Below, in pieces: positions 1 to 36,942 of a DNA stretch of 36,942 bases. The notes beneath the pieces were generated by a model that worked only from the letters and a program-made list of their open reading frames with translations, had not been told where the DNA came from and ran no database searches. A program made the translations under genes and the position numbers. The number at the start of each line of letters is the position of its first letter. Position 1 is the first letter of the stretch. The stretch comes from Phycisphaerales bacterium (lineage in GTDB: Bacteria; Planctomycetota; Phycisphaerae; WQYP01). The DNA is taken from contig DAHVEJ010000017.1 of NCBI GenBank assembly GCA_027313145.1, positions 1 through 36,942 of the forward strand, given 5' to 3'.

Positions 1-3000
1 GGCCGCGGCTTCGGCGAGTCCGCCGACTCCACCAGTGCCAGTTACGCCGCCGTTAACAATATTGCCACCGTTGGAGCCAGTGGCGTTGGCGGTAGCCCAG
101 GCGGTGCCGGAGCTGCCGGTGGAATTCGCCGTCGCCGTTGCGGCACCATAACCTCCGTTGCCGGCAATTATGTTGGTTCCGCCATAAACATTGCTGCCAT
201 GTTGCCCGCCGTTATTGGCAGTGGCCGTAGCGTTAGCGTTGTTGACATTCGTTAAGTTGATTCCCGCTTTGGCGGTGCCGGCTTGGCCAAACCCGGTTGA
301 GGGAGCGCTCTGTGAATTGCTGTTGCCGCCACTGCCGGCATACGCGTTGGAATTGCCGATTATAGTCGATGGAATTGTTGTGTTGGACGATGTAAACGTA
401 AGTTCTGAATTAGCGTTGCCGGCCAATCCGGCGCTGCTGCCGCCGTTGGTGCCGCCGCTATTCCCGCCGGTGACATTCTGCGTTAGCGTTAATTGTCCGG
501 TGGTGCTTCCGCTGACGGCATTATTGATTGCCTCTGATGCGCCATTTCCGCCGTTTGCGCCGGCCTGACCGTAACCGCCAGCGCCGCCGCCGACCGTCGC
601 TGAAACGTCAACATTAGCTCCGCCGGTGGAATTTCCTGTTACCACGCCGGCATTGAACGTTCCGCCGGAGTTGAATGTTCCGATTCCGGCATTTCCGCCT
701 GACCCACCCACGTTGCCCGTGCCCATTGCCTGGCCCCCGGTAGCGCCTTGTGCAGTGGCGCTGACATTAACTGAATCGGGGCCGCTATTGGTGGCGGTGG
801 CAATGGCGTATCCACCGCCGGCATTGCCACCGTTGCCGGTGGTGCCGCTATCGTTGAATACGTTGCCACCATTGGAGCCGTAGCCATAAGCGTCCGCATT
901 CACAGCACTGTGTCCGCTGGTGGTAGCCGTAGAATCCACCGTTGCTGAAGCACTTCCAAAAGCACCGTTGCCGCCGTTGGCGGTGCCTGTGGTGACGCCA
1001 CCGGCGCTGGCGTTATTAAATGTTGGGCCAAAATTGTTGTAGCTGTTGGCGTAGGCCGAAGCGTTGATGTCTTCGCTGCCTGTTAAGTTGATAGCGGAGC
1101 TTGCCGTTCCAGCGTTACCGCCGTTGGCATTCTGGCTGCTGGCACCGTTGCCATCGCCCTGAAAGCCGTTAGCTCCACCGTCTGCGTATGTCGTGCCGGT
1201 AAGAGATGCGAGATTGTTCTGCGTTAGCGTCAGACTGCTGATCACGCTTCCCGAGGTGCCCGCCGTGCCACCATTGCTGCCGCCTCCGACACCGCCGTTG
1301 GCGGTTTGGTTCAAGGTCAAATTTCCCGAGGTGCTGCCCGAGACCATGTTGACAACCGTGAGGCTGGCACCATCGCCGCCGGAGGCACCGGCTTGGCCAA
1401 AACCGCCATTTCCACCAATGGCCGTTGCGGACACACTAACGTTACCGCCGTCGGTCGAGCTGCCGGTGCTTTTCCCAAGGGTTGCCGTGCCCCCTGCGCC
1501 AGCAGTAAATCCATTGCCTTGAGACAGACCACCATTTCCACCTATCGATGTAGCACTGACATTTACTGCGTCCGGTCCGGCGTTGAGGGCGGTGGCGATT
1601 GCATACCCGCCCCCGCCAACGCCGCCATTTCCCGAACCCGTTACGTTATCTGCGCCGCTAACGCCAACGAAATTCGATATACTGCCGCCATTGGAGCCAA
1701 AGCCGTAAGCAGTGGCGGTCACGGCGCTGTGGCCGGACGTGCTTCCGGTTGACGTGGCGGACGCTATTGCCCGCCCCGAATTGCCATCACCGCCGGTTGC
1801 GGTACCGCCGGCAACGCCACCGCCAGCATTTCCACTGCCCATAACAAGACCGCCGTCGATGTTATAGGAGGGATTGGCGTAGGCAGCGGCAGAAATGTTT
1901 TCATTTCCACCGAGGGCGATATTTGATACCGCAGCACCTGCCTGCGAACCGTTGGCTCCGACGCCACCATCTTGATAAGCGATTCCTGCGCCACCACTGC
2001 CAGCGGTTGCTGATGTGGTGCCGCTTAGTGAGGTTAATCCGTTTTGCGTCAGATTCAGAGTACTCGTGGCGCTTCCCGCCGCGCCCGCCGTGCCGGCGCT
2101 GGTACCCCCGCCTGAGCCGGCTGTGGCTGTTTGATTCAGCGTGACCGCCCCGGAGGTCTGGGCGGACGAAGAGGTGAAGAGATTGTCTAATGTTTCGCTG
2201 GCTCCCGTGCCGCCAAGTTGGCCGGCTCCACCGCTTCCACCGATTGCTGAAGCCGAGAGAGTTACGCTCCCTGTGGTCGACACCCCGGTTATCGTGCCTA
2301 AATTGGATTGTGTTACCTGCGCCCCGGCACCTCCGTTCGCCCCATTGAACGCATTATCTTCAAAAAACTGCCCGGTGCCCGAGAAGCCAAATCCCCCATT
2401 ACCGCCAGTTGCCGTTGCGGAGACGTTGACATTTCCGCCGCCTGTTGACGTGCCCGAAACTGCACCTAGGCTGGCCACCCCACCAGCGCCGCCACTGTTT
2501 CCAGCCTGTTCACCTTGTCCGCCATTACCACCCTGTGATTCCGCAGTTACATTTACCGTGTCCGGTCCGGCGTTGATGCCCGTGGCACTGGCGTAGCCTG
2601 CACCGCCTACACCGCCGTTACCGTCGCCCTTGTTGTTGCTGGTTGAGTCGAAAATAAAATCGCCGACGTTTCCACCATCGGAGCCGATAGCGTATGCGCT
2701 CGCCGTCACAGCACTGTGCCCGGAAGTGGTGCCGGTGGATTTGGCAAAAGCAACGGCACTACCCAAAGCACCGTCTCCAGCGTTGCCGGGGCCACCGGCC
2801 GCACCGCCGCCACCAACATTGGTATCCAAATAGTTTTTATAGAAGTATTCGTTGGCATTGGCAGTCGCGTTGATGTCCTCATTACCGGTAAGGCTGATTG
2901 ATGAACTTGCCGTACCCGAATTGGCACCGTTGGCCCCAGAATGACCAAGAATCGTCCCCGCGCCTCCACCATTGCCGGCGGTCGCGGTTACTATGCCCGC

Positions 3001-4158
3001 AAGAGTTGAAAAATTATTTTCAGTTAATGTGAGGTTGGCTGTGGCATTACCCCCGATATAACCTTTGGCCGACTGGTTGTCTACCCAATCACTCGACCCG
3101 TTCCCGCCCTGCGCACTAACCTGCCAAGTCAAGGGGGTGCCGTTGCCGCTGGAAGAGGAATTCGCTGCTGTGGCCGTGGCATTGCCCCCGGTGCCGCCGT
3201 ACGGATTGCCGTCAGGCGGTGCTTGATAGTAAGCCTCGGTATGGGCGTACCCCCCGCCGCCGATCGCTTCTACCGTGTTGGTACTGTTGCTTGTCGATGT
3301 GGCTAGCGCGTTGCCCCCGTTGGGATGAAAATAGGTTCCATTGGAACCGGATACAGTGTTGATTGTAGGAACAAAACTGCTGGCGCTGTAAAACGTGGGT
3401 GTGGTAGCGGAGGGGGTGGTGGGTGCCGCGCCAAATGTGAAGCTATACGCCGTATTGCCCCACGTTTGAGCGTTGAAAATTTCAAACGCGTATAATCCGG
3501 CTGCGGTAAATGTTACCGCAGTATTGCTGGACACCGTGCTGCCGAGAGTCTGGTTGGCATTTTGCGCGGCGACGACGGTTCCACTTCCTGTCGTTCCGTT
3601 ACCGCCCAGCAACACTTCTGTGCCATCGTCCGCAGGATTTACATTGAAATCGTAGGTTGAGTTGGCTTGGGATATATAAATGTAGCCTATTTCATCCGTG
3701 ATCGCGTTGTTTGTCTGGCTGGCAAAGATCCCGCTATTGGTATTGATCCCGGTATCCCGAAATGAACTGACAAAATTAGCATTGTAGGTGGTTGAATAGG
3801 CACCCGAGCCGGTACCACCGGAAGCCGTTACACTGCCATTGGCAACCATGGTCTCCAGATTGGCCATTCCCTGCAGGGTGGGATAACCGGATGCACCCGG
3901 ACCACCTTCCAACGCACCGGGGCTGCCACTATACAACCCCGTGGTCGGAGTGATGGAATAATTGGTGGCGGCCAAGCCCAAAGCGTACCCAGCGGTACTT
4001 TTGGGAATTACCGCAGAATCAAGATATGTGTTTGGAACACTGGCCGGCGGAATAACGACCGACGCATGCGCCGCCATCCCGGGCAGCGTGGCTGATACAA
4101 CGCCCGCCGACATAGCGGCTAGCTGCATTTTGACGGATCGAGACTTGTTCCTGCCCAT
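1..4158 (-). CDS. Giant repetitive Gly/Asn/Thr-rich exported surface protein (3' end outside window)
   Basis: The minus strand is open for 1386 codons from an ATG at 4158 to the window edge, so the C-terminus is missing. GGAG lies 7 bases before the ATG. The N-terminus (MGRNKSRSVKMQLAAMSAG, then a hydrophobic stretch ending near AHA) looks like a signal peptide. Residues about 110-240 resemble a PA14-like beta domain (PADDGTEVLLGG, then GLYAFEIF). From about residue 340 onward the protein consists of long imperfect repeats rich in GGNGG, with recurring phrases such as SGHSAVTA, AGPDAVNVSA, SLTLTQN and GNEDINA. Repeat landmarks recur at roughly 245, 1070, 1898 and 2875 on the DNA, a unit of about 275-325 residues. 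Composition resembles PE_PGRS-like or beta-strand-repeat adhesins; the true function is unknown. A C-terminal anchor (PEP-CTERM or autotransporter) could lie beyond the edge. Confidence 0.85.
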   Translation of the reverse strand, partial: MGRNKSRSVKMQLAAMSAGVVSATLPGMAAHASVVIPPASVPNTYLDSAVIPKSTAGYALGLAATNYSITPTTGLYSGSPGALEGGPGASGYPTLQGMANLETMVANGSVTASGGTGSGAYSTTYNANFVSSFRDTGINTNSGIFASQTNNAITDEIGYIYISQANSTYDFNVNPADDGTEVLLGGNGTTGSGTVVAAQNANQTLGSTVSSNTAVTFTAAGLYAFEIFNAQTWGNTAYSFTFGAAPTTPSATTPTFYSASSFVPTINTVSGSNGTYFHPNGGNALATSTSNSTNTVEAIGGGGYAHTEAYYQAPPDGNPYGGTGGNATATAANSSSSGNGTPLTWQVSAQGGNGSSDWVDNQSAKGYIGGNATANLTLTENNFSTLAGIVTATAGNGGGAGTILGHSGANGANSGTASSSISLTGNEDINATANANEYFYKNYLDTNVGGGGAAGGPGNAGDGALGSAVAFAKSTGTTSGHSAVTASAYAIGSDGGNVGDFIFDSTSNNKGDGNGGVGGAGYASATGINAGPDTVNVTAESQGGNGGQGEQAGNSGGAGGVASLGAVSGTSTGGGNVNVSATATGGNGGFGFSGTGQFFEDNAFNGANGGAGAQVTQSNLGTITGVSTTGSVTLSASAIGGSGGAGQLGGTGASETLDNLFTSSSAQTSGAVTLNQTATAGSGGGTSAGTAGAAGSATSTLNLTQNGLTSLSGTTSATAGSGGAGIAYQDGGVGANGSQAGAAVSNIALGGNENISAAAYANPSYNIDGGLVMGSGNAGGGVAGGTATGGDGNSGRAIASATSTGSTSGHSAVTATAYGFGSNGGSISNFVGVSGADNVTGSGNGGVGGGGYAIATALNAGPDAVNVSATSIGGNGGLSQGNGFTAGAGGTATLGKSTGSSTDGGNVSVSATAIGGNGGFGQAGASGGDGASLTVVNMVSGSTSGNLTLNQTANGGVGGGSNGGTAGTSGSVISSLTLTQNNLASLTGTTYADGGANGFQGDGNGASSQNANGGNAGTASSAINLTGSEDINASAYANSYNNFGPTFNNASAGGVTTGTANGGNGAFGSASATVDSTATTSGHSAVNADAYGYGSNGGNVFNDSGTTGNGGNAGGGYAIATATNSGPDSVNVSATAQGATGGQAMGTGNVGGSGGNAGIGTFNSGGTFNAGVVTGNSTGGANVDVSATVGGGAGGYGQAGANGGNGASEAINNAVSGSTTGQLTLTQNVTGGNSGGTNGGSSAGLAGNANSELTFTSSNTTIPSTIIGNSNAYAGSGGNSNSQSAPSTGFGQAGTAKAGINLTNVNNANATATANNGGQHGSNVYGGTNIIAGNGGYGAATATANSTGSSGTAWATANATGSNGGNIVNGGVTGTGGVGGLAEAAA

Positions 4159-4370
4159 AACTCTGCTCCATGCTCAGGGTTCAAGGCGCAGAACAAGTGC
4201 GCCTCAAATAAGAGATTGCATTTGAACTCAATCCCTTGCGGTCTTCTGAAAGTTAAGCGGTTCTGTAGCACCCGGAGTGCCAAGAAGCCCCTTCTCGTTG
4301 CCTACATTGTGTGACCGTCCTGACACTTCCCCTCAGTGAGACATCCCTATCTCGTCCTACAATGTAATGT

Positions 4371-4398
4371 AGTATGGACAAAAAAATCAAAAAGTCAA
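4371..4398 (-). promoter_or_regulatory. Candidate sigma70 promoter for the giant repeat gene
   Basis: On the minus strand TTGACT (4393-4398) is followed after 16 bases by CATACT (4371-4376). It lies about 210 bases upstream of the ATG at 4158 and borders an AT-rich tract (4381-4430). The -10 match is only 4 of 6, so this is a candidate. Confidence 0.35.
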
Positions 4399-4429
4399 GT
4401 TTTTTTTAAAAATTATTTTTAAAATTTTG

Positions 4430-4479
4430 ACCAGGAGCCTGTCCAAGCAATCCCGGCCATTACTCGGGCAGGCTCCTGG
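4430..4479. repeat. Inverted-repeat copy of the CAGGAGCCTGTCC element
   Basis: CCAGGAGCCTG (4431-4441) and its perfect inverse CAGGCTCCTGG (4469-4479) flank a 27-base centre. The left arm, read on the minus strand, shares the 18 bases CTTGGACAGGCTCCTGGT with the copy at 14771-14788. A shorter 12-base match lies at 20991-21002. All copies are intergenic. They look like ends of a small mobile or palindromic repeat; the family was not identified. Confidence 0.6.
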
Positions 4480-4667
4480 GCCGAATTGTCGGGAACGTTG
4501 CCCGCGGCGAGAGTGTTGAACAACGTCCTTGAACTATCGCAACAGAATCAGTATCCTGACAACTTATCGAGGGTTGGTGAGCGCCATTCGCAGGCCATGC
4601 TCGGCCTTGGAATCACGCATCACGCAGGTACTTGGATTTTAGATTGCTCGAGAAAGGGAGGTAAAGC

Positions 4668-4724
4668 ATGCACAAGCGGCGCGCGTCTACCGCGCGGAAT
4701 TTTGTTTCAAATATTGCGAATTAA
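4668..4724 (+). CDS. Possible 18-aa leader peptide ORF
   Basis: An ATG at 4668 sits 5 bases after AGGGAGGT, the strongest ribosome-binding sequence in this interval. It opens an 18-codon frame (MHKRRASTARNFVSNIAN) ending 43 bases before the PEP-CTERM start. The codons include a GC-rich imperfect palindrome (GCGCGCGTCTACCGCGCG). It could be a leader peptide or chance. Confidence 0.25.
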   Translation: MHKRRASTARNFVSNIAN

Positions 4725-4767
4725 AAAGTTGATGTTTCGTACCAAATAAGAAAAAGGAAAACAGGTT

Positions 4768-5541
4768 ATGGAAGTGATTAAATCCAAAGGATTATTGGCC
4801 GGCGCTTGCCTGGCGGCATTTGGAATCATGGGATTCAATGTTGGAGCGACTCAGGCGACGCCGACAATTTCTGTTGAGTTGATTGTCAGTGGCACCACGG
4901 CCGGTTCGACCGTGACAGTGCCCATCGGCACTGCGTCCGGTACCAAGGATTTTGGTTCCGGAACGTACGGTGGCGGTCTTTATACGTGGACCGATTTGAA
5001 TGTGCAGTCGCTGGCTTCCGGCGGTGGTTATACGCTGGCGCTTAATCTTTCCGGCTTGCAGGCGGGATCGCCGATTACCTCGGCTGATCATGTCACATTT
5101 TCCGCGACAAGTGTACCGGTCGGCCCCGGCACTACTCCCCTGAAGTCCATGGCAACAACGTTTACCGTTAATTTAGACAGCGCCAGTCATGCCGAAAGTT
5201 TTTCTTCCGCAGGCGGTTATATTAGTGCTGTGGGGCTGCCACCGGTGCTAAGCACGGGCAGTCTTGCGTTTACCCCGCAAAGCGTGGTTTATCCGCAAAG
5301 CTCCTCAGCGAGCAATGGGCCGCAGGATATTGCCTCCGCCGGTCAGACGACCAGTTCGCAAGTACAGGTTGATTTAAATGCGTTTATTAACCCCGGCACA
5401 ACCGTTATATCTGAAAGTACTGCAACCTGGCTGTCCACCAGCGCTGTTCCCACACCGGAGCCTTCACCCATCTTGTTGTTGGCCGTGGCGGCAATGGGGG
5501 CCTTGACGCTGGTGCGGCGTAAGCCGACGACAGGTTCCTGA
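4768..5541 (+). CDS. PEP-CTERM sorting-domain protein
   Basis: The 257-residue product has an N-terminal signal peptide (residues 1 to about 30, ending near TQATP) and a Gly/Ser/Thr-rich middle with no recognised domain. Its C-terminus is a typical PEP-CTERM signal: TPEPSP, a hydrophobic helix (ILLLAVAAMGALTLV), then RRK. In this family the tag directs export and processing by an exosortase/EPS-linked system, giving a secreted or surface-associated protein. AAGGA lies 9 bases before the ATG. The gene stands alone and ends at a terminator. The middle is probably beta-rich; its role is unknown. Confidence 0.85.
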   Translation: MEVIKSKGLLAGACLAAFGIMGFNVGATQATPTISVELIVSGTTAGSTVTVPIGTASGTKDFGSGTYGGGLYTWTDLNVQSLASGGGYTLALNLSGLQAGSPITSADHVTFSATSVPVGPGTTPLKSMATTFTVNLDSASHAESFSSAGGYISAVGLPPVLSTGSLAFTPQSVVYPQSSSASNGPQDIASAGQTTSSQVQVDLNAFINPGTTVISESTATWLSTSAVPTPEPSPILLLAVAAMGALTLVRRKPTTGS

Positions 5542-5587
5542 AGTCATTGCTGTCCGTGGATTTGAATTATTTTGATCTGGTTTATTT

Positions 5588-5623
5588 TCCGGAGGGATTG
5601 CCGCAATCTCTCCGGATTTTTTT
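5588..5623 (+). terminator. Rho-independent terminator of the PEP-CTERM gene
   Basis: TCCGGAGGGATTG (5588-5600) pairs with CAATCTCTCCGGA (5604-5616) around a 3-base loop, with one G-U type pair, followed by seven T (5617-5623). It lies 47 bases after the stop codon. Confidence 0.85.
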
Positions 5624-5682
5624 ATATCCGCCACAATGGATTACTCCGGTTCTTGCTGGGGCGGGAATGCGCAATTTTTTCA

Positions 5683-5716
5683 ATGTGACAAAAGTACAAC
5701 TTCATGTGACGAAAGT
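5683..5716 (+). promoter_or_regulatory. Tandem 13-bp repeats, possible activator site
   Basis: ATGTGACAAAAGT (5683-5695) and ATGTGACGAAAGT (5704-5716) differ at one base and are spaced 21 bp apart, two helical turns. They end 3 bases before the -35 box of the candidate promoter for the pectin operon, where an activator dimer would bind. Confidence 0.5.
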
Positions 5717-5719
5717 CCA

Positions 5720-5748
5720 TTGCGACAATATTGCCAGCGCTGTATAAG
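5720..5748 (+). promoter_or_regulatory. Candidate promoter of the rhamnogalacturonan operon
   Basis: TTGCGA (5720-5725) and TATAAG (5743-5748) are separated by 17 bases. The -10 box matches the consensus at 5 of 6 positions and the -35 box at 4 of 6, fitting an activator-dependent promoter. The leader to the first start codon is about 160 bases. Confidence 0.5.
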
Positions 5749-5912
5749 TTGTGCGCGGATGGATTGTCAGAGTGTGCTGGAGTGATGCGCAAAGTATACG
5801 GTAATTACGGCGGTATGGTTTTGCCGCTTGGAAGCCAAATGGTCTTCAACCCAGCTCCGGGCCTTGTGAAGGCGTATCTTTCGATTTTTCATCCTCTGCG
5901 GAGATCGTTTTT

Positions 5913-7829
5913 ATGAATCGGTTGGCTACGGCTTATTTGTCGCTATTGATGTCGCTTGCTGTGCTTTTATTCATTAGTGGAACTGTTCGTGCGCAATCGA
6001 TGGGCGTAGTGGTTCAGGAAAATAACGCTGACATTATTCTCAACAACGGTTTAATCCAACTGACATTCTCCAAGCCGCAAGCCCGTATCACCTCCCTCAT
6101 TGATGAAATGGGGGGGCGACATCTGGAATTGCTGAACACCTCCATTGGCATGTATTTTGATGCCAATGGCGGCCGCTTGCGCAAACCGCGTCATCTGGCC
6201 AATGCGCCGAAACGTCGCAGCTATTTTGTGCCCTTAACCGGGCGCGGCTGCCGTGTCATTCGCCATGGGAATTCCTCCGCGGAAGTCATTTTTTATGCAA
6301 AGCCATCTTTCTGGTTTCCATTTGCCATTCAGGCTCATTTTGAATTGCGCCGGGGTCAGAGCGGCTTTTACGCCTGGGTTATTTATCATCATCAGGCCGG
6401 TACACCCGGTGGCGCTATTGCGCAAACGCGCTTTGTTATCAAAGCGGCGGATGGACATTCTGTATTTACCCACTGGGCGGTGGACAAATATGCCGTGCAA
6501 TCGCCGCTGATGGGGGTGCTGCCAGAAGAGCGTATTATTCAAAAGATTCAGGATGTAACGTACCTGCTTTCCAATAAACAGATTTGGTGCAAATATGATT
6601 ACTGCCTGTTTAATTATCAGTTCCTGTGCTACGGCTTGGCTGGACACCATACCGGCCTCTGGATGACCTGGCCCAGTACTAGTTTTTTTAACGGGGGCCC
6701 GCTGCGGCAGGAATTAACTGTGCATCAGCAACACGTCGGCGACCGATTAGCCAAAAATAATATTCTTGCCATGGTTGACGGTGCCCATTTTGGAGAAGCC
6801 GCGGTACATGTGCACCGCACTGATAACTGGAACAAGTTCTTCGGACCGGTATTTGTATATGTCAATAATGGTCCATCCTTGATGGGCATGTATCATCAGG
6901 CCCGGCAAGTCGCCCGGCAGCAGCGCGCCCAAGCGCCGTTTCGCTGGTTACACAGCGCAGATTATCCGCTGGCGCGCGGTGCGGTGGAGGGCGCTGTTCA
7001 CATGACCAACGGCCACGACCCGGCGGGTGCCTGGGCGGTTCTTAGCGGCAATGGCAACACCGATTGGGCCTTGCAGGGCAGAGGCTACAATTACTGGACG
7101 AAAGTAAAGCCCGACGGGCGATTTGTCATCGGTAAAATCCGTCCCGGTGTTTACAAGCTCTCCATCTGCGGCGGCAATCAGTTCCAGCAATTCGTCCGAC
7201 ATAATATCCGCGTGGAGCCTGATCAAACGACGAATCTGGGCATGATTCGCTGGACGCCGGCGAATCGTGGCAAAACACTTTGGGAAATCGGCGTGGCCAA
7301 CAGGTCGGCGCGGGAATTTTTTGATGGCAACAATGTTCGCCATTATCGCAATTTTATCCGCTATCTGAAGAATTTCCCCGATGATGTCACCTACACCATC
7401 GGTTCCAGCACACCGGCGAAAAACTGGAATTTTGCGCAATGGGGCTGGTACAGCAAAAAGCCGTATTGGACTATCAAATTCAACCTTCCCCGGCAACAGC
7501 AGGGAAAAGCAACCCTGACTTTCGGCTTTTGCGCAGCCCTGATGTCGCGCGGTGGCTTGGCGGTAACGCTTAATGGTCATCGGATCGCGGTGCTGCATCT
7601 GCGTAAGTCCGGCGCGGCGGTGTATCGCAGCGGCGGGCAGGACAGCCGATATCAGGTCCGCTATGTCACCTTTAACGCGGATTCGCTCAAGGCGGGCTTA
7701 AACCGAATAACCTTAGGCTTTACCCGAGCTTTTAAAGCTCCAGCAACGTATGCACAGCAGATGCGTTATCACCCCACGCCCGTTGGTGCGGTCATCTATG
7801 ATGCGATTCGTCTGCAGGTGATGCATTGA
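5913..7829 (+). CDS. Rhamnogalacturonan lyase-like protein (PL4 family)
   Basis: This 638-residue exported protein starts at the ATG preceded by GGAG, with a signal peptide of about 28 residues (cleavage near VRAQS). The long N-terminal beta-rich part (INNGLIQLTFSK-type start; HFELRRGQSGFYAWV; WAVDKYAVQSP) matches the PL4 catalytic fold. Next comes an fn3-like domain at about 375-440 (GAWAVLSGNG, PDGRFVIGKIRPGVYKL). Last is a carbohydrate-binding-like jelly roll at about 450-635 (WEIGVANRSAREFFDGN, TLTFGFCAALMSRGGLAVTL). This three-domain order is that of RhiN/RGL4 enzymes, which cleave the rhamnogalacturonan-I backbone by beta-elimination. It opens a three-gene operon; the next start lies 29 bases on. 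Assignment rests on recognised family motifs; the substrate is inferred. Confidence 0.88.
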   Translation: MNRLATAYLSLLMSLAVLLFISGTVRAQSMGVVVQENNADIILNNGLIQLTFSKPQARITSLIDEMGGRHLELLNTSIGMYFDANGGRLRKPRHLANAPKRRSYFVPLTGRGCRVIRHGNSSAEVIFYAKPSFWFPFAIQAHFELRRGQSGFYAWVIYHHQAGTPGGAIAQTRFVIKAADGHSVFTHWAVDKYAVQSPLMGVLPEERIIQKIQDVTYLLSNKQIWCKYDYCLFNYQFLCYGLAGHHTGLWMTWPSTSFFNGGPLRQELTVHQQHVGDRLAKNNILAMVDGAHFGEAAVHVHRTDNWNKFFGPVFVYVNNGPSLMGMYHQARQVARQQRAQAPFRWLHSADYPLARGAVEGAVHMTNGHDPAGAWAVLSGNGNTDWALQGRGYNYWTKVKPDGRFVIGKIRPGVYKLSICGGNQFQQFVRHNIRVEPDQTTNLGMIRWTPANRGKTLWEIGVANRSAREFFDGNNVRHYRNFIRYLKNFPDDVTYTIGSSTPAKNWNFAQWGWYSKKPYWTIKFNLPRQQQGKATLTFGFCAALMSRGGLAVTLNGHRIAVLHLRKSGAAVYRSGGQDSRYQVRYVTFNADSLKAGLNRITLGFTRAFKAPATYAQQMRYHPTPVGAVIYDAIRLQVMH

Positions 7830-7858
7830 TACATGGATATGATTTTAAGAAAATAGTG

Positions 7859-9439
7859 ATGCGATTAAACACGTGGACTTTGGCACTTGTATCGCTGCCG
7901 GTTTTGGCGGGCGGCACGGCATCCGCGATGGTTAGCGTGCCAAATATTTTCAGCAATAACATGGTGCTGCAGCGCACCATGTCTGATCCGGTTTGGGGCA
8001 CCGCAACACCGGGGGAAAAAATCTCGGTGCAGTTTGCCGGGCAGACTGCAACCGCAGTAACGGGCGCTCGAGGCCGCTGGATGGTTCATTTAGCACCAAT
8101 GCCGGCCCGGGCCAAGCCTGGAAATCTGATCGTGCTGGGAAACAAATCGCGGATCGTGTTTCATAACGTGCTGGTGGGGGAGGTGTGGCTTTGCTCCGGA
8201 CAGTCCAATATGGAATACCCCCTGCATGGCTGGTTTCGCGGCGGCCACGGCAAAGAAGCGGTAGCGAAGGCCAACTATCCCTTGATTCGCATCATCAATC
8301 TGCCCAGTATCGCGGCCTCGCATCCGCGTGATAACTTTCCGGTGGCAAATCCAATATTGGGCCGGTGGAATGTCTGTACGCCGAAGACGGCCCAGAGCTT
8401 TTCCGCAGTGGGATATTTCTTTGGCCGAGATTTGCAGCGGAAAATCCATGTTCCCATCGGATTGATTCAGTCCGCGTGGGGGGGCACACGCATTGAACCC
8501 TGGCTGCCGGCGATGGCATATAAAGACACGCCGGCCCTCAAATCCCAGTGGCTTTGGCTGAAAAATGCCCTCGCCCAATATCCACGCTATCAACAGGCAC
8601 TGCCGGCATACAGGCATCGTGTCAAGGCCTGGCTCAAGGTGTCTGGTGCCCAATACCGTGCGGGTCAGCGAATATCTCCGCCGCCGATTCCGCCCAGCGA
8701 CCCGATTGCCGGCAACAAGCAGAATCCCACCGCAATTTTTAACGGACGCATCAGCCCGCTGATTCCCTATGCTATTCGCGGCGTGCTGTGGTATCAGGGT
8801 GAGAATAATGTCGGCAATGGTAGCACCTATTATTATAATCATCTATCCGCATTAATATCATCGTGGCGACACTTGTGGCATGAAGGTGCCATGCCGTTTC
8901 TGCTGGTGCAGATTGCCCCCTTTGATTACGCCCAGTATTCCGGTAATCACCTCCTGGAGCCGAAAATTTGGCAGGCTCAGCAATGGGCGGCACAACGGCT
9001 GCCGAACTGTGCGATTATCAGCACGCAAGATGCCAATAGTCCCAATCAGGGTCACCCCGTGAATAAGCGGCCGGAAGGATACCGATTAAGCCAACTGGCA
9101 CTGTCTAAAGTTTATGGCTTTAAGAATATTTACCCTTATAGCCCGATGTTTAAGTCCATGCGCATCGACGGCCATAAAGCTATTATCCGCTTTTCTCACA
9201 TTGACGGAGGCCTGGCTTCCCGCAACGGCAAACCATTGAACTGGTTTGAAATTGCGGGATCAAATCATAAATTTTGGCCGGCCAAGGCGCACATCGTGGA
9301 TAACACTGTTGTTGTGGATTTCAAAAAAGTCACGCAGCCCACCGCCGTGCGCTTCGGCTGGTATGATACCGCGATGCCGAATCTGATTAACAACGCGGGC
9401 CTGCCGGCGATGCCTTTTGAGGCTGCGGCAAAACAATGA
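7859..9439 (+). CDS. Sialate O-acetylesterase-like SGNH carbohydrate esterase
   Basis: The 526-residue product begins at ATG 7859, giving a good signal peptide (MRLNTWTLALVSLPVLAGG, cleavage near TASA); an upstream TTG at 7826 would bury it. The family signature is complete: CSGQSNMEY with the nucleophile at Ser116, GLIQSAWGGTRIEPW, WYQGENN for the oxyanion hole, and DANSPNQGHPVNKRPEGYRL with Asp391 and His399. Such enzymes remove acetyl groups from sugars. Beside a rhamnogalacturonan lyase and a beta-galactosidase, the natural inference is de-acetylation of pectin rather than of sialic acid. It is the second gene of the operon. Confidence 0.9.
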   Translation: MRLNTWTLALVSLPVLAGGTASAMVSVPNIFSNNMVLQRTMSDPVWGTATPGEKISVQFAGQTATAVTGARGRWMVHLAPMPARAKPGNLIVLGNKSRIVFHNVLVGEVWLCSGQSNMEYPLHGWFRGGHGKEAVAKANYPLIRIINLPSIAASHPRDNFPVANPILGRWNVCTPKTAQSFSAVGYFFGRDLQRKIHVPIGLIQSAWGGTRIEPWLPAMAYKDTPALKSQWLWLKNALAQYPRYQQALPAYRHRVKAWLKVSGAQYRAGQRISPPPIPPSDPIAGNKQNPTAIFNGRISPLIPYAIRGVLWYQGENNVGNGSTYYYNHLSALISSWRHLWHEGAMPFLLVQIAPFDYAQYSGNHLLEPKIWQAQQWAAQRLPNCAIISTQDANSPNQGHPVNKRPEGYRLSQLALSKVYGFKNIYPYSPMFKSMRIDGHKAIIRFSHIDGGLASRNGKPLNWFEIAGSNHKFWPAKAHIVDNTVVVDFKKVTQPTAVRFGWYDTAMPNLINNAGLPAMPFEAAAKQ

Positions 9440-9475
9440 TGTTAGTTTGAATGTGTATTAAAAGGAAGTTTCTCC

Positions 9476-12232
9476 ATGGCACTGAAAACACCACTTCGGC
9501 CAGATCGTCGTGATTTTATGAAACTCGCCGGACTGGCGGGCATTCTGGGGTTCAGTATGGGGGATCACGCCACCTATGCCATGGTTGGCTCACCAGAACG
9601 GCATTTTTCCGCACCAGATCGCATCCGATATGACGGTCTGAGCCTTTTTGTCGAGAACAAGCCGTTTTTTCTTTACAGCGGATCATTCCACTATTGCCGC
9701 TGTCCGAAGGAATTATGGCGGGATCGGTTTATTAAAATTAAAGAAGCCGGATTTAACACGGTGCAGACCTATGTGCCATGGAACCTGCACGAACCGCAAA
9801 TGCCGGAAGGCCCCGGGGATTTTTCCAAAGTGGATATGACGCTTCTGGATGAGTTTCTCACCATGGCTACCGACGCAGGCTTATATGTCGTTGTCCGCGT
9901 CGGGCCGTACATGTGCGGAGAGTGGGATACCGGCGGCTATCCACAATGGCTGATCGCAAAAATGCCCCCGCATTATCGCGGGATGTGGGTACGCAGTGAC
10001 AATCCGGAATTCACCCAATGGGCCAATCATTGGATGCGAGCGGTGTGTCAAACCGTCGCAAAACATCAGATTATCCGCAAGCCGGTAGGGCAACACGGTG
10101 TGATTCTTGTGCAGGTGGAGAATGAATATGCGCTTATCGGCGTGCCGTTGGATCAGAAGAAAAAACATCTGGAAGATCTAATCCAGCAGGCGTGGAAAAA
10201 CGGTATTGATGTTCCGCTGTTTACGAATCTCGCAGGCTTTATTATCGGCAGCCACGCCAAAATCGCCGGCCAGGTCTTTGACACCATTGATCGTTATCCC
10301 GGTTGGCAACTCGCGGCCATGGGACATCGCATTGGCCATTATCGCACGGCCCAGAAAAATGCGCCCGTGATGGCCGCGGAAATGCAGGGCGGATATTTTA
10401 CCAGCGTAGAAGCCAAGCCCACGCTTAAAACCGACTCAGATGACTATCCGGACAATGTAAGTCCGGAGCAGATTAACGCACTGACTTTGTATTCCATACA
10501 GCACGGCATGACCGCCTTAAACTATTACATGCTTTTTGGGGGAACCAATTTCGACGGTCGAGCCGGGCTTAACGTGGCAACAACTTACGACTATAGCGCG
10601 CCAATACGTGAATGCGGCGGCATAGGTGCCAAATGGCTAAAGGTAAAAGCCATCGGTGAAATGCTTAAAACACATGGTCCGGCTCTGGCACGAGCAGTGC
10701 ATGCGCCAATCCAAGTTCACGGTGCGGGAAAAAGCATTCAGATCGGGGCTCGCCGATCTCCCGATGGTGGAACGTATATATTTGTATTTAATTCCAATCG
10801 TTCCCGCAGCCAGAGCGGGCGGTTCACCGCTTCAGTCGGCAACTTCCGCAACTTGTCCGTTTCCTATCATCTGGAAGCCGCTGATTTTAAAATTCTCTAT
10901 CTGCCCGCCCATGCCACGGGCGCAACTGCGGGGCAATGGCTCCCGGAACCGCAACGCCTTCCAAAGCGGCCCACGAATTTACCATCCGAAGTGGCAATTA
11001 AAACGCTCAAACATCATGCTGATGAACTTCCCACTCAGTGGCAGGCGGTGCCCGAAGGCAAGACGCTGGCACAAATGGGCGTTTATGAAAGCGGCTTGAG
11101 TTACTACCGCGCCGCCATTGCTGTTAATAGTCACAGCTCCCGCGGGTCGGCGGCATTGGCGCTTGCCTTGGCGGGGCAGGATTCCGCGATTGCTCTGATT
11201 AACGGAAAAATATGTTATCCGATTACCGCCAGCGGATCGCCGTCCATAGTTCCGCTAACGGGGGAAATTTCAGGAACCCTTGAGACGACACTGCTGTACG
11301 AGAACATTGGTCACGCCAACAGCGGATGGAATATGCAGGAAGGTTTTGGTATCCAGAATACCGGCCTTATGCCGTATAGTCCGGATGAAGGCGTGATAGC
11401 GAACTGGCGGATGCAGGTGATCAAACTTCCCCGCTATGTGGAAAAGCTCCGTGGAATTCAGCCCAGCATTGACGATAGCTCCTGGCAACATGTGAACATC
11501 ACAGGCCTTCATCCCCATCAGATCGGCCACCGGAAGGCAGCCATTTATCGCGCTGCCATCCACCTGACCGCCGATGAATTGCGGGCCGGTAAAACCGTCT
11601 TACGATTTGGTGTGGTTTCCAGTCGCGGCTGGCTGTTCGTCAACGGCCGGGCCATGGGGATGATGGGCGGAGCCGGGGCTGCGACAGATATTGCTAAATC
11701 CTTGCGAACCGGGCGAAATGTTATTGCCATCGTGGTGCAGGAACTGGGTAGTTGGGGCGGTATTGGTGAAGCGCAATTGCTGCATCGTGCCAACGCCTGG
11801 GGACAGCAGACCGGAACCCTGTTTCTTTCCGGAAAACCCACGGGTGTTGTCAATGGCTGGCATCATGTGGAATTTGATGATTCACAGTGGCCTTCGCAAG
11901 CCGTTGGCTCGTCTGCCAGTACTTCGCCCGCATTACTCAACTGGTACCGCATGGAATTCGCTTTGCCTGCGGTGCAACGCGATATTTGGCTTCCCTGGTG
12001 CCTGCGTCTGGAAGCCATGGGAAATGGTTTTATCTACTTAAACGGCAACTCGATTGGCCGGTATTGGCAGCATGGCGGCCAGCGGGAATTCTATATGCCG
12101 GATAATTGGCTCCATGCGGCCGGCAGAAAAAATGTGTTGGCGTTGTGCCTGCGCCCGATGGATCAAGCTACCGCCATCACCGCCGCCGCAGTGGTGCCGT
12201 ACCGCGTCTATGCGGAGCATCGCAAGGCGTGA
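9476..12232 (+). CDS. GH35 beta-galactosidase-like protein with Tat signal
   Basis: The 918-residue protein begins with a twin-arginine signal (RPDRRDFMKLAGLAGILGF), so it should be exported folded. AAGGAAG precedes the start. The GH35 barrel spans about residues 50-390: LYSGSFHYCRCPKELWRD, GFNTVQTYVPWNLHEP, GPYMCGEWDTGGYPQWL and VQVENEY. Glu217 in ENE is the expected acid/base and Glu302 (MAAEMQGGYF) the expected nucleophile. The rest holds beta-sandwich domains of the type seen in long GH35 enzymes (GWLFVNGRAMGMMGG; NGFIYLNGNSIGRYW). The likely substrate is beta-galactosyl side chains of rhamnogalacturonan-I. It closes the operon and ends 5 bases from the converging glycosyltransferase stop. 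Confidence 0.9.
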   Translation: MALKTPLRPDRRDFMKLAGLAGILGFSMGDHATYAMVGSPERHFSAPDRIRYDGLSLFVENKPFFLYSGSFHYCRCPKELWRDRFIKIKEAGFNTVQTYVPWNLHEPQMPEGPGDFSKVDMTLLDEFLTMATDAGLYVVVRVGPYMCGEWDTGGYPQWLIAKMPPHYRGMWVRSDNPEFTQWANHWMRAVCQTVAKHQIIRKPVGQHGVILVQVENEYALIGVPLDQKKKHLEDLIQQAWKNGIDVPLFTNLAGFIIGSHAKIAGQVFDTIDRYPGWQLAAMGHRIGHYRTAQKNAPVMAAEMQGGYFTSVEAKPTLKTDSDDYPDNVSPEQINALTLYSIQHGMTALNYYMLFGGTNFDGRAGLNVATTYDYSAPIRECGGIGAKWLKVKAIGEMLKTHGPALARAVHAPIQVHGAGKSIQIGARRSPDGGTYIFVFNSNRSRSQSGRFTASVGNFRNLSVSYHLEAADFKILYLPAHATGATAGQWLPEPQRLPKRPTNLPSEVAIKTLKHHADELPTQWQAVPEGKTLAQMGVYESGLSYYRAAIAVNSHSSRGSAALALALAGQDSAIALINGKICYPITASGSPSIVPLTGEISGTLETTLLYENIGHANSGWNMQEGFGIQNTGLMPYSPDEGVIANWRMQVIKLPRYVEKLRGIQPSIDDSSWQHVNITGLHPHQIGHRKAAIYRAAIHLTADELRAGKTVLRFGVVSSRGWLFVNGRAMGMMGGAGAATDIAKSLRTGRNVIAIVVQELGSWGGIGEAQLLHRANAWGQQTGTLFLSGKPTGVVNGWHHVEFDDSQWPSQAVGSSASTSPALLNWYRMEFALPAVQRDIWLPWCLRLEAMGNGFIYLNGNSIGRYWQHGGQREFYMPDNWLHAAGRKNVLALCLRPMDQATAITAAAVVPYRVYAEHRKA

Positions 12233-12237
12233 GGTAA

Positions 12238-13185
12238 TCAGCGTTTAATATGTGGACTTCCGGGGCATGGTCCGGGTTTCCTGCGCAGCAGGTTTTTCGC
12301 CAATACCCCCGGCGCTTCATGGATTGCCCGTAGGGGGTCAAACGCGACCGCGGTAAAACGATAGCGCAAGAATTCGGAAAAACGTCCGGCATAAAAAGCC
12401 TGACGCGACAAGTCACAAAGCTGCGCAAAATGCCAATCCCGCTGAATTTTCCTGGCACCGTTCAGAGATCGGCGGCAATCCGGGCATTGGCGCGCCAGCA
12501 AATTCCGGTACTTGCGCTGAATTCTGCACTCCATGCAATAGCGGCTCCTGACACCGGAAAGATGTCCGGGCGTACCTTCCTGGTAATGGGCCAGCACTTC
12601 GGGAATGCCGACTAGAATATATTTTTGTGCAATGCGAATGCACAGTTCCCAGTCTTCGGATGCCACGAGAGTCGCGTCAAATCCACCTATTTCCATCAGT
12701 ACATCCCGCCGCACCATCATCGCGGTGGGCCATGGTATTTTTAGCGCCAGAACATCATGCAAAGATAAACAATCACCTGGATAATAAATTCCTTTGGTCC
12801 CGCCACGGTCGGTATATTCCACGCGAATGGCACAATGCACAGCACCAATTTCCGGGGTGGTAAATAACGCCGCCTGTCGCGCAAGTTTCTCCGAATGCCA
12901 GGTGTCATCCGAATCGAGAAAAGCGATCAAGGTTCCGGACGCCTCGTGAATGCCGCGATTCCTGGCCGCACTGGCACCGGCATTGGCCTGGCGGATGAAG
13001 CGTATTTTATCCCCATACCGTGCCGCGACTTGGGCGGTATTATCCGTAGAGCCATCATCAACTATGATCACTTCACATGACGCGTGGGTTTGCCGCAGAG
13101 CACTGTCAATGGCGCGCGGTAAAAGGGCGGCGCGGTTAAAGGTGGGAATAATAATGCTTATGAGGGGCACCGTGGTATGAGTCAT
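12238..13185 (-). CDS. Family 2 glycosyltransferase with C-terminal CxxC-x13-CxxC
   Basis: Starting at ATG 13185 gives 315 residues and the usual GT2 beginning (PLISIIIPTFNRAALL). The open frame continues upstream but would then overlap the preceding gene. GT-A landmarks are EVIIVDDGSTDNT, RNRGIHEASGTLIAFLDSDD (metal and nucleotide-sugar binding) and GGFDATLVASEDWELCIR. After the catalytic part there is a pattern CMEC, 13 residues, CPDC, in a basic segment, which could bind zinc. No transmembrane helix is obvious, so action at the inner face of the membrane on a lipid-linked or surface glycan is an inference. It follows the GH140-like gene by 106 bases on the same strand. Confidence 0.88.
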   Translation of the reverse strand: MTHTTVPLISIIIPTFNRAALLPRAIDSALRQTHASCEVIIVDDGSTDNTAQVAARYGDKIRFIRQANAGASAARNRGIHEASGTLIAFLDSDDTWHSEKLARQAALFTTPEIGAVHCAIRVEYTDRGGTKGIYYPGDCLSLHDVLALKIPWPTAMMVRRDVLMEIGGFDATLVASEDWELCIRIAQKYILVGIPEVLAHYQEGTPGHLSGVRSRYCMECRIQRKYRNLLARQCPDCRRSLNGARKIQRDWHFAQLCDLSRQAFYAGRFSEFLRYRFTAVAFDPLRAIHEAPGVLAKNLLRRKPGPCPGSPHIKR

Positions 13186-13291
13186 GATTGAAATCTTTGA
13201 GAGTAAAAAAATAATAACATTGGGCACGCGTTTACTCTCTGCCTTCAACTCGTTATCCGCCGGCCACAACCAGCCTTTAACTTGTACTGAT

Positions 13292-14734
13292 TTACGGCGG
13301 CAGATAATTCTTATCGGCATCATCCACGATGATCACCGTGTCGATCATACCCGGCCGCGTTTTTACCGCGATTTTACCCGTGTTCATAAGGTTCTTCCCG
13401 ATAACCGCGGTATCTCCGGTTGCCGGGTTAAATCTCCAGACGTTAAGCCGCTGGGATGCGATAACTCCGGTATGAAGCAATATATTCGTCGGTGCCGCGG
13501 CATACGCCATCAGATACGTTGCATTATTCCCTGCCAGCGTGCCGTCGCGCGTTGCCTGCACGCGATCCGCAATGGATTTGCCTTGTCCGGATAAAATAAT
13601 GGATTGATCCGGTATGCGGCTGAAATAAGGACGCGAATAGAGAAGTTTCCGGATAAAATGTAAAGGTTTCACCGCAGCGGTGTTCAGGGCATCTTTCCAA
13701 TTTGGCACACCGGGGGGCCAACTATTGAGCATCCATCGCTGTGCCGTGTGCGGGGTCATCTGCCACAGGGCATCATGCCCATACGCACATCCGAAAGCCC
13801 CTGCAAAAACCGAAAGATACAGACCGCGCCTCTGACGAATCGGCGGCTGCGTGGTGCCGGAATCGTAATAATTTTCCGCTATCATCGTGGGTTTGACGGC
13901 CTTTACGTTGTAGTCATGGGTGATAAGTCGGGTCATATCATAATCGCGGCCATGCCGGCTGGATGATCCTTGAATCATATAAAAATCCAGCCAGGGAGAG
14001 GACGAGAAATATTCTGAATCAGATCGATTCCCACAGGGATGCACACTTACGAGATGCTTGCCGTCGCAACCATCCTTCAGACCGCCGCCGATGGCGTTGA
14101 CGTAGGGTACGGCAATATGCGGAGGACTGGATTCGCCGCCGGCTACAAGAATCACATTGTCATGCCGCTTGAGTCTGGCTCCCAATCGCAGACCGATGGT
14201 ATGCAGTTGTCGCGCTGTATATCGGTTCATCGTACCGGCTTTTGCTCCACCCCACATGGCAAATACCATCGCATAAAGCCTGTATTTCGCCGCCGTGCGA
14301 ATGATGTAATCACAGTACTCAAAGTACTTGGGGTTCAGGGTCGTATGGTCCGCGCCGACATACGCCTTCTGCCCGTAAACATTGGCTTCCCGGGCTTGGG
14401 GGTAAAAATTCAGCGTGAACATAAAGGCACTGAACCCGTGCGCGTGACGATTGTGTAAATATAAATCAATATCTTTATATGTCAACGCATTGATATTCCA
14501 GGCCGTATCGGTCAGCAGAAAGAACGGCCTCCCGCTGTGCGCGTCCATCAGGAAGCGATGATTGTCGCTGACTTTCAAACCACGCGGCGGGGGAATGTCG
14601 TCAAGTCCGCCGGTGTTCGTCGGGCCAAGCCTTCCCTCGGCAATGCTGGAATTGTCGCCTCTGAACAGTCCCTTTCCGAGGACGCCCGCACCGACGATGG
14701 AATATTTTAGAAAGTCTCGGCGATCCATCGACAT
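13292..14734 (-). CDS. GH140/DUF4038 apiosidase-like hydrolase with Tat signal
   Basis: The 480-residue product starts at ATG 14734, 5 bases after AGGAGT. A twin-arginine signal (MDRRDFLKYSIVGAGVLGKG) implies Tat export. The DUF4038/GH140 pattern follows: HSGRPFFLLTDTAWN, YKDIDLYLHNRHAHGFSAFM, NPKYFEYCDYIIRTAAKY, NVILVAGGE, and PTMIAENYYD carrying a probable catalytic Glu. The C-terminal tail (VWRFNPATGDT) resembles the collagen-binding-like beta domain usual in the family. Characterised GH140 enzymes release apiose-linked side chains of rhamnogalacturonan-II, which fits the PL4/esterase/GH35 operon nearby. It faces that operon on the opposite strand, so it probably has separate control. Confidence 0.85.
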   Translation of the reverse strand: MSMDRRDFLKYSIVGAGVLGKGLFRGDNSSIAEGRLGPTNTGGLDDIPPPRGLKVSDNHRFLMDAHSGRPFFLLTDTAWNINALTYKDIDLYLHNRHAHGFSAFMFTLNFYPQAREANVYGQKAYVGADHTTLNPKYFEYCDYIIRTAAKYRLYAMVFAMWGGAKAGTMNRYTARQLHTIGLRLGARLKRHDNVILVAGGESSPPHIAVPYVNAIGGGLKDGCDGKHLVSVHPCGNRSDSEYFSSSPWLDFYMIQGSSSRHGRDYDMTRLITHDYNVKAVKPTMIAENYYDSGTTQPPIRQRRGLYLSVFAGAFGCAYGHDALWQMTPHTAQRWMLNSWPPGVPNWKDALNTAAVKPLHFIRKLLYSRPYFSRIPDQSIILSGQGKSIADRVQATRDGTLAGNNATYLMAYAAAPTNILLHTGVIASQRLNVWRFNPATGDTAVIGKNLMNTGKIAVKTRPGMIDTVIIVDDADKNYLPP

Positions 14735-14770
14735 CTAAGACTCCTGCTGTGTTCCGCAACCAGACCGTCA

Positions 14771-14788
14771 CTTGGACAGGCTCCTGGT
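14771..14788. repeat. CTTGGACAGGCTCCTGGT repeat copy
   Basis: These 18 bases equal the minus-strand reading of 4430-4447 exactly. The copy sits between the gltD stop and the GH140-like start. Confidence 0.6.
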
Positions 14789-14797
14789 GCCACGGCA

Positions 14798-16255
14798 TTA
14801 TGGCAATTCCGTATGGCCCATTAGATACAGGTCGCACTGGCGAGCTGCGCCGCGGCCTTCGTTGATCGCCCAGACCACCAGAGATTGTCCCCGTCGGCAG
14901 TCGCCTGCGGCAAATACACCTTCCACCGATGTGGCATAGTTGTCATACTCCGCCTTGAAGTTGCTGCGCGCGTCGGTTTCCAATCCCAGTTGCTTGACGA
15001 TTGAATCTTCAGGGCCAAGGAAACCCATCGCCAGAAGCACCAGATTCGCCGGCCAGATTTTTTCCGTGCCCGGTATTTCCGTCATCGCGGTTTTGCCGCT
15101 ATTTGCGGTCCACTGCACTTCAATGGATTTCACGGCCTTCACATGTCCCTGTTCATCGCCGATAAATTCTTTTGTGAGCAGACGATAATTTCGCGGATCA
15201 TGCCCAAAGGTCGCCGCCGCCTCTTCATGACCGTAATCCGTGCGGTAGATTTTCGGCCACTGCGGCCACGGATTATCCGCGGCGCGCGTTCCCGGCGGTT
15301 GGGGCATGAGTTCAAAGTTCACCAGACTTCGGCAGCCGTGCCGCAACGAGGTGCCGATGCAATCTGTTCCCGTATCACCGCCGCCAATAACAATGACATC
15401 TTTATCTTTCGCCGAGATATATTGCCCATCCCGCAGATTTGAATCCAACAGGCTTTTGGTATTCCCATGGAGAAATGGAACGGCAAAATGAATGCCGGCC
15501 AGGTCCCGCCCCGGAACTTTCAGATCACGCGCTTTGGTGGCGCCGCAGGCTAAAACCATGGCGTCAAATTCATGCATCAATTCATGGACATCCACATCTA
15601 TTCCAACGTGGGTGTTCACAACAAAGGTGACGCCTTCCTGTTCCATAAGTTTGGTGCGGCGATCCACGACGGCACGCTTATCGAGCTTCATATTGGGAAT
15701 GCCGTACATCAACAGCCCACCGACGCGATCGGATCGTTCAAACACCGTTACCAGATGCCCGGCTTTATTGAGTTGATCCGCCGCCGCCAAACCTGCCGGA
15801 CCTGATCCGATCACCGCCACTTTTTTTCCCGTTCGCACAGCGGGGGGGCGGGGCACCACCCAGCCATTTTCCCAGGCATGATCAATAATCGCCTGTTCAA
15901 TGTTTTTAATCGTCACCGGCGGCTCGTTAATGCCCAGCACGCACGACCCCTCACACGGTGCCGGACATACGCGGCCGGTAAATTCCGGGAAGTTGTTTGT
16001 TCGCCAAAGCCGTGTGATGGCCTGCTTCCACTGATTCTTATAAATCAGGTCGTTCCATTCCGGTATGAGGTTATTAACGGGACACCCGTTTTGGCAAAAT
16101 GGGACGCCGCAATCCATGCAGCGGGCACCTTGCGTGCGCAGTTTGTCATCTGGTAGATGATCATGAAATTCATTCCAATCAAGCACCCGCAATCGTGCGT
16201 CGCGACTGGGCGGAATTTCCCGGGCGAATTCCATAAAGCCGGTAGGTTTACCCAT
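14798..16255 (-). CDS. gltD: Glutamate synthase small (beta) subunit
   Basis: The 485-residue product starts at ATG 16255, 5 bases after a full AGGAGGT; an open extension upstream lies inside gltB. GltD feeds NADPH electrons through FAD and iron-sulphur clusters to the large subunit. The N-terminal cysteine cluster ([20 protein letters not shown]) and a second set ([13 protein letters not shown]) bind the [4Fe-4S] centres. [17 protein letters not shown] is the FAD site and [13 protein letters not shown] the NADPH site. Length and order are normal. The start overlaps the last 8 bases of gltB, so translation is probably coupled. Confidence 0.96.
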
Positions 16256-19200
16256 GACCCACCTCCTGCTTGATATTGCCGCCGGCCATGGCCGCCCGCT
16301 TTTCCAGAGCCTTGCGATACTCAATAGGCATAACCTTATGGAATCGCGGAAGGGCTGTTTTCCAGTCCGCTAGAATGGCTTTTGCCACCGTACTTCCGGT
16401 GAGCTTCTGATGCTCTTCAATCATTTCTTTCAATTCGCCTATATCTCCGGGATCAAGTACCTTTTCCAGTTCAACCATGGCCAGATTGCACCGGGCCAGG
16501 AAAATATCCTCAGGATCGTACACGTACGCTATGCCGCCGGACATCCCCGCGGCAAAATTGCGGCCCGTTGAGCCAAGTATCACAGCGCGCCCGCCCGTCA
16601 TGTACTCACATCCATGATCGCCCACGGCCTCTACCACGGCGCTGGCACCGGAATTTCTCACGCAGAATCTTTCGCCGGCGATACCGCGGAAAAATGCCTT
16701 GCCGCTGGTGGCTCCATAAAGGGCCACATTGCCGATGATGATATTTTCTTCGGCTTTAAACGTGCTGCGCCGGTCCGGATATACCACAATCGTTCCGCCC
16801 GAAAGACCCTTGCCCACGTAATCATTGGCATCGCCTTCCAGTTCAATTTTCACGCCACGCGCCAGCCACGCCCCCAGACTCTGCCCGGCAGAACCATTGA
16901 GCTTGATGTCAATGGTGTTCACCGGCAAGCCTTCTTCACCATACCGCTTGGCAATTTCATGGCTTAACGTCGTGCCGACCGTGCGATTGGTATTTTTGAT
17001 CGGATATTCCAAACGTACAGCCTGGCGCGTTTCCAGCGCCGCGTTCGCGTCCCGGATAATCACATTGTCCAGAGCAGCTTCTAAACCGTGGTCCTGCTTT
17101 TTCGTGGCGTATACATCCACGTTGTCATAAACTTTCACCGCCGGGGAAAGTATCGGAGTCAGGTCCAAGCCCTGCGCTTTCCAATGGCGGATGGCTTCGC
17201 CGACTTCCAGACGATCTACCCGCCCAATTAAATCGTTAAATGTCCTAAAGCCCATGTAGGCCATGAGTTCGCGAACTTCTTCCGCCAGCAGAAACATGAA
17301 ATTAACCACATATTCCGGCTTGCCTTCAAATTTTTTCCGCAACACCGGGTCCTGCGTGGCAATACCCACCGGGCAGGTATTCAAGTGGCATACGCGCATC
17401 ATAATGCAGCCCAGCGTCACCAAAGGCACCGTGGCAAAGCCGAATTCTTCAGCTCCCAGCAATGCCCCGATGATGACATCGCGCCCCGTCTTTAACTGGC
17501 CGTCCACCTGCACAACAATGCGGCTGCGCAGATCATTAAGTACCAGTGTCTGGTGCGTTTCCGCCAGGCCCAGTTCCCATGGCGTGCCGGCATGTTTGAT
17601 GCTGGTCAAGGGTGATGCGCCCGTGCCGCCGTCATGGCCCGCAATCACGACATGGTCCGCATGCGCTTTTGATACGCCCGCCGCAACTGTGCCCACGCCA
17701 ACTTCCGCCACCAGTTTCACGCTGATGCGCGCGGCGGGATTGGCATTTTTCAGGTCATGGATCAACTGCGCCAAATCTTCGATGGAATAAATATCATGAT
17801 GCGGTGGGGGGCTTATCAACTGCACCCCCGGCGTGGCATGGCGCAAACGGCCGATATAGTCATCAACTTTATGCCCCGGCAACTGTCCGCCTTCACCGGG
17901 TTTGGCACCTTGGGCCATTTTTATCTGCAATTCGTCCGCGTTGGTCAGATAATGAATGGTCACGCCAAACCGGCCGCTGGCGACTTGTTTAATTGCCGAT
18001 CGTCGCGAATCCCCATTGGCATCGCGCTTGGTAAAGCGTCTTGCGTCTTCGCCACCTTCACCCGTATTGGACTTGCCGCCGATACGGTTCATCGCAATCG
18101 CCAGACTCTCATGGGCTTCCGGCGATATGGACCCTAAACTCATGGCACCGGTGGCAAAGCGTTTGACAATTTCACTGGCCGGTTCCACTTCCGCCAGCAT
18201 CACCGGCGCATCACCGGGTTTCAGTTTAAATAAGCCGCGCAAGGTGCAAAGATGGCCGCTTTGTTCATTAATAATTTTCGCATAACGGGCATACGCCTCG
18301 CGGCTGTTGCCCCGGGCGGCTTCCTGCAAATTGGCGATCGATTCCGGATTAAGCAAATGCTGCTCGCCGTTCTTACGCCAGGAGTATTGCCCGCCTTCCG
18401 GCAGTACCGGTAGCCGCACTTCACCTTGATCAATCGGATAGCCGATTTCATGGCGGCGCAACGCTTCGCCGTATAACACCGGGAAATCCACACCGTCGAT
18501 TTTCGATACCGTGCCGGCAAAGCAGCGGTCAATGACATTGCGATGCAGGCCGATGCCTTCAAATATTTGGGCACCCTTATAACTTTGCAGCGTGGAAATG
18601 CCCATTTTGCTCATGACTTTATAAAGGCCCTTGCCGGCTGCTTTAATATAATTTTTGATGAGCTTGTCATCATCAATGGCCGAATCAATAAACCCCTCAC
18701 GCCGCAGATTCCACAGGGTCTCAAAGGCCAGATACGGGTTAATCGCATCGGCTCCATAACCAATGAGCATCGCATGGTGGTGCACCTCGCGTGCTTCACC
18801 GGTGGCCAGCACCAGGCCGATGCGCGTTCGCGTGCCCTGTCGCACCAGATGATGATGCACCGCGCCGCATGCCAGCAGCGCCGGCAAGGCAACATGTGTT
18901 TCATCCATGCTTCGGTCGGTCAGCACCACCAGAGGATAGCCGTCCTCAATGGCTTGTGCGGTTTCCCGGCAGATGCGGTCCAGGGCGTCCGTCATGGCCG
19001 ATGCGCCGCCTTCACGATCAAATACCGCATCAATCGTGCGGGTCTTCCAGCCGCGATAATTCAACGTTTTAATCTTTGCCAATTGTTCATTGGTCAGAAT
19101 CGGCTGGGGCAGCAGCAGGCGGTGGCAATGTTCCTCGCCGGCCTCAAGCAAATTGCGCTCCGGGCCAATATAGCTTTCCAGACTCATCACAATATATTCT

Positions 19201-20840
19201 TTATCTGAGTCCAGCGGCGGATTGGTCACCTGTGCAAAAGACTGCTTGAAATAATCGTACACCAGCCTCGGCTGGTCGCTTAAGCACGCCAAAGCCGCGT
19301 CATTACCCATGGACCCGATCGCTTCCAGGCCGTTGGTGCCCATGGGCAGCAGCAACTTCATGAGGTCTTCCGTGGTGTAGCCCAGACATTGCGCCCGCGT
19401 AAGCAGCGTTTCAGGATCAAACGCCGGTACCGTTGCCGGTTTAGCCAGCTCATCCAGGGTCAGCCGCTGCTTTTCCAGCCACTGGCCGTAAGGATGTTCC
19501 GCCGCCAGTGCCGATTTAATCTCAGAATCATCAATAATACGGCCCTGCTGGAAATCAACCAAGAACATACGCCCCGGTTGCAGACGACCTTTTCTCGCGA
19601 CATTTTCCGGCGCAACATCCAACACGCCAACTTCACTGGCCATGATGACCAGATCATCCTTGGTTACATAATACCGGCTGGGGCGCAGGCCGTTGCGGTC
19701 CAAAACCGCCCCGATCAAGTGGCCGTCCGTAAATGCCACCGATGCCGGCCCGTCCCATGGCTCCATTAAGCAGGAGTGATATTCATAAAAAGCGCGACGC
19801 CGCGGATCCATGGATTCATGGTTCTGCCACGCCTCGGGAATCATCATCATCACGGCATGGGGTAAGGACCGCCCGTTTTGCACCAGCATTTCCAGGCAGT
19901 TATCAAATTCACCCGAATCGGATGAATCCCCTTCAATAACGGGTTTAATCAGTTCCACATCCCGCCCGAACGGCCCACCGGCAAACATGCCTTCACGCGC
20001 ATGCATCCAGTTGCTGTTGCCGCGACGGGTGTTGATTTCGCCATTATGCGCCATATACCGCATCGGCTGCGCCCGGCTCCAGGAAGGAAACGTATTGGTG
20101 CTGAATCGGGAATGCACCAATGCCAGATGCGTTTGATAATCGGCGTCCATCAGATCAGCGCGGAAGTATTCCCGAACCTGTCCACTGGTGAGTTGCCCCT
20201 TGTAGATAATCACCGTGGTCGAAAGGCTGCAAACATAAAAATAGTCACTTTGCGGCAACTCTTCCGCCCGAACCGCCTTGGTGGAGCGCTTGCGAACAAG
20301 GTAAAGTTCCCGGTCCAGCGTGTGCTGATCCATGCCCTTGGGACCGGAGATAAATACCATTTTCATCCGTGGTTCGGTGCGTTTGGCGGAGTGGCCGATC
20401 ATGCTGTTATCCACGGGAACTTCCCGCCAGCCCAGCAACGTAAGTTTCCGCTGTTGAATGGCTGTGGCAAATGCCTTTTCACACCAGGCTCGCTGTTCAT
20501 TATCGGAGGGTAAAAAGACGATCCCCGCGCCGTAACTGCCGGCTGTCGGAAGCGTGATATTGGCATCTCTTTTTGCGACTTTCACCAGAAATTCATGCGG
20601 CAGCCCCGTGAGAATCCCCGCCCCGTCACCCGTATTTTCCTCGCAGCCGCACGCACCGCGATGTTCCATGTGTTCCAGCATAGTCAGGGCGTCAGAGACA
20701 ATAGACGGACTTTTGCGGCCTTTAATATGCGCAATAAAGCCTACGCCACAACTGTCATGTTCAAACTGCGGATCATAGAGACCCAGCTTACCGGGTTTAA
20801 GGCCCGGGTTATTGTGTAGTTCCAACTTAAAAACCTCCAT
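16248..20840 (-). CDS. gltB: Glutamate synthase large (alpha) subunit
   Basis: With ATG 20840 the product is 1530 residues, normal for bacterial GltB; a TTG at 20864 is an alternative start. It converts glutamine and 2-oxoglutarate to two glutamates. A 30-residue propeptide precedes Cys31 ([10 protein letters not shown]), the expected N-terminal nucleophile of the class II amidotransferase domain. The central domain and FMN synthase domain follow ([35 protein letters not shown]). Cys1145, Cys1151 and Cys1156 ([15 protein letters not shown]) bind the [3Fe-4S] cluster. The C-terminal GXGXG helix domain contains [18 protein letters not shown]. It is followed by, and overlaps, gltD. Confidence 0.97.
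16261..16267 (-). promoter_or_regulatory. Shine-Dalgarno site that fixes the gltD start
   Basis: AGGAGGT on the minus strand, 5 bases before ATG 16255 and inside the last codons of gltB. Confidence 0.85.
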
Positions 20841-20917
20841 GCCTGAGGCATACCCTCGCTTCAAACAATTCCCGCCGCCGCCCTGCGATACTTCGTCTAT
20901 ATAATCGCAAGTCCTTT

Positions 20918-20946
20918 ATTCTACTTATGACAGGCCACAGGATCAA
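20918..20946 (-). promoter_or_regulatory. Candidate sigma70 promoter of gltBD
   Basis: On the minus strand TTGATC (20941-20946) and TAGAAT (20918-20923) are 17 bases apart. The -10 matches 5 of 6 positions, and the leader to ATG 20840 is about 70 bases. Confidence 0.5.
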
Positions 20947-20990
20947 ATACTTTTCGCCCGATACAAAAATTAGGGTGCGGCAACAAATCC

Positions 20991-21002
20991 GGACAGGCTC
21001 CT
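20991..21002. repeat. GGACAGGCTCCT repeat copy
   Basis: Twelve bases shared with the copies at 4430-4447 (inverse) and 14774-14785, again between genes. Confidence 0.4.
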
Positions 21003-21121
21003 AGCTCCGGCATTTATGCCGTCGATTTCGCCGCCTGCCCGGAAATATTGCCACGCCGAAATATTAGATTCCCGTTATGTGGAAGAAATTAAAAATTTCG
21101 GATAGGATATTTGCAGATCAA

Positions 21122-21196
21122 CGGGGCGTAGCTCAGCTTGGCTAGAGCGCTTGGTTCGGGACTAAGAGGTCGCAGGTTCGAATCCTGTCGCCCCGA
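21122..21196 (+). tRNA. tRNA-Pro (anticodon CGG)
   Basis: All 75 bases fold into a standard cloverleaf. CGGGGCG pairs with CGCCCCG in the acceptor stem and A73 follows. The D stem is GCTC/GAGC, and the anticodon stem CTTGG/CTAAG closes the loop TTCGGGA with anticodon CGG. The T arm is GCAGG, TTCGAAT, CCTGT. CCA is not encoded. The first base C is typical of bacterial tRNA-Pro. Its last 14 bases belong to the 16-bp attachment repeat of the island. Confidence 0.95.
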
Positions 21197-22659
21197 TTAT
21201 CTGGCGGAACAAGCCCTTTGGTGAGAACATCAAAGGGTTTTCTCATTGAAAAATCAAGGGTTTCTTCTTTTAACGTCAAGTTCAAACAAACAATTTCCAG
21301 TAGCTGCCACTTTTCCTGGCTTTCCGCTGTAAGCCATTTATCTTTCAGGCTTTGTGAAAGTTCAAACACTTTCAACGCCAAATCCCCATGTTCATCACGG
21401 CCCCGGCCTTGGGCTTGCAACTGCAATTCCAGACTCGCCAGGCGATCCCGCAATTCTGTATCCTTGGCCGCATAGGTATCGGTGGTGATTTCTTCCATGA
21501 TCCGCAAGTTCAATAGCCGGTCCCGGAATTGCTTGGCTTGCGTGATCTGCCGCTGCAAATCCTTGGCCGTATCTTCCGTTTCACTCCGCTGCTGTTTAGA
21601 CCATGCCAGCAGGCTTTGCTGGAACCAATGCCGTAGTTCATCGGGTAAGCGGATGCGATCAAAGAGTTCCAGCACCTGCACGTCCAATGCGTGTTCCGTC
21701 AAGCGAACGCGGGGATGCCCCGGCGTGATGTATCTGGAACATCGGTAATAAACATACTCCTTGCCAGTCTTCTTTTTCGTCACCGATTCCCCGGTAATCA
21801 CCGCGCCACAGTGCCCGCAGAGAATTAAGCTGCCCGCATAGGTGAGATCATGGCCCTGGTATCGTTTGCCGCCCAGCAGAACCTGTACGCGGTCGAATGT
21901 GGCCCGATCCACCAAGGGCTTATGCTTTCCGGCATACCACTGATCTTGGTATCGCACTTCCCCGATATATGCCCGATCCCGCAGAATGGAATGAATCTTG
22001 CTGCGGGTCCACTGGGGCATGGTATCAATGTACGTGATATTCTCCGCTTCCAGTTTCTTACGCATACTGTCAATGGTATGGTTTTCATAGGCGTACATCT
22101 GAAACAGGCGTTTCACTTTCTCCGCCTGTTGGTCATCCACTTCGATCAATCCCCGCCCATCAATCCGGATATTCCGGTATCCGTAAGGCGCAGCACCGCA
22201 GAACAATCCGCTCTGCACTCTCCGGGCATGGCCCTCCCGTACATCCAACCCTTGCTGTTCTGTGGTGTAACTGGCGAACATGGCCAATTGCCGCCGCATC
22301 ATTCTCCCAGCCGGGCTATTGTCGGTGGGCTGGCTGGTGGAGATGAACGGAATGCTGTATTCCGATTCCAGCCTTTCAAGTTCAATGTAGTCATAGAGAT
22401 TCCGGGCCGCCCGATCCACTTTGTAGAACAGCAGGCCGTTTATCTCGGCGGCGTGTTCCTTGGCGTAGGTAATGAGTTCCCGGAAGGTTTTACGTTCATC
22501 CCGCCGAGTAGCCGTTTCGGCGATACGGTAAAGCTTGGTAATGCTGCCATCATGCCGCTGGGCATACGCCCGCAGGGCATCCTCCTGTACGTCCAGAGAG
22601 AACCCTTCACGTTCCTGTTCCCGACTGCTGACCCGTGCCAATGCGACATACCGTTTCAT
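21142..22659 (-). CDS. Large serine recombinase (island integrase)
   Basis: The 505-residue protein starts at ATG 22659, where the resolvase fold begins (MKRYVALARVSSREQ). Residues 1 to about 150 form the catalytic domain: Arg9 and Ser11 (nucleophile) in RVSS, and Asp82, Arg83 and Arg86 in KVDRAARN. The Recombinase domain follows (APYGYRNI; WTRSKIHSILRDRAYIGEV), then a zinc ribbon-like region (LCGHCGAVITGE; YYRCS) and a coiled-coil segment at about 370-420. Such enzymes cut and rejoin att sites for integration and excision. Oddly, the last 13 residues (IRTCDLLVPNQAL) are encoded by the antisense of the tRNA, beyond the att core, so this C-terminus was acquired on integration. The gene overlaps the upstream 103-aa ORF by 53 bases. 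Confidence 0.93.
   Translation of the reverse strand: MKRYVALARVSSREQEREGFSLDVQEDALRAYAQRHDGSITKLYRIAETATRRDERKTFRELITYAKEHAAEINGLLFYKVDRAARNLYDYIELERLESEYSIPFISTSQPTDNSPAGRMMRRQLAMFASYTTEQQGLDVREGHARRVQSGLFCGAAPYGYRNIRIDGRGLIEVDDQQAEKVKRLFQMYAYENHTIDSMRKKLEAENITYIDTMPQWTRSKIHSILRDRAYIGEVRYQDQWYAGKHKPLVDRATFDRVQVLLGGKRYQGHDLTYAGSLILCGHCGAVITGESVTKKKTGKEYVYYRCSRYITPGHPRVRLTEHALDVQVLELFDRIRLPDELRHWFQQSLLAWSKQQRSETEDTAKDLQRQITQAKQFRDRLLNLRIMEEITTDTYAAKDTELRDRLASLELQLQAQGRGRDEHGDLALKVFELSQSLKDKWLTAESQEKWQLLEIVCLNLTLKEETLDFSMRKPFDVLTKGLVPPDNRGDRIRTCDLLVPNQAL
21183..21198. repeat. Left attachment site (attL core)
   Basis: TCCTGTCGCCCCGATT, covering bases 62-75 of the tRNA plus two more. It is identical to 36173-36188, while the flanking bases differ (A against G before it, A against T after it), which defines the core. 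Confidence 0.88.
21214..21241 (+). terminator. Terminator for tRNA-Pro, inside the recombinase coding region
   Basis: CCCTTTGGTG (21214-21223) and CATCAAAGGG (21228-21237) form a 10-bp stem with one G-U type pair and an AGAA loop, followed by TTTT (21238-21241). It lies 17 bases past the tRNA and is antisense to the recombinase codons for KPFDVLTKG. Confidence 0.65.
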
Positions 22660-22918
22660 GTTTGTTGACCCCCGACAAGACCGCAAAGAGATTACCAACA
22701 TTCAATAGAATGCCAATAGCATCCTTGGCCGTCAAGGGTTCACTGTAATAGGGCTGCCAGACACGTAGCGTTTCGGCAATCAGATCGGCGGTTATCCAAG
22801 CAGGTAAACCGGCGGGCACAGCCCGCGCCGCGGTGGCGGCATCAGGATCAACCCGCCGGTCAACCGGCGCGTTGACCACACTGTCTTTGGGGAATCCATT
22901 TATGCGTTGCATGATCAT
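22607..22918 (-). CDS. Small protein translated with the recombinase
   Basis: The 103-residue frame starts at ATG 22918, just after GGTGGG (an in-frame ATG at 22912 is an alternative), and overlaps the recombinase start by 53 bases. Its core (LPAWITADLIAETLRVWQPY, then SEPLTAKDAIGILLNVGNL) reads like a compact helical domain. The open frame extends to 23383, but the upstream part lies antisense to a convincing gene and reads like non-coding sequence. I do not recognise a family. Its position suggests a recombinase accessory, for example a directionality factor or regulator, but that is inference only. Confidence 0.65.
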   Translation of the reverse strand: MIMQRINGFPKDSVVNAPVDRRVDPDAATAARAVPAGLPAWITADLIAETLRVWQPYYSEPLTAKDAIGILLNVGNLFAVLSGVNKHETVCRIGTGQQSGTGT

Positions 22919-23044
22919 CCCACCGCCAGGCGGCGCAAACATCCGTCTATTGCTCCGCGTGAAGTCAACCCGCAGGCCCACGCGAATAAGGTTGGCCGCC
23001 GGAACACACAAGCCCAGCCGAACAACCCTAACATCATACAAACA

Positions 23045-23093
23045 CAGTATGGCATTGTCATTATAAAAGTCAATGTCCTTATTAAAGTCAATT
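23045..23093 (-). promoter_or_regulatory. Direct repeats over the recombinase promoter region
   Basis: TTATAAAAGTCAATG (23061-23075) and TTATTAAAGTCAATT (23079-23093) match at 13 of 15 positions with an 18-bp period. On the minus strand each carries TTGACT. The right copy's TTGACT (23086-23091) precedes TATAAT (23060-23065) by 20 bases, and the left copy's TTGACT (23068-23073) precedes CATACT by 16. The repeats therefore overlap likely -35 and -10 boxes of the leftward operon and suit an operator. Confidence 0.45.
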
Positions 23094-23164
23094 GGCGTTG
23101 CGCAGCTATGCCGCCTGATGCACAGCTTGCCGAGGGACGGAGCGCTCTGTAGACTGTGTCTCTT

Positions 23165-23413
23165 ATGGCCAAACGAACCAAACCAGTAAAGATCACCAAG
23201 AGTGTCGGCAAACCCCTGACCGTCCAGAGAACGTACCGGTTCAATACCGAACTCTTTGAATCCTTTGAGGAAGATTGTGCCCGGCATCTGGCCAATCCCA
23301 AGCTGGTGCTGGAGGCGCTGATTCTCCACTGGCTGGAAGGTGACGCCAAGGCCCGTAGCACCATCGCCATGCGGCACCGCCAACGGTTTGGATTGTCATC
23401 CCATGACGAGTGA
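23165..23413 (+). CDS. Small basic DNA-binding-like protein (possibly ribbon-helix-helix)
   Basis: The 82-residue product starts at ATG 23165 (an in-frame GTG lies at 23156) and runs divergently from the recombinase operon. After a basic N-terminus (MAKRTKPVKITKSVG) comes LTVQRTYRFNTELFESFEED, then CARHLANPKLVLEALILHWL, a strand-helix-helix order like Arc/CopG proteins. No enzymatic motif is present. Its position beside tandem repeats over the divergent promoters fits a repressor of the recombinase operon. The fold is guessed from pattern, not from a match I can show. Confidence 0.6.
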   Translation: MAKRTKPVKITKSVGKPLTVQRTYRFNTELFESFEEDCARHLANPKLVLEALILHWLEGDAKARSTIAMRHRQRFGLSSHDE

Positions 23414-23622
23414 TTCGCCCTTCGGCATCGGCTCCTATCATTACCAAGACGCCGCGCTGCGGCAACGTTCCACCGGCATCATCAATGGTGTAAAGACCGT
23501 GCTTTGCCCTCGGCCTGCGCCGGGCAACCGTCGCGCCCTCGCTACGTTCTACTCCGCTCCGTCACGCCGGATTGCTCCGGCTCCAGCCGGTGCAAAGCAC
23601 TGGCCGAAACACCCTTCAGACC

Positions 23623-23668
23623 GCCCGCCTTGGCTTCCCGCCACCTGACGTGGAAGGCCAAGGTGGGC
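23623..23668. other. Long hairpin in the gene-poor stretch
   Basis: GCCCGCCTTGGCTTCC (23623-23638) pairs with GGAAGGCCAAGGTGGGC (23652-23668) around a 13-base loop. About 14 pairs form, with small bulges. No T-run follows, so it is not a typical terminator. Confidence 0.45.
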
Positions 23669-25270
23669 TATGTTGTGGAGACAACCGAATGGACGAGTGG
23701 GAGGGTTTTGAAAGCTCCCGCCACTGGCATTGGTGAGATGTAAACAACTGGCCGGCGCGATGTTCGGAGGCGGTTACGAATCGCCGGTGGAGGTTCTCCG
23801 GTCCCCTGACGTCCACGGTTTCCGGAGAAGTAAATGCCAGGCCGCCGAGGGACGCTTCACACCGACTGGCTCGGCTTCGTGGCTGGTTTTGCCGCGCCCC
23901 GTGACATCGACAAGTTGGCGTTCCGCACCGTTGTCCGCCGTCCCGTGTCGGCAGATGGCCACGTCACCAATAAGGATACTTGCTGTCTCCCGCGCTGGCT
24001 TTTCGCGCTGCTTGTTGCGCCAGCCAACGGCTCCCGGTGCTGCCGACTGGCCGCGCTAGCGGTATGTCAGGCAGGCTATATTATTTCCCAGATCAGACCG
24101 ACTGATCAATCGCCAGATTCTCCCGGAATGTTCGCACGCAGGGCGCTCCGTGAAACCCTAATAGCCTTTCCCGCCCGGTTCCCAACACCGTCATCTTCCG
24201 TGTCGAACCAGGCCGGAGGATGGCCCGAAGCCAACCCAATCGACTCCGCCACTGCCCCCACCGCCGGACGGTAGCGTTACCAGTGCGCAGCCCGGCCAAC
24301 GGCTTCCGCCGAAGGTTCACCGCACTGCCAACGCACCTGTTTTTCGCGTAACATCAGTGCGCTCCGCGTGCCTGCCAAAATGACAAATGGCCTCCCGAAG
24401 GGCGCATCCGGTGCAGCGCAGATTACCGCTTCCGGCACCACACATAAGCTCGGCCATGACGGGTTCACACCTTGGCCGGAGCATCGCATCAACGCTAGAA
24501 GTTCCCATCCCAGAGCGCCGTACTCGCCGCCAACTTTCGCGTTGCCATGCTCGCTTGCTCGGTTGATCGGCAAGGTCTCCAAATAATCCCAAAGCGTTGA
24601 TTTCAGATATTGAAAAGTGGAAGGCAAGAGTAAAAGACTTGGCATCCCGATTCTTGTATCTCTTTGCTTTTAAAACACTTAAGTGGCATCCCATCATTTT
24701 TTCCGGATGCCATTGGCTGCCGGACTTTTCGGCAGAACCCAGTGGAATCCAGCCAAACGCATCAGGTTCTTTGCAAGTGGTGGCGTAATGCACACTTACG
24801 AAATTCTGGGTTCTGATTCTTTTAACTTGCCTTCCAAATTTAACTCATATTCCATTGCCAAACATCCACAGACTTCAAATGCGTTTGTCATTGTTAAATT
24901 TATCTAAGTTAATGCTATCAACCGAATGCCGGAAATCAGGTCGGCGGGAGCTTGCGGGCGGCCCTCTGGGCGATCCATTGGGGACTGGGCATGACCTTCC
25001 ATATGGGGTTGTTTACACGGGTAGGGGCGGCTCGGAATAGAGTCTGAGGTGGTGGGGATGGAGTGATCAATCGGAATGACCAAGGGCATTGGCGGCGCAA
25101 CGGAAGCAATGCCCAGATGCCGGTGCAAGCCGATGGAAAACGATCGGCTACGCCAAGAATCTGAGGCAATCCAGTGGCGCAACGGACGACATGCGGACGA
25201 TGAAGATGTAGCATTATCGACCCCTCATGGAACACTCCGGAAGCTTTTTATGATTTCATTTCTATTGTGC

Positions 25271-25300
25271 TTGACACCACGGATGGCGGCGCGTTATCGT
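25271..25300 (+). promoter_or_regulatory. Candidate promoter of the RHS operon
   Basis: A perfect TTGACA (25271-25276) is followed after 18 bases by TATCGT (25295-25300). It lies about 110 bases before the first gene of the operon. The -10 box is weak. Confidence 0.35.
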
Positions 25301-25412
25301 TCCCTCGTCGCTTGCAGTTTTTGGCGACCCGCTCCAAGGCTGCAGCCGTTTCATTTTCGGTTGCCTGGTGGGGCGGAAATGGGTTTTCAACATCTTAGTG
25401 GAGCGTGCTCGT

Positions 25413-25700
25413 GTGGCGCAATTCACGATTTTTATCGCCTACATTCTCTCGGCCATGGGCCTTGCGATCTTGGTTGTCTGGCCGGAGGACGGCCCGGGGG
25501 CTTTCGTGCGGGAAAAGCTGTTCAGAAAACTGCTTCCCAAACCCGCGCACGGCGTGTTGGATTGTTACATCTGTTTCGGTTTCTGGACGGGATTGGTTCT
25601 GTCGATCCCTTGGTGGTGCATCTACCGCCAAGACTGGATATGGTGCGGCTGCTTGATGGTGCCAACTGTGTTCTGGCTGGCCACGGGCAAATCGAAATAG
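25413..25700 (+). CDS. Small CxxC membrane protein (DUF1360-like)
   Basis: Starting at GTG 25413, with GGAG 9 bases upstream, gives 95 residues beginning MAQFTIFIAYILSAMGLAIL; the frame is open farther left, but without a ribosome site. Three hydrophobic segments are visible: about 4-24, 50-70 and 75-92. The motif DCYICFGFWTGL, two cysteines at the membrane edge followed by FWTG, resembles the CPxCxxFWxG motif of DUF1360 phage and bacterial membrane proteins, whose role is unknown. It opens the operon that leads to the RHS gene; the next start is 27 bases downstream. Confidence 0.75.
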   Translation: MAQFTIFIAYILSAMGLAILVVWPEDGPGAFVREKLFRKLLPKPAHGVLDCYICFGFWTGLVLSIPWWCIYRQDWIWCGCLMVPTVFWLATGKSK

Positions 25701-25727
25701 CCGAGTTAATCACGGAGTGAAAAGGTC

Positions 25728-25997
25728 ATGGCGTGCTGCGGCGGGCGAAAACTTCTGGAACAAGGGCGGCAGTTGCAAGGTCAACCTTCACGCACTGCGG
25801 CCGGTGCGCAGCGCCCAACCGACGGTCGCCCGGCGGTTGCATCAAACAGTTCCGCAGTGCGCGAGCTTCTCCGCAAAGCGCCGCAGCGTCCAAGCCAAAC
25901 GCCGGGGACCCGGCAGCGGGCCGCACCGTCGGCAGAACCGCCGCGATTCGCCCAGTCGCCCGCTGAACCGGTGTTTGGGCGTCGGGGCGCTCCCTGA
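25728..25997 (+). CDS. Small Pro/Arg-rich CCGG protein
   Basis: The 89-residue product begins MACCGGRKLLEQGRQLQG and continues with a Pro, Arg, Ala and Gln-rich disordered sequence. AGG precedes the ATG by 2 bases and a GAG lies farther upstream. Codon-position use is GC-biased as in its neighbours, and the short gaps on both sides fit the operon. No family recognised. The adjacent cysteines recall the CC pairs near the start of the RHS protein, hinting at metal or disulphide chemistry; this is speculative. Confidence 0.6.
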   Translation: MACCGGRKLLEQGRQLQGQPSRTAAGAQRPTDGRPAVASNSSAVRELLRKAPQRPSQTPGTRQRAAPSAEPPRFAQSPAEPVFGRRGAP

Positions 25998-26091
25998 CGC
26001 GGGTGGATGGCTCCAATAAACGGGGAGGGGCGGAATTGCTCGGGTACTGCAATGGTTGGTCAGAACGTCTTATTAGTGCGGAGCGGGTTCA

Positions 26092-27138
26092 ATGGGAAAC
26101 ACTCAGAACTGCCAGTTTATCGGGGCCACGCTGTGCCCCGGCTGCAGCGGGACATCGCCGCTCTGGATCAACAGGGCATTGCTGGCTGGCCGCAGCTTAG
26201 GCGGTGGCGGCTCGTTTACCTACGACGGGGCGTGCTACTCGATTCCCGCCAATGCGCAGCCACAAAAGCCCAGCGGCGGTGGTTACGCCAGCGCTGGTTA
26301 CATAGGCGAGACATCGCCCGGTTGCGCCAACTGCTGTGCCGTCAAACCGGAGTCGGTTTTTTTCGATTGCAGCGGCACGGGCACTGCGACCGTTAATGTC
26401 TCCGGCCCGCCAGATTCGACCGTCTATCTTTCATGGAGCAGTTGTTATCTGGTGGTTAATGGCGTTGGACCAAACATCGCCGGGGGCAGCACAAGTATCA
26501 CGCTGGGCAGCAGCGGTGGCACCTTTACGGTGGGGACATCCAGCAGCGTGTGTCCGATTCCCTGCCCCGGCGGCCCGGCTGGCGTCAACGTAGGGACGAG
26601 CCCGGGCGGAGACCAATGCGGCAGCGTTGCAATCTATACGGGCTGTATGCCCTGCCCTGAGACTCCCACGACCCTGACAGCCAAAATCACGTTGCCGGTC
26701 TCCACGCTGGATTCTGGTGGGTACGGCTGCCATACCATCAACCAGGCCAGCGGCTCTTATACACTTCAACCGGCAAGTTCAGGCCCCGGTGCCGCCAGTT
26801 GCGGATGGGCCAAGAGTTGGGCACCCACGTATAACCTGCCGTTGGTTTTGGAAATACAGTGTGTCAGCGGAAGCGCATCGTACCCCGGTACTGAGGCAGG
26901 CCAACTGTATTGGCAATTTTCGATCGGTGGAAGCAGCCCGCCCGCAATATGTTATTGCTCCAATGGCCAGACACCGCCGAGTAAGATGCAAACCTTGCAG
27001 CTCTACACTGGTTACTTAAAGTACGAAGGTCCTGTACCGTTGGGTACCTGCACCCTATTAGACGTCCCGTTCGGCTACGACCCTGCGTACCCGCCGTGCC
27101 CCGGCCCCGGACCAGCCACGGTTGCAGTGAGTAATTAG
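26092..27138 (+). CDS. Cys-rich beta-type protein of unknown function
   Basis: The 348-residue product starts at ATG 26092, 8 bases after GGAG. It is rich in Cys, Gly, Ser, Thr and Pro (TLCPGCSGTSPLW, CANCCAVKPESVFFDCSG, CMPCPETP), with alternating hydrophobic residues suggesting beta structure and many possible metal or disulphide sites. There is no signal peptide or transmembrane segment. No family recognised. It lies between the CCGG protein and a glycosyltransferase-like gene, with 27 bases to the next start. A structural or tail-like surface component, or a partner of the RHS protein, is possible from context only. Confidence 0.75.
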   Translation: MGNTQNCQFIGATLCPGCSGTSPLWINRALLAGRSLGGGGSFTYDGACYSIPANAQPQKPSGGGYASAGYIGETSPGCANCCAVKPESVFFDCSGTGTATVNVSGPPDSTVYLSWSSCYLVVNGVGPNIAGGSTSITLGSSGGTFTVGTSSSVCPIPCPGGPAGVNVGTSPGGDQCGSVAIYTGCMPCPETPTTLTAKITLPVSTLDSGGYGCHTINQASGSYTLQPASSGPGAASCGWAKSWAPTYNLPLVLEIQCVSGSASYPGTEAGQLYWQFSIGGSSPPAICYCSNGQTPPSKMQTLQLYTGYLKYEGPVPLGTCTLLDVPFGYDPAYPPCPGPGPATVAVSN

Positions 27139-27165
27139 GCGGCTGGGGCCGCTGATAGGAAACCT

Positions 27166-28254
27166 ATGAGAAATCTTCCCGGCCATCACGTTTATTCGCT
27201 TCGCCCGGCCCACGCGCGAGGGCGGGGCGGTTCGGTGCCGCTGGATCCGGTGGTGGCCTGCACACTGGCGCTTGGCGCGTTGCATTGGCGAAAACACAGC
27301 GGCCCGATGCGGTTATATGCTGACTCTGAATTCGCGGCGTTTATCGACGGCCTCGGCCTGAGTTGGATTTATGACGCCGGGATTGATACGGCGGTGCTCG
27401 ATGCCATGCCGGATTGCATCCGCTACGACACATTTTGGGTTGCACCGAAGGTCTTTGCTTATCGCGCAGCAGCTTTGCCGGCGGCATTTCTGGATGTTGA
27501 TCTGGTGGTTTGGAAGCCGGTTGTCAACTGGGCTGAGTTCGATGTGACTTTTCTACATCGTGAGTTCACTGAACGCGGGGACGGAACGGGCTATGCGGTT
27601 CCCTCAGGTTATAACCGTCCCGCGTACCCGTGGGATGGTGAGGAATTCAACTTGGGATTCCTCATTCTCAATAACGAGGAGATCGGGGAAGAGTCCACAA
27701 CCCAGGCCATCCGCTTCATGTCCGACAATCCCGGAAGCGACCCATTCAACCACGCCTGCTTTGCAGAGCAGTATTTATTGGCCCAGTGCTCCAAGGCCCG
27801 CGGTGCCAGGGTGAGGGCATTGCTGCCGGGGCCGCCGCACGATGAAAGCGTTGCCACGCACCTCTGGGGTGATAAACAAAAGCTCCGGGAAGAGCCGGTT
27901 CGCGCGTGGGCGTTGGTGAATCGCTATATCGAACGGCTCAAACAGGATTTTCCGGAGCATGTTTCCGGGATGAACCGCCTGTTTGCGTGGGCGTCCTCCG
28001 TTGCGGAAACGGCGGCACGCCAGGCGCAGAACAATCGCCGCAACGCTCCGGAATTGCTGCGCCGCACGGTTCGGCCGGTTCCGGCGGCGGTTACACCCCC
28101 GGTACACACTGCCGAGAGATTAAGACGCCCGGCGATCAAGCGGCCTGATGCGGCGGCAGAGCCGAGGGTCGCCGGGCGCTTCGCGATACAATCCCCATTG
28201 AGAAAGTCGAGGCCCTTGGGCACGCGCCAGAACCGTGCGGCGGCATTAACCTGA
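27166..28254 (+). CDS. Glycosyltransferase-like protein (resembles DUF6734)
   Basis: The 362-residue product starts 5 bases after AGGA. Residues about 25-270 look like a GT-A nucleotide-sugar transferase fold. PMRLYADSEFAAFIDGLGL is followed by FWVAPKVFAYRAAALPAAFL, the DxD-type FLDVDLVVW (Asp110, Asp112) and EFNLGFLILNN. This order recalls DUF6734, whose substrates are unknown. The C-terminal 90 residues are Arg/Pro/Ala-rich and probably disordered. Its place in the operon, 27 bases before the RHS gene, suggests that it glycosylates the RHS protein or a neighbour, which is inference. Confidence 0.68.
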   Translation: MRNLPGHHVYSLRPAHARGRGGSVPLDPVVACTLALGALHWRKHSGPMRLYADSEFAAFIDGLGLSWIYDAGIDTAVLDAMPDCIRYDTFWVAPKVFAYRAAALPAAFLDVDLVVWKPVVNWAEFDVTFLHREFTERGDGTGYAVPSGYNRPAYPWDGEEFNLGFLILNNEEIGEESTTQAIRFMSDNPGSDPFNHACFAEQYLLAQCSKARGARVRALLPGPPHDESVATHLWGDKQKLREEPVRAWALVNRYIERLKQDFPEHVSGMNRLFAWASSVAETAARQAQNNRRNAPELLRRTVRPVPAAVTPPVHTAERLRRPAIKRPDAAAEPRVAGRFAIQSPLRKSRPLGTRQNRAAALT

Positions 28255-28281
28255 AATACTATGACGAGGAGTAATTGAACC

Positions 28282-31200
28282 ATGGCTGCAAATTTGAATA
28301 ACTGCCAGACCATCCCGCCGGGGCCGGGCCCCAATCCTAATCCTAATCCAAATCCCCATCACCACCATCACCACCACCACCACCACCATCATCACCATCA
28401 CCCCCATCCTAAGCCTAGCCCGTGTACCGGCAGTTGCTGCGGATCGAGCAGCGCAGTGAGTTCTTTTCCGCTTGGCACGACAAGCACCAGCCAAAGCAAC
28501 TCGGTCATGCTGGCCACCGGCGAGTTTATCTTCTCACTGGATTTGCTTTCCGCGCCGGCCATTGGCGGAGGCTCGTGGCAGCTTTCCCTGCAATACCTCT
28601 CCAATAACGGCGTTGACGACATTGTGGGCCTTTACTGGAACTACAGCCAGAATTACCAACTCATCCAGCTTCCCAACGGCGATATTGTGTTGATGACCCC
28701 TGATAATCTTCAGGAAACCTTTATCTATAACGGCAATGGCCAGTGGCTTTCGGGATACAACAGCACGCAGGCCACGCTGGTGGAAATCAATGCCGGAACT
28801 GCCAATGACACATTTATACTTACCAGCAACGCCGGCACGGTGACGGAATTCTTTGGCTTTTATTCTTCGATCACCACGCCGGGCCGGATGAAAAGTACCA
28901 CCGATCGGTACGGCAACAGCCAGACGCTTACCTGGACCGCCACGGGCGGGGTCGTGCAACTGGTTTCCGTCACCGACGCCTATGGCCGAACAATCACCTA
29001 TTCCTATTACAACGCCACCTACGGCTACAAATGTAGCGGCATCGCCGACTTTCTGGGAAGACAGATCAACTTCCAATATGATTCCGCCGGACATCTGGTG
29101 GCGGTGGTATTACCCAGCATCAATAACGCCGCACCGGGCAATACTTTCCCCGACGGCACAGCCTACGTGTTCCAATATGATGTCAACAACACGGACGCCA
29201 ACCGCCAGAACGATCTGGTCGGCGTCTGGTACCCTAATCAGACGCAACCTTACGTAAGCAATCGAGCGGTGGATGTCGCCACAGTCTATGCCAACGCCAC
29301 GCCGCGATATGTTATCACCTACGGCCAAAGCTCCGGCCCAACCATCGCCTACGGCGCGGTAGTCTCCGAAACCGTCGGCGACCCCGCCAATGGCGTTGGA
29401 GGTACTTATACCTTCAGCTACAGCAATACCGGCCTTCCCGCCAACATCATCGACCCCACCGATCCGATTGTCAGCCAGACCACCATGACCGACCGCAACG
29501 GTAACATCAAAATATTTAACTTCAACTACAACGGCATGGTCGTCATGAAACAGGAAAACACCAATCGCAACAAATCCAGCCTGGAAGTAGGCCCATATAT
29601 CACTTGGACGCAATACAACGACCAGAACCAGAAATTACTGGAAGTATTGCCCGCCGGGAATTCCATCGCTTACTCATACGATACCGGCCTGATCGACTTC
29701 GGCTCCGGGCCGCAATTATATCCACCCAGAAGGGGATTACTGCTCTCCGAAACCCAGTACCCCGGCAACAGCATCGGTGTACCCAGTCGCCCCGGCTCCA
29801 ATGGCCAAACGCAATTAACCAAAACGTACTTTTACGACCCGATATACAACCAGGTATGCGCGGAAATTAACGAAAAGGGCAATCCCATTGCCGTCAGCAG
29901 CGGCGTAAATGTTTACTTCACACCGCAGAACGGCGGCACCACGCCCACCGATGCCAATCGCAGTCGTTACGCCACGATCACTTATTATGACTATCAGAAA
30001 AATCAGACCACCACCATCACCGGCTCCAGCGCCCTGCAAAACCTGCTGGGGCTTACCGCCGCGCAGATACAAAGCCTGATTGCGTATGCCGGCAACCAGA
30101 TGATCGCCGGTGGATTACCCAACGGTTTCCAGACCAATCTGGGCAATATCAACGGCGATGGTACCGGTGACGGTAATTCCTCCGGCCTTTCTCCCGCCGC
30201 CATGCTCGGCAGCGTGGTGAAGGTCCAACAACCTTCAGTTTACCAGCTCGTACCCTCCACCGGCTCCACGCCGTGGGTCTGGCAGACCCAACTGATAATG
30301 GAACTTTACACCAACAACTATGCCGGGCAAACCACCACGTATACCGACCCGGAAGGCAATTTAACTGTGTACGTCCGTTACCCGGAAAATGATCCCGAGG
30401 GCAATGGCGAATATGCCGCAACGTTCCTGTCCAACCGGCAGTATGGCCGATTGCGGGAAGTACACGTTGATGCCAATCCAGATCAGGTTATGGATCTCGT
30501 TGGGGAAGATGGCGATTTAACAGCTTTCACCGGTAATATCATCTCCCGCACCAACACTCCCGCCCAATATCTTGATCTGGTAACCCGTTATGAAGGAGGC
30601 ACCGGCTCCGCCGGCTGCCCCACTTGCGCCTACGACCCGCTGGGCAATCCATTGGCATCCACCGATCCCAACGGCAATACGACCAGCTACCTGCGCACGG
30701 AAATGGGCGAGCCATACCTGCGTACCGGCCCGGCCCCCTATCTCTTCCAGAGCCAAAGCTACTACGATTCCAATCGCAACACCGTTCGTGTGGATACGCA
30801 GGACCAACAGGTGGCTTACGAATCCCTTGATCCCAACGATCCGGATTTTGCCCAGTTTATTCCTTCCGGCAACGGTTCATCCACCGCCAATATTCCCATG
30901 CAAAACGGCCCCGGCGGAACCGTCCGCCCCGGCTGGTTCACCAATTTATACACCTTTGACATTCTTGATGACAGAATTCAAGATGACATCGACGCCACCG
31001 GCTCCAACCCCGCCAGCTTGGTAACCAGCTACAGCTTTGATCCCAACCAAAACACCGTTCAAATAACCAAACCCAACGGCAACATCGTGCAATACGATTA
31101 TGATGAACGCAATATTCGCATAGCCCAGAGAATCGGCTATGTCGCCGGTTCCGATCCCGGCTCGGTTACGGTAAGTGTTTTTGACGCCAATGGTAATCTG

Positions 31201-34200
31201 CTGGATATCATTGGCCCAGCGCAAAGGGGCACCAGTAATAACAGCCTCAGCGTCACCATCTCCAATGCCTTTAACTCCGGCAGTTCTTTGATCCAAACGG
31301 GCGATTGGCTACTGGCCAACACCTTAGATGGCTTTGACCGTGTGATTACCGCCACCGACGCCATCGGCGATCTGACCAACAATACCTTCGATCCCACCGG
31401 ACAGAATATTCAAAGGCAGATTCTCGGCAGCCCCAACGGCCCGACGCCCACCAATCGCAACGGCAACACCAATGTGCCCCTGGAGCTTGTGCAAACCCGC
31501 TACGATGAAGCCGGGCGGCCTTATGAAAACCAACAGAATGTCTTTCTCAATACCGGTCTTTCCGGCGGTACACCGACCAACAATATCCCTTCAGGCAGAA
31601 CCGCCACTCACACCGGTGGTGGTTTGGCGGCCAATTCCACCACCAACACCAACACGGGCACGGTAACACTGACCACCGGCGGCCAGAGTTATACGCTTTC
31701 CCGCACCGTCTTTGACCGTTCCAGCCGGAACACCGGCAGTGGTATGGATAATGGGACCGTTACCACCACCGCCTATGACGGTGCCAATCGCCCGATTCTG
31801 ACCACCGATGATCTGGGCAACACCACGGCCACAGCGTTTGATAACAATGGCAATCCAGTCAGTGTCACGCGAACCGAATTATCCACGATTACCCAACCCG
31901 TCCAGACGTCGGAAGTGTTTATTACGCTGATGGCATGGGACTGCATGAATCGGCAGGTGCTTATCGCCCAACCGGGCTCGGATGGATCCATTGCCAGCCA
32001 GAAGGGTGTGAATCTCGCCCGCATTACACTCACCGGCTATGACAGCCGGGGCAATGTAACATTAAACATTGATCCCAACGGCAATACCATCGTTACACTC
32101 TGGGATGGAGCCAATAGAAAACTCGAAACCCGGCAGCATCTGCGCCAGAACGGCCTGGGCAGCAATCCCCCCGTCAACAACGGCAATGGCCAGAGCACTA
32201 CCTTTAACACTTCTGGCCAGGGCCAGATCGCCGGGAGCATTCAGACGAGCTTTGAATATGATGGCAATTCCAACCAGACCGCCATGGTGGATGATCGCGG
32301 CGGCGTGACGCGCTGGGCCTTTGACCCGCACGAACGCAAAATCTCGCAGACTTTTCACGACGGCTCGACCGAAATTTTCGTTTATGACTTAGCCAGTGAT
32401 GTGGTGCAATATACTGATTGCAATGGCTCGAAGTTTACCAATACTTGGGACCCCATGGGCCGGAAAGTAAGTACAACCATCGCACCCGCACCAGGCATCG
32501 GCGGTACCACCGCCCAAAGCTTCCAGTACAACGGCTTGGCTCAGACCACGTTTGCCCGTGATACCGCCAACGGCAACAATGCCGATGTCACGCTGGTATA
32601 TGATTCCATCCAGAGAACGGTCGAGGAGGCACAGACCTACGGCGGCAATACCCGGTATGTTACCAACAACGCCTTTACATCGTTGCCGGTAAGCCAATTC
32701 ACATTCCCCAATGCCCGGCAGATCAACAGCAGCTTTGACGCCCTGTATCGCCGCCAGCAGATTGTCGAAGCGGCAACCAGTGCGGTCATCGCTAGTTGGC
32801 AATACTTTGGTCCCGGCAGAGTGGCGGAAGTCACCTTGGGCAATGGCGTCATTCAAACCATGCTCAACAACGCCAGGACCCACAGTGCGGTGCAGTTCGG
32901 CACGGTTCCGAATCCACCTTGGGGTACGCCCTCCACTGACCGGCTGGGCTATGACGGCTCAGGCCGCATGATCGCCAAACGCTATCTTGCTGGCGGCATC
33001 AATTCCACCACATTTGCGTACAACAACACCGCACCCGTGGTGGGCAACACCACCGCCTTTGATCCGGCGGATAACAAATTCTATGAACGGGCGTTGCACG
33101 CGGAGAATCGGAGTTTTTTATACCAACCGGTGGATAACAATGGTAATATCGCCTCACCAACCCCTGGTTATGATTCCATCAATCGATTGCTGCAATATCA
33201 GAGAGGAACATTAAGCAGCACTGGCGGTTATCAGAATGCTGGCGGCGGAAGCGTAGCGGCTCCCATTACCTTGCCGGACTCGGCTGCGCTGCGAACCTAC
33301 GATCTGGACGGTCTGGGGAACTGGAAGCTCAGTGGTGCGGAACTGATTAGCTCCCACCTGACCTTCGATCAGCGGAATCACAATAAGCTCAATGAGATCA
33401 CTCAACGGACCGTGGGAACCAGCCCAGTGGCCAGCCCTCGGTACGACTGCCAAGTCGGTGCGTCCAATGGCAATCTGGCCGACGACGGCACCACATTGAC
33501 CTATGCGTACGACTCGCTCAACCGCCCAATTTCCATCGGATTCGTCGGTGCCGGGCCTCGCCCGCCGCAACAACTCGGTTCCTATGTCCTGGACGCCTTT
33601 AACCGCAGGATTCGCAAGACGATTTCCAACGGGGGGTTGTCTTCGGCAGTTCCCAATGGCACGACGGATTACGCCTACATGGGCAATCAGGTGGTGGAGG
33701 AACGCAATCCCCTCGGCGGGTCAGGCTCAACCGATACGCCGATCCGGCAATATATTTGGGGAACCTATATTGATGAGTGCATCCAGCTGACGACGCTTGC
33801 AACATTGGGCGGCGGGAACCTTGCGCCTGGGACCTACTACCTTCTGCAGGACCTCCTGTACCGTGCCGTGGCGCTGACGAATTCAACCGGCGCTATCGCT
33901 GAAGCTTATGACTGTGACGCCTACGGAAATACGATTATCTTCACAGCCCCGTACCAAGGGAATTGGTGGTCGGACAACGACACGCAATCATACTACGGTG
34001 CGAATGAAGTCATTTTCTGCGGCTACAGATTCGATCCGGAAACGGAATTGTATTACGTCCGCAACCGCACCTACAACCCCACCCTTGGCCGCTGGCTGCA
34101 ACGCGACCAGATCGGCTACGCCGGCGGCGTGAATTTGTACGAATATGTCGGTGGAAATCCGACGGTGAGCCTCGACCCCGAAGGCGAATGCCCGGCCGGC

Positions 34201-34770
34201 TATCGGGAATTCTCGGCGGCGGGGATCGCGGCTTGGGAGGCGGCCCACGGTGCCAAGGCGATAAGAGAGTGGATTGATCCATCGCTCAGGGCACAATATC
34301 CCGCCTCAGCGTTAAACACTGACCCATTTCTGCAGGGGCTTCCGATTCCGCCAATGTGCCAACCGAACTGCAAACAAGTAGGATATTGCGTGAGCATTGG
34401 TTCTCCCGAGGCTGTCGGGAAACGGCATATCATCTCCCACGGAAAGTGGCACTATCTTCATACAACTTACAAAATAATAAAAGTTGGTCAAAGTGTGACG
34501 GAGGTACCATCGCAAAACATATGTCAGCGCGCGGTGAAATATTGGAGCCATGTTCAGCGCCGTGGCGATTTTCTGATCGAATACACCTGTACGGGCTATG
34601 GCATCAGTAACTCAGGCGGACTTCAGTCTGGTGTTCCCTATACCGTGGATGTGTATTACGGATCGGTCGACTGGCTAACGAGCGGAAAAAGCGGGGGTAC
34701 CTACGAACAGAGGAAGGCGTTTGACATTAACCCGCTCCTCGGCGGCGGAGGAGGAGGTGCCTGTGGATGA
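28282..34770 (+). CDS. RHS/YD-repeat protein with poly-His N-terminus and variable C-terminus
   Basis: The 2162-residue protein starts 10 bases after GAGGAG. Residues 17-25 are a Pro-Asn repeat and residues 26-40 are fifteen His, followed by CTGSCCGSSS (Cys48, 52, 53). The body carries many YD repeats (YDEAGRPYEN, YDGANRPILT, YDSLNRPIS), which build the RHS beta-cocoon. The hyperconserved core end is at 1914-1969 (GYRFDPETELYYVRNRTYNP through GRWLQRDQIG to DPEGE). The last 193 residues are unlike the core, as in polymorphic toxins, but I recognise no toxin family. There is no signal peptide. The next gene overlaps its stop by 8 bases, as immunity genes often do. It could instead be a non-toxic surface or wall-associated RHS protein. 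Confidence 0.93.
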   Translation: MAANLNNCQTIPPGPGPNPNPNPNPHHHHHHHHHHHHHHHPHPKPSPCTGSCCGSSSAVSSFPLGTTSTSQSNSVMLATGEFIFSLDLLSAPAIGGGSWQLSLQYLSNNGVDDIVGLYWNYSQNYQLIQLPNGDIVLMTPDNLQETFIYNGNGQWLSGYNSTQATLVEINAGTANDTFILTSNAGTVTEFFGFYSSITTPGRMKSTTDRYGNSQTLTWTATGGVVQLVSVTDAYGRTITYSYYNATYGYKCSGIADFLGRQINFQYDSAGHLVAVVLPSINNAAPGNTFPDGTAYVFQYDVNNTDANRQNDLVGVWYPNQTQPYVSNRAVDVATVYANATPRYVITYGQSSGPTIAYGAVVSETVGDPANGVGGTYTFSYSNTGLPANIIDPTDPIVSQTTMTDRNGNIKIFNFNYNGMVVMKQENTNRNKSSLEVGPYITWTQYNDQNQKLLEVLPAGNSIAYSYDTGLIDFGSGPQLYPPRRGLLLSETQYPGNSIGVPSRPGSNGQTQLTKTYFYDPIYNQVCAEINEKGNPIAVSSGVNVYFTPQNGGTTPTDANRSRYATITYYDYQKNQTTTITGSSALQNLLGLTAAQIQSLIAYAGNQMIAGGLPNGFQTNLGNINGDGTGDGNSSGLSPAAMLGSVVKVQQPSVYQLVPSTGSTPWVWQTQLIMELYTNNYAGQTTTYTDPEGNLTVYVRYPENDPEGNGEYAATFLSNRQYGRLREVHVDANPDQVMDLVGEDGDLTAFTGNIISRTNTPAQYLDLVTRYEGGTGSAGCPTCAYDPLGNPLASTDPNGNTTSYLRTEMGEPYLRTGPAPYLFQSQSYYDSNRNTVRVDTQDQQVAYESLDPNDPDFAQFIPSGNGSSTANIPMQNGPGGTVRPGWFTNLYTFDILDDRIQDDIDATGSNPASLVTSYSFDPNQNTVQITKPNGNIVQYDYDERNIRIAQRIGYVAGSDPGSVTVSVFDANGNLLDIIGPAQRGTSNNSLSVTISNAFNSGSSLIQTGDWLLANTLDGFDRVITATDAIGDLTNNTFDPTGQNIQRQILGSPNGPTPTNRNGNTNVPLELVQTRYDEAGRPYENQQNVFLNTGLSGGTPTNNIPSGRTATHTGGGLAANSTTNTNTGTVTLTTGGQSYTLSRTVFDRSSRNTGSGMDNGTVTTTAYDGANRPILTTDDLGNTTATAFDNNGNPVSVTRTELSTITQPVQTSEVFITLMAWDCMNRQVLIAQPGSDGSIASQKGVNLARITLTGYDSRGNVTLNIDPNGNTIVTLWDGANRKLETRQHLRQNGLGSNPPVNNGNGQSTTFNTSGQGQIAGSIQTSFEYDGNSNQTAMVDDRGGVTRWAFDPHERKISQTFHDGSTEIFVYDLASDVVQYTDCNGSKFTNTWDPMGRKVSTTIAPAPGIGGTTAQSFQYNGLAQTTFARDTANGNNADVTLVYDSIQRTVEEAQTYGGNTRYVTNNAFTSLPVSQFTFPNARQINSSFDALYRRQQIVEAATSAVIASWQYFGPGRVAEVTLGNGVIQTMLNNARTHSAVQFGTVPNPPWGTPSTDRLGYDGSGRMIAKRYLAGGINSTTFAYNNTAPVVGNTTAFDPADNKFYERALHAENRSFLYQPVDNNGNIASPTPGYDSINRLLQYQRGTLSSTGGYQNAGGGSVAAPITLPDSAALRTYDLDGLGNWKLSGAELISSHLTFDQRNHNKLNEITQRTVGTSPVASPRYDCQVGASNGNLADDGTTLTYAYDSLNRPISIGFVGAGPRPPQQLGSYVLDAFNRRIRKTISNGGLSSAVPNGTTDYAYMGNQVVEERNPLGGSGSTDTPIRQYIWGTYIDECIQLTTLATLGGGNLAPGTYYLLQDLLYRAVALTNSTGAIAEAYDCDAYGNTIIFTAPYQGNWWSDNDTQSYYGANEVIFCGYRFDPETELYYVRNRTYNPTLGRWLQRDQIGYAGGVNLYEYVGGNPTVSLDPEGECPAGYREFSAAGIAAWEAAHGAKAIREWIDPSLRAQYPASALNTDPFLQGLPIPPMCQPNCKQVGYCVSIGSPEAVGKRHIISHGKWHYLHTTYKIIKVGQSVTEVPSQNICQRAVKYWSHVQRRGDFLIEYTCTGYGISNSGGLQSGVPYTVDVYYGSVDWLTSGKSGGTYEQRKAFDINPLLGGGGGGACG
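34747..34758 (+). promoter_or_regulatory. Shine-Dalgarno run that favours GTG 34763
   Basis: GGAGGAGGAGGT, inside the last codons of the RHS gene (its Gly run), ends 4 bases before GTG 34763. Confidence 0.65.
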
Positions 34771-35605
34771 GGGTACGCGATCCGCTGGAGCAGTAGCGAC
34801 CGGCTTGGCGGCTTGGCTTCCCCGCCAACCGCGAAAAGGATTAGGGGCCGGCGCAATTTTCTGCGCCACTGCAGCCCTATTCGTGGCGGATGCGCTGAGC
34901 CTATGGGTGATACATTCCAGTCCAAACCAACTGCTAGCTAGCCCACGTTTCTGGATAACATGGTGGGTGGCAGTATTTCCCGCGCTCGCACTTCTTAATT
35001 CGGTGGGACTCTGCGCAGGGGTATGTCTCTGGGTTGCACCAGAGGCCGCTAATCTGAGTTTCTGTGGGCGCGCGGGGCCTGTGCTCAGTCGCACGGCACC
35101 AGCCGCCACCTTGTTCGCGGCGGCCGACGCGGCGCTCACGGGACTCCGCGTGTTTTTCCCGCCGGTGGCTCTCGGCGGCGGCCCGTTACCGCTATGGGGG
35201 ACAGTATCCTTCAGGGTACTCGGATGGATTAGCGCCCTTCTCGGTGTACCGTTCGCCTGGTGGCTTTGGCGTACCATACACGCGGTGGTTCACGTTCGCC
35301 TGCCCGGTTGGCAGCAGGCAGCAGCTGCGCTCTCATGGCTGTGGCCTGCGCTACTCGCTGGCTGGCTTGTGGTCGGGGTCCTCCAAGCTTTTCCCATGCC
35401 TCCCGCAGGGGCTGACTTAAGCTCACCAGCGATCCTGTTCCTCCGGGTATCGGCCGACGTATCAGCCCTGCTTCAAGTTACGGCCGTGGTGATTGATGTA
35501 GCCTCTCTGGCACTATTGCTGGCGCTTCAAGCACCTTATTGGGCTAGCTGGTGCGGACGCGAAAAGGGGGCATCCACCCGTTCCACTAGACGGGCGCGGG
35601 AATAG
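34763..35605 (+). CDS. Multi-pass membrane protein, candidate RHS partner or immunity protein
   Basis: GTG 34763, close behind a GGAGGAGGAGGT run, gives 280 residues and overlaps the RHS stop by 8 bases; the frame opens from TTG 34721. About six hydrophobic helices are visible, including AIFCATAALFVADALSLWVI, FWITWWVAVFPALALLNSVG, WPALLAGWLVVGVLQAF and VASLALLLALQAP. The C-terminus is basic (REKGASTRSTRRARE), probably cytoplasmic. No family recognised. Overlap with the RHS gene suggests coupled translation and a partner role. Immunity against the RHS C-terminal domain, or membrane anchoring or export of the RHS protein, both fit. Confidence 0.72.
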   Translation: MDEGTRSAGAVATGLAAWLPRQPRKGLGAGAIFCATAALFVADALSLWVIHSSPNQLLASPRFWITWWVAVFPALALLNSVGLCAGVCLWVAPEAANLSFCGRAGPVLSRTAPAATLFAAADAALTGLRVFFPPVALGGGPLPLWGTVSFRVLGWISALLGVPFAWWLWRTIHAVVHVRLPGWQQAAAALSWLWPALLAGWLVVGVLQAFPMPPAGADLSSPAILFLRVSADVSALLQVTAVVIDVASLALLLALQAPYWASWCGREKGASTRSTRRARE

Positions 35606-36172
35606 GCCACGGTGAATCGCCCCTCGAAATGTTGACGAGCATATTTTGCTTGGCACCGCGTATAGCGGCCCAGCGAATTGTGTAAGGAGCTAATATCCAT
35701 GATAAGGGATGATTTGCTGGTTGTATAATGGCTGGATGATATGGAATTATGGCAATAGGTAGAACAATTTCGGCGTCTTACGCCCGCTCTCGGTCGAGAA
35801 ATTCCCGCCCTGCGCGCGGTCGGGGCGCGGATGGGGGATTTCCATCTTTTCGCCCTGCATTTTGCCGCCACTGCTCAAGCCGCTTTGCGGACCTGGACAT
35901 CAACGAGCGGCAATCGCGGATCGCCGCGATAGTTTCTGCGTGCGATTTCGATTTGAATGGTTGGCCCGTCACGGGTTCGGTAGGCCACCGGTTTCAACAG
36001 CGCTTTGCCACAGTGGGCTTCTTCGGGCGTTCTGATTCCCAAGGCGCTGTGCGGGCGGCAGGATGAGCACTTTCCCGAGGAAAGAATCAGGGATTATGTT
36101 TATCCTCGTACACAAGTGACCCAAAGACGTTCGTTTCTGCCGAAACGCCACCGGCAAAAAGTTCTATTGGTG
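35606..36172. other. Right end of the island with decayed sequence
   Basis: No intact gene is convincing. The interval holds a transposase tail on the minus strand and, next to the att core, an in-frame extension of the recombinase. A short minus-strand frame from ATG 35700 (MDISSLHNSLGRYTRC) lacks a ribosome site and overlaps the membrane-protein gene, so it is not called. Confidence 0.55.
35875..36064 (-). pseudogene. Transposase C-terminal remnant (integrase-core, IS3/IS481-like)
   Basis: The minus-strand frame from about 36062 to a TGA at 35875 reads CRPHSALGIRTPEEAHCGKA and ends LPLVDVQVRKAA. RPHSALGxRTPEE is the standard end of rve-type transposases. The catalytic part is absent, and the homology begins about 25 bases from the recombinase-tail stop, so this is a truncated insertion-sequence remnant. 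Confidence 0.7.
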
Positions 36173-36188
36173 TCCTGTCGCCCCGATT
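36087..36188 (-). other. Alternative recombinase C-terminal segment at the right att site
   Basis: On the minus strand the att core reads AAT CGG GGC GAC AGG A, in the same codon frame as at the left end. It continues TPIELFAGGVSAETNVFG and onward to a TGA at 36087, 28 residues past the arginine. In the excised circle this would replace the 13 tRNA-derived residues of the recombinase. Confidence 0.65.
36173..36188. repeat. Right attachment site (attR core)
   Basis: TCCTGTCGCCCCGATT, identical to 21183-21198 at the tRNA-Pro 3' end. Sequence to its right should be the original downstream flank of the tRNA. Confidence 0.88.
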
Positions 36189-36206
36189 TTGGCCGGAGGC
36201 CAAAAT
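36186..36206. terminator. Perfect 9-bp hairpin after attR, possible original tRNA terminator
   Basis: ATTTTGGCC (36186-36194) and GGCCAAAAT (36198-36206) form a perfect stem with a GGA loop directly after the att core. Before integration it would have followed the tRNA immediately. No clear T-run follows, so its terminator role is uncertain. Confidence 0.4.
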
Positions 36207-36335
36207 AGAGCAGGAGTTTTGAGAGAGTAGATAGTAGAGCAAAATTCGGCTGGGACAAAAGCGTGGCTGTCGCCGAGACACAACGCGACTCCTGCGGTCT
36301 ACTTTCAACTCTCGACTCTCAACCCCGGAGCAATT

Positions 36336-36698
36336 ATGGCCTTCGCTTTTGAAAAACTCATCGTCTACCAGAAAGCCATTTCCTACGGCGACTGCATTTG
36401 CGCCATCACCGAAAACTTCCCAGGTGGTTACGGTTTCCTTTCCGACCAACTCAACCAGACGTCCGTTTCCATTGCCGCCAATATTGCGGAAGGCAATGGA
36501 CGATTCACCATTCCGGACCGGAGAAATTTTTTCATGATCGCCAGGGGATCCGTGCAGGAATGTGTAGCACTATTGGAAATTGGGTTTCGCCGAAAGCTCA
36601 TTGCGTTGGATATTCATCGTCAGCGTCGCAGCGGTCTGGAAGAAATTTCCAAAATGCTCTCCGGCCTGATCAACGGCTTGGGAAACCGGAAGGCATAA
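36336..36698 (+). CDS. Four-helix-bundle protein (S23/intervening-sequence family)
   Basis: The 120-residue product starts 5 bases after CCGGAG. It shows the family pattern: FEKLIVYQKAISYGDCI at the start, then LSDQLNQTSVSIAANIAEG, RRNFFMIARGSVQECVALLE and a final amphipathic helix. These small helical proteins, first seen in 23S rRNA intervening sequences, occur widely in planctomycetes and relatives; their function is unknown. The usual QxRRAxxSI stretch is altered here to QLNQTSVSI. It lies outside the island. Confidence 0.88.
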   Translation: MAFAFEKLIVYQKAISYGDCICAITENFPGGYGFLSDQLNQTSVSIAANIAEGNGRFTIPDRRNFFMIARGSVQECVALLEIGFRRKLIALDIHRQRRSGLEEISKMLSGLINGLGNRKA

Positions 36699-36871
36699 AT
36701 CGAATTCTTTGAAACGCCACGCGCTTTCGCCCCAGCACAATCGGCAATCAGCCGTTTCGGTTGACGATCAATCCACTGCTAAGTCGGTAATTTATCTATA
36801 CGCTACCAACTTACCCGTAAAAACGCGGGGGATTAGCTCTCATCCCGCGCTGCTTCTCCGGCCCCCTGTTG

Positions 36872-36919
36872 TGTTTCAATAGAAATGTCACCCCCTTGTT
36901 TCAATAGAAGTGTCACCCC
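36872..36919. repeat. Two 23-bp tandem repeats, probable insertion-sequence end
   Basis: TGTTTCAATAGAAATGTCACCCC (36872-36894) recurs at 36897-36919 with one change (AAATG to AAGTG), period 25 bp. Tandem TGTCACC-type repeats are usual transposase-binding sites at the ends of IS481-like and Mu-like elements. The element itself would lie beyond the window. Confidence 0.55.
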
Positions 36920-36942
36920 ACGGTCTGGTTGGGATATACCGG

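Follow-up and report, generated by a model that had tools for sequence, protein, structure and literature searches.

The region of 15 kb at positions 21183–36188 of the window (the whole stretch of 36,942 nucleotides that was analysed) is very probably a genomic island, integrated by its own large serine recombinase through attP x attB recombination at the 3' end of a tRNA-Pro gene. At the level of sequence, this reading is indicated by empty sites, four types of junction, sharp breaks of identity at the core and a family-wide association with tRNA genes. As in other tRNA-integrated islands, a tRNA gene is located at one end, its 3' fragment at the other, and the empty site is present in relatives. 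The island family is widespread and little noticed, and seems to carry recombinase-free passenger cassettes too. The features of the region are as follows:

21122–21196, + strand: tRNA-Pro(CGG), intact target gene (ARAGORN; the empty sites L066 and L067 have the same tRNA and the same gltB-side DNA upstream).
21183–21198, + strand: left core of attL, at the tRNA/recombinase junction (exact repeat; against sister G005, identity is 84% in the left flank and 92% on the recombinase side).
21142–22701, − strand: large serine recombinase, with 22659 as the probable start codon (Resolvase, Recombinase and Zn_ribbon_recom in Pfam; translation; relatives).
22607–22912, − strand: small unannotated protein of 101 aa, overlapping the recombinase start (tblastn; alignment; two-helix model; no Pfam match).
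23156–23413, + strand: small divergent ORF, kept in sister islands (tblastn 87–88% in two contigs, L068/L099 and L073/L100, each fetched twice; no Pfam match).
26092–27138, + strand: cargo ORF of the RHS operon, no assigned family (no Pfam, NCBIfam or PHROG match).
27166–28254, + strand: cargo ORF with a weak DUF6734 match (Pfam 8.9e-05, under the curated cut-off).
28282–34770, + strand: cargo RHS/YD-repeat protein of 2162 aa (Pfam RHS_repeat; Rhs_assc_core 5.8e-18).
34721–35605, + strand: hydrophobic cargo ORF after RHS (no family match in Pfam, NCBIfam or PHROG).
36156–36172, + strand: conserved right arm of the island (AAAAAGTTCTATTGGTG type), predicted attP half-site (arm plus core pattern in relatives).
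36173–36188, + strand: right core of attR (exact repeat; continuity with the empty sites; drop of identity after the core in three other pairs).
36189–36697, + strand: chromosomal right flank, with a hairpin (TTTTGGCC..GGCCAAAA) and a four-helix-bundle (PF05635) ORF (Pfam 2.1e-23; family copies; match to the DNA immediately 3' of the G007 tRNA-Pro).

The left core, TCCTGTCGCCCCGATT, closes the tRNA gene and reaches from the T arm across the acceptor to 2 nt past the tRNA end; the second copy is identical. The exact 16-bp repeats at tRNA-Pro reported in the first-pass annotation, 14,990 bp apart, were recovered at the same positions. When up to 2 mismatches were allowed, 2 matches were detected in the window versus 0.05 expected, and at least 2 matches were obtained in 0 of 100 shuffles. 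An imperfect symmetry (GTTC/GAAC) was noted by eye only; it would put the crossover mid-core. The assembled genome contains the 16-mer 4 times, the 2 copies beyond the island pair being located on contigs C53 and C273. Both have both flanks in common with the right-hand copy and represent right-hand ends of additional islands located at different tRNA-Pro loci; C273 matches G007 DNA 3' of tRNA-Pro(GGG), continuing into the rpsT side.

The comparison with related genomes proposed in that annotation was carried out, and tRNA-Pro joined straight to the right-hand flank was found in two congeners (L066 and L067): in G002:C88 and G007:C127, gltB and tRNA-Pro(CGG) lead immediately into sequence that matches the window from position 36173 onwards. 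An earlier reading, in which the common flanks of three genomic copies spoke against a junction at the right copy, was overturned by these empty sites. Close relatives carrying the recombinase and the RHS operon without the repeats had also been envisaged; the closest relative with these genes, sister G005:C6, has both the tRNA/recombinase and the arm/flank junctions, on one contig and ~17.7 kb apart. Four junction classes were found in total: tRNA/flank (attB), tRNA/recombinase (attL), arm/flank (attR) and arm/recombinase (tandem). The tandem junction, in L076, is consistent with excision as a circle.

The right copies are a family of island ends, in each of which a conserved arm is followed by the tRNA-Pro core, and not pieces of an unrelated array of tRNA fragments. 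This arm plus core pattern was detected at 35 places in 19 of the 61 relatives' genomes (reversed control pattern, 0). The right flanks, read at 33 of the 35 places, were by our own reading 24 hairpin, 1 recombinase, 7 other and 1 ambiguous. A relative at 60% identity has an attR core, TCCAGTCGCCCCGA, that matches its own tRNA. Island DNA common to different genomes is 96–100% identical up to the core, and identity falls abruptly just past it. Between G002:C63 and G005:C6 it is 100% over 2 kb, then 72/60/26%; between G008:C78 and G024:C44, of different genera, it is 99.5% over 4.9 kb overall and 96% across the final 200 nt before it falls to 58%, all genus genomes being fragmented assemblies in which short island-only contigs (G024:C44 and G002:C35) are open to binning error.

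Right of 36188 lies a dispersed hairpin and PF05635 element, repeated 24 times and located directly 3' of several tRNA genes. Its best matches are the attR flank of another island (84.7%), the G007 empty site (82.2%) and a tRNA-Arg copy in its own genome (80.6%); as the flank belongs to a repeated element, the empty-site flank is not its only match, and the window contig stops 754 bp beyond the right core, which limits right-hand synteny to that length. This repetition, together with the four 16-mers in the genome, three of them with both flanks in common, could suggest a match by chance or to a dispersed element, the right copy being a member of the hairpin/PF05635 repeat and no island being present. 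Such an explanation is highly improbable. Elsewhere the repeat family is located next to tRNA-Arg and other tRNAs, each with a 3' end of its own, without the Pro core; tRNA-Pro is directly joined to the right flank in the empty sites, arm and flank are found in different combinations, and identity falls at the core. The empty sites and the four junction classes already refute this explanation.

The first-pass annotation placed a large serine recombinase just inside the left copy, and the ORF at 21142–22701 bears this out, with resolvase (8.3e-18), Recombinase (5.6e-15) and zinc-ribbon (2e-08) domains in that order, all above the cut-off. The ORF enters the tRNA in antisense, its final ~19 codons being within the core and the tRNA. 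An N-terminal ARVSSREQ motif is invariant across 7 aligned relatives, and presumably contains the catalytic serine. Serine-recombinase catalysis and the exact crossover dinucleotide are what we infer for the integration.

The best 80 of 223 recombinase relatives were kept for genome-scan loci, and the recombinase tree is a quick tree. In 61 of these best 80 loci, the 3' end of the recombinase and a tRNA gene overlap (52 Pro, 5 Ala and 4 Ser). A tRNA fragment is present at the recombinase in 16 more (16/19 by the wider rule; random-window control 75/8000); the narrower rule, which gave 8/19 (control 84/8000), was superseded. The arrangement recurs at 57–61% and even at 30–36% protein identity. 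Of the 32 predicted viral contigs examined, 13 are located on a full tRNA-Pro and 4 further ones on a T-arm fragment. Carriers available in culture include Blastopirellula marina DSM 3645, Zavarzinella formosa DSM 19928 and Roseiconus nitratireducens. A search of the 61 loci for a second core copy up to 10 kb from the recombinase yielded convincing repeats in just two loci, L103 (which is the L076 locus) and L133; the few 11-nt matches are at control level, and some misses are due to the 10-kb flank limit. Whole-genome searches of TBK1r and of the H1_PLA3 chromosome (recombinase identity 57% in both) gave no second long core copy near the island, and therefore the long repeat is not a feature of the whole family.

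The enzymes that usually target tRNA genes are tyrosine integrases, according to the available part of PMC4383910, and an enzyme of that family might have made the island before the serine recombinase arrived. No tyrosine integrase was detected among the 9 window proteins searched in Pfam, and the position of the serine recombinase at the tRNA is constant throughout its family, which leaves this origin with very little probability. Integration by the serine recombinase is preferred.

The small protein gave tblastn matches in 74 of the 80 recombinase loci (best 80 of 223), within 100 bp of the recombinase in 68. It is a candidate directionality or accessory factor, a role that we infer. Its structure model had no meaningful match in the PDB (best E 4.6). 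An excisionase helix-turn-helix, considered at the start of some longer relatives, obtained no support from Pfam. The divergent ORF at 23156–23413 was found in 2 of the 80 loci (best 80 of 223).

Relaxase or conjugation genes were not detected among the 9 window proteins searched in Pfam. On other islands, a coupling-protein-like ATPase is present in 24 of the 80 genome-scan loci (best 80 of 223) and a REP_ORF2-G2P protein in one, L076; the inovirus origin raised by the latter had no PHROG support. A defence role for the cargo was unsupported, PADLOC giving only weak or ATPase-level matches.

A cassette of 2.06 kb without a recombinase is 99–100% identical at two different tRNA-Pro genes of two genomes, and is bounded at both ends by the same cores; between G006 and G002 identity is 99.7–100%, then 61/41/27% past the core. 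Cassettes of this kind, with island-type ends, were probably moved in trans. They have no enzyme of their own, and the genome contains multiple copies of tRNA-Pro 3' halves and of hairpin elements, so that homologous recombination between these sequences might instead have spread islands and cassettes, with the recombinase as a passenger. We regard this as unlikely: at the cassette ends, homology outside the 16 bp is short and only ~60–79%, and the breaks in three pairs are still at the core. The recombinase, moreover, is intact and adjoins the core, in an arrangement retained over the divergent proteins mentioned above.

In the site-specific reading, the circular attP would comprise the right arm, the tRNA-Pro 3'-end core and the recombinase-side arm, and attB the T-arm/acceptor end of the tRNA-Pro gene and the downstream hairpin; the large serine recombinase would join both. 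Since attP would itself contain the tRNA 3'-end sequence, the tRNA would be intact after integration, and since the recombinase gene reads through the core into the tRNA, integration would alter its last codons. The core is common to all three tRNA-Pro isoacceptors of the genus, which would provide several equivalent docking sites and, through them, tandem islands and recombinase-free cassettes with the same ends.

SCC elements (ccr) employ a large serine recombinase, insert at a gene's 3' end while leaving the gene intact, and occur as tandem and recombinase-free units, and the present island is alike in all of this mode. The nearest NCBIfam profiles of its recombinase are CcrB, XisF and CcrA, but the CcrB score is 84.3 bits, far below the equivalog cut-off of 900, and the SCC target is the 3' end of rlmH instead of tRNA-Pro. 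Serine recombinases at tRNA genes, called less common in the first-pass annotation, are if anything rarer than that: the available text of PMC3218068 describes them as rare, and that of PMC4383910 as not known to use tRNA genes. In Mycobacterium AICEs, 8 similar serine recombinases are located at one tRNA-Leu gene (PMC3218068, available text); these are likewise serine-recombinase elements integrated at a tRNA gene, but in another phylum and at another tRNA, and that text mentions neither passenger cassettes nor a small partner. The Int/attP system of phiRSM1, from Ralstonia filamentous phages, also combines a serine recombinase, a tRNA-Ser 3' end and a 13-nt core, but its Int is, in the available text, a small resolvase-like phage enzyme (PMC3816273), whereas the present enzyme belongs to the large serine recombinases and has Recombinase and zinc-ribbon domains. 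Paracoccus phage vB_PamS_Pami6 is a serine-recombinase phage with a predicted tRNA-Met site, but this is a single prediction, and the other serine recombinases in the available text are without an identified site (PMC6536676). Islander/TIGER islands have a tRNA at one end, a 3' fragment repeat at the other and an integrase inside, as here; in the available text on the published Islander, integrase refers to tyrosine recombinases only (PMC4383910), and the present island type is therefore outside its scope.

A wider proposal, on which our confidence is evenly divided, is that the tRNA-Pro genes of Planctomycetota may be docking sites used in common by the units of a modular cassette system. The large serine recombinases would form an ancient clade specialised for tRNA-Pro, with offshoots at tRNA-Ala and tRNA-Ser. 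Encoded together with a dedicated small partner, they would insert islands and also move recombinase-free cassettes in trans between isoacceptor genes, building integron-like arrays by serine recombination at tRNA. A whole clade of large serine recombinases is located at tRNA genes, the target being kept over very divergent proteins, and tools equating tRNA islands with tyrosine integrases would miss such islands. The clade offers natural attP/attB/attL/attR sets for studies of site choice by serine recombinases, a natural retargeting series from Pro to Ala and from Pro to Ser, a candidate new family of directionality factors and, for a phylum that has received little study, a candidate system of passenger cassettes.

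The 16-bp core TCCTGTCGCCCCGATT was located, without mismatch, at both places where the first-pass annotation had set the ends of the island; 0.05 such copies would be expected by chance at up to two mismatches. At the same tolerance the window contained no third core site, so the island is one unit, and the 16-mer was counted four times in the whole genome. The large serine recombinase described beside the left copy was confirmed as an ORF overlapping both the core and the only tRNA found in the window by ARAGORN, and its C-terminus is encoded by core and tRNA in antisense. The features are as follows:

21122-21196, tRNA-Pro(CGG)
21142-22701, reverse strand, recombinase ORF with Resolvase, Recombinase and zinc-ribbon domains
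21183-21198, left core
36156-36172, arm (conserved right end of the island)
36173-36188, right core
36189-36697, copy of a dispersed hairpin/PF05635 element
36872-36919, near the end of the contig, two near-identical 23-nt direct repeats whose starts are separated by 25 bp

The comparison set comprised 61 genomes of relatives, that of the window included. In two genomes of the window's genus, on contigs G002:C88 and G007:C127, the match to the window ended at 21198 and did not enter the recombinase. In both, the upstream DNA aligned with that of the window, and tRNA-Pro(CGG) was followed at once by the window sequence from 36173. For G002:C88 the identity was 93% over 4.4 kb upstream and 84% over 210 bp in the part matching from 36173; for G007:C127 it was 88% over 11.6 kb and 82% over 517 bp. 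The empty site proposed earlier as a check on the island is present in relatives. The gene upstream of this tRNA we take, from its sequence, to be gltB.

This match calls for caution, for the right flank belongs to a repeated element that matches the genome 24 times, several copies lying directly after tRNA-Arg, tRNA-Gln or other tRNAs. Ranked by similarity, its best match was the right flank of another island, G008:C78 (84.7%), followed by the G007 empty site (82.2%) and the tRNA-Arg(TCG) copy of the window's own genome (80.6%); the Pro core was absent from the tRNA-Arg copies. The element consists of the hairpin TTTTTGCC..GGCAAAAATAGAGCAGG, to which a four-helix-bundle ORF (PF05635) is added in some copies, and was also found on contigs C53, C50, C306, C233, C291, C145 and others. 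It stands directly 3' of tRNA-Pro, tRNA-Gln and several tRNA-Arg genes, and near tRNA-Leu genes, and may be another tRNA-linked element.

Four combinations around the core were found across the genus and family (L numbers are fetched loci):

tRNA and hairpin, e.g. L066, L067, L084, L086: expected attB form
tRNA and recombinase, window and L068-L078: expected attL form
arm and hairpin, window right end, C53, C273, L089 (twice), L094 (twice): expected attR form
arm and recombinase, L076, where two islands stand in tandem: expected tandem or attP-like form

The pattern of arm AAAARGTTYTATTGGTG plus core, with up to two mismatches, occurred at 35 places in 19 of the 61 genomes, and the reversed control pattern at none in all 61. 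Right flanks were read for 33 of the 35 (G002:C123 and G000:C44 were left out): 24 were hairpin, one recombinase, seven other and one ambiguous. The window's own assembly holds just one tRNA-Pro 3' end and one recombinase of this type. Since the right side of C273, where a gene that we take to be rpsT lies, matches the DNA after tRNA-Pro(GGG) of G007:C215, C53 and C273 are most readily explained as the right ends of additional islands at the other proline tRNAs, with left halves unassembled. Arms on cores with a changed end (CCCCGGGA, CCCCGAGG) were seen at L092 (G000:C184, position 200) and L203 (G003:C142), flanked on the right by neither hairpin nor recombinase; these may be secondary target sites, or ends that have decayed. 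At L093 (G000:C197, 3813-3869) a palindrome of arm, TCCTGTCGTCCCGGGGCGACAGGA and reverse arm, broken off by the contig end, could be explained by an inverted junction, by a hairpin or by an error of assembly.

A sister island on G005:C6 carries tRNA-Pro(CGG), a recombinase 96% identical to that of the window, RHS-like DNA at 66-71% identity and an arm-hairpin junction ~17.7 kb from its tRNA. Identity to the window was 84% in the chromosomal DNA left of the tRNA and 92% on the recombinase side, and the island boundary is also visible as this step in divergence. Further comparisons between genomes point to movement that was recent and precise as to site. Although their genomes differ by ~16% upstream of tRNA-Pro(CGG), contigs G002:C63 and G005:C6 were 100% identical over the 2 kb to the left of the core; to its right, identity was 72, 60 and 26% in consecutive windows. 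The genomes of G008:C78 and G024:C44 belong to different genera, yet these contigs have 4.9 kb in common at 99.5% identity; the figure was 96% for the final 200 nt ahead of the core and 58% for the 64 nt after it. G002:C35 has the same sequence as G024:C44, flank included, which could reflect cross-binning, and G002:C35 was therefore not counted as a separate event.

A cassette of 2.06 kb with one 420-aa ORF and without recombinase was 99.3-100% identical between tRNA-Pro(GGG) of G006 and tRNA-Pro(TGG) of G002. Identity dropped upstream to 79% (tRNA) and then ~30%, and downstream to 60% and then 38%; one of the two right cores was altered.

Genome contigs were scanned for recombinase relatives, and the best 80 of 223, nearly all labelled Planctomycetota, were analysed. 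In 61 of these 80 the recombinase 3' end overlapped an opposite-strand tRNA, with an offset that hardly varied; 52 of the tRNAs were Pro, five Ala and four Ser. Among the remaining 19, 16 adjoined a T-arm plus acceptor fragment, one an arm and two neither; random windows gave such tRNA fragments in 75 of 8000. In a quick tree the Ala loci fell within one seven-row clade (support 100; two rows without a full tRNA) and three of the four Ser loci together in another (support 100), a clustering that suggests retargeting of the recombinases. The tRNA-Ala(GGC) (L136, L150, L161, L173, L175) and tRNA-Ser (L165, L169, L172, L177) loci are, on this evidence, putative natural target switches. There is at least one case outside the genus in which the core has changed along with the tRNA: at L133 (recombinase 60% identical) the tRNA ends in TCCAGTCGCCCCGA, and the same 14 nt recur 6.9 kb away, after the arm GAAAAAGTTCAACTGGTG and before a hairpin. 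In TBK1r and H1_PLA3, by contrast, searches of the whole genome revealed no other long core copy nearby, which counts against generality.

IMG/VR yielded 43 relatives, mostly 24-36% identical. Among 32 examined, 13 lay on tRNA-Pro and four on a T-arm fragment, nine ended within a few tens of nt of the recombinase in sequence resembling, by eye, a tRNA-Pro 3' end, and six had neither tRNA-Pro nor a tRNA-like end. The predicted viral contigs L238-L264 (mostly 30-36% identity, one 58%) were mostly at tRNA-Pro, several contigs ending within a few bases of the recombinase stop. GenBank phage and plasmid matches were all below 60% identity (22.8-28.2% among the matches listed).

The recombinase ending depends on the adjoining tRNA or arm: the frame ends at RGDRI beside a tRNA with TTCAAA, extends to RIRTCDLLVPNQAL beside one with TTCGAA, and enters the arm (RGDRTPIE...) in the tandem form, so that integration changes the last residues. 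Directly 5' of the recombinase, and overlapping its start, lies a small ORF (66-108 aa where cleanly delimited; consensus P.WIT.ELI..T..VWQPYY...LT..DA..I....G.LF.VL), found by tblastn on the same strand in 74 of the best 80 loci, in 68 of them no more than 100 bp from the recombinase. A Pfam search gave no family for it, and its AlphaFold2 model (confident two-helix core, pLDDT ~95 at residues 41-80, mean 70.6) had no PDB match in a structure search. Position and coupling suggest a candidate directionality or accessory factor.

The island of the window carries an RHS protein with neighbours of unknown function. A 6.1-kb island at L076 carries REP_ORF2-G2P and a caspase-fold protein, and the 6.9-kb island of L133 encodes a TraG/TrwB-like protein together with one that has a DnaJ domain. 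The coupling-protein-like ATPase recurred in 24 and the DnaJ protein in 15 of the best 80 loci, L133 included; their recurrence hints at candidate mobilizable elements. The caspase-fold (Peptidase_C14) gene of L076 (G023:C153, 7511-8260) adjoins the island right end.

In the portions of the literature consulted, serine recombinase integration at tRNA genes 'is rare', with phiRSM1 cited, and eight mycobacterial recombinases share one tRNA-Leu (PMC3218068); phiRSM has a tRNA-Ser core (PMC3816273), and one tRNA-Met site is predicted (PMC6536676). Tyrosine systems overlapped tRNA or tmRNA genes in 16 of 23 cases, and the same source, as far as consulted, mentions no tRNA use for six serine systems (PMC10654092); general statistics appear in PMC12884075 and PMC12424338. 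A paper describing the Planctomycetota recombinase family was not found in the open-licence literature consulted, which does not prove its absence. There is good support for both the island and its tRNA target. What is new is how large and how constant the clade is, together with the precise passenger cassette and the partner protein.

Follow-up and report, generated by a model that had tools for sequence, protein, structure and literature searches.

The closest described counterpart of the locus analysed here is the integration system of the Myxococcus phage Mx8, whose attP site lies in the 3' part of int (PMC4701971, PMC6070905). Integration of Mx8 is described as replacing a C-terminus of 112 residues by one of 13 residues and as lowering the activity of the integrase (PMC4701971). 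The C-terminus of the serine integrase of streptococcal rumA ICEs also changes on integration, a change that the same source mentions without functional data, and it counts very few self-altering integrases as described (PMC4701971). The rumA ICEs differ from the element described below in that their target is a protein gene and their hosts are other bacteria, and the passage on them reports no conserved swapped tail (PMC4701971).

The stretch of DNA analysed here, hereafter the window, comprises 36,942 nucleotides from a Phycisphaerales bacterium and carries an integrated element with its own recombinase gene. As in Mx8, the integrase gene contains attP in its 3' part, and integration replaces the C-terminus of the protein; Mx8, however, is a single phage with a tyrosine recombinase and 112 replaced residues, whereas the family of the window consists of large serine recombinases with a short tail that is replaced by antisense tRNA. 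Judging from the sequences compared, the arrangement is known in kind from Mx8 and the rumA ICEs, and its new aspects would be its spread over a whole phylum and a tail that appears conserved at the protein level. In the open-access literature we found no description of this recombinase family, which does not by itself prove that there is none.

In the serine integrases of phiC31, Bxb1, A118/LI and SPbeta, which share their domain order and fold with the recombinase family of the window, the direction of recombination is set by a separate RDF protein, and to our knowledge no change of their C-terminus on integration has been described. Serine recombinases that target tRNA genes, such as those of Mycobacterium AICEs in tRNA-Leu and of phage phiRSM1 in tRNA-Ser, are described as rare (PMC3218068), and serine integration into tRNA genes has elsewhere been stated to be unknown (PMC4383910). 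These cases resemble the window in that a serine recombinase acts on a tRNA gene, but the target in the window is tRNA-Pro, and the attP of phiRSM1 lies between genes rather than within the recombinase gene (PMC3816273).

The integrated element and its empty site

A direct repeat and an empty-site comparison delimit an integrated element of 14,990 bp between two 16-bp cores, of which the window holds exactly two copies (Table 1). The attL core extends from the last T of the T-loop to 2 nt beyond the 3' end of the tRNA. In two sister species (G411:C88 and G412:C127), the homologous site is empty, and the gltB neighbour, tRNA-Pro(CGG), the core, a hairpin (slightly different in G412:C127) and the S23 gene follow each other without interruption, so that the element of the window is a precise insertion of 14,990 bp. 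With an intact tRNA gene at one end, a displaced fragment of its 3' part in direct orientation at the other and close relatives in which the site is uninterrupted, the element has the make-up of a tRNA-targeting genomic island. A symmetry search for att half-sites around a central crossover dinucleotide gave best centres of only z ~2.5, several of them equally good and one within the core.

Table 1. Coordinates of the element, its att sites and its flanks in the window
Feature	Position	Strand	Basis or remark
tRNA-Pro (CGG), integration target, T-loop TTCGAAT	21122..21196	+	ARAGORN; homologous site empty in G411 and G412
Large serine recombinase gene	21142..22659	-	Pfam domains; final 13 codons plus stop come from antisense tRNA
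Integrated element	21183..36172	.	Direct repeat and empty-site comparison
attL core TCCTGTCGCCCCGATT	21183..21198	+	Exact second copy at 36173-36188
Predicted recombinase 3' end in the joined circle, TPIELFAGGVSAETNVFGSLVYEDKHNP	36087..36172	-	Stop 36087-36089; only TPIELF conserved in own family
Conserved attP right arm AAAAAGTTCTATTGGTG, adjoining the core	36156..36172	+	Encodes TPIELF on the minus strand
attR core, copy of the displaced tRNA 3' end	36173..36188	+	Preceded by the right arm in homologous elements
Hairpin TTTTGGCCGGAGGCCAAAA, terminator-like, original tRNA 3' flank	36187..36205	+	Near-identical hairpin directly 3' of tRNA-Pro at the G411 empty site
23S_rRNA_IVP (S23) gene, chromosomal right flank	36336..36698	+	Pfam; in G411 and G412 the empty site is followed by the same gene start

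Several further observations concern the element and its surroundings. Positions 35860-36060 share 81% identity with a different contig of the genome and resemble the end of an integrase-type transposase; a right end consisting only of an IS remnant was rejected, as the conserved arm and tail at 36087-36172 lie outside this match. Just upstream of the tRNA gene (20998-21058), a repeat of ~60 bp occurs in dozens of copies across genomes of the genus. The cargo of the element includes a 2162-aa RHS-repeat protein (28282-34770) with a run of ~15 histidines near its start. Other contigs of the same genome hold four more right-end sites, L150 (C53), L151 (C184), L152 (C197) and L153 (C273), and the one at the end of C197 precedes its own inverted copy, which lies at the contig end.

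Two ends of one recombinase gene

The recombinase reading frame runs on the minus strand from 22701 or 22659 to 21142 and reads through the att core, as the initial annotation had noticed. Its product of ~500 aa combines the Resolvase (PF00239), Recombinase (PF07508) and Zn_ribbon_recom (PF13408) domains of Pfam, all above cut-off, and is in this respect a large serine recombinase (integrase). In the integrated form, the protein ends RGDR-IRTCDLLVPNQAL (full end NRGDRIRTCDLLVPNQAL, then a stop inside the antisense tRNA), while joining of 21183 to 36172 in a circle would give RGDR-TPIELFAGGVSAETNVFGSLVYEDKHNP (full end NRGDRTPIELFAGGVSAETNVFGSLVYEDKHNP, then a stop), in frame; both predicted C-termini agree with those first proposed. 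The codon phase is indeed kept at both joins, which is trivial because the core is shared. The non-trivial part is that homologues keep to one frame on both sides of the core; an att core inside the integrase frame with state-dependent 3' ends, as in Mx8, is found family-wide. Compared with the integrated copies of G411, G413 and G416, the body of the recombinase has a pN/pS of ~0.09, which indicates strong purifying selection on the integrated gene.

Homologues were searched for in 392 genomes of the phylum and were found in 49, the genome of the window included. Among 40 loci taken around them, 32 have a called tRNA where the recombinase gene ends (29 Pro, 2 Met and 1 Glu), and in all of these except the tRNA-Glu case (31/32) the recombinase frame passes into the antisense tRNA in one and the same phase, with no earlier stop. 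The TGA from the T-loop then serves as the stop in 25 homologues, directly after RGDRI or its equivalent, and 6 read on. On the opposite strand, a T-loop TTCAAAT becomes ATT TGA and a T-loop TTCGAAT becomes ATT CGA, so that nucleotide 57 of the tRNA decides where the integrated gene stops; the tRNA of the window has G57, and its recombinase reads through 13 codons of antisense tRNA. The idea that this 13-residue tail is a functional domain was rejected, given that most homologues stop after RGDRI and that the others vary with the tRNA: IRTCDLLVPNQAL is antisense tRNA that bears no sign of protein constraint.

Three of these loci (L042, L043 and L047, in G381, G307 and G283) carry, immediately upstream of the recombinase gene beside the tRNA, another complete or partial gene for a serine recombinase. 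Recombinases of the family at L044, L049 and L069 and at L061 and L073 carry two other C-terminal tails, with CRIFEPWTPARDAFATAFF and FExIPLxFLxWFL, respectively, which perhaps belong to other att classes.

The joined-form tail across the phylum

Homologous elements have AAAAAGTTCTATTGGTG in common at their right ends, adjoining the core. A DNA model of arm and core had matches in 66/392 genomes at E values up to 0.1, those close to this limit including chance hits and mere tRNA ends. With a protein model of the tail, 31 of the 392 genomes had a match. Read in the recombinase frame, these right ends encode RGDR-TP[ILV]ELF-xxG[VI]RxW[ED]xxLRR followed by a stop, with examples such as GEDRTPIELFIAGVRGWEADWRRVLTAPEEEN and RGDRTPLELFLAGVRGWEAATLQQFADNL, each before its stop codon.

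Codon-phase tests were applied to these sites. Over TPIELF, the three codon positions have entropies of 0.53/0.10/1.05 (55 nonredundant sites). Of 52 nonredundant DNA-model sites, only 4 contain a stop within codons 0-18 of the recombinase frame, while the remaining two forward frames are interrupted at 35 and 33 sites. For TPIELF as well as for codons 8-20, which the DNA model does not cover, none of 300 column shuffles reached the in-frame BLOSUM score; outside this model the score was -0.23 versus -0.88 for the shuffles (sd 0.105). The seeds of the DNA and protein models are aligned sites of the same kind, meaning that the columns inside the models are not independent evidence, while codons 8-20 are. 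By these tests, the joined-form tail is conserved at the protein level, beyond the DNA half-site. Part of the conservation of TPIELF must nevertheless reflect DNA binding, because it lies within the expected span of a serine-integrase half-site. Many right-end sites stand in contexts without an adjacent recombinase, and the tails there are therefore not translated as part of one.

Some of the sites form arrays. At L148+L149 (G384:C8, ~11,959-23,700), five right-end sites in the same orientation lie between ordinary genes, with no recombinase; these genes include an apparent his operon (recognised by eye, 7.7 kb), and the stretch may be a cassette array or the product of serial integrations. 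The best match to the window recombinase in G384 is partial (E 3e-19), not a close homologue. At L233 (G377:C82 15168-21308), four tail sites lie within ~6 kb, one of them still preceded by the remnant of a recombinase C-terminus. An integron-like cassette system was considered and set aside, since serial integration followed by decay explains the arrays in G384 and G377 equally well.

Recombinase and tail are also found as one natural gene. GTDB contigs scanned for a degenerate combination of the KPFD motif of the recombinase, the core and TPxEL contained 29 matching stretches, almost all from Planctomycetota; several of the stretches are chance matches or decayed. Two encode uninterrupted recombinase + tail proteins, L281 of 512 aa and L260 of 525 aa, the latter ending RKPFDVIAEGLLSENSRGDKTAIELFMAGIRGWEAALRRLLGQKPVHPRP and 59% identical to the window enzyme. 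L260 (JAGVLO010000009.1) lies on a contig of a MAG labelled Alphaproteobacteria and encodes a planctomycete-type recombinase, pointing to transfer or mis-binning. For the L260 tail, AlphaFold predicted two short helices (pLDDT ~60-77) in a model whose mean pLDDT of 67 and pTM of 0.36 are too low to place the tail relative to the rest of the protein; the best PDB matches of this model are serine integrase complexes. Viral contigs contained no match to the recombinase-core-tail pattern and no confirmed relative of the recombinase, the tail-only pattern matching one of them (L251) without an adjacent recombinase. Phage and plasmid records held no close recombinase relatives, with ~26-28% identity at best among the matches listed.

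The question raised at the outset, whether either tail is conserved in homologues, thus has a divided answer. For the joined-form tail, a lack of conservation does not hold, because TPxELF is conserved phylum-wide, at dozens of sites and with a coding signature, and because natural fusions of recombinase and tail exist; the integrated tail shows no sign of constraint as protein.

In the window's own lineage, the evidence is confined to a shorter segment. Among 28 same-family sites, TPIELF is present in 21 and the RxW motif in none, and the codons read ACA CCA ATA GAA in 19. In the window, as in many other members of its family, TPIELF is conserved and the other 22 residues of the tail are not; since these first six residues alone are conserved, the tail of this element may be partly degenerate. 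A match to the window tail was found at only one same-family site, in G411 (L290), where 6/28 residues differ (7 nonsynonymous and 4 synonymous changes), weak evidence either way. One group among these sites (G395, G404, G406, G413 and G416) shares an extension of its own, TPIELFxxAVNGLGGRFMQLFARSCSIRTTA, with a pN/pS of 0.46 in frame versus 0.92 and 1.33 in the shifted frames, the in-frame value being only moderately low.

Possible consequences of losing the tail

According to the reading that we find somewhat more probable than its opposite, this element targets tRNA-Pro with an attP that shares sequence with the 3' end of the element's own recombinase gene, and loss of the tail alters the enzyme. 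Once the element is excised or joined in tandem, the gene would continue across the core into the right end and yield a full-length enzyme with a conserved and probably helical C-terminal extension of ~20-30 residues. Judged from the sequences, an element that integrates within the 3' portion of the tRNA gene loses this conserved extension from its recombinase, after which the gene would end at the antisense T-loop TGA (A57) or, as in the window, read 13 antisense-tRNA codons (G57). We infer that the tail-bearing form would be the integration-proficient enzyme and that loss of the tail may lower or alter its activity and thereby stabilise the integrated state, as measured for the Mx8 integrase. 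The expected change in activity is drawn by analogy from Mx8 and from what is generally known of serine integrase C-termini.

Tail loss might instead set the direction of recombination, the tail keeping the enzyme in an integration mode and the tail-less form carrying out attL x attR excision with less or no need of a directionality factor. The two forms would be made in exactly the states that need opposite reactions. In serine integrases, attachment of a directionality factor to the C-terminus (integrase-RDF fusions) can flip direction, and in the only structure then known the C-terminus is close to the coiled coil to which control of direction is ascribed (PMC5737554), so such a switch is possible, if unproven. 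The known fusion effect is nevertheless the opposite one, the added domain promoting excision, and Mx8 is a case of reduced activity, not of reversal; we consider a direction switch unlikely. The same doubt applies to a broader proposal, that of a self-contained, planctomycete-wide switch in which the tailed enzyme would integrate and the short form stopped in the T-loop would excise or shuffle tRNA-Pro-anchored cassettes without any directionality factor.

It is likewise improbable that the conserved right arm is nothing but an attP half-site, with the reading frame across it accidental and the enzyme unaffected. The strongest conservation does extend ~17 bp past the core, as would be expected from the length of a serine-integrase half-site, and in the window's family these codons are near-invariant in DNA while the remainder is mostly not conserved. 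Against this stand the triplet periodicity, the scarcity of stops in the recombinase frame alone, the conserved residues beyond the half-site and outside the DNA model, and the existence of full-length recombinase + tail genes. Pure DNA binding as the cause of the tail's conservation is thus weakened by the codon-phase tests, although it may apply to the window's own family.

Least probable, in our estimate, is that the tail is an ancestral C-terminal domain kept for the integrity of the joined-form gene, its loss on integration being a tolerated by-product with no regulatory role. The variation of integrated ends with the tRNA would fit this, as would the non-essential 21-residue end that follows the last beta strand of phiC31 integrase (PMC5737554), but the tail is conserved across divergent recombinases (30-60% identical), which speaks for a role in the joined form, so that removing it should have consequences.

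Returning to the reading in which tail loss alters the enzyme, the element would represent a self-editing integrase arrangement of a rarely described kind that is possibly regulatory. The tail that integration would remove is conserved and spread over the phylum, and the stop of the integrated gene usually comes from the host tRNA. The family may thereby offer many natural pairs of enzyme forms with which C-terminal control of integrase activity or direction could be tested, a question that is also relevant to genome engineering with serine integrases.
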